This document shows, one piece after another, positions 1-42,652 of a stretch of DNA of 42,652 nt. Source of the DNA: a virus. Both the position numbers and the translations under genes were made by a program. The DNA lies in the IMG/VR virus record IMGVR_UViG_3300029787_000104, positions 1-42,652 of that record; one strand, 5' to 3'. The number at the start of each line of letters is the position of its first letter. Within the stretch, counting starts at the first letter, position 1. Under the pieces are notes generated by a model. It was not told the DNA's origin. It saw only the letters and a list, made by a program, of their open reading frames with translations, and did not search any database.

Positions 1-464
1 AGAGCTGATTCATCTTTACCTTTACCAATGTAATCTCTACAAATTCCATTAAGGTCATAACGTAATCTATTTTCATTTATAAGAGCAGAAGCAATCATGG
101 TATCAACAATCTTACCATTAATTTTAATACCTAGTCTACGTAACCAACAAACGTCGTACATTGCATTATGAAATATTTTGGTAGACTCTGTATTCATTTG
201 ATCTTGTAGCCACTTTAGAACCATTCTACGATCCATATTACCGCCACCTTCGTGCGCGATAGGATAGTATGCACACCAATCACAAGTAGCTAAAGATATT
301 CCTACAACATCTCCTATTCCTAAAACAGATCCTGATCCCATTCTTTCGTTTAAGTTAGGATCTTTGGTTTCTAAATCTATTGCTATTTCACTTACTTTTG
401 TAAGATCTGGAAAATCCGTAGGTGCCGTCCACTCTGTTTGTGGTTTAAAAATCGGCGTCGCCAT
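1..464 (-). CDS. DNA polymerase I-type replicative polymerase, N-terminal 3'-5' exonuclease part (cut by window edge)
   Basis: The first 154 residues, read from the start codon at 464, look like the DnaQ-like 3'-5' proofreading domain of a phage family A polymerase. Exo motif I is IAIDLETKDP (D30, E32). Exo motif II is IFHNAMYDVCWL (N100, D104). A following VDTMIASALINE stretch is typical of these polymerases. The polymerase domain would lie outside the window, so the family A call rests on the exonuclease end and the context (primase, helicases). The start overlaps the end of the DUF3310 gene by 20 nt. It would synthesise phage DNA in the host cytoplasm. I did not see the third Exo motif, which is expected beyond the edge. 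Confidence 0.85.
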   Translation of the reverse strand, partial: MATPIFKPQTEWTAPTDFPDLTKVSEIAIDLETKDPNLNERMGSGSVLGIGDVVGISLATCDWCAYYPIAHEGGGNMDRRMVLKWLQDQMNTESTKIFHNAMYDVCWLRRLGIKINGKIVDTMIASALINENRLRYDLNGICRDYIGKGKDESA

Positions 465-669
465 AGTCCCTCTCTATTGCCATTTCACAATAATGAATGG
501 CCTTTAATAAATCCTCTTTTTTATTTTTTTGCTTGTGCCTACACAAATACTTAATAGCATTCCCTTCCGCAAACGGTATGTTATTTTTATTTATAAACTC
601 GCTCGGCTGAATGATCATCGATTGATAGTGAGATCCTCCAACTTGTTTTTTATATGCTTTACTTTTCAT
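445..669 (-). CDS. DUF3310-family small phage protein
   Basis: This 74-aa protein has the DUF3310 layout as I remember it: an N-terminal VGGSHYQ, then QPSEFINKNNIPFAEGNAIKYLCRHKQKNKKEDLLKA split over residues 11-57, then a short helical tail HYCEMAIERD. The family is common beside phage polymerases and helicases. Its function is not settled and a nucleotide-related role is only a guess. The start codon overlaps the stop of the upstream helicase in an ATGA arrangement, so translation is probably coupled. Its own 3' end overlaps the polymerase start. Confidence 0.8.
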   Translation of the reverse strand: MKSKAYKKQVGGSHYQSMIIQPSEFINKNNIPFAEGNAIKYLCRHKQKNKKEDLLKAIHYCEMAIERDYGDADF

Positions 670-2156
670 ATTCTAAAACTTTTGTATATATCTTGTGGTC
701 TAATAATATGTAAATGTTCTTTGGTTCTAGTTGCACCAACATAAAATAATCTATTCTCATCATCAGGATTTCTTTCATAATTTCTTTGTGTATTTCTACT
801 TAAATCAGTTAACAACACAACGTTTTGTGATTCTCCACCTTTTGCTCCATGAATAGTAGACAAAGTAATTCTAGCATTCTTATTTAATTGTTCTCCATTC
901 TCTCTCATTCTTCTTATATACCTAACCCTTTCCTCTGGCGCTTGATCAAATGCTTCATACCAAACTTTTTGTGTAAGCAAACCTTTACTGTTTAATAGTT
1001 CTTCTATTGAATAAAATGAATCTTTGTTTAAATGTTGAAGTTCTTCTTTTTGATAATGATTAGGAGACATGTAAGAAGCAATTCTAGTTATCTGTTCTGC
1101 ATTTATTGGTTTACCTTTACGAGCTTCTTCCCAATCAAATATAGCATCATATAAATCTTGTTCATATGCTTTCTTAAATTTATTTCTGTAGAACATTCCC
1201 TTAGAGTATAGTACATTTTCTAAATCATTCAACATGTATCTTGTTCTAGCTAGCACTAGCCAATTACCTTCTCTCATGTTAATATCTTGAAAAGCATGAT
1301 AATATGAAAGTAAACCTCTTTGCGTTTTTGGTCTCCATTTTTTTGGTAATCTGTTTTGTATTCTTGTTACTATCTTGGATGCAATATCATGCACAACCTG
1401 CGGGACTCGATATGATTGTGTTAGCTGCATTATCTTTCCCTTTTGTGTAATAAAACTATCTACATCTGCACCAGCCCATCTAAATATAGCTTGGTCATCA
1501 TCGCCTGCAATATATGTGTCTTGTGTTTTATCCCAAATAGATTTTGCCATATTCCATTGAACACTTGATAAATCTTGAGCTTCATCTAAAAAAACAACAT
1601 CAAATTTTGGTGATACATCTGATTTAACAAAATTAACAATCATGTCTGTAAAATCAATTAAATTATATTCTTTTTTATATGCATTAATTTCATTATAACA
1701 AATTAACAAATCTCTTAATGAAACATCTTGTGTGTGTTCTTGTAAGTTGTATTGCTGTTCAGGAGTAATATTTCTTAATTTAGATAATTGAATTATTCTG
1801 AGTATATCACTGTTTGTGCTAAAGATACCGGTATGTTCGTTATCATACTCATGATAATCTAATCTAACATTCATTTTTCTTCCTAGATCTTGATAATGTT
1901 TATTTTGCATAACGTTTTCTTTTTTTAATCCTAAGCGTCTAAAAGCTAAGGAATGAAGTGTTCTAAAATAAGGTAAATCATCTTCACTAAAATTAAATTT
2001 TTTCATTGCTCTGTCTCTGGCTTCATAAGCCGCTTTTTGTGTAAAAGAAAAAAAACCAATTTTATCTGGGTCAGTGTTTTTTAAACACTTATCCATTTCA
2101 TTTAATAGTGTAGTGGTCTTACCTGTTCCTGGCGGTCCTAATACAATTGTCTTCAT
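666..2156 (-). CDS. UvrD/Rep-like superfamily 1 DNA helicase
   Basis: A 496-aa SF1 helicase. Walker A is GPPGTGKT (residues 7-14). Walker B is VVFLDEAQDLS (about residue 190). Motif III is IAGDDDQAIFRWAGAD. Later motifs are TIHGAKGGESQNVVLL and the C-terminal ENRLFYVGATRTKEHLHII, the classic UvrD motifs V/VI. It should unwind DNA during replication or recombination. I place the start at the internal Met at 2156 (MKTIVLGPPG) rather than 2174. That ATG forms an ATGA overlap with a preceding mini-ORF, and the ATP-binding loop follows directly, as is usual in such short phage helicases. Neither start has a good ribosome binding site. The gene sits between primase and DUF3310/polymerase in the leftward replication operon. 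Confidence 0.9.
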   Translation of the reverse strand: MKTIVLGPPGTGKTTTLLNEMDKCLKNTDPDKIGFFSFTQKAAYEARDRAMKKFNFSEDDLPYFRTLHSLAFRRLGLKKENVMQNKHYQDLGRKMNVRLDYHEYDNEHTGIFSTNSDILRIIQLSKLRNITPEQQYNLQEHTQDVSLRDLLICYNEINAYKKEYNLIDFTDMIVNFVKSDVSPKFDVVFLDEAQDLSSVQWNMAKSIWDKTQDTYIAGDDDQAIFRWAGADVDSFITQKGKIMQLTQSYRVPQVVHDIASKIVTRIQNRLPKKWRPKTQRGLLSYYHAFQDINMREGNWLVLARTRYMLNDLENVLYSKGMFYRNKFKKAYEQDLYDAIFDWEEARKGKPINAEQITRIASYMSPNHYQKEELQHLNKDSFYSIEELLNSKGLLTQKVWYEAFDQAPEERVRYIRRMRENGEQLNKNARITLSTIHGAKGGESQNVVLLTDLSRNTQRNYERNPDDENRLFYVGATRTKEHLHIIRPQDIYKSFRI

Positions 2157-2215
2157 AAAGTTATAAATATCCATGCGGCTGTTACCACAACTAGTAATAA
2201 CAATTCATCATTCAT
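2153..2215 (-). CDS. 20-aa hydrophobic mini-ORF coupling primase to helicase
   Basis: The translation is MNDELLLLVVVTAAWIFITL (20 aa): a short acidic head followed by a fully hydrophobic segment. Its ATG overlaps the primase stop (TAATG). Its TGA overlaps the ATG of the helicase (ATGA at 2153-2156). Both joints match the coupling style used elsewhere in this genome, so the frame is probably translated. It could be a single-span membrane peptide, or simply a relay ORF that carries ribosomes across the 58-nt gap between primase and helicase. I know of no homologue. It is below the size of most gene callers. Confidence 0.45.
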   Translation of the reverse strand: MNDELLLLVVVTAAWIFITL

Positions 2216-3714
2216 TAAAATACATCCTTTGGTTTAAATTGTTTTGGTCTGTAAACATTATCTTGTTTAGTAAATTCATTAACGCTTGTTACTGTTATTT
2301 TCTTTTTACCTATAGTTTCTCTTACAATTTCACATCCACACTTATCACGTAATATTATTAACGTTTCATCGTATTTTTCGTTCCATCTTCTTTTTAATAA
2401 AAATTTATTAAAAAATTCTCTAAAAATAAAATAGTGTTTTCCTTTATTTGTCCATACATTTCCAAACATCATATCTTCTTTTTTAACTCCAGCTGCTGTT
2501 CTATCGGTGCAATATTCTTCTAAGTGATCTAGTAATTGTTCTATTTTAGAAGAACCTATCGGTGGTTCTACAATTTCTATGTTTGCAAAAAGCAATTTAA
2601 CCATATCAACAAATTCTTTTTTCTTTAATGTTGGAGGAACTTTGTTTACCTGTTCCATTACAGCTCTTTGAAACAATCTTTGTTCTTGGAGATAAGAAGT
2701 ATCTTTTAACCTTACTCTCTCCCCATCAACGTTCACCCAATAGTATGGGTCATCAAGATTTACTTTTTGAAGATCATTAAGATCTGGAAATAAAGACTGA
2801 CCTTTAATTCCAAAAGGTCTTGTTAAACATAGTTTTTTGTCGCAATGATTACACATGGGATCTTCATTACATTTAAAACCTAATTCTTTTTTCTCGTGGT
2901 ATTTTATTTTGTCTTGAATTGTTTTGTCATCTAAAGGTGGGTCAAAGTATTTATAATTAAAAGCATTTATATGTTTTTGCCAATCTTCTGGCCATTTTCT
3001 TTTTGCATATTGTATGTATTGATAAATAACCCTATCTCTTCCATCATTTAATTTATTTTGTGTAATAGATTCTATACATGGGGGACCATCACTAAATTCT
3101 GACTCTGGTCTTGTTAGTTTTAATTTTTCTAATTCTTCAGGAGTTAATCTTTTTATTGCTAAAAAAAATTGTGATAGTGTAATTGCTTCACCTTTAAAAT
3201 TAAAGGCATATCTTGTAGTTTGTTTATAATTAAAATATGGTAAATTAAGAAAGTTTCCTGTATCATCTTCCGATTTTAATTCAACTTGTTTTGGAAACAC
3301 TTCTGCATTACCAAACCCTAACAAAGCACTTATAGAACTTAATCTATCTCTCATTAAATACGCATCAACTGGAACCGTAGTAAACAAAAATATATGTGCA
3401 CCTCCACTTTTAGAACGACACATAGTTAAAGGTAGATGATTATTATTTATAAGATTAATAATTTTTTTGTGATCTAAGTTATATTTATCTACATCAATAC
3501 AACCCCATTTACATTTGTTAGTTTCGTCTATTGGTATGATACCTAGACTAGGTTCAATTCCGTTTAAATGATCTTGCCAATGTTTTTCTGTTACTTCTTC
3601 TCTTTTTACAAAAGACTTACCTTTAATTTTTGTTCCATCTGCATTTTTCTTTTCAACGTAGGTGCATCCATGAGCTCTTTTTAATCCAGAAAATAAATCA
3701 ATAAAATTTTTCAT
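2215..3714 (-). CDS. Archaeo-eukaryotic-type primase (AEP superfamily, TOTE-like)
   Basis: The 499-aa protein has AEP primase features. The metal-binding motif is GCIDVDKY (D74, D76). A second motif RSKSGGAHIFLF contains S103 and H107. A conserved-looking TGNFLNLPYF lies around residue 155. A cysteine cluster CNEDPMCNHCDKKLC near residue 285 is probably a zinc-binding site of the C-terminal priming or DNA-binding region. The final 150 residues are a separate, unassigned domain. It should make primers for the PolA-type polymerase. It replaces the DnaG/gp4-type primase-helicase of T7-like phages, with separate helicases encoded on either side. The start has an AAGGAG site that can fold into a hairpin (see 3716-3781). 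Confidence 0.8.
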   Translation of the reverse strand: MKNFIDLFSGLKRAHGCTYVEKKNADGTKIKGKSFVKREEVTEKHWQDHLNGIEPSLGIIPIDETNKCKWGCIDVDKYNLDHKKIINLINNNHLPLTMCRSKSGGAHIFLFTTVPVDAYLMRDRLSSISALLGFGNAEVFPKQVELKSEDDTGNFLNLPYFNYKQTTRYAFNFKGEAITLSQFFLAIKRLTPEELEKLKLTRPESEFSDGPPCIESITQNKLNDGRDRVIYQYIQYAKRKWPEDWQKHINAFNYKYFDPPLDDKTIQDKIKYHEKKELGFKCNEDPMCNHCDKKLCLTRPFGIKGQSLFPDLNDLQKVNLDDPYYWVNVDGERVRLKDTSYLQEQRLFQRAVMEQVNKVPPTLKKKEFVDMVKLLFANIEIVEPPIGSSKIEQLLDHLEEYCTDRTAAGVKKEDMMFGNVWTNKGKHYFIFREFFNKFLLKRRWNEKYDETLIILRDKCGCEIVRETIGKKKITVTSVNEFTKQDNVYRPKQFKPKDVF

Positions 3715-3715
3715 A

Positions 3716-3781
3716 TCTCCTTTTTTGGAGAGGCGGGTACACTCTCGCTTAACCGCCTCGTCCTATTCACCGGTGGTGAAT
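3716..3781 (-). promoter_or_regulatory. Structured leader of the primase gene: three stem-loops, one covering the RBS
   Basis: In the 69-nt gap before the primase, minus-strand RNA can form three stems. ATTCACC/GGTGAAT (3765-3771 with 3775-3781) has a 3-nt loop. GAGGCGG/CCGCCTC (3730-3736 with 3753-3759) has a 16-nt loop. TCTCC/GGAGA (3716-3720 with 3727-3731) has an A6 loop and pairs the GGAG of the primase ribosome binding site. The second and third stems share bases, so they may be alternatives. None is followed by a T-run, so termination is unlikely. Translational control or RNA processing is inferred. Confidence 0.4.
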
Positions 3782-3783
3782 TA

Positions 3784-4551
3784 TTAAAAGTGGTTTTTAG
3801 ATGTAGTTGAGTTGGAATCAGAACTATGTTTAGCTTCGACATCTCCCTTAGACACTTGTCCAGAAAAAGCTTTTGCCATTTCATATGATCCTCTATCCTT
3901 TACTTCTCCAACTTTAGACACATCCCAGCCAAACCATGTGCCCTTGTCGTTAGACTGCTGCACACTTTTTAGCTTGTAAATATGACTAAATGAAGGCGGT
4001 TGGTATAAACCGTTCTTACCCCTCAGAATAATGTTATTCATCATTGAATTCCATTTACGACTTGTTTTTAATTGAGTCGCTTTCATAGAAAGAAGAGCTC
4101 TTTGAGGAACTCCATTCAATTTTATAACATAATGAGACGCAGTTGTTTCAAGATAATTACCATTAGCTAATCTATCTTTATTTCCCTTGTCTCTTGTTGT
4201 TTGAGGTAGATCATCTCCAGCTTCATATATTTTAACCGGAGCTCCACCGCTATCACCTCTGTCTCGCCATTCTATGTATTGTCTTTTATAATACACAGGC
4301 AAAACATCTATTCCCTTATCGCCATCAAATATTTCATTTGTGACAGTGTTGATGATCATGCCAGGTTCTGCCCCCTTAACATATTTTGCATCTCTCTTAT
4401 TACACTCGGGAGATAGTTGACTCAAGATTTTCAAAAACGGAAGTGCTTGATCCTCTTGTGTCATAGCACCAGTATCCTGATGCTTATCAGCTTCAAACAT
4501 ATCATTTGATAATGCTCCAGCTTGTTGTCTTTTCACGACTTCTTGATTCAT
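3784..4551 (-). CDS. Conserved phage replication-module protein, possible ssDNA-binding protein
   Basis: A 255-aa soluble protein with a disordered Gln/Asp-rich head. A well-formed core begins at ALPFLKILSQLSPECNKRD (about residues 36-54) and continues with a beta-rich region (IDVLPVYYKRQYIEWRDRG, residues 84-102). The last 25 residues are polar and end in His-Phe. I remember similar proteins as unnamed ORFs in marine phages. A single-stranded DNA-binding role is a guess from position (directly upstream of primase), the beta-rich core and the flexible polar tail ending in an aromatic residue. It has an AGGAAA site about 9 nt before the ATG. Confidence 0.6.
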   Translation of the reverse strand: MNQEVVKRQQAGALSNDMFEADKHQDTGAMTQEDQALPFLKILSQLSPECNKRDAKYVKGAEPGMIINTVTNEIFDGDKGIDVLPVYYKRQYIEWRDRGDSGGAPVKIYEAGDDLPQTTRDKGNKDRLANGNYLETTASHYVIKLNGVPQRALLSMKATQLKTSRKWNSMMNNIILRGKNGLYQPPSFSHIYKLKSVQQSNDKGTWFGWDVSKVGEVKDRGSYEMAKAFSGQVSKGDVEAKHSSDSNSTTSKNHF

Positions 4552-4553
4552 GA

Positions 4554-5108
4554 TTATTGTTTCCTTTTTATTGTTGTTTTATTTCCAATGAAAACATTGA
4601 AAAGTTCCGTCGGCATTTCTTTTCCGCCTTCGATTCGTTCACGGACTAACGCTTTCAGGGTCATAGGCTCAACCTTCAACTTTTGTGTCGGTTGATGCCC
4701 TTGACCCTTCGCAAGTTCAGCATATGCTGCTGCCTTGTCATCCTCAGAACGTCCAAAAGAAACGACAATTTCATTCTTGATAATGTCGCCCAATCCATTC
4801 TGACGAAGCCAGTTAAACGCCTTCTCTTTATTTGCTTGAGTAATAGTGGCGCTGTAATTCGTTTTAACTTCTACAGATGATCCATCTGCAAGTTTTAAAT
4901 GAGATAAACCCATTTCTGCCAACATCGTTGGAATAACTTCTCCAGAAACATGGTCTAAATCTTTTTTTCTTTGTTTTATGTATTCTTCTTTTATTTCAAT
5001 ATCTTTTTGTATTGATTGCATTTCTTTTATTTTATTTGCAAGTTTATCAATGTTAGAAGTTTTTTCTACAACATCTTGTTTATCTTGCTCAAAATTAATT
5101 CTATTCAT
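4554..5108 (-). CDS. Unknown replication-module protein with N-terminal coiled coil
   Basis: The 184-aa product has a charged, heptad-like N-terminal half (residues 10-55, rich in Ile/Lys/Glu). A compact C-terminal part follows, containing IPTMLAEMGLSHLKLADGSS, WLRQNGLGDIIKNEIVVSFG and LFNVFIGNKTTIKRK. Proteins of this shape recur in phage early operons, but I cannot give a function. A regulator or partner of the neighbouring DNA-binding protein would fit. The start overlaps the end of the upstream gene by 8 nt and has an AAGGAAAA site. Confidence 0.65.
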   Translation of the reverse strand: MNRINFEQDKQDVVEKTSNIDKLANKIKEMQSIQKDIEIKEEYIKQRKKDLDHVSGEVIPTMLAEMGLSHLKLADGSSVEVKTNYSATITQANKEKAFNWLRQNGLGDIIKNEIVVSFGRSEDDKAAAYAELAKGQGHQPTQKLKVEPMTLKALVRERIEGGKEMPTELFNVFIGNKTTIKRKQ

Positions 5109-5508
5109 CTAATTTTCCTTTCTCGAATAAATTTATTTCTATTGGATAATATTTTCTTTCTTGTTTGTCCCATTTTAATAATTTGTATTTTCCATTTGTA
5201 ATATCAGAAACGATAGAACAAGCAACACCTATTATTGCTGGGTCGCCCGTTAACAATAAATAATCTTGAGAAGAATAATCTTTCAATCCTTGTCTCAATT
5301 TATATATTAACGGGCCAGGAGAAAATATGATTTGAGAAAGTTCGGGAAGTAAAAATTTAAAATCGCCATAGTTGGCAGCACCCATAATATTAATTTTAGG
5401 TTTGCCCTCTCTAGTTCCCGCGATTTCTTGAATCACATACACTGTTGGTGTGCGTAATTTCCAAGCCTCAAATGGTAAATCATTCTTCCGAGCTTTCATA
5501 CTTGACAT
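5101..5508 (-). CDS. Unknown conserved early protein, first gene of leftward replication operon
   Basis: A 135-aa alpha/beta protein with no signal peptide or membrane segment. A readable core runs through TPTVYVIQEIAGTREGKPK and DYLLLTGDPAIIGVACSIVS (residues 20-110). I do not recognise a family. Being the first gene after the divergent promoter region, it is probably expressed early. Two ATGs are possible, at 5508 and 5499. Neither has a ribosome binding site. A minus-strand promoter-like sequence puts its -10 box on the first ATG, so if that promoter is real the leaderless start is 5499 (MKARKNDL) and the protein is 132 aa. Confidence 0.65.
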   Translation of the reverse strand: MSSMKARKNDLPFEAWKLRTPTVYVIQEIAGTREGKPKINIMGAANYGDFKFLLPELSQIIFSPGPLIYKLRQGLKDYSSQDYLLLTGDPAIIGVACSIVSDITNGKYKLLKWDKQERKYYPIEINLFEKGKLDE

Positions 5509-5529
5509 ATATAGTGGATGTGTTATAAA
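5502..5529 (+). promoter_or_regulatory. Strong sigma70-like promoter for the SNF2 helicase gene
   Basis: TTGACA at 5502-5507, 16 nt, then TATAAA at 5524-5529: a perfect -35 and 5 of 6 at -10. The expected start of transcription near 5536 leaves a leader of about 12 nt before the ATG at 5549. The -35 lies inside the first codons of the opposite gene, so it overlaps the minus-strand promoter. Confidence 0.6.
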
Positions 5530-5536
5530 AAGTCAA
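5508..5536 (-). promoter_or_regulatory. Divergent sigma70-like promoter for the replication operon
   Basis: On the minus strand TTGACT (5536-5531), 17 nt, then TATATA (5513-5508). The predicted transcription start falls 1-2 nt before the ATG at 5499, giving a leaderless message. It occupies nearly the same bases as the plus-strand promoter, so the two should compete for polymerase. Confidence 0.4.
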
Positions 5537-5548
5537 TAGAAAGAAAAC

Positions 5549-6979
5549 ATGAATTATAAATTTAAGACAAAGCCGTATAAACATCAGCTTACTGCTTTAG
5601 AAAAGTCATGGAACAAAGAAACTTTTGCCTATTTTATGGAGATGGGTACAGGTAAAACAAAAGTTCTTATTGATAATATGGCTATGCTATATGATAGAGG
5701 TAAAATTGATGGCGCTCTTATTATTGCACCTAAAGGTGTTATGGGTACGTGGTATAATCAAGAACTACCCACACATTTACCAAAACACATAGATAAAGTG
5801 GCAGTAATGTGGCAAGCAAACATAAACAATAAACAATTCGAAAAATTAAAAAGTGTCATGGCTCCAGGTCATGAACTCCAAATATTAGTCATGAATGTAG
5901 AAGCTTTTAGTACAGACAAAGGTAAAAATTTTGCTATGGATTTTTTAATTGCACACAATGCTCTTGTAGCTATTGATGAAAGCACAACTATTAAAAACCC
6001 TAAAGCAAAAAGAACAAAAAATATTTTAGGTCTTTCACATATTGCTAAGTATAGAAGAATAATGACAGGTTCTCCTGTAACTAAAAATCCGTTAGATTTA
6101 TATAGCCAATGCGAGTTTTTAGATCCTAGTCATTTAGATTGTGTTTCTTATTATTCTTTTAGAAATAGATATGCAGAAATGAAAACATTACATATTTCTG
6201 GTAGATCCATACAAGTTGTAAGTCATTTTAAAAATTTAGGTGAGTTGTCTGATCAACTACAAACATTCTCATATAGAGTATTAAAAGAAGATTGTTTAGA
6301 TTTACCGGATAAAATATACATGAAAAGAGAAATAGAACTAACTCCACAGCAACAAAAACTATACAAACAAATGAAACAAGAAGCACTCGCAACTTTAAAT
6401 GGTAAAACTGTTACAACTATGACAGCCCTAACACAACTAATGAGACTACATCAAATAACATGTGGACATTTTTCTGCTGATGATGGAACTATTCAAAATA
6501 TTAAAAACAACAGGTTATCAGAACTATTAGAAATTACAGAAGAAGTAGAAGGTAAAGCCATTATATGGGCTCATTATCAACATGACATACAAACTATAGT
6601 AAAAGCAATAGAGAAAAAATATGGTCCGGGGTCCGTGGTTCATTATTATGGCAAAACGCTACCCGATCAACGAACCAAAGCTATTAAAAATTTTAAAGAA
6701 AAAGAAGAATGTAGGTTTTTTGTAGGAACACCACAGACAGGTGGTTATGGATTAACTTTAGTCACAGCTAATACGGTTATTTATTATTCTAACGGATATG
6801 ATTTAGAGAAAAGAATGCAATCTGAAGATAGAGCACATAGAATAGGACAAAAAGGAAAAGTAACCTACATAGATATTATAGCAAACGATACAGTAGATAA
6901 TAAAATTGTAAAATCTTTACGTAAAAAAATTAATATTGCATCTGAAGTAATGGGAGAAGAACTTAAATCCTGGATATAA
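5549..6979 (+). CDS. SNF2-type superfamily 2 helicase/translocase
   Basis: This 476-aa protein is the only plus-strand gene in the window. Walker A is MEMGTGKTK (residues 30-38). The DEAH-box position is AIDESTTIKNPKAKR (about 137-151). Motif III is IMTGSPVTKNPLDLYSQ. The C-terminal lobe has VVHYYGKTLPDQR, FVGTPQTGGYGLTL and the SNF2-typical SEDRAHRIGQKGKVTYIDI. It is an ATP-driven double-stranded DNA translocase. In phages such proteins are thought to remodel replication or recombination intermediates, but the exact role here is unknown. It has its own strong promoter, a poor ribosome binding site (AGAAAG) and meets the lysis genes tail to tail. Confidence 0.9.
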   Translation: MNYKFKTKPYKHQLTALEKSWNKETFAYFMEMGTGKTKVLIDNMAMLYDRGKIDGALIIAPKGVMGTWYNQELPTHLPKHIDKVAVMWQANINNKQFEKLKSVMAPGHELQILVMNVEAFSTDKGKNFAMDFLIAHNALVAIDESTTIKNPKAKRTKNILGLSHIAKYRRIMTGSPVTKNPLDLYSQCEFLDPSHLDCVSYYSFRNRYAEMKTLHISGRSIQVVSHFKNLGELSDQLQTFSYRVLKEDCLDLPDKIYMKREIELTPQQQKLYKQMKQEALATLNGKTVTTMTALTQLMRLHQITCGHFSADDGTIQNIKNNRLSELLEITEEVEGKAIIWAHYQHDIQTIVKAIEKKYGPGSVVHYYGKTLPDQRTKAIKNFKEKEECRFFVGTPQTGGYGLTLVTANTVIYYSNGYDLEKRMQSEDRAHRIGQKGKVTYIDIIANDTVDNKIVKSLRKKINIASEVMGEELKSWI

Positions 6980-6988
6980 TAGGATATA

Positions 6989-7009
6989 CGCGTGAGGCGC
7001 GCAGAATTT
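6989..7009. terminator. Weak terminator-like element between convergent genes
   Basis: The 30-nt gap between the convergent SNF2 and endopeptidase genes holds a small CGCG/CGCG stem (6989-6992 with 6998-7001, 5-nt loop). An AATTTTTATT tract follows on the plus strand. The stem is short, so this is a weak call. Position is the main support. Confidence 0.25.
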
Positions 7010-7483
7010 TTATTCTAACCAAGGAGTGTATTTTGTTTTACCGTCTTCTCCACGAGTGGCGTACAAACACTGGTTTCTATTGTGGTTTGATGAGTAACTA
7101 CAGTGAATCCAACCAGAATTAGGTTCACCCTCTTTGTAGAACTCAAGTATAAGTTGGTCAAATTCTAGCTCTGATTTGATAAACGAAGCTACCTCTTTAT
7201 TATCTCTACCCCAAATTTCAAAGTCAGCTGCAGCTGCATTGTCGTCTGCCACATGTTGTGAGTTTACCGAACTACCGATTGCTATACATAACTCTGCGCA
7301 TCTAAAGCCGCTAGAGATCTGTAATGCTTCATTATAGTGTGAACGTATTGGTTGTAATATGTTTACAGCAAGAGCTTTTAAATTTTCTATTTGTTCTGGA
7401 GACGGATTATTATTTATGCCCTTACGTTCGGCCACTTGGCTTTTGATTAATTCGTCTAAAGTAAAATTAGCTGTTAGTTTCAT
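7010..7483 (-). CDS. Peptidase M15-family endolysin (peptidoglycan endopeptidase)
   Basis: A 157-aa zinc peptidase of the D-Ala-D-Ala/L-Ala-D-Glu M15 type. It starts MKLTANFTLDELIKSQ. The motif SSGFRC (57-62) precedes SQH (H77), AAADFEIWG (D87) and GWIHCSY (H127), the usual His-Asp-His metal ligands. The His-Asp spacing is slightly longer than the common H-x6-D. It lacks a signal peptide, so release through a holin is expected. I chose the ATG at 7483 because it forms an ATGA overlap with the stop of the upstream holin-like gene. The longer frame to 7543 would overlap that gene's membrane segment. The small holin-endolysin pair forms the lysis cassette at the end of the late operon. Confidence 0.85.
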   Translation of the reverse strand: MKLTANFTLDELIKSQVAERKGINNNPSPEQIENLKALAVNILQPIRSHYNEALQISSGFRCAELCIAIGSSVNSQHVADDNAAAADFEIWGRDNKEVASFIKSELEFDQLILEFYKEGEPNSGWIHCSYSSNHNRNQCLYATRGEDGKTKYTPWLE

Positions 7484-7674
7484 CCTAAAAAATGTTGAAA
7501 TAATTGTAAGGCTACAGCCCCCACCGTAGCTAAAAGAACCCAATAGATTTTATCTATCTTGCCACCCAAATCATGAATACCTTTGTGCATGTGTGCAATA
7601 TCTCGTTTAACACCCTTTATATGTCCGTAAAGGGATACAATATGTTCTCTTGTAGTTTTTGGTTCTATAGCCAT
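7480..7674 (-). CDS. Putative holin, XhlA-like with one C-terminal membrane segment
   Basis: A 64-aa protein: a charged helical N-terminus with heptad character (HIKGVKRDIAHMHKGIHDLG) and one C-terminal membrane span (YWVLLATVGAVALQLFQHFL). This is the layout of the XhlA-type haemolysin/holin family. The call rests on that topology and on the ATGA overlap with the endopeptidase gene. Its start overlaps the stop of the 1468-aa gene (TAATG), so it is read through from the virion operon. It would form or assist the membrane lesion that lets the endolysin reach the cell wall. Confidence 0.7.
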   Translation of the reverse strand: MAIEPKTTREHIVSLYGHIKGVKRDIAHMHKGIHDLGGKIDKIYWVLLATVGAVALQLFQHFLG

Positions 7675-10600
7675 TAAATTTTTTTCGCAATCTCCTGTTC
7701 CTCTGGTGACAATAACGCTGTCTGGGTTCTTGTCAAGCCGGAAATTGGGTTGGTTTCTTGTGGTATTGTAGCTACTTTTGGCATTTCTGTTTTTGGTAAA
7801 GGTGGTGTATTAATTTTTTTACTCATAGGACTACCTGGCGTAATAATTTGTTTAATACTTGGCACAATTTTATCCATTTGTTTTTCTATAAATCCTTTTT
7901 CTTTAATAGGATTTCCATTTTCATCAAACAATGTTTGTCCTTTGCTGTTTTTTTGATAAGTTTCTTTATCTGGATTATAACCTTGAGGAAATAATTCTTT
8001 AAATTGATTTTCAAGAATAACATTGTTTAGTTCAAATTCAGGAAATACAAAATCTCTATTAACAAAATATTCATATGCCTCACTTGCAGCAGAATCTTTT
8101 TCTAATCTTTCCTCAATAGCTCTTACTTTATTATCAAATCTTGGTTTAGAATAAGTAGTTGGTGTAAAAATACCGGCCATTAGATTATTAATTTTATTAG
8201 CATTAACTCTTTTCTTTGTTAAAATTTGTCTAATAGTAAACTCATCAACACCTAATAATTTCATGTCTTGAATTCTCATGTACATGTCTTTTTGCAATCT
8301 AAAATCATCTTCTTGCATTTCTTTAAATTTTTTAACCATTAAACTAGGTGTGTTTTGTGTATAGTTTTCTGGTGTATAAAAACCATCTGTTTCATCTATA
8401 TCTCTGCTTAATGAATTAAATTCTGAAGCGTAATATCCTAAATCTTTTTTAGTATCTATTCTGATTAATCTTATTCCAGTCATTAAAGCAATTAACTCAT
8501 CAAAAGTATTGACAGGTTTACCGCCTCGAGAAACATCTTGTCTTAAACCAGCTCCAATTTTTTCAGAAGTAAGAACAACACCAGGTTTAATTCCATCTAA
8601 AACATAAGCAAAAGATTTTGTAATTTTGTCATCAAGATCATCATTTCTGGTATAAACTCTACCACCACCAGGTTTTCTACCATCTCTCACAGTTACATCT
8701 ATCAATCTATCAAAACCTAGAGGTTCTGAAACAAAAGGTTCTAAAAATTCTTGAATAGGACCTTCTGGTTTAAATAATGCATTTAACAGAAAATTATCTA
8801 CTTCATTAGGATTTAAATCTTGATCTTTCATTTGTTTTAATGCTGCTTCTAAAGGTCTTTGAATAACATCGTATGGCATAAAGTATGTAAAATTAATCAT
8901 TAAATTTTCACCATTGTTCCATCCTTTTAATGGAATTAAATTTGCAACTCTATTCCACGGAGCTGCAAATGATCTTTTGTATGCGTCTTGTTGAGATTCA
9001 GATGTTCCAGTTAAATATTCTGAAAGTGCAGACATAGTTTTCCCTATTCCATATAATGTTAAAGCACTTCCTGTTATTCTTCTTATTCCCATTTGACGAA
9101 TAGCTGAGTTAGGATGAGAAGCAAGTTTAAGTCCAAGTCCAATATTAGTAGTGCTAGTTCTTATAATTTCAGCTGGAAAAGATATAAAGTTTCCAAGAGG
9201 TAATCTTCTTAAGGCTTGAATTACAGGAGGAACTTTACTGTAAGTAGGATAAGAATTTCTTATCATATAAGCTGCAAATTCGTCTAAAGCATCATCTAAA
9301 TTTTTAGCAACTCCTGTTGCTACATTTGTTTTACTAAAAGGTTCTCCAATATGTTTAAATAAATCAGCTACTTCATCAACACTATTCATTCCAGCTGAAA
9401 GTAATTGAGATTTATCAAAGTTCCAACCATATATTTTCCAAAGGTTATCTCCACCAGCATAGACTCTTGCAACTTTATCGGTAGGGGTCATTTTAATTAA
9501 GCTGTCAAACAATCCATCAAGAGTATTAATTTTTCCTACTTTAATATCGTCTAATACTCCTTTTAATTCCATAGCTACAATGTTTTCATCTATCACTCCT
9601 AGCCTTGTAAGTTTTTGAACAAAATCATTAAACTGTTCAGGAGCAATAATTTCATTAGCATTAGATACAACTCTATCTTTACCAGCTTTAAAAATATCGT
9701 TCATTACAATTCTCATTGCATCTGTTACACTGGCTCTACCTCCAACGTGACCTGCGTTAAGAGCAAATGTAGAAGCTGATGTTACATTACGAACTTGAGT
9801 TACAGGAGAATATAAAGTTTTACCTATTTGAACCCCTGTCTTCATTTGAAGCATGTGTCTAAAGAAAGCATTTTCTACAAAATATTTTAAAGTTCCACCT
9901 AATCCTTGAAACATTTGAGCAAACTCTGGTGAAGTGTAAAGACCCTCTAGATCAGTTTTAAGTAAACCTAGTCTTGGAATTTTATTTATTCTTTGAGGAG
10001 CTCGGTAAACATTTCTAGCTGCATCTCTTGATTTAAATAACCAACCCTCTTTTAAACCTGTTCTTGCAATAAAATCTGAAGCATTTTTAGCCATGGTTTG
10101 AGTCATAGCATTTGTAGCTGTGTTAAGAACAGAAAATTTAAGGTTTCTTTCCTGCCCTAATAAATTTTTAATTGCTGTAGGAAGTTCTTCTCCCGTGTTA
10201 AGAAATTTATATTTTTTATCCTGTAGTATTCTTTTAGAAATTAATTTTAAAGTTTCTAACGGATTTACATTATCTCCTCTACCAGTGTGCATTATTTCAT
10301 CTACCATTTCTTTGGCTGAAGCAGTATAAGCTCCATCTGGTTTCATATTAGGATAAAACTTTCTGGCAAGTTCTCTTTTGCCTTTGTCCTTCATTACTAT
10401 ATTTTTTTTAAGCCATTCAGTTGCGCTATTAACAATCTTTTCACTAGGAACATAATTTTCATTTGTAAAAATTTTAAAAGATCTAACCATATAATCAGAT
10501 GTTTTTCCTCTTAAAACAGATTCAACATCCTTAGTTACTTCGTCTCCTTTTTTACCTTTAGGTAAAGCTCTTCTAAAAGCATCCATAGTTTTGACTAATT

Positions 10601-12080
10601 CTTTTTTTACTTGTTGAGAAACATTTTGTAATGGTTTTGGTAAACTTGCTAGTGTTCTTTGATCTTTAACAAATTCATCAACTTGATCAAAAAAATATTT
10701 TTCTCCAGCAGGAGAGGTTTTATTTCCTTTATACCTTCCTTCAAAATTTTTAGCCATGTCATAAACTTTTCTTTCAAGAGATTCAAAAGCTCTATCAAAT
10801 TTTCTAGCTGTTCCTCTAGCATACAGATTTACTTCTTCATTTGCTCTTTCAATCGTTTTAGGATTTTTAGCATAAGATCTAAACCAAGAAAGAAAATTAT
10901 CTAAACTCTTAGCATCTCTTTTCATAACAGAAGGACTAGTTGCTGAACCTAATCTCCATTCTTCAAATTTAGGAAATTGTTTTCTATTTTTAAAATGCCC
11001 TTTAATAGTAGGAGCTAACAACTTAGTAAGTGTCCAGTCTGTTGCATTCCGAATAGCGTTTGATGTAGCTTTAACTGCAGGAGCTGCTGCATCTCTTGAT
11101 AAAACATAACTAACTGGTTTAAACAAAGCATAGTTTATTCCTTTTGCACCTATTCTAGCTGTTTGAGTTAAAGCCCATTTAGGACCAAGATACTTATAAC
11201 CAAGTTGTAAACCTTTTCCCATAAGTGGAAAACCACCACCCAATATAGTTCCTTCAACCCCATATTTAACTTTATTTTTAAAAACAGCCGCAGCTTTTTT
11301 TCTTCCAGTCAAACCTTTTGTGTCTGAAGGTTGAGTGAAAGGAATAGGTGTAATGGGTCCTCTATCAGGTTCCGATGCAATAAAATCTGTAACAGCACCA
11401 ACACTTCCCCACTCTAAAGCTCGTCTTGCAATCTTACTTGTTTTAGTAGATTTATTTATTCCTAAAAATTTATAAGCAGGAGCTAAAGCATTAGCTCTCA
11501 TAATTAATTTAGTAATTACAGTTCCTGGTATACCATATTGAACCCCTAAAGAAGTTAATTCACCTCTCCATGTTTCTGGTTCATCAGGTTTAATTCTTTC
11601 ATCATTTAATGCCTCTTCTACAGCGTTTGTAAAATCTGTGTTTAAAGAAAAATCAATGGGAGTTGTGATTAAAGGAGTAAGACCTCCAGTCGTTTTCCAA
11701 ACTCCTGTTTCTAAACCTTTTGCAATTTCATCAAGACCACTTATATAGTCTTTTTCTTTCATACCTTTAGACTCACGTATAAATTTGTTAATATTATAAA
11801 AAGGTGGTTTTTCTTTACCTGTTCTAGAATCTTTTGCTGGTAGTAAAGTTTGAGCAAGATATTTTGTAGGGTTTAATATGTTAGAGAGAGTTGTTACACC
11901 AACTTGTTTAGCGGTATCATCTAAACCAAAAAAATATTTAACTGGTTTTTTTGGTTCAGTATATTCTTCTAGCGCAGATAGAACTGCTTTTTGAAAATCA
12001 TTATAATTTTCTAATTGTTTTTTCTTTTCTTTTTCTGGAGCAACGTCTACTTTATACCGCTCGTAAGGTTTTATGGCCAT
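7674..12080 (-). CDS. Large internal virion / DNA-ejection protein (1468 aa)
   Basis: This is the longest gene of the window. The product is largely helical and charged, with an Ala/Gly-rich hydrophobic part around residues 960-1110 (containing LPLGNFISFPAEIIRTSTTN and ITGSALTLYGIGKTMSALSEYL). The region KTLYSPVTQVRNVTSASTFA (about residue 780) and the tail GLTRTQTALLSPEEQEI resemble very large proteins I remember in marine phages that are taken to be internal virion or polyvalent proteins. I see no clear catalytic motif, including no lytic transglycosylase signature. Its place after the nozzle and before lysis fits a capsid-core protein ejected with the DNA. The exact role is unknown. Confidence 0.65.
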   Translation of the reverse strand: MAIKPYERYKVDVAPEKEKKKQLENYNDFQKAVLSALEEYTEPKKPVKYFFGLDDTAKQVGVTTLSNILNPTKYLAQTLLPAKDSRTGKEKPPFYNINKFIRESKGMKEKDYISGLDEIAKGLETGVWKTTGGLTPLITTPIDFSLNTDFTNAVEEALNDERIKPDEPETWRGELTSLGVQYGIPGTVITKLIMRANALAPAYKFLGINKSTKTSKIARRALEWGSVGAVTDFIASEPDRGPITPIPFTQPSDTKGLTGRKKAAAVFKNKVKYGVEGTILGGGFPLMGKGLQLGYKYLGPKWALTQTARIGAKGINYALFKPVSYVLSRDAAAPAVKATSNAIRNATDWTLTKLLAPTIKGHFKNRKQFPKFEEWRLGSATSPSVMKRDAKSLDNFLSWFRSYAKNPKTIERANEEVNLYARGTARKFDRAFESLERKVYDMAKNFEGRYKGNKTSPAGEKYFFDQVDEFVKDQRTLASLPKPLQNVSQQVKKELVKTMDAFRRALPKGKKGDEVTKDVESVLRGKTSDYMVRSFKIFTNENYVPSEKIVNSATEWLKKNIVMKDKGKRELARKFYPNMKPDGAYTASAKEMVDEIMHTGRGDNVNPLETLKLISKRILQDKKYKFLNTGEELPTAIKNLLGQERNLKFSVLNTATNAMTQTMAKNASDFIARTGLKEGWLFKSRDAARNVYRAPQRINKIPRLGLLKTDLEGLYTSPEFAQMFQGLGGTLKYFVENAFFRHMLQMKTGVQIGKTLYSPVTQVRNVTSASTFALNAGHVGGRASVTDAMRIVMNDIFKAGKDRVVSNANEIIAPEQFNDFVQKLTRLGVIDENIVAMELKGVLDDIKVGKINTLDGLFDSLIKMTPTDKVARVYAGGDNLWKIYGWNFDKSQLLSAGMNSVDEVADLFKHIGEPFSKTNVATGVAKNLDDALDEFAAYMIRNSYPTYSKVPPVIQALRRLPLGNFISFPAEIIRTSTTNIGLGLKLASHPNSAIRQMGIRRITGSALTLYGIGKTMSALSEYLTGTSESQQDAYKRSFAAPWNRVANLIPLKGWNNGENLMINFTYFMPYDVIQRPLEAALKQMKDQDLNPNEVDNFLLNALFKPEGPIQEFLEPFVSEPLGFDRLIDVTVRDGRKPGGGRVYTRNDDLDDKITKSFAYVLDGIKPGVVLTSEKIGAGLRQDVSRGGKPVNTFDELIALMTGIRLIRIDTKKDLGYYASEFNSLSRDIDETDGFYTPENYTQNTPSLMVKKFKEMQEDDFRLQKDMYMRIQDMKLLGVDEFTIRQILTKKRVNANKINNLMAGIFTPTTYSKPRFDNKVRAIEERLEKDSAASEAYEYFVNRDFVFPEFELNNVILENQFKELFPQGYNPDKETYQKNSKGQTLFDENGNPIKEKGFIEKQMDKIVPSIKQIITPGSPMSKKINTPPLPKTEMPKVATIPQETNPISGLTRTQTALLSPEEQEIAKKI

Positions 12081-13138
12081 TAAACCTCCTGTGGTAGGAC
12101 TAGGTTTACGTTGTATTTAGAATTAAATATGTCTACGTCTTGTTGAGTTTGTATCATTGCAAAATCTTCTAAAGCTTCTGCACTTTGAGAAAGAAGTGTT
12201 ACAATATCATCACTTATTGATTCAGGTAATCTTTGTCTTAATTCATCATAAGATATATCCATGGCGTCAGCTTCAGGCATTTCTGCCATAGGTTCTTCAA
12301 TAGTTTCTTCTTCCATACTTACATCTTCGACTAATGAACCTTGTTGATAACCAACTCTACCACCTTTAGCTAAAGATGTTTCTCCACCTTTTACAATAAT
12401 TTCTCTAATCTCTATAATAGCATCTTGAATCATTTGTTGTTGTCCTTCTGGAGTACTAGGATATTTTAAAACTCTGTCACCATCTTCATTTGTAACCATT
12501 TCTCTTTTCTTACTTGGTAAAATACTATTAACTAATGACCCAATAACATCTTTAGATCCTAAGAATTGTTCTACTAATGGATCTCTTTTTCTCAATTGAT
12601 TAATGGTTGTATTTGCCAACAATAATTCTGTTTCTTCTTGTTGACTTAACCCTTCTTCTTTTTGTTTTTTTGTTAGTTTAAGTTTTTTTTCAGTAGCAAC
12701 TAAAAGGTTCTCCAACATTACTTGATCTTTGTAAAGTCTACCACTTGATTCACCACTTAAAATATCTGCTTCCGATTCTATTAAAGATTTAAAAATATCA
12801 GACTTAGCTTCAGTTCTAGTTTTATCTTGAACATCACCTCTTGCTAAAAATCTTTGAGTAGGTCCTCTTAAAGCTTTAGAAGCTGTTCCAAAAATACCTC
12901 CTTGTGGTTCAGTATTAGCTAATTCTATACCAAAATCCATTAAGTACCTGCCAAAATCTCTTTTAGAATCTCTTTCAGGATAAAATTTTTCTGTAATTTC
13001 TTCTGCTTGTTCATACATAGCTGGATAATCAACTCTACCAGCTGTTTTATAATTTTGTCTTGGTTTGTCTAATCCAGAAGTAATTCCGCTTGTAGAACCA
13101 CCCTTACGAAACAAAGGTCTATTTAATACTCTACTCAT
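12080..13138 (-). CDS. Virion-associated protein with GGRVGY motif (352 aa)
   Basis: A helical, charged protein. The N-terminus is basic and Gly-rich (RPLFRKGGSTSGITSGLDK). A KKLKLTKKQKEEGLSQQEE segment looks coiled-coil. Late in the protein (12338-12373) comes LAKGGRVGYQQG, followed by a very acidic stretch (EDVSMEEETIEEPMAEMPEA). The Gly-Gly motif is shared with several other proteins here and separates basic-helical from acidic parts. TAATG overlaps at both ends tie it to the 1468-aa and 267-aa genes. An internal virion protein is likely from position only. Confidence 0.6.
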   Translation of the reverse strand: MSRVLNRPLFRKGGSTSGITSGLDKPRQNYKTAGRVDYPAMYEQAEEITEKFYPERDSKRDFGRYLMDFGIELANTEPQGGIFGTASKALRGPTQRFLARGDVQDKTRTEAKSDIFKSLIESEADILSGESSGRLYKDQVMLENLLVATEKKLKLTKKQKEEGLSQQEETELLLANTTINQLRKRDPLVEQFLGSKDVIGSLVNSILPSKKREMVTNEDGDRVLKYPSTPEGQQQMIQDAIIEIREIIVKGGETSLAKGGRVGYQQGSLVEDVSMEEETIEEPMAEMPEADAMDISYDELRQRLPESISDDIVTLLSQSAEALEDFAMIQTQQDVDIFNSKYNVNLVLPQEV

Positions 13139-13941
13139 TATTTCCTTCCTAAAAATGCACCACCAAGGAATGATCCAATTCCAAGAGCTGTTTGTAATGG
13201 CGTTGGATTTGGTGTAGCCGTAAATTGACTTCTTGCTGGATAACCTGAAATTAAACTTCCAACTCCGCTTCCATATGTGCCTATTCTTTCATATGGTTCC
13301 ATAGCAGCCATTCTATTTTGTTCTCTTGTAGCATCTAATAGAGCTTGTGCTTGAGCCTGTTGTCTTGCGCCCACTTGACCCAAAGTACCAATTCTTCCAG
13401 CTGCTAATGATGGTTGTAACTGTGCTAAATTCATTTGTTGATTAAAATCTGTTTGTGCTAATCCTTGAGCTTGAGTGAATGCATCCTGCAACATTCTTGC
13501 TTGAAGAGCAGCTCTATCTAATCCTCTTTGAGAACCATATTCTCCTAGTTGTACTCCCGCTCTACCAGCTCCTAACACACCTAATTTAGCTTGTTGATCT
13601 CTTAAAGATTGTTCTTGAATTCCAGTTTGTTTATCAAATTCTGTTAAAGTAGCGTCTATAACATCTGTTTGATAAGGTGTCATATAAGGTTTGTAAGCTT
13701 GTGGTCCTGTTAAACCTTGTGCTGCTGTTAAATATTGTTGATAACCACCTAATCCTGTTGCACCAGTATCTCCAGCTAACGTCGCAGCTTGAGTTTGTAA
13801 TACGTCTTGACCTGCAACTGTAGGTGCAAATCTAGATGTATCTAAAGGTACAGAAGTTAAACCTTTTAATTGACTTAAATAATCTTTTCCTGCTTCTTCT
13901 ATAAAAGGTGCCGGTAATGTTTGCTGTTGTTGTATTGCCAT
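13138..13941 (-). CDS. Gln/Ala-rich probable internal virion or ejection protein (267 aa)
   Basis: Unusually rich in Gln, Ala and Gly, with long helical stretches (residues 85-210, for example FDKQTGIQEQSLRDQQAKLG and ARQQAQAQALLDATREQNR). The C-terminus is a small hydrophobic segment (ALGIGSFLGGAFLGRK) that could enter or touch a membrane. No family name is certain. The composition and place between the 584-aa and 352-aa proteins resemble the ejection-protein block of podoviruses (compare P22 gp7/gp20/gp16 as a functional analogy, not homology). Coupled by TAATG to both neighbours. Confidence 0.55.
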   Translation of the reverse strand: MAIQQQQTLPAPFIEEAGKDYLSQLKGLTSVPLDTSRFAPTVAGQDVLQTQAATLAGDTGATGLGGYQQYLTAAQGLTGPQAYKPYMTPYQTDVIDATLTEFDKQTGIQEQSLRDQQAKLGVLGAGRAGVQLGEYGSQRGLDRAALQARMLQDAFTQAQGLAQTDFNQQMNLAQLQPSLAAGRIGTLGQVGARQQAQAQALLDATREQNRMAAMEPYERIGTYGSGVGSLISGYPARSQFTATPNPTPLQTALGIGSFLGGAFLGRK

Positions 13942-15695
13942 TATGCTACTCTATCCTCTAACTTTTTCATTGTTGCATACATTTTATCTGCGCCTCGGTC
14001 AATGTCTCCATCACCTGCAGATCTAACAGCATCTGCTGTCATTACAAATTCATTTCTAGATAATCTTGCTGGTACATCATCAGCTTTTTCTGCTTTACCC
14101 ATTGGCACAAAACCACCGCCTCTTAAATCCATTTCCATTCCACCCATATTCATAATACCTCCGCCAGCTTTATTTATTCTTCCACCTTGAGCTGCTCCTG
14201 TAGCATCAATTTGAGGCATATTAGTTTCCATTGTTCTAGTAGGAAACTGCATATTTTCCATTGTAGGAAAGAAAGCACTCATGTCACTTCTTTGCATTCT
14301 GCCTTTTGTAGGCAACATTGTAACTGAAGTATCTAACGTTTCTGAACTTATTGGGGACATACGTGCACGTAAGTCGTCTGGTTTTTGTTGTATATAAGTT
14401 TGTTCAGTAATTGGTCTTATAATTTCATTTAACATACTTTGTCTTTGTGGGACATTCATAACTCCTAAAGATCCTGAACTTGAAACTGAAAACATTTGTT
14501 GTAAAATTTGTTGAATTTCTAATTCAGTTTTACCTTCGGCTCTTAACCTTTGAATAATTTCTAACATCTCAGCAGAGGATTTTCCTCCAGAAGAATAACC
14601 TATTCTACCACCTTTAGCCATTCCAAGTCTTTCTTCTACTTCTGCTCTTACTGATGGCGGTAACATTTCCAAAGCCCGTAGTTTTTGGTCAAAAGGTAAT
14701 GTTTCAATTACACTCATGATTTCTATTATAGAAGTGCTTGGTCCTCCAGAAGCATAACCAATTCTTCCGCCTTCAGCTTTTTGAATAGATTCATAAGGAG
14801 GTAAAAACGCTAAATTTTCTGTAATTCTTAAATTCTCATAAGTATCTTTATCACCAGTTGCAATTGCTGCTCTAACTTTTTCTTGAATATCTGATAAACC
14901 GATACTACCCCCTCTATCTCCCATCACTTGAGAGATCGTTGGTTGTGCTTGATTTGCTTTTTTTTGCATCGCCGCTATACCTAATAAACCTGCTGCACCT
15001 CCTAAGCCTATTTTTAAAGGATCTATTTGATCTTTACCATCTGCTGTTATTATGTTTCCCTCTTTATCTTTTTTATAAAATAAAGTGTCTCTTATTTTTC
15101 CAAAAATATCTTCTGCCGCTTCCCTTTTACCTCTTTGTATTACTTCCTTTTCAATTTGTTTTTTAATGACTGGACTTATTCCTTCTATTCCTTTGGCTCT
15201 TTGTTCATTTGGATTCATGTATGTGGTAAAAGCTCCTATGGGATCACCCTGACCTAAAGATTCCGCTGCCATGAATGCTTTCATATAAGGTGCTGTAGGA
15301 GGATAGAATGATAAAGCTGTTCTAACTACCGGGTTTTTTGTAAGGTTTTTAACACCTTTAAAAGCTTTTTTAACAATACTTCCAAGACCATATTTCTGTC
15401 TTACTTGACCACCATCAGCTAATGGATCACCAACAATTTCAAAATATGCTTCATCATTCGAAGCTATGGCAGCTGCTTCTTCTGGAGAGTAACCTAAATA
15501 TTCTAAATTTTCTACTCTCTTAAAAAACCAAGTGGGGCCAGCCATTTGTCCTTCAATTCCTTCCATTTGTGTTTGTGGTCTTTTATCACCTTCATATTTT
15601 ATAGAGGGTGCTCCAGCTTCTAAACTTTCAGTCATTTCTACCATATCTCCAGTAGCGTACATTTCTCGGGGTAATTGTAATCTTGTTATAGCCAT
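13941..15695 (-). CDS. Virion protein with repeated GGRIGY motifs and a tape-measure-like C-terminal motif (584 aa)
   Basis: Four Gly-Gly motif copies punctuate the protein: LADGGQVRQKYG (15379-15422), AEGGRIGYASGG (14741-14780), MAKGGRIGYSSGG (14581-14620) and AQGGRINKAGGG (14161-14195). The C-terminus reads DDVPARLSRNEFVMTADAVR, a motif I know from the ends of tape-measure and other tail or virion proteins (form DDVPAxLSxGEFV). The middle has Gly/Ala-rich helices. No catalytic residues are visible. The gene starts 54 nt after its upstream neighbour and has no clear ribosome binding site. Likely a virion or tail-core protein; function unknown. Confidence 0.65.
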   Translation of the reverse strand: MAITRLQLPREMYATGDMVEMTESLEAGAPSIKYEGDKRPQTQMEGIEGQMAGPTWFFKRVENLEYLGYSPEEAAAIASNDEAYFEIVGDPLADGGQVRQKYGLGSIVKKAFKGVKNLTKNPVVRTALSFYPPTAPYMKAFMAAESLGQGDPIGAFTTYMNPNEQRAKGIEGISPVIKKQIEKEVIQRGKREAAEDIFGKIRDTLFYKKDKEGNIITADGKDQIDPLKIGLGGAAGLLGIAAMQKKANQAQPTISQVMGDRGGSIGLSDIQEKVRAAIATGDKDTYENLRITENLAFLPPYESIQKAEGGRIGYASGGPSTSIIEIMSVIETLPFDQKLRALEMLPPSVRAEVEERLGMAKGGRIGYSSGGKSSAEMLEIIQRLRAEGKTELEIQQILQQMFSVSSSGSLGVMNVPQRQSMLNEIIRPITEQTYIQQKPDDLRARMSPISSETLDTSVTMLPTKGRMQRSDMSAFFPTMENMQFPTRTMETNMPQIDATGAAQGGRINKAGGGIMNMGGMEMDLRGGGFVPMGKAEKADDVPARLSRNEFVMTADAVRSAGDGDIDRGADKMYATMKKLEDRVA

Positions 15696-15749
15696 ATAGT
15701 TGTATTAGTTAAATTTTAAAAAGGCAGGGATTTCACCTGAATTTTTACA

Positions 15750-15950
15750 TTACTTTGTTTTTGGAAACAAATCAAGTCCTGGAGCGTGCACTATAACATC
15801 TTTTCGTATGTCATTTGCAGGGATGTTTTTGGACACCCAGTCTTCTTTGTTTTTATAAATCTCCCCTGTTTTCTTATTTTTAAACGTTTCTACTACTTTA
15901 GTAGACTCAATTACAGGAACTTCTTTCCCGTTTATATTAATGGTTTTCAT
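15750..15950 (-). CDS. Small hypothetical protein (66 aa)
   Basis: A short soluble protein with a beta-hairpin-like start (MKTINININGKEV-type pattern at residues 1-13) and the motif NKKTGEIYKNKEDWVSKNI, which I associate with small marine phage ORFs of unknown function. Start overlaps the stop of the 115-aa gene (TAATG). It lies in the nozzle/virion part of the late operon, so a minor virion or assembly role is possible. Confidence 0.55.
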   Translation of the reverse strand: MKTININGKEVPVIESTKVVETFKNKKTGEIYKNKEDWVSKNIPANDIRKDVIVHAPGLDLFPKTK

Positions 15951-16297
15951 TATGTTACTACCTGTCTAGGCTTAATTTCTAGTATTGAAGCTACAACATG
16001 GAGCCTATCCCCTGTAGCAGCTTGAACCTTTAATATCTCATCTTCTTGAACTACCAAAGGCGCTGTAAGTAATTCAACTGTAGTATTGGCACTAACAGCT
16101 TTTACTTTAAATAAACTGAATACATCAGATCCAGCAGTTAAAGTTACTGTAATAGTGTCACCTGATCCTGAGTCATCATTGACTAGAATAGATTTTAGAA
16201 CAGCTGTCGTAGCAGAGGGACAAGTATATAAAGTAGTATTACTTGTATCTGTAAGATCCTTTTTTGCGTTTATAAATGTATTACCTTGTACAGCCAT
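15950..16297 (-). CDS. Small beta-rich virion protein (115 aa)
   Basis: Reads as an all-beta protein of about eight strands (for example TAVLKSILVNDDSGSGDTIT and TVELLTAPLVVQEDEILKV), ending in a basic RQVVT. The pattern suits a decoration or tail-surface protein. No family recognised with certainty. TAATG joints at both ends link it to the 66-aa gene and to the 54-aa gene upstream. Confidence 0.6.
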   Translation of the reverse strand: MAVQGNTFINAKKDLTDTSNTTLYTCPSATTAVLKSILVNDDSGSGDTITVTLTAGSDVFSLFKVKAVSANTTVELLTAPLVVQEDEILKVQAATGDRLHVVASILEIKPRQVVT

Positions 16298-16461
16298 TAG
16301 TTTAAAAAATATGCCTCCGCATTTACTTCATCTTTAACATCTGCTTGATATGTAGAATTAAGTTTTTCAATTACAGCATCTAAATCTCTTATTAAAGATT
16401 GAAATACAACTTCGTCATATTCTTTACTAGCTCGGGTAAGTGCTTGTACTATTTTTGCCAT
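16297..16461 (-). CDS. Short helical hypothetical protein (54 aa) between nozzle and beta-rich protein
   Basis: The frame runs MAKIVQALTRASKEYDEVVF through to AEAYFLN, 54 codons, mostly helical and acidic (FQSLIRDLDAVIEKLNS). It fills the gap between the 718-aa and 115-aa genes exactly: its ATG overlaps the nozzle stop and its stop overlaps the next ATG, both as TAATG. This perfect double coupling supports real expression despite the small size. Function unknown. Association with the nozzle or tail is inferred from position. Confidence 0.7.
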   Translation of the reverse strand: MAKIVQALTRASKEYDEVVFQSLIRDLDAVIEKLNSTYQADVKDEVNAEAYFLN

Positions 16462-18617
16462 TATCTTCTTCCATCTGCTTGAACATCTAATCTAAATGTT
16501 CCTAGTTTCCAATTTTGTGAGGATCCTGTGTTTTCTATTTTTAAGGACACTGATCTAGCTCTTGCTCTAGTGTCTACTTTAGTTGTAGAACTTGATACTG
16601 TAAAGGGTCCTAAAGGAGAACTTGCTTGAGTACTATTAGAGTAGTCTTTTAAATTTAATGTTACTTGAGTATTTCCTGTTTGAGAAACAAAATCAGGAAT
16701 AAATCTTCTTATCTTCATTAGATATTCTCCATCACCTCTAAATGTAATTCCTTCTCTAGCATCTTGTGTAATATCATAGTCTCCAGATTGAACGTTGGCC
16801 AAAATAGCAGTCACTGTGCCTCCAGACACAACTTGATCGGTACCTGTTTCGTGTTCATAATAAATTGTACTTCCATCAGTATTACCTTGTACATCAAAAG
16901 AGGCGTTATCAGAAGACCCATAATAACAAGCGTGTGGCTTATCAAATACAGCTGAATCAGCCCAAGCAGTTCTTGCTAAAGTACCAATAGTCCACACAGG
17001 ACGTTGTGGAGAAGATTCTAAATAATTAATTGTTACAACTCTATTAATGGAGTCAGAAGAACTTGTGCCATAAAACCAAGATACTTCTCCAAACAAGTTA
17101 TTAAGACCAGCATTAATTAAATCTCTAGCGTTGGTGTTTACATCTTCATAAACATGGTCTTCTACTAAACATAATAGTGATTCAAGTTTACCAGTATATC
17201 TAAAGAAACCATTTTCTGACATCCAATAAGCATTTCCATCTACTTCGGTATTTGCGTTTTTACCAATTAAACCACAGTTAGTTCCTACCTGTGAGAAAGT
17301 AAAAGTAAAAGGTTGACCTACAAATCTCATTAAAAATAAAGCAGTGTCTGTCCAAATATAAAGTGCATCTCTACCACGCCTTGCTCCCATGATCCGTGAT
17401 CCGCCAGTCAGTCTCTGTGTACCAGCAGTATTGGTTGCTTTAGGTGCGTACGTGTTGATGTCTTCTTGGTCCGAGAACCTAATAAACATATCATCTTGTG
17501 TAGATGTATCTCCAATCGTTGTTTCTGTTCCAAAGAATACTAAGTGTCTATCTGGTGTAGATACAATCATGTGTCTTGAAGCTGTCGGTGCTCCTGAAAT
17601 AACCGTGGCTCGTGTTCCAGTGGCATTTCCCGCATCTGCATCCCACTCAAAACATTTACCATTATAAATTAAAGCTATTAATTTTGTTCCGTAATTATCA
17701 AAAATCCATAAACCAGGATCAATGATAAAGTCTTCACTTGATGCCTCACCCCAAGCCATGAATTTAGAAATATTAGTAACTGTTGCTCCTCCGCTATGAG
17801 TTGCAGCTGTCGTACCATTAACTTCTCTTGCTCCACCACTTAACGTGTTGGTAGATGTGTCGTTAGCAGTAAAACTAATATCTTCAGAACCAATTCTAAT
17901 TTCTCCAGAAGTTGGAAAAGAAGCTGAACTTGTTAAAGGAATATCGGTTGTAGATGCATTGATTCCAGCAGAAAGAGTCGTGGTTGCTGGACCTTGGACA
18001 GTTCCTCCATATAATCCTGTTCCCCAACCTCTTCCACTAACTTGTTGAGATGGACCAACTGGTTCATAAAGTTGAATTGTAGCGCTTCCCGAAGTTGTTA
18101 TAGGACCAGATTGTTCTGTCGTTGCCATTGTTATAGTAATCGTTGTAGGAGTAGGAACCGTTATAACTTCAAATTTTTGGTCATCAAAATCAGAACTTGT
18201 AAATGTAGATCCGCTTATTGTTACACTACTAGTTCTAATAATGTCTCCAGGTTGCATAGAATGACCAGTAGAAAAAGTTATTGTTACAGTGGCAGATGAT
18301 GAGCTTGTAGTAAAACAACTGGTTTCAGTAAATGTGCTTTTTATTGGATGAATGTCATAATAAGTTCCACCAGAATACACATATAAAATTTTGTTAGATC
18401 CAAGAGCAGCATACTTAACTCCATTACTATCTAAGAAATGATGAATAGCTCTAACAGCTCCTGTTAGTTTATCAGCACCTAGTTGATCCCAACCCCCTAT
18501 TTTTTCAGGTACACCATATCTAAATCTAATATTATCACCATCCACCCATTGACTTTCAGCTGCAGTTGGGGTGATTTGTTTGTTAATTCCAGGTTGAAAA
18601 AATAGTTTCTGTAACAT
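16461..18617 (-). CDS. Tail nozzle / packaged-DNA stabilisation protein, P22 gp10-like (718 aa)
   Basis: The N-terminus FFQPGINKQITPTAAESQW followed by DGDNIRFRYGVPEKIGGWDQ is the signature start of P22 gp10-type nozzle proteins in marine podoviruses. The remainder is beta-rich with propeller-like segments (RDALYIWTDTALFLMRFVG, YWMSENGFFRYTGKLE) and an inserted Ser/Thr-rich beta domain (residues 95-285). It should form the hexameric tail nozzle below the gp4-like adaptor and hold packaged DNA. It lacks a ribosome binding site. A promoter-like sequence ends 8 nt before the ATG. Confidence 0.8.
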   Translation of the reverse strand: MLQKLFFQPGINKQITPTAAESQWVDGDNIRFRYGVPEKIGGWDQLGADKLTGAVRAIHHFLDSNGVKYAALGSNKILYVYSGGTYYDIHPIKSTFTETSCFTTSSSSATVTITFSTGHSMQPGDIIRTSSVTISGSTFTSSDFDDQKFEVITVPTPTTITITMATTEQSGPITTSGSATIQLYEPVGPSQQVSGRGWGTGLYGGTVQGPATTTLSAGINASTTDIPLTSSASFPTSGEIRIGSEDISFTANDTSTNTLSGGAREVNGTTAATHSGGATVTNISKFMAWGEASSEDFIIDPGLWIFDNYGTKLIALIYNGKCFEWDADAGNATGTRATVISGAPTASRHMIVSTPDRHLVFFGTETTIGDTSTQDDMFIRFSDQEDINTYAPKATNTAGTQRLTGGSRIMGARRGRDALYIWTDTALFLMRFVGQPFTFTFSQVGTNCGLIGKNANTEVDGNAYWMSENGFFRYTGKLESLLCLVEDHVYEDVNTNARDLINAGLNNLFGEVSWFYGTSSSDSINRVVTINYLESSPQRPVWTIGTLARTAWADSAVFDKPHACYYGSSDNASFDVQGNTDGSTIYYEHETGTDQVVSGGTVTAILANVQSGDYDITQDAREGITFRGDGEYLMKIRRFIPDFVSQTGNTQVTLNLKDYSNSTQASSPLGPFTVSSSTTKVDTRARARSVSLKIENTGSSQNWKLGTFRLDVQADGRR

Positions 18618-18625
18618 AAACAGCC

Positions 18626-18653
18626 ATTATATATAGTTTTTAAAAGAGATCAA
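18626..18653 (-). promoter_or_regulatory. Sigma70-like promoter just upstream of the tail nozzle gene, leaderless layout
   Basis: TTGATC (18653-18648), 16 nt, TATAAT (18631-18626) on the minus strand, then 8 nt to the ATG at 18617. The predicted transcription start would be 1-2 nt before the start codon. The nozzle gene has no ribosome binding site, which agrees. AT-rich DNA gives many chance -10 matches, so the call is moderate. Confidence 0.4.
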
Positions 18654-18690
18654 TCTAATCTTGCTGCTTTACTAGGGCTCTCTTGTATAA

Positions 18691-18957
18691 TCAAAAACTG
18701 TGTTTTTTGTTATTTTTAAAGTATTCAATACATTCAGCTATTGTTTGTTGCCTTACGTATTCCTCTTTTATTTCTTGGGATGTTGGTTGTGGATATATTG
18801 AGTCCCATCTATCTATGATAAATGTTTCATTAGCAGCAGTAAGATCATAACTAGCTTTTGGCACTAATGCTTTCATAACAGTATTTGTACCCCAAGCAAA
18901 ACCATTTTCATTTGAAAACATATCTATTGTTTCTTTTATTGATAATTTCCTTGCCAT
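18691..18957 (-). CDS. XkdW-like small phage protein (88 aa)
   Basis: The middle contains DRWDSIYPQPTSQEIKEEY (residues 49-67), the WDSxxPxPTxxEI pattern of XkdW/DUF4376-like tail-associated proteins, followed by a helix. The first 45 residues (KETIDMFSNENGFAWGTNTV) are unassigned. Placed among tail fibre genes, it could be a fibre chaperone or accessory. The start overlaps the stop of the oxygenase gene (TAATG). Confidence 0.55.
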   Translation of the reverse strand: MARKLSIKETIDMFSNENGFAWGTNTVMKALVPKASYDLTAANETFIIDRWDSIYPQPTSQEIKEEYVRQQTIAECIEYFKNNKKHSF

Positions 18958-19550
18958 TATTTAAATTGATTTCCAGTAACCCAAGTTACTAATGAATTTC
19001 TTTCACCTTTTGTTACAGGCTTAACTTCGTGTAACATATAAGATGGAAACATAATTAATGTTCCTTGTTTTTTATCCATTAGTATACCTTTATCATCTTC
19101 ATAAAGATAAAGTTCTCCACCCTCATATTCTTTTGGGTCAGTTAATTGAATTGATATAGATAATTTTCTAACAATAAAATCTGATGCTCTATCAACGTGT
19201 TTTCCATATTTATTAGACGGTGCCTTATAATTAGTAAATTGAAAACCTTCACTCAAACCAAATATATCAAAATTAAAAAATCTTTGATTTAAATCTAATA
19301 CCATGTCAGTTACTCTACGAAATACCCAATTCATATCATCAGAAGGATATAACCAAGATATTTTACTTTCTCTAACATTTAATTTGTTATTATTCATTGT
19401 TGTTCCTTTAATCATACCGTTCTTTTTAGCAATTTGAATTATCTTTTTACATTCTTCTTTTGTAAAAGCACCATGCCAGTAAGAATAAAGATGAACATTA
19501 TCTAATTTAAAACTCCAAGAGGAATTAACTGATTTAATTTTTTCTTTCAT
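18957..19550 (-). CDS. 2-oxoglutarate/Fe(II)-dependent oxygenase (prolyl-4-hydroxylase-like)
   Basis: A 197-aa double-stranded beta-helix enzyme. The iron triad is H118 and D120 in KYGKHVDRAS and H174 in SYMLHEVKPV. R184 in KGERNSLVTW is the 2-oxoglutarate-binding Arg. The layout matches the prolyl-4-hydroxylase branch common in marine phages. The substrate is unknown. Its place within the tail-fibre block suggests modification of a virion or host protein, but this is inference. There is no ribosome binding site. A good promoter ends exactly 8 nt before the ATG. The first eight residues (MKEKIKSV) are identical to those of the gene at 31596-31790. Confidence 0.85.
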   Translation of the reverse strand: MKEKIKSVNSSWSFKLDNVHLYSYWHGAFTKEECKKIIQIAKKNGMIKGTTMNNNKLNVRESKISWLYPSDDMNWVFRRVTDMVLDLNQRFFNFDIFGLSEGFQFTNYKAPSNKYGKHVDRASDFIVRKLSISIQLTDPKEYEGGELYLYEDDKGILMDKKQGTLIMFPSYMLHEVKPVTKGERNSLVTWVTGNQFK

Positions 19551-19558
19551 TAAGTATT

Positions 19559-19587
19559 ATTATATTCTAAATATTGTTATATTTCAA
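19559..19587 (-). promoter_or_regulatory. Sigma70-like promoter of the 2OG oxygenase gene, leaderless layout
   Basis: TTGAAA (19587-19582), 17 nt, TATAAT (19564-19559), then AATACTTA and the ATG at 19550. Ideal spacing and a perfect -10. It is placed in the 40-nt gap between the 130-aa gene and the oxygenase. The transcript would begin 1-2 nt before the start codon. Confidence 0.5.
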
Positions 19588-19590
19588 GTA

Positions 19591-19983
19591 TTATTCTATT
19601 GCATCCCAACTTTGATTTTCTTCATTCCATGTATATGCTTTATCGACAGGTTTAGATACTGGAGCTTCCCATTGACAAGTATCCTCGTTTAATACCCAAG
19701 AAGCAAAAGGTTTTGATGGTATAAAAGCATCTCTGCTTTCATCATAACTCATGCCTTTACTTGCATGATTTTTTCTAAAAGGTGTTCCTCCTAATATATG
19801 AACACCACTTTTAGTATTATAAGATGTTTGTTTCCATACATCTGTTGTTCCATATAAATTATTTAAAAAGTCTACACCTAATTGTTCTTGTTCATTACCA
19901 TCATTATCAGTAATTACGTCGTTGTGAACAGAAACAACTTGTTCAACTATATTTCCTGCTCCTATTTTTGCAAAAGTAGCCAT
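19591..19983 (-). CDS. Conserved marine-phage tail-region protein of unknown function (130 aa)
   Basis: The sequence has the layout I remember from many cyanophage and pelagiphage ORFs near fibres: MATFAKIGAGNIVEQVVSVH at the start, FLNNLYGTTDVWKQTSYNT, then GTPFRKNHASKGMSYDESRD, and a C-terminal W-rich end (FASWVLNEDTCQWEAPV, YTWNEENQSWDAIE). No enzyme motif. It may be a fibre-associated or assembly protein. The name is left open. Confidence 0.7.
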   Translation of the reverse strand: MATFAKIGAGNIVEQVVSVHNDVITDNDGNEQEQLGVDFLNNLYGTTDVWKQTSYNTKSGVHILGGTPFRKNHASKGMSYDESRDAFIPSKPFASWVLNEDTCQWEAPVSKPVDKAYTWNEENQSWDAIE

Positions 19984-19985
19984 TG

Positions 19986-20897
19986 TTATGTTGTGTAGCT
20001 CCCTGAACCTGTAAATTTAATTATTGTGTTTGCACCTGATGTTGTAACTGTTGGTGAGCCTGATGTAGTTGATGAATAATTAGCAGTAGGCACACTTAAA
20101 ATTACTACGCCTTTTCCGCCATCACCACCTTGGGATTCACCGCCTACGCCTGTAGTTCCCCAAGCTGTACCGCCTCCGCCGCCGCCAGTGTTTGCAGTTC
20201 CAGCAGTTCCAGTGCTAAGACCCGGAGCGCTTGTTCCGGCTCCGCCGCCGCCTGATCCAGCTGATCCATTTGGACCATTCCAAGAACCGCCTCCGCCTCC
20301 TCCAGCATAAGTTACTGAAGAACCTGTAATTGAATTTGCTGTACCATTTCCACCGTTACCTGCAGTAGTTCCTGATGCATCGGTTCCAACCGCACCAGCG
20401 CCACCACCACCTGCTCCAGCTCCAGGATTGGTTTGTTGACCTCCGCCACCAGAACCACTTCCACCGTCATTCCCTTGACTTGGAGATACGCTTGGTGTGT
20501 TTCCTGAACCACCAGATAATCCACCTGCTGGGTTTCCATTTCCTGTACCACCGCCTGAGCCACCATCAAAAGCTGGTGAGTGATAAGCTTGTGAAGAACC
20601 ACCACCGGCAGAAGTTATTGTTGTTAATCCAGCAGCTGCTCCTGCAATTGATGAGTCGTCACCGTTAGATGTTGTTTGTTGACCAGCGCCATCGCCGACT
20701 GTTACTGTAATTGTTTGTCCTATGTTTACTGATTGAGTAGATGTTCTGTATCCACCAGCTCCACCGCCGCCACCACTGATAAAGCCAAAATTAGAATTAC
20801 CTCCGCAACCGCCTCCGGCTACTACTAAAAATTGAATTTCAACTTTAGGAGCTCCACCTGATCCAAAACCAAGTATTGTGTATCCAAATTGTGCCAT
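19986..20897 (-). CDS. Glycine-rich tail tip / receptor-binding protein (303 aa)
   Basis: After a short beta-rich start (KVEIQFLVVAGGGCGG) the protein is dominated by Gly runs and GGxGG patterns (residues 30-260), with Ser/Thr/Asn between, then a beta-like end (KGVVILSVPTANY, TIIKFTGSGSYTT). This is the glycine-rich adhesin layout used at phage fibre tips, thought to fold as packed polyglycine helices. It likely contacts the host receptor and may vary quickly among relatives. The local DNA is richer in G+C because of Gly codons. It follows the 405-aa fibre gene, 12 nt apart, with an AAGGAAAA site. Confidence 0.75.
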   Translation of the reverse strand: MAQFGYTILGFGSGGAPKVEIQFLVVAGGGCGGNSNFGFISGGGGGAGGYRTSTQSVNIGQTITVTVGDGAGQQTTSNGDDSSIAGAAAGLTTITSAGGGSSQAYHSPAFDGGSGGGTGNGNPAGGLSGGSGNTPSVSPSQGNDGGSGSGGGGQQTNPGAGAGGGGAGAVGTDASGTTAGNGGNGTANSITGSSVTYAGGGGGGSWNGPNGSAGSGGGGAGTSAPGLSTGTAGTANTGGGGGGTAWGTTGVGGESQGGDGGKGVVILSVPTANYSSTTSGSPTVTTSGANTIIKFTGSGSYTT

Positions 20898-20909
20898 ACT
20901 CTATTTTCC

Positions 20910-22127
20910 TTATGCGTCGTTAGCTGCGTCAGTAGTATAGAATATTTTTATTCCTATGAGTCTTGCATCAGCATTGTAAGTATCTGCTGAAACATCTCTA
21001 AAAATGTTAAAGAAGACATCATCACCAACTGCTGGAGAGCCTGCTATTGTTACTGCTCCGCTTTCTACGTTTACCATTAGATCGTTTGCTGTTCCGGAAG
21101 CAGCTAATGCTGTATTAGGTACAGCTGTTCCCATAGCAACATCTAATGTATCGTCACTACTAACTGCTACACCTTGTAATGCAAAACATACTGTGCCTGT
21201 ATTAGTTGAACCAGCACTCCAAAAACTTTGGAAAGTTACTGTTCCTTCATTCCAACCTTTAGGGAATGCAATTGAAAATTGTGCATACTCATCTGAAGAA
21301 GCATCAAAATCTAAAGATTTAACTTCAGGTCTTTGAGCTGTTAATTCTGTTTGAGCAATGTCTGCACATCCATTAGATGAGGCAGCGTACATTGCTGTAG
21401 CTGGAACCCAAATAGATTGTTTACCTGAAATATTAATTGCTGCAGTTGCTGATTTAAGAACTCCTGATCCTTTAGGATTTAAATTTAAATCAACGTTTGT
21501 TTCACCTGTTGAAGAAATAATTGGACCATTTCCAGTCGCAGCATTTGCTAATGTAATTTCGTTAACAGCTGAACTTGTTGCTGTTAATAAAGCTAGTTCA
21601 TTTCCGTTAGTATCTAAAATTGAAGTTCCAATTTTAGGAGACGTTAAAGTTTTGTTTGTTAAAGTTTGTGTTCCACCAGTAGTTACGTCACCAGCTGGTA
21701 AAGTGTAAATATCTGGATTAGTTCCATCGTTTGCAGTTGCAAAAACAATGGCATCACCTTTGTCAGTTGCTGAAAAAGTAAATGTATCACCAGATCCTGA
21801 TGTATATTTAAATTGAACTGTGTAAGCTCCAGATGTTGAATTTCTTAAATAATAAAAAGTTTGAACATCTAAAGGAATTGTTACGATTTGGTTTCCTGTA
21901 ATAGAACCTGTAAATTCAATCATTCTGTGTGCAAGAACCGCACCAGTTGATCCATCAGAAACAGGTAAAGCTGTAGTTTGTGCACCGCCTGCAATCGATT
22001 GACCAGTAAATCCACCAACAATTTGTTCAAATATATCTAAGTTTGTGTTAGTTTTTGTTCCCCATGTACCGGCATTCTCGCCAGTAGCCATTTTTTCTAT
22101 ACCAAGTGGTGTATATGTTGATGCCAT
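20910..22127 (-). CDS. Tail fibre protein (405 aa)
   Basis: N-terminal STYTPLGIEKMATGENAGTW plus KTNTNLDIFEQIVGGFTGQS is a common start of marine phage fibres. The repeat-like TQTLTNKTLTSPKIGTSIL (about residue 157) is a classic fibre shaft motif. The C-terminal half (from about residue 230) is a beta-rich head domain. Probably forms trimers attached to the tail, carrying the Gly-rich tip encoded next. A good AGGAGA ribosome binding site supports the start. Confidence 0.8.
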   Translation of the reverse strand: MASTYTPLGIEKMATGENAGTWGTKTNTNLDIFEQIVGGFTGQSIAGGAQTTALPVSDGSTGAVLAHRMIEFTGSITGNQIVTIPLDVQTFYYLRNSTSGAYTVQFKYTSGSGDTFTFSATDKGDAIVFATANDGTNPDIYTLPAGDVTTGGTQTLTNKTLTSPKIGTSILDTNGNELALLTATSSAVNEITLANAATGNGPIISSTGETNVDLNLNPKGSGVLKSATAAINISGKQSIWVPATAMYAASSNGCADIAQTELTAQRPEVKSLDFDASSDEYAQFSIAFPKGWNEGTVTFQSFWSAGSTNTGTVCFALQGVAVSSDDTLDVAMGTAVPNTALAASGTANDLMVNVESGAVTIAGSPAVGDDVFFNIFRDVSADTYNADARLIGIKIFYTTDAANDA

Positions 22128-22143
22128 AATTTGTTCTCCTAAT

Positions 22144-23247
22144 TTACGCCGCTATATTTACATCTGTATACGTTGTTGTACTTTCAATGTCAACATCTTC
22201 ATAACCCGCTGAAGATTCAATACTAACGTTTTTATAATATACCGGGTATAATTCGCCTACATTAGCACTAATTGATAAACTCGTCAATCCTATAGACATT
22301 TCTGTAGGTGTTATTGCTCCTACAGATCCTGCAAAAGAAACGCCTGTTAAACCAACAGCCATGTCGGTAACTGTGACTGATCCTACAGAGGCAGAAAAAG
22401 AAACATTATCAATAGGATAACTAACATCGACATTAACTCCAGATCCACCATCTTCAGCCGCAAAAGATACTCCTGTTATTCCTACAACATCCGCAGGTGT
22501 TATTTCACCAACAGCGCTACCTAAAGTCTGATTAGCTAACCCAACAAGTACATCAGCCCCGCTATTGATTGTCCAACCAGTTCCTTGTTCTGTAGCAACT
22601 GAATATCCACTTGGTATGTCAGTGTAATCAACTTGTACGCTTGAAGTTCCTATGGCGCTTCCAAAAGATACTCCGGTTAATCCTACAACATCAGCAGGGG
22701 TCAATACCCATTCACCCCAAGCACCTTCACCATAAGCAATAGTGCCCCAACCATTTTCTCCAATTACAGATGAAAATTCTACTCCACTAACTTCTACAGT
22801 AAATCCAGATGCTCCCCAGTTTTCAGATCCCCAAGTATCTGAACCCCATCCTGTATTTACTTCTGTTGTAACTGTAACTGATGAATTAAAACCAACTGAA
22901 ACTGAATAACCACTAACAGGTATTACGGGGTCACTACTTTCACCCCAAGGTTCTTCACCCCATACATCTCGACCCCATCCTGTATTAGGTGATGATATTA
23001 CACCATCCGCATTTAAAGCGGTAGAAAAAGAAACTCCTGAAACTTCAACAGCTAATCCAGATGCTCCCCAATTTTCTGTGCCCCAAGTATCTGAACCCCA
23101 TCCTTGTTCAGGAAAAGAGTTAACTCCATCTGCATTTAATTCAGATGTAATATTTAAACCGGTTAATGATATTGTTATTGTATTAGATTGCCAAGAGTTA
23201 ATGCCCCAGGCTACCGAAGGATCATCACCACCCCAAATTGAAGCCAT
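22144..23247 (-). CDS. Repeat-built virion/fibre protein with WG-rich and GVSF repeats (367 aa)
   Basis: Two repeat classes are visible. The first half has Trp-Gly units (QGWGSDTWGTENWGASGLAV, TGWGRDVWGEEPWGESSD, TGWGSDTWGSENWGASGFTV), each followed by VEVSGVxFS. The second half has VVGLTGVSFGSAIG-like units recurring about every 30-45 residues. The C-terminus (VSIESSAGYEDVDIESTT) is a short acidic beta repeat. Such repeat proteins are probably extended beta structures on fibres or the virion surface. Copy number is likely to vary between relatives. Good AAGGAGG site. Confidence 0.65.
   Translation of the reverse strand: MASIWGGDDPSVAWGINSWQSNTITISLTGLNITSELNADGVNSFPEQGWGSDTWGTENWGASGLAVEVSGVSFSTALNADGVISSPNTGWGRDVWGEEPWGESSDPVIPVSGYSVSVGFNSSVTVTTEVNTGWGSDTWGSENWGASGFTVEVSGVEFSSVIGENGWGTIAYGEGAWGEWVLTPADVVGLTGVSFGSAIGTSSVQVDYTDIPSGYSVATEQGTGWTINSGADVLVGLANQTLGSAVGEITPADVVGITGVSFAAEDGGSGVNVDVSYPIDNVSFSASVGSVTVTDMAVGLTGVSFAGSVGAITPTEMSIGLTSLSISANVGELYPVYYKNVSIESSAGYEDVDIESTTTYTDVNIAA
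22804..23105 (-). repeat. Internal DNA repeats encoding WG-rich units
   Basis: Two nearly identical blocks of about 50 nt (22804-22853 and 23055-23105) and a diverged third (about 22945-22985) encode the Trp-Gly units. They share the core CCCCAAGTATCTGAACCCCA (plus-strand reading). These blocks are the likely substrate for slippage or recombination that changes repeat number. Confidence 0.6.
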
Positions 23248-23261
23248 AAGGATCTACCTCC

Positions 23262-23714
23262 TTACGTTAATCTTAGGATAGCTGTAGTTGCTGCGGCTGC
23301 TGGAAATTGAACTGTAAAAGTTCCAGAAGAAACTGTTTTATCTCCACCAAATGCTATAACACAAACTGCATCTGTTGTACCTGATCCGCCATCAGTTGTT
23401 GTGTTGTAAATCATTGCACCATTTGCTGTAAATGAAGCTGAAGTCCAAGACACATCAGCGAAGTCAGTGTAAGCAGTTGTGCTGTCTAAAGTTACGCCTT
23501 GGTTTGTAAGAGCTTTTCCTCCTGCTGTATAAGCAGTTCCAGAAGAATTTGTAATTTCGTTTGATGTACTATAATCAGTTGTGGTCGCGCCTAGAGAAGC
23601 AGAACTTGTAAACATTGCGATTTTAAAAGTATCTCCACCTGAAGAATCAAAGTCGTGTTTACCACTTAAAAGTTCACTTTTGAAACTTGAACAAACTGCT
23701 GATGTAATAGCCAT
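23262..23714 (-). CDS. Beta-rich virion protein (150 aa)
   Basis: Starts AITSAVCSSFKSELLSGKHD, followed by KIAMFTSSASLGATTTDYS and a Ser/Thr/Ala-rich beta body ending VQFPAAAATTAILRLT. I recall this layout in many marine phage structural clusters as an unnamed virion protein. Function unknown. It has an AGGAG site and lies between the head-tail adaptor and the repeat protein. Confidence 0.65.
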   Translation of the reverse strand: MAITSAVCSSFKSELLSGKHDFDSSGGDTFKIAMFTSSASLGATTTDYSTSNEITNSSGTAYTAGGKALTNQGVTLDSTTAYTDFADVSWTSASFTANGAMIYNTTTDGGSGTTDAVCVIAFGGDKTVSSGTFTVQFPAAAATTAILRLT

Positions 23715-23728
23715 ATTTTTCTCCTAAT

Positions 23729-24448
23729 TTAAGGACTCGGTGAATCAATTTTAATTCTAACCGTGCCGTCCGTGTAATCGTCTCTACGTCTTCTTCCAAT
23801 TTGTTGAGAAGCAAACGTTTGTATACTATCTTTATACTTTTGCTCGTATAATGTCAACATATCCGTAGGGCCTTTTAAAAACCCATAAGTTTCAACTAAA
23901 CAGGCATATAAAAGCAATTGAGGGTAGTTCATACTAATATAATTAGTCGTGTTATCAGATGCTAATGTTGCTGGTCTTTTATCGTAATGAACTCTAAAAT
24001 AATAGTTTGCGTCTGGAGTAGGTGCTAACATATAACCTCCTGAATTTGATGAGCCATCTCCCGTTGCTCCTCCAAACATTGCATAATATTTAGGCATGCC
24101 GGTTACATCAGCTCCTCCTGATCCAGTTAGATCTTCAATGTACTCAGCTAACCAAGTTACATCTTTTTTAATAAGCCATCTTAAAGTGCCAGTTGAAGCT
24201 GTAGTAGAGTCAAATACTTCTATACCTCTAGTAAATATTGCTCCAGCCGGAGCAAAAATACTATTTTTATCTGTAACTAAATTACCTTCTTGCATATGTC
24301 TATCAGCATCAATTGGAACATCTTGAGATATTCTAGACTGAGCATTTAAAATAATATTTTCTAAAATATCAGTTGTTAAAACATTTGCGTCTGTTTCAGT
24401 GTAATTTCTAATTTGTGTAACTAATCCTGAATAACTTATTCCTGCCAT
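23729..24448 (-). CDS. Phage adaptor-like head-tail protein (239 aa)
   Basis: The helical N-terminus (LVTQIRNYTETDANVLTTDI, then LENIILNAQSRISQDVP) followed by a beta domain and a helix (NYPQLLLYACLVETYGFLKG) is the usual shape of phage head-tail adaptor/gp6-like proteins. The C-terminus RRRRDDYTDGTVRIKI is strongly basic. It likely sits in the neck or tail junction. Family assignment is from fold pattern and position. Coupled to the 196-aa gene through TAATG. Confidence 0.6.
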   Translation of the reverse strand: MAGISYSGLVTQIRNYTETDANVLTTDILENIILNAQSRISQDVPIDADRHMQEGNLVTDKNSIFAPAGAIFTRGIEVFDSTTASTGTLRWLIKKDVTWLAEYIEDLTGSGGADVTGMPKYYAMFGGATGDGSSNSGGYMLAPTPDANYYFRVHYDKRPATLASDNTTNYISMNYPQLLLYACLVETYGFLKGPTDMLTLYEQKYKDSIQTFASQQIGRRRRDDYTDGTVRIKIDSPSP

Positions 24449-25038
24449 TATGCTTCAAGAGTTATAGGTCCAACAGAACATCCAACTCCTCCTCCTTTTT
24501 GATTACCTAATGTAGCAGTATCAGTATTCACTGTAAAATAAAAATAATTAGCTTTAGCATAATCTGTTTGAATTCTTGCTCCTGATCTAAATATACCTGT
24601 AGTAATAGAATAGCCTGCAGCTAAAGCAAGTTTAGCTCCTGTAATACCATCAAAACCTTGTGGGTTTGCAAATTGAAAAGTTCCACCACTTGCTGTTGTT
24701 GCTTGAGAAGCACCTCTAAATCTGTAAGTGTCTCCATCAGTTAAACCATGACCTGGAAATGTTACATTAATAATACCTGAGGCAGCTGCGTATGTTTCAA
24801 ATGGATTGTCTGGCATTATTCTTGCTACTGCAGGTGCAGTTCTTGCCGGTCTAACCTGTGGTAAAGCAACACCGTCAGCACTTATTGGTAAAGGTTCTAA
24901 TTGTGGTTGTTTAGGTTCATATTCAGATACATGAACAAAAGCTCCATTCCATTCTGTTACCATTTCTCTCCATGGATATTGAAGTCCAGATCTATCTGAA
25001 ATTGCTAACGCTCTTTTTCCTGATGCATATTTTGGCAT
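24448..25038 (-). CDS. Neck/tail-region structural protein of unknown function (196 aa)
   Basis: The N-terminus is distinctive: YASGKRALAISDRSGLQYPW followed by REMVTEWNGAFVHVSEYEPK (residues 4-43), which I recognise from marine phage head-tail clusters but cannot name. A Pro-rich linker leads to a beta domain (INVTFPGHGLTDGDTYRF) resembling Ig-like or fibre domains. It lies between the gp4-like and adaptor genes, so a neck or tail accessory role is likely. Confidence 0.6.
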   Translation of the reverse strand: MPKYASGKRALAISDRSGLQYPWREMVTEWNGAFVHVSEYEPKQPQLEPLPISADGVALPQVRPARTAPAVARIMPDNPFETYAAASGIINVTFPGHGLTDGDTYRFRGASQATTASGGTFQFANPQGFDGITGAKLALAAGYSITTGIFRSGARIQTDYAKANYFYFTVNTDTATLGNQKGGGVGCSVGPITLEA

Positions 25039-25040
25039 AA

Positions 25041-25796
25041 TTAAATATTAGGATAATACGTCTTAGGTGTAATATATGTACTAGACGCTGATCCATCCTC
25101 CGCTAATGCTCTTGCTAATTCATCTTCATATAATAATTTTTGAGTTTGAATTCTATCTGGAGCATATTTTTGTGCTAAATAAAAAGATAAACCTGTAACC
25201 ATACAAGGTAAAAATCTAAAAGGTGCATCGGTTGCATCTGTGTAAGTTCCGTCTACATCTTGTATTCTTTTAATATAATAAATGTGCATGTCTTTAGCTG
25301 CATTTGAAGCATCAGCTGTTGGATAAACACTAATACTTACATGATCTATAAATCTTTGAACCCAATATTGATTTGGTGTTCCTTGAGAAAGTTTATTTGA
25401 AAATCCTGCATAAGTGGATCTGTCAACTTTTGTCATGGGTGTATCTGATTGAGTGGTTTGAGTTCTATTAGTTCTTAGTTGAGCTTCTAAAACATCAGTT
25501 ATTCCGTAAATTCCATTTGTGGGTGTAGTCGTAGCACTCGTCCCATCAGTTGCTGTACGATAAAATTTGTATTCAGTTTGTCCTTGAATTAAATCAATAT
25601 TTGTTTCACCTATTTCCCAATAGTGAATTCCTCTATTACCCCATTCAGATAATAAAAGATTTAAAGATCTTCTAGCATTTTTTAATTGATATCCAGAAGT
25701 TCCCTGCATACCAATTCTTTCATAAGCTTCTTCAATTAAATCATCAATTGCAAAATTCTTATCAAAAGTATATGTGCCGGAAGTCGTATTAGCCAT
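25041..25796 (-). CDS. P22 gp4-like tail accessory factor / head-tail connector (251 aa)
   Basis: The N-terminal helical region IDDLIEEAYERIGMQGTSGY then QLKNARRSLNLLLSEWGNRG (residues 17-56) is the signature of P22 gp4-type connectors. A beta domain follows, then a C-terminal helical part FLPCMVTGLSFYLAQKYAPD. It should bind beneath the portal and receive the gp10-like nozzle encoded at 16461-18617. Strong AGGAGG site. Confidence 0.75.
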   Translation of the reverse strand: MANTTSGTYTFDKNFAIDDLIEEAYERIGMQGTSGYQLKNARRSLNLLLSEWGNRGIHYWEIGETNIDLIQGQTEYKFYRTATDGTSATTTPTNGIYGITDVLEAQLRTNRTQTTQSDTPMTKVDRSTYAGFSNKLSQGTPNQYWVQRFIDHVSISVYPTADASNAAKDMHIYYIKRIQDVDGTYTDATDAPFRFLPCMVTGLSFYLAQKYAPDRIQTQKLLYEDELARALAEDGSASSTYITPKTYYPNI

Positions 25797-25806
25797 ACGT
25801 TACCTC

Positions 25807-26394
25807 CTATCCGTCAAACTGTATAGATAATCCAACTACTGCAGTTCCATCATATGCAAAATAAGCTCCATCTTCACATAAAATTCCATTATCTGGAATA
25901 TATGGATCTATGTCTTCTCCGCTATCTACATCAACAATTAATCTGTTAGGACCAGTAGTTGCAGAACTGTTTTTAATGAATACACGTCCAGCGCCTCCGC
26001 CAGCTACTCCATACATTCCTCTAATTCTAGTTCTTCCAGCAAAAATAGTTCCAGTAGAAGCTCCTTCTTTTACTCCAGCAGAAATGTTAGTAGTTATTGA
26101 ACCGCTCGCTGTGATGCTAGTTACTTCTGACCAAGTTCCAGCTACATCAACTGTAGTGCTATCTGGTCCAGTAGTTGCTGCGCTTGTTGCTGCATCTCCA
26201 TCTGCATTTTTTCCTACAACCGTAAAAGTTATTCCAGAATTATCTGCGCTTGAAGTTATAGTAACTGTTTGTGCATTAACCCAAGGTCCACTGTTAAGTA
26301 AAACTAAAGTCGTTGCTGTACCGGCTGCAGAAATAGCATCTGTATCTGTTCCAAAAAGTATTTGTTTACTTTTTACATTTGTTACATTTGGCAT
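25807..26394 (-). CDS. Beta-rich virion protein (195 aa)
   Basis: An all-beta protein rich in Thr/Ser/Ala, starting NVTNVKSKQILFGTDTDAIS. A Gly-rich bend (RIRGMYGVAGGGAGRVFI) lies in the middle and PNRLIVDVDSGEDIDPYIPD near the end. Likely a capsid decoration or neck protein. Family not recognised. First gene after the stem-loop at 26421-26440, with an AGGAGA site. Confidence 0.6.
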   Translation of the reverse strand: MPNVTNVKSKQILFGTDTDAISAAGTATTLVLLNSGPWVNAQTVTITSSADNSGITFTVVGKNADGDAATSAATTGPDSTTVDVAGTWSEVTSITASGSITTNISAGVKEGASTGTIFAGRTRIRGMYGVAGGGAGRVFIKNSSATTGPNRLIVDVDSGEDIDPYIPDNGILCEDGAYFAYDGTAVVGLSIQFDG

Positions 26395-26420
26395 TTATTT
26401 TATCTCCTATTTTAATTGCA

Positions 26421-26440
26421 TGAGCTCCCTAAGGAGCTCA
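26421..26440. terminator. Stem-loop after the 270-aa virion protein gene
   Basis: TGAGCTCC, loop CTAA, GGAGCTCA: a perfect 8-bp stem with a 4-nt loop, directly after the 26454-27266 gene. On the minus strand the stem is not followed by a T-run, so it may be a processing or stability element or a weak terminator rather than a classic intrinsic one. Confidence 0.45.
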
Positions 26441-26453
26441 CACTAATTAATTA

Positions 26454-27266
26454 TTATCTCTCCTGACAAGCAAGTATGTAATCAGTAAAGATGTCATTTG
26501 CATTTGTACCTTTGTTTTCAAGGAAAACTTTAAGTTCTAATGCGATGTCATCAGGAACAGTTGAAGCTGCCTGTGTTGCAACAATAGATCCATTTAAAAA
26601 GATCTTATATTGAACAGCTGTTTGACCTAATTCTGAACCTGCAGGTTGGAATAAGAATCCCAATCTAACAGAGTTAGAAGGTTGAGCCAAAACAGTAGCT
26701 GTTTGAGTTGGTACGCTAGAATCTTCTAAAGTGAAGCTAGTTTCAGTTGCGTTACCAGCTGTTGCTACAGTAGGTAGAGTTTTTGATACTCCAGCTCCAT
26801 TTTTTCTTGATAGAAACTGAATAGTAGTTGTGTCTTCTAAATGTGAAAACCCAATACAATCAGTAGGAACCGTAGCTGGATCAACAAATGCGTTGTCAGC
26901 AAATCCTACAAACCAGTTACCATCAGATACATCAGTTTGTGCAATTGATGTTTCATAGTACCATTTTTTACCAGAGTTGTACTGCCATACTTCTTTTGAA
27001 GATACACCAGTTATTTCTCCAGCAGCTGGGGCTGCATCTCCTAATCTTAACCATCCATGAGCATATTGTGCTAGTTGGTAATCAGAACCTCCGCCAGATG
27101 TTACATCCCAATCACTTGCATTGTAATGATGAAAGTCATTTTGGTAACAGAATTCAGCAGCAGGGTCACCTCCTATAATAAGCGGTTGTTTCATTCCGCT
27201 AAATAAAGAAGTTTTTCCTTGTTTGCCTCTTACGTTAGTTACACCAGTTGAAAAGTGTGTTGTCAT
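26454..27266 (-). CDS. Virion protein with lectin-like beta fold, probable second abundant structural protein (270 aa)
   Basis: The start at 27266 (MTTHFSTGVTNVRGK) is chosen because a GAGGAGG site lies about 10 nt before it. The frame is open to 27317 but that extension is unlike the rest. Residues 40-190 (FCYQNDFHHYNASDWDVTSG, KKWYYETSIAQTDVSDGNWF) read like a concanavalin/LamG-type beta sandwich. The C-terminal part has LELKVFLENKGTNANDIFTD. It is flanked by its own promoter (27346-27374) and a stem-loop (26421-26440), so it can be made in a separate amount. A decoration or fibre-type protein is likely; I cannot name it. Confidence 0.65.
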   Translation of the reverse strand: MTTHFSTGVTNVRGKQGKTSLFSGMKQPLIIGGDPAAEFCYQNDFHHYNASDWDVTSGGGSDYQLAQYAHGWLRLGDAAPAAGEITGVSSKEVWQYNSGKKWYYETSIAQTDVSDGNWFVGFADNAFVDPATVPTDCIGFSHLEDTTTIQFLSRKNGAGVSKTLPTVATAGNATETSFTLEDSSVPTQTATVLAQPSNSVRLGFLFQPAGSELGQTAVQYKIFLNGSIVATQAASTVPDDIALELKVFLENKGTNANDIFTDYILACQER

Positions 27267-27345
27267 ATAATCAGCGCCTCCTCGCGCCAGTTGCCTTACT
27301 AAGAAAAGAACAACCAATTTATGATTTATATATCTTAGTAATTCT

Positions 27346-27374
27346 TTTATACGCTAAATTTGTTTAGAGCGCAA
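27346..27374 (-). promoter_or_regulatory. Sigma70-like promoter for the 270-aa virion protein
   Basis: TTGCGC (27374-27369), 17 nt, TATAAA (27351-27346) on the minus strand, inside the 156-nt gap before the gene. Predicted start near 27339 gives a leader of about 70 nt. The gap contains nothing else recognisable. Confidence 0.5.
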
Positions 27375-27422
27375 GAGATCCTGTTAGATGGTTTGATTTT
27401 TCCAATGATGTAGCTCTTTGTA

Positions 27423-27632
27423 TTAAGTGGCTACTGATACTTGTGGAGCTGAATTTATAATTGCATTTTCTCTGTTTGCAATTTTAGCTTCCTCCAGCTT
27501 GATCTCGGTGATGACTTCTCTGATCTTGTCATCTATCCTGACCATGTTGAGAGTATATCTACCTTCGTTAAGGTGTTCTTGTTCCCAACTCAACTCCAAG
27601 GACTTTTTCTGTTTGTACAGGTCTTGGATCAT
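27423..27632 (-). CDS. Small helical hypothetical protein (69 aa)
   Basis: Starting at MIQDLYKQKKSLELSWEQEH, the product is a charged helical/coiled-coil protein (IDDKIREVITEIKLEEAKIA). The ATG at 27632 is preceded by an excellent AGGAGGT five bases upstream. The frame also has an ATG at 27647, which would place that site inside the gene. It overlaps the end of the 84-aa gene by 65 nt in another frame. Function unknown. Confidence 0.6.
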   Translation of the reverse strand: MIQDLYKQKKSLELSWEQEHLNEGRYTLNMVRIDDKIREVITEIKLEEAKIANRENAIINSAPQVSVAT

Positions 27633-27822
27633 ATATAACCTCCTCATAGGTTATCCATTTTCGGGAATTATCATAAAATCCCGTTGTGTCCCATTTTATA
27701 CTCTTTTCTCCTAACTTGTCAACTATAGATTGTTCTATAGCTTCTGGAGAATCCTCGCATTTTACTTGGAACTCTGTTCTATACCCATAAGCCATTATTA
27801 TAATTCGGAAATCCTTTAACAT
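27568..27822 (-). CDS. Small hypothetical protein after the capsid gene (84 aa)
   Basis: A soluble protein with GYRTEFQVKCEDSPEAIEQS and a second half WDTTGFYDNSRKWITYEEV. No family recognised. Two starts are possible, 27822 (AGGTGA 3-4 nt before) and 27795 (MAYGYRTEF, with AAGGA about 16 nt before). The first has the nearer site. It lies just after the capsid terminator, so it needs readthrough or its own promoter. Confidence 0.5.
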   Translation of the reverse strand: MLKDFRIIIMAYGYRTEFQVKCEDSPEAIEQSIVDKLGEKSIKWDTTGFYDNSRKWITYEEVIYDPRPVQTEKVLGVELGTRTP

Positions 27823-27846
27823 ATCTCACCTGTAATTCAAGATTAA

Positions 27847-27875
27847 AATGAGGCGGATTTGTGGTCCGCCTCATT
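27847..27875 (-). terminator. Intrinsic terminator after the major capsid gene
   Basis: An 11-bp perfect stem (27847-27857 with 27865-27875), 7-nt loop, whose core GAGGCGGA/TCCGCCTC is G+C-rich. On the minus strand it runs into CATTTTAATC, a short T-tract. It lies 14 nt after the capsid stop. This is the strongest terminator in the window. Confidence 0.75.
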
Positions 27876-27888
27876 AATTAGTTAGCTA

Positions 27889-28800
27889 TTACGCACCCTG
27901 ACAGCCGAAGATTCCTCTAGGGTCTGATACGCCAAATACGTATCTTTCTCTAGCTTTGAATCTTACGTTACCAGTGTCGAAATCACCTTCCATTGCTGTT
28001 TTTAACGGTGCTCTTTCGAACATTTTCATTCCATTAGGAACGTCCGTGATTAAATACCAAGAATCAGTATCAGTTAGGTAATTGTTCACTCTATAACCTT
28101 GAGGAACCATTCCCATTGATACGATAGCATTGATATCGTTATCAGCAGTTCCAGTTCTACCTTGAGACTTCATCAGTCTGTCAGCATTAAACTGGTTGTT
28201 TGCAGGAACAATCATTTTAACAGCTTTAGCTGCCACTTTTAGACCTCTTTCATCAGTCATGTTACTGATGTCGATAATCGCTTGTTCAAGCGATGTTTCG
28301 TTTAAGTCTGCTTGTGTAGATAAAGTGTTTTGGAAAGTCCCAGCAATTGTTGGGTGGGCAGTACTAAATAAAGCAACGCCGTCGCCTGAATTAAATGTAG
28401 CCGTTTGAGGTAGCCCATTTATTAAAGGTTCAACTGCTTTTACTTGTTTAGCATTTGCCATAGATCTTGCTAGCGCTTTTGTATATCTAGAAGAAATTCT
28501 ATCGTAGAGGTTGTCCTCCATAGCTTCTTCCGTGATTGCAAAGGCTAACGCCATCGTTTCCATTGTGTAACGTGCTGTAAAAGTTTCTTGTGCGTCGTCA
28601 TAAGATACGCCGGCACCTTCTGCTTTTACTTGTGCGTTTGCGAATCCAGATAACATTACTTCCTCTTCGAAAGCTCTGTCACTTGATTCAGTTACGTAGA
28701 TTTCAGATGACTGATTCTCGTAACGTTTGTACTCCAGGCCAAATAGTGCATTTAAACCTGGTTCTAGTTCTTTAACTAGCTGTGCTCGTGATATTGCCAT
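27889..28800 (-). CDS. Major capsid protein, HK97-fold (303 aa)
   Basis: The 303-aa product has the layout of HK97-type capsid proteins. An N-terminal arm (ISRAQLVKELEPGLNALFGL) is followed by TMETMALAFAITEEAMEDNL, a central helix region (YTKALARSMANAKQVKAVEP), the loop ALFSTAHPTIAG, and the A-domain tail FKARERYVFGVSDPRGIFGC. No protease or large N-terminal scaffold domain is fused; the scaffold is the separate 323-aa gene upstream. The gene has an AGGAG site and a strong terminator downstream, as expected for the most abundant virion protein. Confidence 0.9.
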   Translation of the reverse strand: MAISRAQLVKELEPGLNALFGLEYKRYENQSSEIYVTESSDRAFEEEVMLSGFANAQVKAEGAGVSYDDAQETFTARYTMETMALAFAITEEAMEDNLYDRISSRYTKALARSMANAKQVKAVEPLINGLPQTATFNSGDGVALFSTAHPTIAGTFQNTLSTQADLNETSLEQAIIDISNMTDERGLKVAAKAVKMIVPANNQFNADRLMKSQGRTGTADNDINAIVSMGMVPQGYRVNNYLTDTDSWYLITDVPNGMKMFERAPLKTAMEGDFDTGNVRFKARERYVFGVSDPRGIFGCQGA

Positions 28801-28816
28801 AGTCTATATGCTCCTA

Positions 28817-29428
28817 TTATTGTCCAGCTGTACCTTCACCAAACCACTCGCTCTGTTGAGCTACAACCACGTAAGACGCGTAAGCAGCTGTGATGTCCTT
28901 ATTGTCAGGATCATCAGCAACTCTTAAAAGTCTCCATTGGTTTGCGGTGTTAGCGATAGTACCGATAGTTAGCGTTGAACTTGATTGACCACTTGTTGTG
29001 CTTCCAGCTGCTGTTACAGTCAAACCAACGGATTTACCGATGTTTGCTTGTGTTACAGCTGCGTCTGCAGCACCAACGAAAAGTTGGAATGGAGAATCAA
29101 CAACGAACGCTGTTATATCTTCACTGTTTGCCGGAGTAACTTGGTTGTAGTAGTTCTGCCATGTTGGCTTCAAAGTTGTAGCCGCATTGTAGAACACACC
29201 ATTTAACACACCAATTGTATCATTGGTGATTGCCGCTTGTGCCGTGATTATATAACCAGGGTTAGTGTTGGCTCCACCTGGATTGTCCAGACGAACCGCA
29301 GACCCTTGATATAATGCAGTAGCATAGCCAGCATCGATTTTGTAATGTCCTTGCCCTTGAGTAGCAGGTGTTCCACCTAACTGCCCAGCAGGAATCAATC
29401 CAAAACCAGCTGTGTTTTTATTAGCCAT
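28817..29428 (-). CDS. Capsid-associated virion protein, possible head decoration (203 aa)
   Basis: Starts MANKNTAGFGLIPAGQLGGT and continues with GHYKIDAGYATALYQGSAVR, a layout I recall directly upstream of marine phage capsid genes. The rest is beta-rich and Ala/Thr-rich (FVVDSPFQLFVGAADAAVTQ). A decoration or cement protein is the best guess. An AAGGAG site precedes the start. A small stem GTCTAT/ATAGAC (29444-29461) lies just upstream in the leader. Confidence 0.65.
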   Translation of the reverse strand: MANKNTAGFGLIPAGQLGGTPATQGQGHYKIDAGYATALYQGSAVRLDNPGGANTNPGYIITAQAAITNDTIGVLNGVFYNAATTLKPTWQNYYNQVTPANSEDITAFVVDSPFQLFVGAADAAVTQANIGKSVGLTVTAAGSTTSGQSSSTLTIGTIANTANQWRLLRVADDPDNKDITAAYASYVVVAQQSEWFGEGTAGQ

Positions 29429-29503
29429 GTTATTACTCCTTGTGTCTATATCTCAATAGACGTTATATTAATCGATGATAGGGATTAACCCACGAATTCC
29501 TAA

Positions 29504-29962
29504 TTAGGATTTCTTTGTACCACCGAAGGTTACACGAGACTGCCTTTCAACATTGATTGGCATTCTCTTATCCTGCTCCTTCATAAGATCGTTTTCTACG
29601 GCGTCGCTTCGATCTTTATGACGTCTAGTCATATGATCTTGTCTTTGCTGCGCGATCTCGATTGGTACCTTCGCAAGTAGAAGGCCACCTACCCCAATTA
29701 CCCCCTTGTATCGACCTGAGTCGATGACTGGATAGTCAGTAGCATTTTCGATTTCTTCAGCCATTACTAATTCATAACCTTCTCTTAATCTTCCAGTTAC
29801 GTTTTTAATGTCTTGAAAACCTACGCTCTCTGCTCTTATCCATCTGTACCTGAATCCATCAGGTGCAGGGGGTGCATCTAGAGAAGATGGTGGAACCCAC
29901 ACTTTTGGTCTTTCAGACTTTGACCGTGTTTGGCTCGCACGAGATTTATTTTCTTTTGTCAT
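29504..29962 (-). CDS. Conserved capsid-cluster protein of unknown function (152 aa)
   Basis: Basic Ser/Arg-rich head (ENKSRASQTRSKSERPK), then WVPPSSLDAPPAPDGFRYRW and SVGFQDIKNVTGRLREGYEL, a segment I remember as conserved in marine phages. A short Gly-rich hydrophobic stretch (YKGVIGVGGLLLAKVP) and a charged helix follow. Position between scaffold and capsid genes suggests a head-assembly role. No catalytic motif seen. A 12-nt palindrome TCCTAATTAGGA (29498-29509) covers its stop codon. Confidence 0.65.
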   Translation of the reverse strand: MTKENKSRASQTRSKSERPKVWVPPSSLDAPPAPDGFRYRWIRAESVGFQDIKNVTGRLREGYELVMAEEIENATDYPVIDSGRYKGVIGVGGLLLAKVPIEIAQQRQDHMTRRHKDRSDAVENDLMKEQDKRMPINVERQSRVTFGGTKKS

Positions 29963-29963
29963 A

Positions 29964-30935
29964 TTACGCTCCTCCCGTGTTTTTTAGTTGTTTTGCGTAC
30001 TCTTCGAGTGGCACTCCTAATTTATTAGCTATTGCTACCTGTGAAGAAGTGAGTTTCACAGTTTTGCGACCGGGTTTAACGCTTCTTGAAGCTGAAGCCA
30101 CCGTCTGAACGGGCTCGGTCGAACGCTTGGTATTAGTTTTACCAAATTTATGCGGAAAGTCAACACGGATTCTTTTATCAATTTCTGCATAGTATTCATC
30201 AGTCTGTGGATCAAAACCTTCTTTATCCACTAAATCCTTATGAATCTCGAACGCGGTGAATGTCATGGCTCTATCTTGTCCAAACCATGTATTCTTTGAT
30301 GCCCAACCTTCAGCTTTAGGATCTTGAGTAGGCATTTGATTAGCAGGTTGTCTTGGTTCTCTAACATCTGCAGGTTTTGCAGGTGTTTTTGCTGCTCTAA
30401 TTTCCTTACTCTGTTCTAACTTAGCATTATCAAATGCTAGTTTAGCGATCTTTTTATTAGCTTCTACTTGAGCGTTTGCATCTCCAAGTTCAATGGCTTT
30501 TGCTAAATCTTTTTGAGCAGAATCCATTCCATCTTTAATGCTTGATTCAAACTTTTTAATATAGTCTGCATCGGTTTTTTCAAAACGTTTTTCTACGTCT
30601 TGTCTTCGTTCTTCAATCGCTCTTGCATATTCTGTAGCGGCATCTCTTTGTCTTTCCGCTTCACGCATTTTACGTGTAAGTTTAGCAATCCTCGATTGAA
30701 CGCCTTTACTATATTCTTCTAGTTTGTCATCTTCTTTTATTGGTTGTTCTTTTTTTTCTTCTTGTACATCTATTTGTGTTTCTTGTTCCGTGGTTCTTGT
30801 TTCTTCTGTCTTGGTTTGAGCAGCTTCCGGCTTGGACTCTGCTTCAGTCTCTTTGACGTTTTCTTCCGGTAAATCAACCTCGGCCCCTGGGCCAGAAGTA
30901 TCAATATCTACGGTTTTCTTTTCTTCGTCAGGCAT
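29964..30935 (-). CDS. Capsid scaffolding protein (323 aa)
   Basis: A highly charged protein: a very acidic disordered first 70 residues (Glu/Thr/Gln-rich), a long coiled-coil middle (RIAKLTRKMREAERQRDAAT through residue 200), a linker, and a basic C-terminal segment (SRSVKPGRKTVKLTSSQVAI) ending in a helix. The acidic-helical-basic pattern and its place just before the capsid gene fit a scaffold that guides procapsid assembly and then leaves. I see no protease domain, so removal may occur without cleavage. AGGAGG site present. Confidence 0.85.
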   Translation of the reverse strand: MPDEEKKTVDIDTSGPGAEVDLPEENVKETEAESKPEAAQTKTEETRTTEQETQIDVQEEKKEQPIKEDDKLEEYSKGVQSRIAKLTRKMREAERQRDAATEYARAIEERRQDVEKRFEKTDADYIKKFESSIKDGMDSAQKDLAKAIELGDANAQVEANKKIAKLAFDNAKLEQSKEIRAAKTPAKPADVREPRQPANQMPTQDPKAEGWASKNTWFGQDRAMTFTAFEIHKDLVDKEGFDPQTDEYYAEIDKRIRVDFPHKFGKTNTKRSTEPVQTVASASRSVKPGRKTVKLTSSQVAIANKLGVPLEEYAKQLKNTGGA

Positions 30936-30952
30936 AGTTTATCCTCCTATGA

Positions 30953-31396
30953 TTAATATGCGTGTAGGATATCTTTAGGATCCTTCACGGTTGCCAAAAC
31001 TTCATCTTCATTTAGAAGACGAACTTCTCCTCCTTCGATTTGAATACGCGATCCTGCGTATCTTGCAAAAACGACCCAATCGCCTTTTTTGCACCATGGG
31101 CCACTTGGATATCTCTCTTTATCCGCATAACATTGCGGGCCCATTGCCAAAACTAATCCTGTTTGTGACGCTACTTGTTGACGTTCTATAACAGATTCAG
31201 TTATTAACAATCCTCCTTTTGTTTTTTCATCCATTTTGAATGGTAAAACAAGAATTCTCCAACCTGTTGGTTGTGGTAATTTATTAGTATCTTTTGTAAT
31301 TTCTTTTTTAGGTTCTGAATTATATTTTTCTTCTAACGCTAATTTACGTTTTGGGATTTCGTTTATTGATGTCGACGATGGTTCCTTTATTGTCAT
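30953..31396 (-). CDS. GroES-like co-chaperonin (147 aa)
   Basis: The core from residue 44 reads PTGWRILVLPFKMDEKTKGG, then VLAMGPQCYADKERYPSGPW, KGDWVVFARYAGSRIQIEGG and EVRLLNEDEVLATV, matching Cpn10/GroES proteins of marine phages. KTKGGLLITESV corresponds to the mobile loop that binds GroEL. No GroEL gene is present, so it should work with the host chaperonin to fold virion proteins, probably the capsid. The ATG at 31396 has an AAGGAG site four bases before it. An upstream TTG in frame is not needed. The N-terminal 43 residues are an unusual extra extension. The gene overlaps the upstream 80-aa gene by 53 nt. Confidence 0.85.
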   Translation of the reverse strand: MTIKEPSSTSINEIPKRKLALEEKYNSEPKKEITKDTNKLPQPTGWRILVLPFKMDEKTKGGLLITESVIERQQVASQTGLVLAMGPQCYADKERYPSGPWCKKGDWVVFARYAGSRIQIEGGEVRLLNEDEVLATVKDPKDILHAY

Positions 31397-31586
31397 TTTG
31401 CTCCTTATCTTCAAGCAGGCTAGAGAGCTCCTGTTTTAATGCCTCATAGGCATTGATCTGTCCTATTATATAGTTGTATTTTTCCATATTGTCAATACCC
31501 CCAGACGTAACAACTATGGATAATTCTTGTAATCTTTTTAAGATATATCTATTAATTTTTACTATTACACTTTCTAAACTAGCCAT
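31344..31586 (-). CDS. Small helical protein (80 aa) overlapping the GroES-like gene
   Basis: Mostly helical (SLESVIVKINRYILKRLQEL, KYNYIIGQINAYEALKQELS) with a polar C-terminal tail. The central NMEKYNYIIGQINAYEALK resembles short marine phage proteins near the capsid genes. Function unknown. Its last 53 nt are read in another frame by the GroES-like gene. Confidence 0.6.
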   Translation of the reverse strand: MASLESVIVKINRYILKRLQELSIVVTSGGIDNMEKYNYIIGQINAYEALKQELSSLLEDKEQNDNKGTIVDINKRNPKT

Positions 31587-31595
31587 TAATACTTT

Positions 31596-31790
31596 CTATA
31601 ATAAACCTTTATAATATTTTCTATAACTTGGATTACTTACTTTTTTACCAGCAAGATCTCCAGAAATATAAGAACCAATATATCCTCCGTTGGCAGCATT
31701 CACAACTCCGTCTAATACTTTAGCTTGTTTAGCGTGAGCTTTAGATGCTTTTTTAAGTTTGGCAGAAACTGATTTAATTTTTTCTTTCAT
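31596..31790 (-). CDS. Small basic protein (64 aa)
   Basis: Lys-rich N-terminal helix (KSVSAKLKKASKAHAKQAKV), a Gly/Ser middle (NGGYIGSYISGDLAGKK) and an aromatic basic end (YRKYYKGLL). It is part of the run of basic proteins between portal and scaffold. The first eight residues and 25 nt across the start are identical to those of the oxygenase gene (19527-19551 against 31767-31791). A nucleic-acid-binding or virion-core role is inferred from charge only. Confidence 0.6.
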   Translation of the reverse strand: MKEKIKSVSAKLKKASKAHAKQAKVLDGVVNAANGGYIGSYISGDLAGKKVSNPSYRKYYKGLL

Positions 31791-32105
31791 TTATCTATCT
31801 GTTTTTAAAATTCTTTTAGTAAACACGTCAGCGTCTTTTTCAGCTCTTTTTACTTTTCTTAAATTTTTTGCTGAACCCACCGCAAGATCTCTACGACCTG
31901 CATCTTTAGCTTTTTTTATTGTTTCTTTAGCTGCAGCTTCTGTTTCAGCAAGGCTTCTTTTTGATTTACCCATGCCTTTAAGATTACGAACTTTATATTT
32001 TCCAATGTCAGTAGATTTAGGTTTTACGCCAGTAATAGTTTTACCTACTTTGCCTTTTCGACCAAGCATGCCAAAACCTCTTTTAGCTATACCAAATATA
32101 CCCAT
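31791..32105 (-). CDS. Basic protein with GIAKRG N-terminal motif (104 aa)
   Basis: Starts MGIFGIAKRGFGMLGRKGK, closely like MAGIGIAKRGLGLLKKFEK of the 166-aa protein and MAGYGIQIKGMGRAMMKKG of the 197-aa protein in the same cassette. The rest is Lys/Arg/Ala-rich and helical (AAAKETIKKAKDAGRRDLAV). Probably a paralogue family sharing a localisation or packaging signal at the N-terminus. Function unknown. Its start overlaps the stop of the 197-aa gene at 32105. Confidence 0.6.
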   Translation of the reverse strand: MGIFGIAKRGFGMLGRKGKVGKTITGVKPKSTDIGKYKVRNLKGMGKSKRSLAETEAAAKETIKKAKDAGRRDLAVGSAKNLRKVKRAEKDADVFTKRILKTDR

Positions 32106-32698
32106 TATTTTTTAGCTGTTTTTGCTGATTGTTTTAAAGCTTTATCGGTAACAGAACCTTTTCCAGGTTTACTTGTTCCTCTTTTTTTAGCTCTGTTCAT
32201 ATAATAGTACAGACCTTTTTTAGCAACTCTGCCATCTTTAGTTTTGTGATAGCCTTTAGGAACTCTTCCACCTTTTTTCATGCCTCTATTTAGTTCGCTG
32301 ATAACTCTTCTTTTTTCAGCTCTTCTATTAGGGTTCATTTTTTCAGAATCAATTCTACCCATTTCTTCTAACAGGTTAGCTCTGCCGCCACCCATCATCT
32401 TTGTTCTCATTCCTGGTTTAGCTTTAGGCATTAATCTTTTTCTTTTTTCATCTTTTCCTATGACAGGCGGATTACCTCTTGGTCTTGGAGCGGGTCTTGT
32501 TTTATAGTCTGATTTTCTTTTTTTTTCTACTACTTTAGCATAATCTCTAACCGTACCACCTTTTGCAAAAACACCTCTACCTTTTAAAACATCAGCTCTA
32601 GTAACTTTACCATCGCCTGTTAAATCAGGAAAAGCTTTTCCACCTTTTTTCATCATTGCTCTTCCCATGCCTTTTATTTGTATTCCGTATCCAGCCAT
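32105..32698 (-). CDS. Basic virion-cassette protein with EF-hand/dockerin-like loop and GG motifs (197 aa)
   Basis: After the GIQIKG start, residues 24-36 read PDLTGDGKVTRAD, a D-x-T-G-D-G-x-V-T-x-x-D loop like one dockerin/EF-hand calcium site (D25, T27, D29, T33, D36). FAKGGTVRDYAK and MKKGGRVPKGYH carry the shared Gly-Gly motif. The tail KKGLYYYMNRAKKRGTSKPG is basic and aromatic. I remember this combination in marine phage ORFs. It may bind metal and nucleic acid in the virion, but this is unproven. Confidence 0.65.
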   Translation of the reverse strand: MAGYGIQIKGMGRAMMKKGGKAFPDLTGDGKVTRADVLKGRGVFAKGGTVRDYAKVVEKKRKSDYKTRPAPRPRGNPPVIGKDEKRKRLMPKAKPGMRTKMMGGGRANLLEEMGRIDSEKMNPNRRAEKRRVISELNRGMKKGGRVPKGYHKTKDGRVAKKGLYYYMNRAKKRGTSKPGKGSVTDKALKQSAKTAKK

Positions 32699-32706
32699 AA
32701 AGCTCC

Positions 32707-32937
32707 TTATTTATTAATTTTTTGGTTTGGACGTTTTCCAAATTTTCCGTAAGACTCGTCTCTTCTAGCTTTGAAAGATTGTTTCTTGCCAGATTCTTTT
32801 CCACGTCTTGCGCTAATGGATTCATCCTCACGATCTTTATAACCTTGTTTCTTCATTTTGACTGTGCCGCCTTTTTTCATAGCCGCTTTACCGCCAAATC
32901 TTGGTTTGTAAGGTCTTGTTCCAAAATCGTTTCTCAT
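32707..32937 (-). CDS. Small basic protein with RRGKESGKKQSFKARRDES motif (76 aa)
   Basis: The segment ISARRGKESGKKQSFKARRD (residues 41-60) and its preceding KDREDES are a pattern I recall in many marine phage small ORFs. It also has AMKKGGTVKMKKQG, a GG-motif variant. Strongly positive and probably disordered. Likely nucleic-acid binding or packaged, by composition only. Confidence 0.6.
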   Translation of the reverse strand: MRNDFGTRPYKPRFGGKAAMKKGGTVKMKKQGYKDREDESISARRGKESGKKQSFKARRDESYGKFGKRPNQKINK

Positions 32938-32946
32938 AATTACTCC

Positions 32947-33138
32947 TTATATGTAGTACTTTGTTTTTTTCCTACGATTGGCCATCACTTTACCACAACC
33001 GGTTGCTATTGCAACCCTTGTTGGTAAAACTCTACCACCTTTTTTATACTCTTTTTCCCATCGTTTTGCAATCTTAGGAAGATTGGCATGCATATATTTT
33101 CTCTGCTTTTCAGACTTGAAAGGCACTAGCATTTCCAT
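32947..33138 (-). CDS. Small conserved phage protein with FKSEKQRKYMHANLPKIAKRW motif (63 aa)
   Basis: The first 30 residues (VPFKSEKQRKYMHANLPKIA) match a short motif seen in numerous phage head-region proteins. A GG variant (YKKGGRVLPTRVAI) and an ending GCGKVMANRRKKTKY follow, the latter also recurrent in marine phages. It looks like two short motifs joined by the Gly-Gly linker. Function unknown. Its start lies inside the end of the 166-aa gene (13-nt overlap). Confidence 0.7.
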   Translation of the reverse strand: MEMLVPFKSEKQRKYMHANLPKIAKRWEKEYKKGGRVLPTRVAIATGCGKVMANRRKKTKYYI

Positions 33139-33626
33139 CTTCTTCTAGCTTGTCTTATTCTAGAATTAGGGTCATTTCTAGTTTTAGCTGAAGATCGTTT
33201 TAATTGTCCTAATGATCTGGCACAATAAGATTTTCTACGTTTAGCTGATTTAGAACCAGCTTTTACTTTACCTGTAACAGCTGTTTTTAACTTAGATCCA
33301 GGGTTTGCTCTTCTATATGCAGCAACACCAGCCTGTGTCATACCAGCTCCTGACTTTGTAGATCTGTAATTCTTCTTGTTTCTAGCTATTGGGTTTTCTG
33401 CTCTACCACCTGTTGCTTTTCTAACTCTTTGATCTTTTTCTATTGAGCTAGGCATAGCTGCAGATGCTGCTAGGGTTCCCCCTACTAATTTAGAATATCC
33501 TTTAGCTTTCTCTATTGCTTTTGGAGAGTTCATCTCCTTAATCATTTTTTCAGAAACTTTATCTGCTTTTTTTTCAAATTTTTTAAGAAGTCCTAATCCT
33601 CTTTTAGCTATTCCTATTCCAGCCAT
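33126..33626 (-). CDS. Basic protein with DUF6321-like C-terminal domain (166 aa)
   Basis: N-terminal GIAKRG motif shared with two neighbours, then a Lys/Ala-rich helix. The C-terminal 85 residues are a recognisable conserved small phage domain: STKSGAGMTQAGVAAYRRAN, then AVTGKVKAGSKSAKRRKSYC and a final ARRRWKC. Two cysteines (in KSYCAR and WKC) are fixed in the family as I remember it. I believe this is DUF6321, whose function is unknown. The charge suggests nucleic-acid binding. TATGGRAEN is a weak GG variant. TAATG overlap with the upstream gene. Confidence 0.7.
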   Translation of the reverse strand: MAGIGIAKRGLGLLKKFEKKADKVSEKMIKEMNSPKAIEKAKGYSKLVGGTLAASAAMPSSIEKDQRVRKATGGRAENPIARNKKNYRSTKSGAGMTQAGVAAYRRANPGSKLKTAVTGKVKAGSKSAKRRKSYCARSLGQLKRSSAKTRNDPNSRIRQARRRWKC

Positions 33627-34012
33627 TATTTTTTACCATTCCTAAAAATTTGAGTTCCCTTAATTCCAAAAATGCTCGCCACGACAAGCACCCATAAATT
33701 TGTGAACCATTTTGGAAGCTCATGAAAATACTCAAAAAAGAGTTTTACCTTTTCCATAGCTGCGGGATCATCTGACATCACGGCCCACATGAGCACCACG
33801 ATAGGCGCCGAAATTATCACGAGGACAAATTCATCCTTATAATCGTTTTGACGAGCCTCTAAAAGTTTGCCCTGGTAAGTTTCTTCACCACGAGCCATTT
33901 TTTCTGCATGCATTAATTGTGCATCAGACATGGCCATCTTTGTCTTCTGGCGGTTAGCGTATATCTTACTGCCAGCTTGCAAAGCGATTTTTGCTAAACT
34001 GAACCAAGCCAT
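33626..34012 (-). CDS. Membrane protein with two predicted spans, holin-like candidate (128 aa)
   Basis: A helical soluble N-terminus (about residues 1-60) is followed by two hydrophobic segments, FVLVIISAPIVVLMWAVMSD and WFTNLWVLVVASIFGIKGTQ, separated by an amphipathic stretch (KLFFEYFHELPK). The layout resembles Holin_3TM-type proteins, but the first helix is not clearly membrane-spanning. It sits near the portal and not next to the endolysin, so a virion membrane protein or second holin are both possible. Confidence 0.6.
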   Translation of the reverse strand: MAWFSLAKIALQAGSKIYANRQKTKMAMSDAQLMHAEKMARGEETYQGKLLEARQNDYKDEFVLVIISAPIVVLMWAVMSDDPAAMEKVKLFFEYFHELPKWFTNLWVLVVASIFGIKGTQIFRNGKK

Positions 34013-34013
34013 A

Positions 34014-34184
34014 TTAGTACCAAGTAGCTGATTGTTTTCTAGCTTTACCTGTTCCTTTTACAGTGACTTTATCACCAGTAGGAATAACGTTTCTAGCTCT
34101 AGTTACGTTAGCTTTACTTCTCTCATCATACTTAACGTTCTGACTTGGGATAGTAGCAGATTTTTGTTTTTTATAGTTTTCCAT
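34014..34184 (-). CDS. Small basic protein before the portal (56 aa)
   Basis: Reads MENYKKQKSATIPSQNVKYD, continues ERSKANVTRARNVIPTGDKV and ends KGTGKARKQSATWY. An AGGAG site lies six bases before the ATG at 34184. It fills the gap between portal and membrane-protein genes exactly. VTVKGTGKA-type endings are familiar from marine phage small ORFs. Function unknown; basic, probably part of the same cassette. Confidence 0.7.
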   Translation of the reverse strand: MENYKKQKSATIPSQNVKYDERSKANVTRARNVIPTGDKVTVKGTGKARKQSATWY

Positions 34185-34201
34185 AGTTCTCCTAATGTAT
34201 A

Positions 34202-36703
34202 TTAAGATTTAGGGCCTTTCAAGGTTTTTACGTCCTTGGCCTTCATCCTATCTGACTGTAGTTTAACTCCAGCAGATAATAAAGCTTTATCCATAGTGGT
34301 ATCAGCTCTAAGCTCTGCTAACTCTTCGTTTAGTTCTAGTTTATCTTCAGTCAAATCTTTGTTTTGGACTAATTTAGCTTTGTCCAGATCAATTCTAGCG
34401 TCTGTTTCTTGAGCTTTACGTGCATTCTCCATAGCTCTTAAATCTACTTCTCTAGATTTAAGTTTAAGTAAAGGATCATGATCAAATTGTGAAGTAATTT
34501 TCTTTTCTTCCTTCATAAATTCTTCAGTCATCTCTGCTATTAAAATTGCTTTTCTAGCTTCAATTTTTTGAGTTACTTCTTCTAACTGAGCAGCTGCTTC
34601 ACGATTAATTGGCGCTTGTTGTTGAAGCATTGCTAGTTGTTGTATCTCGTCTCTAAATTCTAATTGAATTTGTTCTTGAGCCATTAAACTAATATGCTCT
34701 AAACAGTTTTTTTGTAATGAAGCCATTACTTGTGGTTGGTTTCTCACCATGTTAGTTGCCATAAAATTTAAGTGAGCAGTAATATGTGCTCTGTGATCCT
34801 GCCCTGGAAATGCATTAAAAGGTTTTGCAGATAAAGCATCAATATTTTCAATTGCTGGATCTTTAGGTGTGTTTGGAGGAGGTGGTGGTAAAATTTGATC
34901 AATATTTTTTATACCAATAGCTTCATACATTTTTCTGTAAGCCATATACATGTTATGCATTTGAGGATTAGACATTGCTAACTGTAATTCAGTTTGAGCA
35001 ATTGTAATTCTTTGAGACATAGAAAAGATATTAGGATCTGCTACAGGTATAATATCTATTCTCTCATCAAAATCAGCTTGTTTAATAACTCTTGCGCCAC
35101 CTACAACATCATAAGGATATTCTGGTGGTAGATAAGTAGATACAATTTTAGCTAATAATTTAAATTCTTGTTTCATAGAAAAATATAATCTCTTGTGAAT
35201 TGCTGACATAACTTTAGACCCTCTTTCCATAAGAGCCATAGTTGTTCCAACAGCAGCTTGTTGATTACCTTCTCCAACTTGTAATTCAGAAATAGCTGCA
35301 AATCTTTGACCAGCTTGTACAACAATACCCATTAACGACAATAAAGTTTGCGATGGTTCTTTGTAAGGAAGAGGTAAGAAAGCATCTTTTAAACTTCCAC
35401 CTGGTGCATCTACATCTTTAAATTCACCTGGTTGGATAGGAGATGCCTCATCTCTTACTCTTACGCCTCTTTGTTTAAAACCTGCAGGTAAATTAGATAA
35501 TGTACCGGCATCTAATAATTGGCGGAGAGCGACTGTTGCAGTTCTACTCAATCCGCCAATCATATGTATGAGTCCAAATCCATAGAATCCTAGTCCAGGC
35601 AGAAATTTAAAATGGACAAAATATTCGATTCTTTGTTTTTTTGGATCATTGGGCGCAAAGTTCCTTCTTATCGAAAGAACCTGATTGCTACCTTCTTCAA
35701 CAGTTACGATGTAGGGTAGCTTGATACCAGTCGGTTCCCCGTCTGGACCAATATCTTCAAAACCTTCTAGGTCTAAATTTATATGACACTCTAGCAAAGT
35801 GTAAATAGGTTGTTGTCTTCCAGTTTTTTCTGTTCCTTCTAATTCTCTCTCTTTGTCTTTTAATTGATCTTGAGAAATGTTGTAGCCAGGAGGTCCTAAA
35901 TCTACATCAGAATAAAAACCAGCCACTTGTTGTTTTCTTAATTCGTTTTCAGAAATTTTAACTCTGTGAATAACTGCCTCTGCATCTTCTAAGCTTGTAG
36001 CTGTGTAAGGAACAACTACATCTTCTGCAGGAACAAATTTAGAAACAGCTCTACCTACTAAATCATCATAGTAAACTTTTTTAAATGTAGATCCAGCTAA
36101 TGGTAAATGAAATAACATAGAATCAAACTCTGGTTCGTATTCTTTCATACGATCCATAATTAAATAGTTCATGTAATTTTTTACTCTGTTAGATTGTTGT
36201 TCTTTTTGAGGAGTTACCATTCCTAGGATCTGAGTTCTAACTGGTCCATCTGCTGGTAATAATTCTTTGTATGCTGTTGCTTGAAACTGAGTTACTGCTT
36301 CTGCAAGAACAGGGTGCGTTGCACCTGATGCTCCTTGAAACGGTTCGTTTCTTAATTCGTATTTAAATCCAAGTAAGTCAAGCCCTTCAATATAAGTTCT
36401 CTCCCATTCTTTTCTAGAATTTTTATAATCCACATAATTTTCTTTAAGTCGTGAACCAATTGGAGATGTTATTTCATCGGGTAATAAATCTGCTAAGTTA
36501 TCAAAATGATTTTCTGTGCCTGGTACGTTTATTGCGCCAGGTTCAAAATTAATAGTTGCACCACCATCTTCTTCTGGTGTTACTTCTACAGGTGATCTTT
36601 CGCTAATTTGCTCTTCCGCCACTGCTGTCTGAATTTCTTCCGCGCCTGGAACTTTAACTTCAGATCGTTTTGTGTTCGGGAGCTCTTTGTCTATTTCTGC
36701 CAT
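34202..36703 (-). CDS. Portal protein (833 aa)
   Basis: A long portal of the marine podovirus/P22-like type. After an acidic head, residues 90-250 carry WERTYIEGLDLLGFKYELRN, EPFQGASGATHPVLAEAVTQ and HLPLAGSTFKKVYYDDLVGR, typical of portal cores. The wing and stem follow. Gln/Glu-rich coiled coils (residues 660-820, for example LAMLQQQAPINREAAAQLEE) make a long C-terminal barrel-like region as in P22 gp1. It forms the dodecameric DNA gate on which TerL docks. AGGAG site present. Neighbours fit a standard packaging module. Confidence 0.85.
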   Translation of the reverse strand: MAEIDKELPNTKRSEVKVPGAEEIQTAVAEEQISERSPVEVTPEEDGGATINFEPGAINVPGTENHFDNLADLLPDEITSPIGSRLKENYVDYKNSRKEWERTYIEGLDLLGFKYELRNEPFQGASGATHPVLAEAVTQFQATAYKELLPADGPVRTQILGMVTPQKEQQSNRVKNYMNYLIMDRMKEYEPEFDSMLFHLPLAGSTFKKVYYDDLVGRAVSKFVPAEDVVVPYTATSLEDAEAVIHRVKISENELRKQQVAGFYSDVDLGPPGYNISQDQLKDKERELEGTEKTGRQQPIYTLLECHINLDLEGFEDIGPDGEPTGIKLPYIVTVEEGSNQVLSIRRNFAPNDPKKQRIEYFVHFKFLPGLGFYGFGLIHMIGGLSRTATVALRQLLDAGTLSNLPAGFKQRGVRVRDEASPIQPGEFKDVDAPGGSLKDAFLPLPYKEPSQTLLSLMGIVVQAGQRFAAISELQVGEGNQQAAVGTTMALMERGSKVMSAIHKRLYFSMKQEFKLLAKIVSTYLPPEYPYDVVGGARVIKQADFDERIDIIPVADPNIFSMSQRITIAQTELQLAMSNPQMHNMYMAYRKMYEAIGIKNIDQILPPPPPNTPKDPAIENIDALSAKPFNAFPGQDHRAHITAHLNFMATNMVRNQPQVMASLQKNCLEHISLMAQEQIQLEFRDEIQQLAMLQQQAPINREAAAQLEEVTQKIEARKAILIAEMTEEFMKEEKKITSQFDHDPLLKLKSREVDLRAMENARKAQETDARIDLDKAKLVQNKDLTEDKLELNEELAELRADTTMDKALLSAGVKLQSDRMKAKDVKTLKGPKS

Positions 36704-36711
36704 TTAAACTC

Positions 36712-38874
36712 CTATAAGTCTGTAACACGATTGAAGAGATAAGACAAGCCCTCTCCTTGTGGCGTGGGTCCTGATTCTGGTGCAATAGCACTTGGTCTAC
36801 GAACATCGGCTATGCCGCCTCTGGCTGCAGCGAACCCATAATAGTCTTCAGGTTCAGCTTTTCTCTTTTTTTGTCTCATTTCTTTGTCTCTCGTTATATC
36901 ATCTTGGGCTTTAAATAATTTATTATAAGCTTCATTAGCCATCTCAGTATCAAAATATCTTTCACCAATACCAGGTGGTAAATAAGGATCTGTTTTTACA
37001 AAAGGTTGTATACTTTTTTCAAACCTTTGTGTGGCTCCTTTTAATTGATCAGGATACAACATACTATCCTCAGGTCCCATAAACAGATTCTCTTGATCTT
37101 CTATTTCTTGTAATTGTTTCGCTCTTTGGTCAGCATCAAACGCTAGTCCAGCTTTTTCTCCTCCATATTTTACCACTTCATCTCTTTCACTTTGTCCAGT
37201 AAAACCAAAAGTAGCATAGTTTATTATTCTTGATGTTGATTCTCCAGAACCATAATCTGCTAATGCAAAAGGAACTGCAAACGCTATCTCACCTGCAATC
37301 GCTGCGGGACCCAATTGAGTAGTCATAAAAGTTTTAAGTCCTCGTAATTTTGTTGCAGCTTTTATCGCTTGCTTTCCTGAACCGGTTTTAGCTATTTCTC
37401 TTTGCTTAGCAATATCATCAAGATAAGCTCTTGGGTTATTACAACTTGCTACTCCACCATTGGCTCTAGTTACTTTACATTTAAAACCTTGAGCCTTCAT
37501 TTGTTTTGCTAAAGATAGTTCTACTACTTTAGATTTTTGTCCTTTAGTAACTTTTGCAAAATCTTTATCTAATAATTTTTCTCCTTCTCTTAAACCTGCA
37601 AGAGATTTAGATTTATCAAAACCTACATATTTAGGTTTTCTTTTTCCTGGTTCTGAAATTGGAAAACCAAGATAACCCCCATAACCTGCTCTTCTTAATT
37701 TTTCCTGTTCTCTTCTCATAAAAGCATTTATTTGCTGTAGTCTTCTTTGATTTTTTACAGGTCTTCTCAATAAAATATTTTGTTCTTTAATTAATTCATT
37801 CCTTCTCTCCTCTATTTGTCTAACAACACCTTTTCTATTAACATCTCGATCTAACAACATTAATCTTCTTAAAGTTTCTTTTTCTCTTTTAGGAAAAGGG
37901 TGGTGAACATCAAGAGATGTGTCTGTTAGTTTTTTTGATATTGCTCTTTTAGTCCTTCTTGGATCTCTTTTTTTATCTTCCATTCTTTTGTATCTTTCAC
38001 GCTGTAAAATATCTTCTGGTGTTTTTCTTGGCTGACCCTTTCTTGGAAAAGGGTTTGCTCTTACAGTTGCAGCAGCTTTTGCTTGTGCCTGTGCTTTTAA
38101 TATTGGATTTGTTTTATAAGGCGAGGGTGCAACTACTTTACCTGATTCTTTTAAATATTCGGATATTTGTGATTTACGAAGATCAGCATTTTTCATTTTT
38201 GATAAATTTTTAGTTTTTTCATCGGTCTGTATTTTGTTATCAATAGCCAACACTGTTGGGGGTTTTCCTAATTCTTTTGTTAGGTCTGTGTGAGCTTGTA
38301 GTATGGCTGCTTTTACGTTGCCTCTAAGTTTAGTTAATTCTAAAACATTTTTTTCTACATATTTTTTAACCACAGGAAGAGCAGGTTTACTTTCTCCCGG
38401 AAATGCATTTCTAACTTCTTCAATACTAGGAGGTCTTCCTAATTTTTCTTTTGCTGCATTATAATATCTAATTACTTTTTGTTCTGTAGGGCTAGCTTTA
38501 GCTCTAAGCTCTTCTACATATGTTTTATACTCTGGAGTCATAACCCTTCTTCTACCATCCGAATATGTTGGGTCAGCAACACTAATAAATTTTTTGCCTT
38601 TAAATTCTTTTCTCGCTTGAACAGTAGGAGATAGAACACGGCTTCCATCTTTGTATCCTGGTTTTGTAACATTAGGAACAGAAATACCTTCTTCTCTTAA
38701 AATGTCTACAACGTTAGGTTCATCACCAGTTATACCTGACCCTACTTCATCATAAAATTCTTGAGCACCAAATTGGAGAAATCTTTTTGCTAGTTGCATG
38801 TTCCGTGATTCAGGGTACACGAACCCCGGCTCTTGGTAAAATTTTACAATGTTTTTTAATTTATCGGGATTCAT
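36712..38874 (-). CDS. Large multidomain protein with HTH-like repeats and an HNH-like motif (720 aa)
   Basis: From the N-terminus: a helical region; two helix-turn-helix-like repeats (KEKLGRPPSIEEVRNAFPG, about 143-160, and TKELGKPPTVLAIDNKI, about 199-215); a very basic section; DVHHPFPKREKETLRRLML followed by LDRDVNRK (H324, H325, N346), an HNH-nuclease-like pattern; a Cys pair in GFKCKVTRANGGVASC; a hydrophobic stretch (GPAAIAGEIAFAVPFALADY); and a C-terminal ARGGIADVRRPSAIAPESGP. This layout suggests a polyvalent-type protein packed in the head and injected with DNA. Nuclease activity is not proven: the motif lacks a clear second metal ligand. Coupled by TAATG to the 635-aa gene. Confidence 0.55.
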   Translation of the reverse strand: MNPDKLKNIVKFYQEPGFVYPESRNMQLAKRFLQFGAQEFYDEVGSGITGDEPNVVDILREEGISVPNVTKPGYKDGSRVLSPTVQARKEFKGKKFISVADPTYSDGRRRVMTPEYKTYVEELRAKASPTEQKVIRYYNAAKEKLGRPPSIEEVRNAFPGESKPALPVVKKYVEKNVLELTKLRGNVKAAILQAHTDLTKELGKPPTVLAIDNKIQTDEKTKNLSKMKNADLRKSQISEYLKESGKVVAPSPYKTNPILKAQAQAKAAATVRANPFPRKGQPRKTPEDILQRERYKRMEDKKRDPRRTKRAISKKLTDTSLDVHHPFPKREKETLRRLMLLDRDVNRKGVVRQIEERRNELIKEQNILLRRPVKNQRRLQQINAFMRREQEKLRRAGYGGYLGFPISEPGKRKPKYVGFDKSKSLAGLREGEKLLDKDFAKVTKGQKSKVVELSLAKQMKAQGFKCKVTRANGGVASCNNPRAYLDDIAKQREIAKTGSGKQAIKAATKLRGLKTFMTTQLGPAAIAGEIAFAVPFALADYGSGESTSRIINYATFGFTGQSERDEVVKYGGEKAGLAFDADQRAKQLQEIEDQENLFMGPEDSMLYPDQLKGATQRFEKSIQPFVKTDPYLPPGIGERYFDTEMANEAYNKLFKAQDDITRDKEMRQKKRKAEPEDYYGFAAARGGIADVRRPSAIAPESGPTPQGEGLSYLFNRVTDL

Positions 38875-40781
38875 TATTCTCCTAATAATTTTGCTAGACC
38901 ACCAGATGCAAATTCATCCATTTCTTCAAATGCTTGTTCAGCTTCCATTTCTGCTCTGCCTTCAGCAAATTGCTGTGATTCTCTTTTTTTCGTACCTTTT
39001 ATATTAAACTCATCTGTGTTCTTGCCTGTTGCATATTTTTCAACTTCAGAAAAATCAGATCCGTGCTCTCCATAATTACTAAAACTTGAATCTTCATAAT
39101 TTACACTTTCTCCGTCTCCGGTATATTCTGCTTCTTCTACACCAAACTCGTCTGTTTCTTTTTTACCTCTTGCTGGTCCTTCTTCTATAACTTCACCTTT
39201 TCTTAATTCTATTCTTGCTGGTTGTCCGTTATGTCCGTCAACCCATCCGTGTTTACCCATTCCAACATCAACTAAAGTGTCTCCAGTGGTTAAATCTACT
39301 TCTACAATAACATCTGTTTTACTTTCAGGTAGTTTTGCTTTTTTAACTATTGTTCTTTCAACAGTTGAATAAGTCTCAGTTACATCTTCTCCTTCTTTCA
39401 TTACTCTTTCAACAAGTTTAGGAAACCATTCTGGCATTCCTTTAGCATCAGATTTTTTAACAGTCTCAGCTACTTTTATAGCGGTAGATGTTTTCTTACC
39501 ACCAAACAATCCCATTTTAAGTCCACCTATACCAGCACCAACACCACCCATTAATTTTAAAAATGCTCTTCTAGCTTTATCAATGCCACCAGCTGCAAAA
39601 CCTATTCTTCCGCCTTCTGCTAATCTAAATCTTTCTGGTAAAACAAATCTTTGTAAAAATTCTATACCACCTGTTGGTGTTTCTATTTCAGTTGTCTTTT
39701 TAGGAATAAAAGGCATAACTGGTTTTACAGGTTTAACAATTCCTACTTCATTATCTCCATAAGAAATTGTTGGAGGAGTTGAAGGAGTACGTCCACTTGT
39801 CAGATAATTTCTAACAGTATCAGCAAGTATTCCAATTGATTGTGCAGTTCTAAGTCTATTGTAGCCAGGAATATTCGCTCTTGCAAAAATATCCAAACCA
39901 CTTAATAAAGGGTTCTGTCTTACTGGTTGAAATCCTCTATTATCATCAAATTGATCAATGTTGTCGTCTACACTTTCTATTGAAATAGGTCCAGCACCAC
40001 TAACTGCATCTGGTAAATTAAAATTTTCATTTCCATCATTAGAACTACTAGAGGGACTAGGGTTGTTTTGACTGTCTGCTGGAGAACCTCCTACATAAAA
40101 TCCTTTTCTAAGTGGTCCACCTTCACCTAACATGTAAGCTAATCCGCCGCCTGCCATACCTTTAGGATCTAAATCATCAAAATTAAATTCTAATTGATCA
40201 CTAACTTCTACCTCTTCAAAAGGGTTAGATTGTTTTTTAGGATAAAGAATATCTTGTAAGTCCTTAACTAATCCTTCTCTGCTTCTATTTCCCATTGTAG
40301 AAAACATAAGTCCTTTTTGAATGTCATCAATGTCTTGAGTAATAACATTTCGTCCTTTAGGATATTTAGCAAGGTTTTTGTAAATAGATAAAACTTTACC
40401 GATTGGCATAGCCATTTTATCAACATCTTTGTATCTGTTAAAAGCAATTTGAAAAGCACCTTCTTTATTTTTATCATCCATTCTTTCTTTGAATTTAGCA
40501 AACGACTCTGATCTTTCGTCTTGAGCTTTAACTGCTTTTTCAAACTTAGGATCTACCATTGGTTTCTTTTTAGTAGTCTTTGGTGCTGTGCCGATTGTTA
40601 TATCTCCTCTTTCAATCATCTCATTAATTTCATCACCAAAACCTTTTTTAAATTGAAAAGGTAAAACGTTACTAGGTTGAGGTGTTGCGTCGGCTTGTTT
40701 TTTTAATTGTGACAATTCACCAGGAGTTGGCGATCTGCCTTTTGCTTTTTGAAATGCTCTTATAAGTTTAAATAAACTCAT
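38874..40781 (-). CDS. Multidomain virion-cassette protein with GGRIGF and Tat-like RRAFLK segment (635 aa)
   Basis: The N-terminal 200 residues are helical and charged (starting LFKLIRAFQKAKGRSPTPGE). GG motifs occur at 211-220 (GGGLAYMLGE), 390-395 (GGRIGF) and the very C-terminus (ASGGLAKLLGE). Directly after GGRIGF comes ARRAFLKLMGGVGAGIGGLK (residues 403-422), which resembles a twin-arginine signal: RR, then FLK, then a Gly-rich hydrophobic stretch. A beta domain (VIVEVDLTTGDTLVDVGMGK) and an acidic tail follow. Function unknown. Coupled between TerL and the 720-aa gene by TAATG on both sides. Confidence 0.6.
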   Translation of the reverse strand: MSLFKLIRAFQKAKGRSPTPGELSQLKKQADATPQPSNVLPFQFKKGFGDEINEMIERGDITIGTAPKTTKKKPMVDPKFEKAVKAQDERSESFAKFKERMDDKNKEGAFQIAFNRYKDVDKMAMPIGKVLSIYKNLAKYPKGRNVITQDIDDIQKGLMFSTMGNRSREGLVKDLQDILYPKKQSNPFEEVEVSDQLEFNFDDLDPKGMAGGGLAYMLGEGGPLRKGFYVGGSPADSQNNPSPSSSSNDGNENFNLPDAVSGAGPISIESVDDNIDQFDDNRGFQPVRQNPLLSGLDIFARANIPGYNRLRTAQSIGILADTVRNYLTSGRTPSTPPTISYGDNEVGIVKPVKPVMPFIPKKTTEIETPTGGIEFLQRFVLPERFRLAEGGRIGFAAGGIDKARRAFLKLMGGVGAGIGGLKMGLFGGKKTSTAIKVAETVKKSDAKGMPEWFPKLVERVMKEGEDVTETYSTVERTIVKKAKLPESKTDVIVEVDLTTGDTLVDVGMGKHGWVDGHNGQPARIELRKGEVIEEGPARGKKETDEFGVEEAEYTGDGESVNYEDSSFSNYGEHGSDFSEVEKYATGKNTDEFNIKGTKKRESQQFAEGRAEMEAEQAFEEMDEFASGGLAKLLGE

Positions 40782-42250
40782 TAATAATACCTTCTCGGTC
40801 TAGGGTCTTTTTTATCTTCGATATAATCTTCAGGATGTTTGATTAATCCGCCCTGCCTGAAGCGCATTACTGCTTGGGTCATTGTATCAACCAAGTCATC
40901 GTGATCTCCGTGAGGAAAGGCTGCACATTCTTCTATAACCTCTTCCGCGAATTTCTGATCTGGCGCCCATATCATTCCAGACTCAAATAACGGAGCCACT
41001 GCGTTTATCCTTGAATGCTTATCATGTCCTTTGCTCGGTGTAAAGGAAACAACTGGGATATCCATCTGTCTAAGTTCATACATTAAAGGTAATCCAGAAG
41101 CTTTTGCTTCTACTATTACCGTCTCTGGTTGCCAGTATTTGTATTGTTGTAGAGCTCTACGTCTTAACTCAGGAAACTCATACCTACCTTTTACAGAATC
41201 TAGTAGTAATAAATTAGCTCCACTATCCTCATCTGGATAGAATATACCCCACGTGGTAATGGCACTAAAGTCAGCAGTTTCTTTTTTTAAGAATGCTGTA
41301 TCGTAAGATTGTATGACATGTTGTAATGGCGGTATGTATTCTTTGTCATAAATCCTCCACCATTCTCTCTTAATAATAGCTCCTTCATCAGAAGTTGGTT
41401 GTTGCATCCATTGTGCATTCCATTTCTTAACAGGTAATGTCGCTTTAACTTTTTCTAGTTCCTCTTGATCCCAATACTCTGGCCACACTGGTCCGTGGTC
41501 CATGAGCGCCGGAAATTCAACCACTTCCCATTGATCTCCTTTTACTTCTTTTTGAGCTTTTAATAATTGAGCTGTTAAATCTTTGGTAGACCATCTTGTC
41601 ATTACAAGCACGATTGAAGCTCCTGGCTGCAAACGTTGACGTGGACCTGATGTATACCACTCGTAAGCGTTTTCTAATGCTTGATCTGACATTGCGTCCT
41701 GTTCCGAGTGTGGGTCATCTATAATCAATAAGTCCGCACCACGGCCCGTGATTGCTCCACCAACACCAGCTGCAAAATACTCACCACCTTGAGCTGTCTC
41801 CCAACGACCAGCTGCTTTAGAGTCTTCTTGTAAACTAGTTTCAAAAATTTTCTTGTACTCTGGAGAATCAATTAAGTTTTTTGCTTTACGTCCAAACCTT
41901 ATGGCTAGTTCTCCTGTGTGCGTGGCTTGAATGATCTTGAGTTTTGGTCTACGGCCCACCATCCATGCAGGCAAAAGATAAGATGCAAACTCTGATTTAG
42001 TGTGTCTTGGTGGCATATTAATAATTAAACGTTTTATTTCACCAGTTGATAGTTTATTAAATTTTTCTGCAATATGTCTATGATGAGATCCTTCTACAAA
42101 ATCAGGCCACACACATTTGACAAAGGATAAAAAGTCATTCTTGGCCTTGTTCTGTATTTTTTTCTCTGCATGCAGTAGCTGTAAACTTTTAAATTTTTTT
42201 CTAATGTCTGCTGGTAATTTATTTATATTAACTTTTGATAGATCAATCAT
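40781..42250 (-). CDS. terL: Terminase large subunit
   Basis: A 489-aa packaging motor. Walker A-like NMPPRHTKSE (residues 78-87). Walker B LLIIDDP (D178, D179), followed by a coupling-type VLVMTRWSTKDL. The RNase H-like nuclease half has SYDTAFLKKETADFSAITTW with its Asp residues and a final DHDDLVDTMTQAVM. It cuts and pumps DNA through the portal. No ribosome binding site is obvious before the ATG at 42250, and the 285-nt region upstream is non-coding and G+C-rich, as a packaging site would be. Confidence 0.95.
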   Translation of the reverse strand: MIDLSKVNINKLPADIRKKFKSLQLLHAEKKIQNKAKNDFLSFVKCVWPDFVEGSHHRHIAEKFNKLSTGEIKRLIINMPPRHTKSEFASYLLPAWMVGRRPKLKIIQATHTGELAIRFGRKAKNLIDSPEYKKIFETSLQEDSKAAGRWETAQGGEYFAAGVGGAITGRGADLLIIDDPHSEQDAMSDQALENAYEWYTSGPRQRLQPGASIVLVMTRWSTKDLTAQLLKAQKEVKGDQWEVVEFPALMDHGPVWPEYWDQEELEKVKATLPVKKWNAQWMQQPTSDEGAIIKREWWRIYDKEYIPPLQHVIQSYDTAFLKKETADFSAITTWGIFYPDEDSGANLLLLDSVKGRYEFPELRRRALQQYKYWQPETVIVEAKASGLPLMYELRQMDIPVVSFTPSKGHDKHSRINAVAPLFESGMIWAPDQKFAEEVIEECAAFPHGDHDDLVDTMTQAVMRFRQGGLIKHPEDYIEDKKDPRPRRYY

Positions 42251-42398
42251 GTGTTATCTAGGACTGCTTATTTAGCATTTGAAAAATTTTTTTAAAAAAT
42301 TTCTTTCCACTTCCTTAAGCATCAAAACGTTTTTAACAGCTAAAACACTCTGAATCAAGCCACTTTACAAAAAGCAGTGGGACCCCTTTTTAAAAAAA

Positions 42399-42412
42399 GG
42401 TGGGTGGGTGGG
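42399..42412 (+). repeat. G-run motif with one-base loops (G-quadruplex candidate)
   Basis: GGTGGGTGGGTGGG: one GG and three GGG runs separated by single T. It follows an A7 run and ends in GGGCCC. Single-base loops are the most stable kind for a parallel quadruplex, though the first run has only two Gs. Confidence 0.5.
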
Positions 42413-42459
42413 CCCGTGAGCAACAAGCGGCAGGACGGGTTTGGGTCCTACTTATGTGC

Positions 42460-42491
42460 CGTGGTGCGGGGTAATTGATTCGTGGTGCGGG
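42460..42491. repeat. Two 11-bp direct repeats spaced by 21 bp
   Basis: CGTGGTGCGGG occurs at 42460-42470 and 42481-42491. The start-to-start distance is 21 bp, two helical turns, so both copies face the same side of the DNA. This is a typical layout for a protein-binding site such as a small-terminase or initiator site. Confidence 0.5.
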
Positions 42492-42502
42492 TTGCCTGGT
42501 AC

Positions 42503-42523
42503 GTGCGCCCCGAAGGGGCGCAC
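42503..42523. terminator. Strong G+C-rich stem-loop after the partial gene
   Basis: GTGCGCCCC, loop GAA, GGGGCGCAC: a perfect 9-bp stem. On the minus strand it follows the stop of the cut-off gene by 12 nt, as a terminator would, but no T-run follows on either strand. It could also be part of the packaging/control region. Confidence 0.45.
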
Positions 42524-42532
42524 AACCTATAG

Positions 42533-42547
42533 TTGTTAGTCTAACAA
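42533..42547. repeat. 15-bp inverted repeat over the stop of the partial gene
   Basis: TTGTTAG, one central T, CTAACAA: a perfect 7-bp inverted repeat with a single central base, overlapping the stop codon (42536-42538). It has the symmetry of an operator, though its place at a gene end is unusual. Could be chance. Confidence 0.3.
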
Positions 42548-42652
42548 AGTCATATAAGCTTTAGGATTTAACCTACTAAACTTGCTTAATGCCTTCTGCA
42601 TCTCGTCATATAACTCAGCCAACTCTAGGTTTTTTATTCTGTGATATAACTT
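42536..42652 (-). CDS. C-terminal end of a cut-off gene
   Basis: The open frame enters from the right edge and ends at TAA 42536-42538. The last 38 residues read KLYHRIKNLELAELYDEMQK, ALSKFSRLNPKAYMTLLD. It is helical and charged. Its place upstream of terL makes a small terminase subunit one option, but the tail is too short to judge. Codon choice is like the neighbours. Confidence 0.5.
   Translation of the reverse strand, partial: KLYHRIKNLELAELYDEMQKALSKFSRLNPKAYMTLLD

Follow-up and report, generated by a model that had tools for sequence, protein, structure and literature searches.

Small basic proteins encoded beside the portal gene of a pelagiphage are candidate internal head proteins

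A cluster of basic ORFs adjoins the portal gene

The window, by which we mean the whole 42,652-nucleotide stretch of viral DNA that was analysed (IMG/VR record IMGVR_UViG_3300029787_000104), comes from a phage of the HTVC023P/HTVC027P pelagiphage group. SAR11 ocean bacteria are the hosts of this abundant virus type, and HTVC023P-type phages rank among the ocean's most abundant. Between positions 31596 and 34184, seven Lys/Arg-rich ORFs follow one another, all on the minus strand, and neighboring ORFs either overlap or leave no more than 9 bases between them. Together with their neighbors, they are arranged as follows.

34202..36703, minus strand: portal protein, the upstream border (PF23899, 1.4e-18; phrog_1216, 4.5e-72)
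34014..34184, minus strand: 56-aa basic ORF (w56 family), directly after the portal, a position kept in most relatives
33626..34012, minus strand: 128-aa membrane protein (phrog_2524), probable holin, the sole interruption of the row of basic ORFs
33126..33626, minus strand: 166-aa ORF with a Gly-rich basic leader (MAGIGIAKRGLGLLKK), a disordered linker and a C-terminal DUF6321 domain (aa ~86-166)
32947..33138, minus strand: 63-aa ORF, a fusion of a FKSEKQRRYMHANLPKIAKRWEKEY module and a C-terminal GCGKVMxNRRKKTK module
32707..32937, minus strand: 76-aa ORF, YKDREDES module, which in relatives usually directly follows the membrane protein
32105..32698, minus strand: 197-aa ORF with a leader (MAGYGIQIKGMGRAMMKK), a dockerin-like DLTGDGKVTRAD loop, an ANLLEE module and a KGLYYYMN module
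31791..32105, minus strand: 104-aa ORF with a leader (MGIFGIAKRGFGMLGRKGK) and a basic tail that evolves fast
31596..31790, minus strand: 64-aa ORF, a fusion of a LKKASKxH module and a YIGSYISGDLAGxxVxNxSYxKYY module
31344..31586, minus strand: 80-aa neutral ORF (w80), last in the cassette, ahead of GroES
30953..31414, minus strand: GroES-like co-chaperonin, the downstream border (phrog_3188, 4e-21)
29964..30935, minus strand: putative scaffold (phrog_28737; weak head-scaffold match)

The original prediction of seven small Lys/Arg-rich proteins with only a membrane protein between them was confirmed ORF by ORF. They carry a net charge of +0.16 to +0.22 per residue and have a pI of 10.1-11.4, while the remaining predicted genes of the window all stay at or below +0.06 per residue, and the clustering of 7 of 48 genes within 8 consecutive positions has an exact p of 3.9e-6. 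The cassette had also been placed between portal and scaffold; the portal border stands, but on the other side the 80-aa ORF and GroES come first, followed by the scaffold.

Because small ORFs are frequently rich in Lys where the DNA is AT-rich, such a row could in principle consist of spurious or antisense small ORFs that are basic through composition. We give this a practically negligible probability: the 56-, 63-, 76-, 128- and 166-aa ORFs, for which the artefact is refuted, show a codon-position-3 excess and many synonymous changes relative to their relatives, and the families are conserved across hundreds of phages. Conservation of the 104-, 197- and 64-aa ORFs lies mainly in short motifs. 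Judged from these sequence patterns, the cassette ORFs are real, conserved genes.

The slot among relatives and the DUF6321 domain

The same slot is filled with small basic ORFs across 80 IMG/VR relatives retrieved through the portal. A net charge of at least +0.10 per residue was found for 91% of 290 slot ORFs (median +0.20) and for 4% of 285 other ORFs. HTVC027P (gp44-gp54) and 023Pt_psg01 carry the cassette with the same families and a homologous membrane protein in the same slot, although their module set and order differ from those of the window, and HTVC023P and DSL-LC04 carry a reduced version. The basic set is the rule in this clade, contrary to the idea that it is unusual for a podovirus-like genome. 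Slot content is variable: across the group, about 15 short modules, which are mostly rich in Lys/Arg, come and go, change order and become fused, and turnover is fast even between close relatives.

Sequence searches of Pfam, PHROGs and the PDB returned no function for any cassette ORF, in keeping with the original statement that most lack one; the only label obtained was DUF6321, a domain of unknown function. The 166-aa ORF belongs to this family (PF19846, 1.1e-11, 45.6 bits against a gathering cut-off of 28.5) and also matches phrog_10346 (6e-24). C53 and W82-x-C84 are invariant in alignment A1, and in alignment A3 the Cys is invariant and the W/C nearly so. An AF2 model of the domain has four helices with pLDDT mostly 84-95; Foldseek with this model gave no match in the PDB, and in BFVD its matches were DUF6321 proteins only, which led us to the S-SCSM1 virion protein discussed below. 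A bacterial origin of DUF6321 looks unlikely, as the genome_contigs matches are mainly marine MAG/SAG contigs that are most likely phage DNA.

The 128-aa membrane protein is 92-98% identical (aa) across genomes. In other pelagiphages, though not in the window, the genes for its homologues lie directly beside, or overlap, those for lysozyme or peptidase M15, and by this gene context it is probably a holin that sits in the cassette by chance. Membership in GTA_holin_3TM was not supported, as the PF11351 profile had no match in the window, in two homologues or in a Vibrio protein labelled DUF3154.

Cassette modules recur in unrelated marine phages, where their order is often preserved and the membrane protein is often their neighbor again. 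Among loci fetched by DUF6321 alone, the order PSAYAN-WVDIG-DUF6321 recurs, often with a holin-like gene upstream. The T4-GC119 protein of cyanomyoviruses (P-SSM2_123, S-SM1_115, S-SCSM1_29) contains the same WVDIG, PSAYAN and DUF6321 modules, but as one fused precursor adjoining the terminase genes, whereas pelagiphages have separate ORFs beside the portal. We found the fusion in P-SSM2, S-SM1, S-B43 and S-SCSM1, and 62 ORFs in cyanophage-type loci share exactly this architecture.

Leaders and predicted cleavage sites in cyanophage homologues

Five DUF6321 ORFs, including S-SZBM1_192 and L379, begin with a T4-type capsid-targeting leader, while most others have an internal site only. The cyanophage leaders (MKTFKQYITE↓A, MKTFSEYLNE↓D, MKSFRQYISE↓K, MKSFSQYILE↓G and MKTFSQFMAE↓G, with the arrow at the cut) resemble the MKTYQEFIAE↓A leader of T4 IPII/IPIII, and a cytidylyltransferase detected in the S-CREM2 virion starts with MKNFSSFLTE↓A. 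The T4 protease gp21 cleaves after L/I-x-E (PMC9026906), and S-SZBM1 encodes an S77 protease (1e-36). At the internal DUF6321 border, the pattern [LIV]-x-E↓ was present in 39 of 59 held-out cases, against a local null with a mean of 2.4 and a maximum of 9, and the counts peak at a single offset. Borders bearing the E have a hydrophobic residue in 74% of cases at P3, versus 7% at P2 and 30% at P4. Matches were also found at other modules (PSAYAN, 23/31 against 5.0 expected; WVDIG, 16/35 against 5.5 expected). Shared descent of the domain could account for part of the border E, although P2 is variable and P3 is not. Among the window's own modules, this site analysis bears directly on DUF6321 only, to which the others are linked through synteny and fusion.

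Some cyanophage module proteins appear to have a T4-type targeting leader, and many a predicted L/I-x-E site at the mature-domain border. These putative leaders and prohead-protease sites at module borders are new here, and they tie to head-interior targeting a Pfam family, represented in the window's 166-aa ORF, that had no known function until now.

The pelagiphage cassettes look different. The leader MK[TS][FY]xx[FYL]xxE is absent from the N-termini of all seven window ORFs, and no S77 or S78 prohead protease matched in the window (a partial genome) or in the complete records of HTVC027P, psg01 and HTVC023P. Several pelagiphage cassette ORFs have in common a Gly-rich basic leader, M-G/A-x-x-G-x-A-K/R-R-G-x-G. 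This pattern, which was defined post hoc, occurs in 22 of 148 cassette ORFs and 3 of 308 other ORFs (Fisher p 5e-9).

Detection of module proteins in virions

Mass spectrometry of the S-CREM2 virion detected gp137 (4 unique peptides, 4.1%) and gp160 (7, 13.1%) (PMC10665884 Table 3), and these are the only two module ORFs of that phage. The gp137 peptides cover little of the protein and need not originate in DUF6321. S-SCSM1_29, which contains WVDIG, PSAYAN and DUF6321, is labelled a virion protein in its record, and the virion proteome of S-SCSM1 was measured. S-SZBM1_192, which has DUF6321 and the leader, is absent among the 30 virion proteins detected in its phage (PMC9146016), and the GC119 protein of S-SM1 is labelled hypothetical despite an analysed virion. 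An abundant protein of the S-SZBM1 virion, S-SZBM1_195, proved on inspection to lie outside the basic module proteins.

In P-SCSP1u, the capsid shell consists of the MCP only and the modelled portal-tail of gp16/22/23/28 (PMC10575957). P-SCSP1u-type DUF6321 and KGLYAN ORFs lie between the capsid and adaptor genes and fall outside the modelled structures (numbering inferred from P-SCSP1k). With these two small module proteins absent from both models, they would either lie inside the head or have no part in the virion.

Interpretation of the cassette

We favor, at a probability of roughly 0.6, the reading that the cassette encodes internal head (ejection) proteins, built from exchangeable modules, that associate with the packaged DNA. 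The original suggestion of head-expressed proteins that form an internal core or are injected gains partial support from cyanophage homologues, where leaders, protease sites, the S-CREM2 detection and the S-SCSM1_29 label all lie; for the window phage itself, we infer virion location and DNA binding. In cyanophages, the fused precursor would enter the prohead core, where the S77 protease would cut it into individual basic peptides that would remain associated with the packaged DNA. In this pelagiphage group, in which no such protease was detected, each of these peptides would have its own ORF in the head operon, and they may reach the procapsid along another route, possibly through the Gly-rich leader together with scaffold, portal or DNA binding. 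Once in the head, the peptides would offset some of the charge of the DNA, and their small size could allow them to leave together with the genome on ejection.

More tentatively, and at somewhat less than even odds, basic internal head modules may form a mobile toolkit common to marine tailed phages and be delivered in two ways: in cyanomyoviruses as a polyprotein that has a T4-type leader and is cut in the prohead, and in pelagiphages, which would manage without a prohead protease, as a multi-ORF cassette with Gly-rich leaders. If so, the cassette would do the work of the T4 internal protein system without a protease, and the Gly-rich leader would be a new capsid-targeting signal. A large share of the small genes of HTVC023P-type phages, and likewise of cyanophage genes, have had no assigned function so far; the internal head reading would give a dozen recurrent "unknown" modules, including DUF6321, a testable place and role inside the phage head, and it would explain why some phages encode them in separate genes and others in a single one. 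It also predicts precise cleavage sites in cyanophage virions, checkable in existing mass spectra.

A variant of the internal head reading, which we regard as possible but on balance unlikely, is that the proteins are packaged mainly as injected effectors (anti-restriction, host takeover), with charge neutralisation incidental. T4 IPI, an injected restriction inhibitor (PMC9026906), is a precedent, the fast turnover and many alternative modules resemble an arms-race repertoire, and cyanophage virions also hold enzymes such as NMNAT, which in S-CREM2 has the same leader type. However, the modules show no known inhibitor fold, with the DUF6321 model unmatched in the PDB, and they are mostly very basic, far more so than the nearly neutral T4 IPs (+0.02 to +0.05 per residue). 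We consider it less probable again that the proteins are never packaged and instead act late in the cell as nucleic-acid binders, aimed at host or phage RNA/DNA or at ribosomes, with the head operon providing late timing only. High charge and conserved Cys pairs would suit RNA or DNA binding, and HTVC027P infection leaves ribosome-deprived cells, with rRNA loss, for which unknown proteins have been invoked (PMC11066056). Gene position also speaks for this alternative, as the modules lie away from head genes in HTVC010P-type phages and HTVC033P; that other pelagiphages have the cassette near lysis genes instead of head genes counts against the internal head reading. Against the unpackaged alternative, the cyanophage modules have capsid-targeting leaders and prohead-protease sites and were detected in virions.

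The proximity to lysis genes could also mean that the cationic proteins work with the holin-like membrane protein at lysis, since the membrane protein co-travels with the modules and overlaps lysozyme in HTVC033P, where an amidase adjoins DUF6321. We find this improbable: the window's M15 endolysin is 26 kb from the cassette, cyanophage modules occur without the membrane protein, and we noticed no transmembrane or signal features in the basic ORFs.

Among known systems, T4 IPI/IPII/IPIII are likewise small head-interior proteins, and they have the MK[TS][FY]xx[FY]xxE↓ leader and L/I-x-E cleavage motif in common with cyanophage module homologues. We saw no sequence relation between them and the cassette modules, and the window, lacking a T4-type leader or a detectable S77/S78 protease, has a shuffled multi-ORF cassette instead. 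A further parallel is with viral protamine-like, cationic DNA-condensing proteins such as ascovirus P64 (PMC6163548). These come from eukaryotic viruses and are likewise virion proteins of small size or basic charge with a presumed role in DNA condensation, whereas DNA binding by the cassette proteins is putative.

A basic-protein slot in HTVC023P-type pelagiphages

The window comes from IMG/VR and is a virus contig of 42.65 kb. Its portal is 64% identical to that of HTVC027P, 63% to 023Pt_psg01, 54% to HTVC023P and 47% to Phage DSL-LC04, and these identities to Pelagibacter phages place the window in the HTVC023P-type group. Its minus-strand genes run TerL, 635 aa, 720 aa, portal, 56, 128 (membrane), 166, 63, 76, 197, 104, 64 and 80 aa, GroES and scaffold, with the major capsid protein beyond.

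31596-34184, minus strand: cassette of small basic ORFs
33626-34012, within the cassette: 128-aa membrane protein
32105-32698: dockerin/EF-hand-like loop FPDLTGDGKVTRADVLKGRGV, putatively calcium binding, which recurs at the start or end of several relatives' basic cassette ORFs
36712-38874 and 38874-40781: two large proteins between TerL and portal (720 aa, net +45, C-terminal end GGIAD...AIAPESGPTPQGEGLSYL; 635 aa); relatives carry other large genes there, such as a PcfJ-like gene in DSL-LC04
7674-12080: 1468-aa protein (pI 9.5, net +45) without a PHROG match, a candidate large internal or tail-tip protein
12080-13138: protein with N-terminus MSRVLNRPLFRKGGSTSGITSGL...GGRV; cassette ORFs hold similar GG-rich motifs (KKGGxV)
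5549-6979: sole large plus-strand gene amid minus-strand genes, helicase-like in look (GTGKT motif)

The original prediction of seven tightly packed basic ORFs was borne out in the window (exact p for clustering = 3.9e-6), with net charges of +0.16 to +0.22 per residue against at most +0.06 for every other gene. Third-codon-position excess and synonymous changes identify genuine genes in the cassette. The prediction also held such a set to be unusual for a podovirus-like genome, and suggested comparing synteny in related metagenome contigs. Among 80 contigs retrieved via the portal, the slot recurs with basic ORFs inside, and the supposed oddity is in fact the rule of the group: complete relatives run portal, (small ORF), membrane protein, 2 to 12 small basic ORFs, (80-aa ORF), GroES and scaffold, and 91% of the slot's ORFs carry a strong positive charge, compared with 4% elsewhere. 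Slot content differs even among close relatives; the membrane protein gene and the families of the window's 56-, 76-, 64- and 80-aa ORFs mostly hold their positions. One locus (L061, 5511-6095) carries a 194-aa oxygenase-like gene (HxD...H style) as cargo within its basic cassette.

Modules shared with cyanophage virion proteins

Profiles for ~15 short motifs, run against ~240 loci, found modules both singly and as fusions: FKSEKQRR with GCGKVM (window 63-aa ORF), LKKASKxH with YIGSY (64-aa ORF), and an EF-loop with ANLLEE and KGLYYY (197-aa ORF), as well as PSAYAN with GCGKVM, WVDIG or WIQK with YIGSY, and KGLYAN with DUF6321 (PF19846, the domain of the 166-aa ORF). Loci retrieved by DUF6321 alone, many from unrelated phages, very often read PSAYAN-WVDIG-DUF6321, with LKKASKxH and RRLYTDEN downstream of the trio and the cassette's type of membrane protein upstream. 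DUF6321 occurs in 336 annotated phage records, predominantly cyanophages, and a WVDIG plus PSAYAN query returned 367.

In T4-like cyanophages, these three modules form a single protein (T4-GC119) adjoining the terminase genes (P-SSM2_123, S-SM1_115, the S-B43 "structural protein", S-SCSM1_29). S-CREM2 has only two module-bearing ORFs, gp137 (DUF6321) and gp160 (WVDIG and PSAYAN), and the products of both were found when the virion was analysed, in a set of 52 out of 219 ORFs (PMC10665884, Table 3; chance of both, 0.056). S-SCSM1_29 carries a virion-protein label in its record; mass spectrometry of that phage gave 45 virion proteins, and our module scan covered ~2/3 of its genome. On the other side, S-SZBM1_192 is absent from the 30 proteins detected for S-SZBM1 (PMC9146016), and the S-SM1 GC119 protein is labelled hypothetical. 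Three of four checkable module proteins were detected, with a chance of ~0.02 from background rates that is weakened by their late-gene position.

Between TerS and TerL, S-SZBM1 also encodes a 708-aa basic protein (S-SZBM1_194; L090, 1454-3577) built of further repeated motifs (KSVKQQRFFGMVRAAQKGE start). It has an RGDFWHPDP.. block in common with S-SM1_115 and is probably another head precursor.

Leaders and predicted prohead-protease sites

T4 internal head proteins IPII and IPIII begin MKTYQEFIAE↓A (↓, presumed cleavage point), and this leader is resembled by the N-termini of S-SZBM1_192 (MKTFKQYITE↓A) and of IMG/VR DUF6321 ORFs (MKTFSEYLNE↓DWQKK, MKSFRQYISE↓K, MKSFSQYILE↓G, MKTFSQFMAE↓G). 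The ORF that follows the DUF6321 gene, or overlaps its end, often starts MK[SN]FxQFLSE↓S; in many cyanophages a ~105-aa protein right behind DUF6321 (L090, 4201-4518, and homologues) has the T4-type leader MKSFKSFLSE↓S. The virion-detected cytidylyltransferase/NMNAT of S-CREM2 (L087, 34609-35469) carries the T4-type capsid-targeting leader MKNFSSFLTE↓A, which would account for the repeated detection of NMNAT in cyanophage virions.

T4 gp21 cleaves C-terminal to L/I-x-E (PMC9026906). In held-out IMG/VR loci, a set that left out the named phages where the pattern was first seen, [LIVMF]-x-E ended 1-3 residues upstream of the domain-opening A/D-W in 39 of 59 internal DUF6321 domains and sat at a single offset in 34 of these; a null from local positions gave 2.4 (maximum 9 in 5000 draws). 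Of the E-bearing borders, 74% had a hydrophobic residue at P3, 7% at P2 and 30% at P4. P1' was G, V, S or A with one exception. The same pattern appeared at PSAYAN borders (23/31 versus 5.0) and WVDIG borders (16/35 versus 5.5). Given that stand-alone DUF6321 ORFs frequently start MAK[TS]P immediately ahead of the same A-W, the module border is set by a start codon in some proteins and by a protease site in others.

S-SZBM1 has an S77 prohead protease; we detected neither S77 nor S78 proteases in the window, HTVC027P, psg01 or HTVC023P, which fits separate ORFs replacing a cut precursor. A different leader (MAGIGIAKRGLGLLKK, MGIFGIAKRGFGMLGRK, MAGYGIQIKGMGRAMMKK) precedes unrelated bodies in three window ORFs and several relatives' ORFs. 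It is found in 22 of 148 non-redundant cassette ORFs versus 3 of 308 others (Fisher p 5e-9), is rare at internal positions of the same ORFs, and is proposed here as a targeting signal.

Probable location in the virion

We favor, at a probability of about 0.6, the reading that cassette proteins lie inside the head in association with the packaged DNA; their mode of entry into the head and their DNA binding we infer. A decoration role was weighed in P-SCSP1u; P-SCSP1k, closely related to it, carries DUF6321 and KGLYAN ORFs between its capsid and adaptor genes. The P-SCSP1u shell is capsid protein alone and its portal-tail model is without both proteins (PMC10575957), which argues against decoration there and leaves an interior role or none in the virion. 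The predicted DUF6321 model is small and all-helical, preceded by a disordered linker, and found no relative in the PDB. Internal proteins were already known from T4; the module set, its layout and the probable leader are new.

Endolysin and probable holin

The cassette membrane protein is 92-98% identical across genomes with many synonymous-site differences, and its homologues in other pelagiphages overlap or directly follow lysozyme or peptidase M15. It is probably a holin, a matter apart from the basic ORFs; its membership of PF11351 was rejected by profile. A peptidase M15 endolysin at 7010-7674 (PF08291, 1.9e-16; TTG start) overlaps a 64-aa ORF whose C-terminal part forms a membrane helix, possibly a second holin, in which case the cassette protein may not be the sole one.
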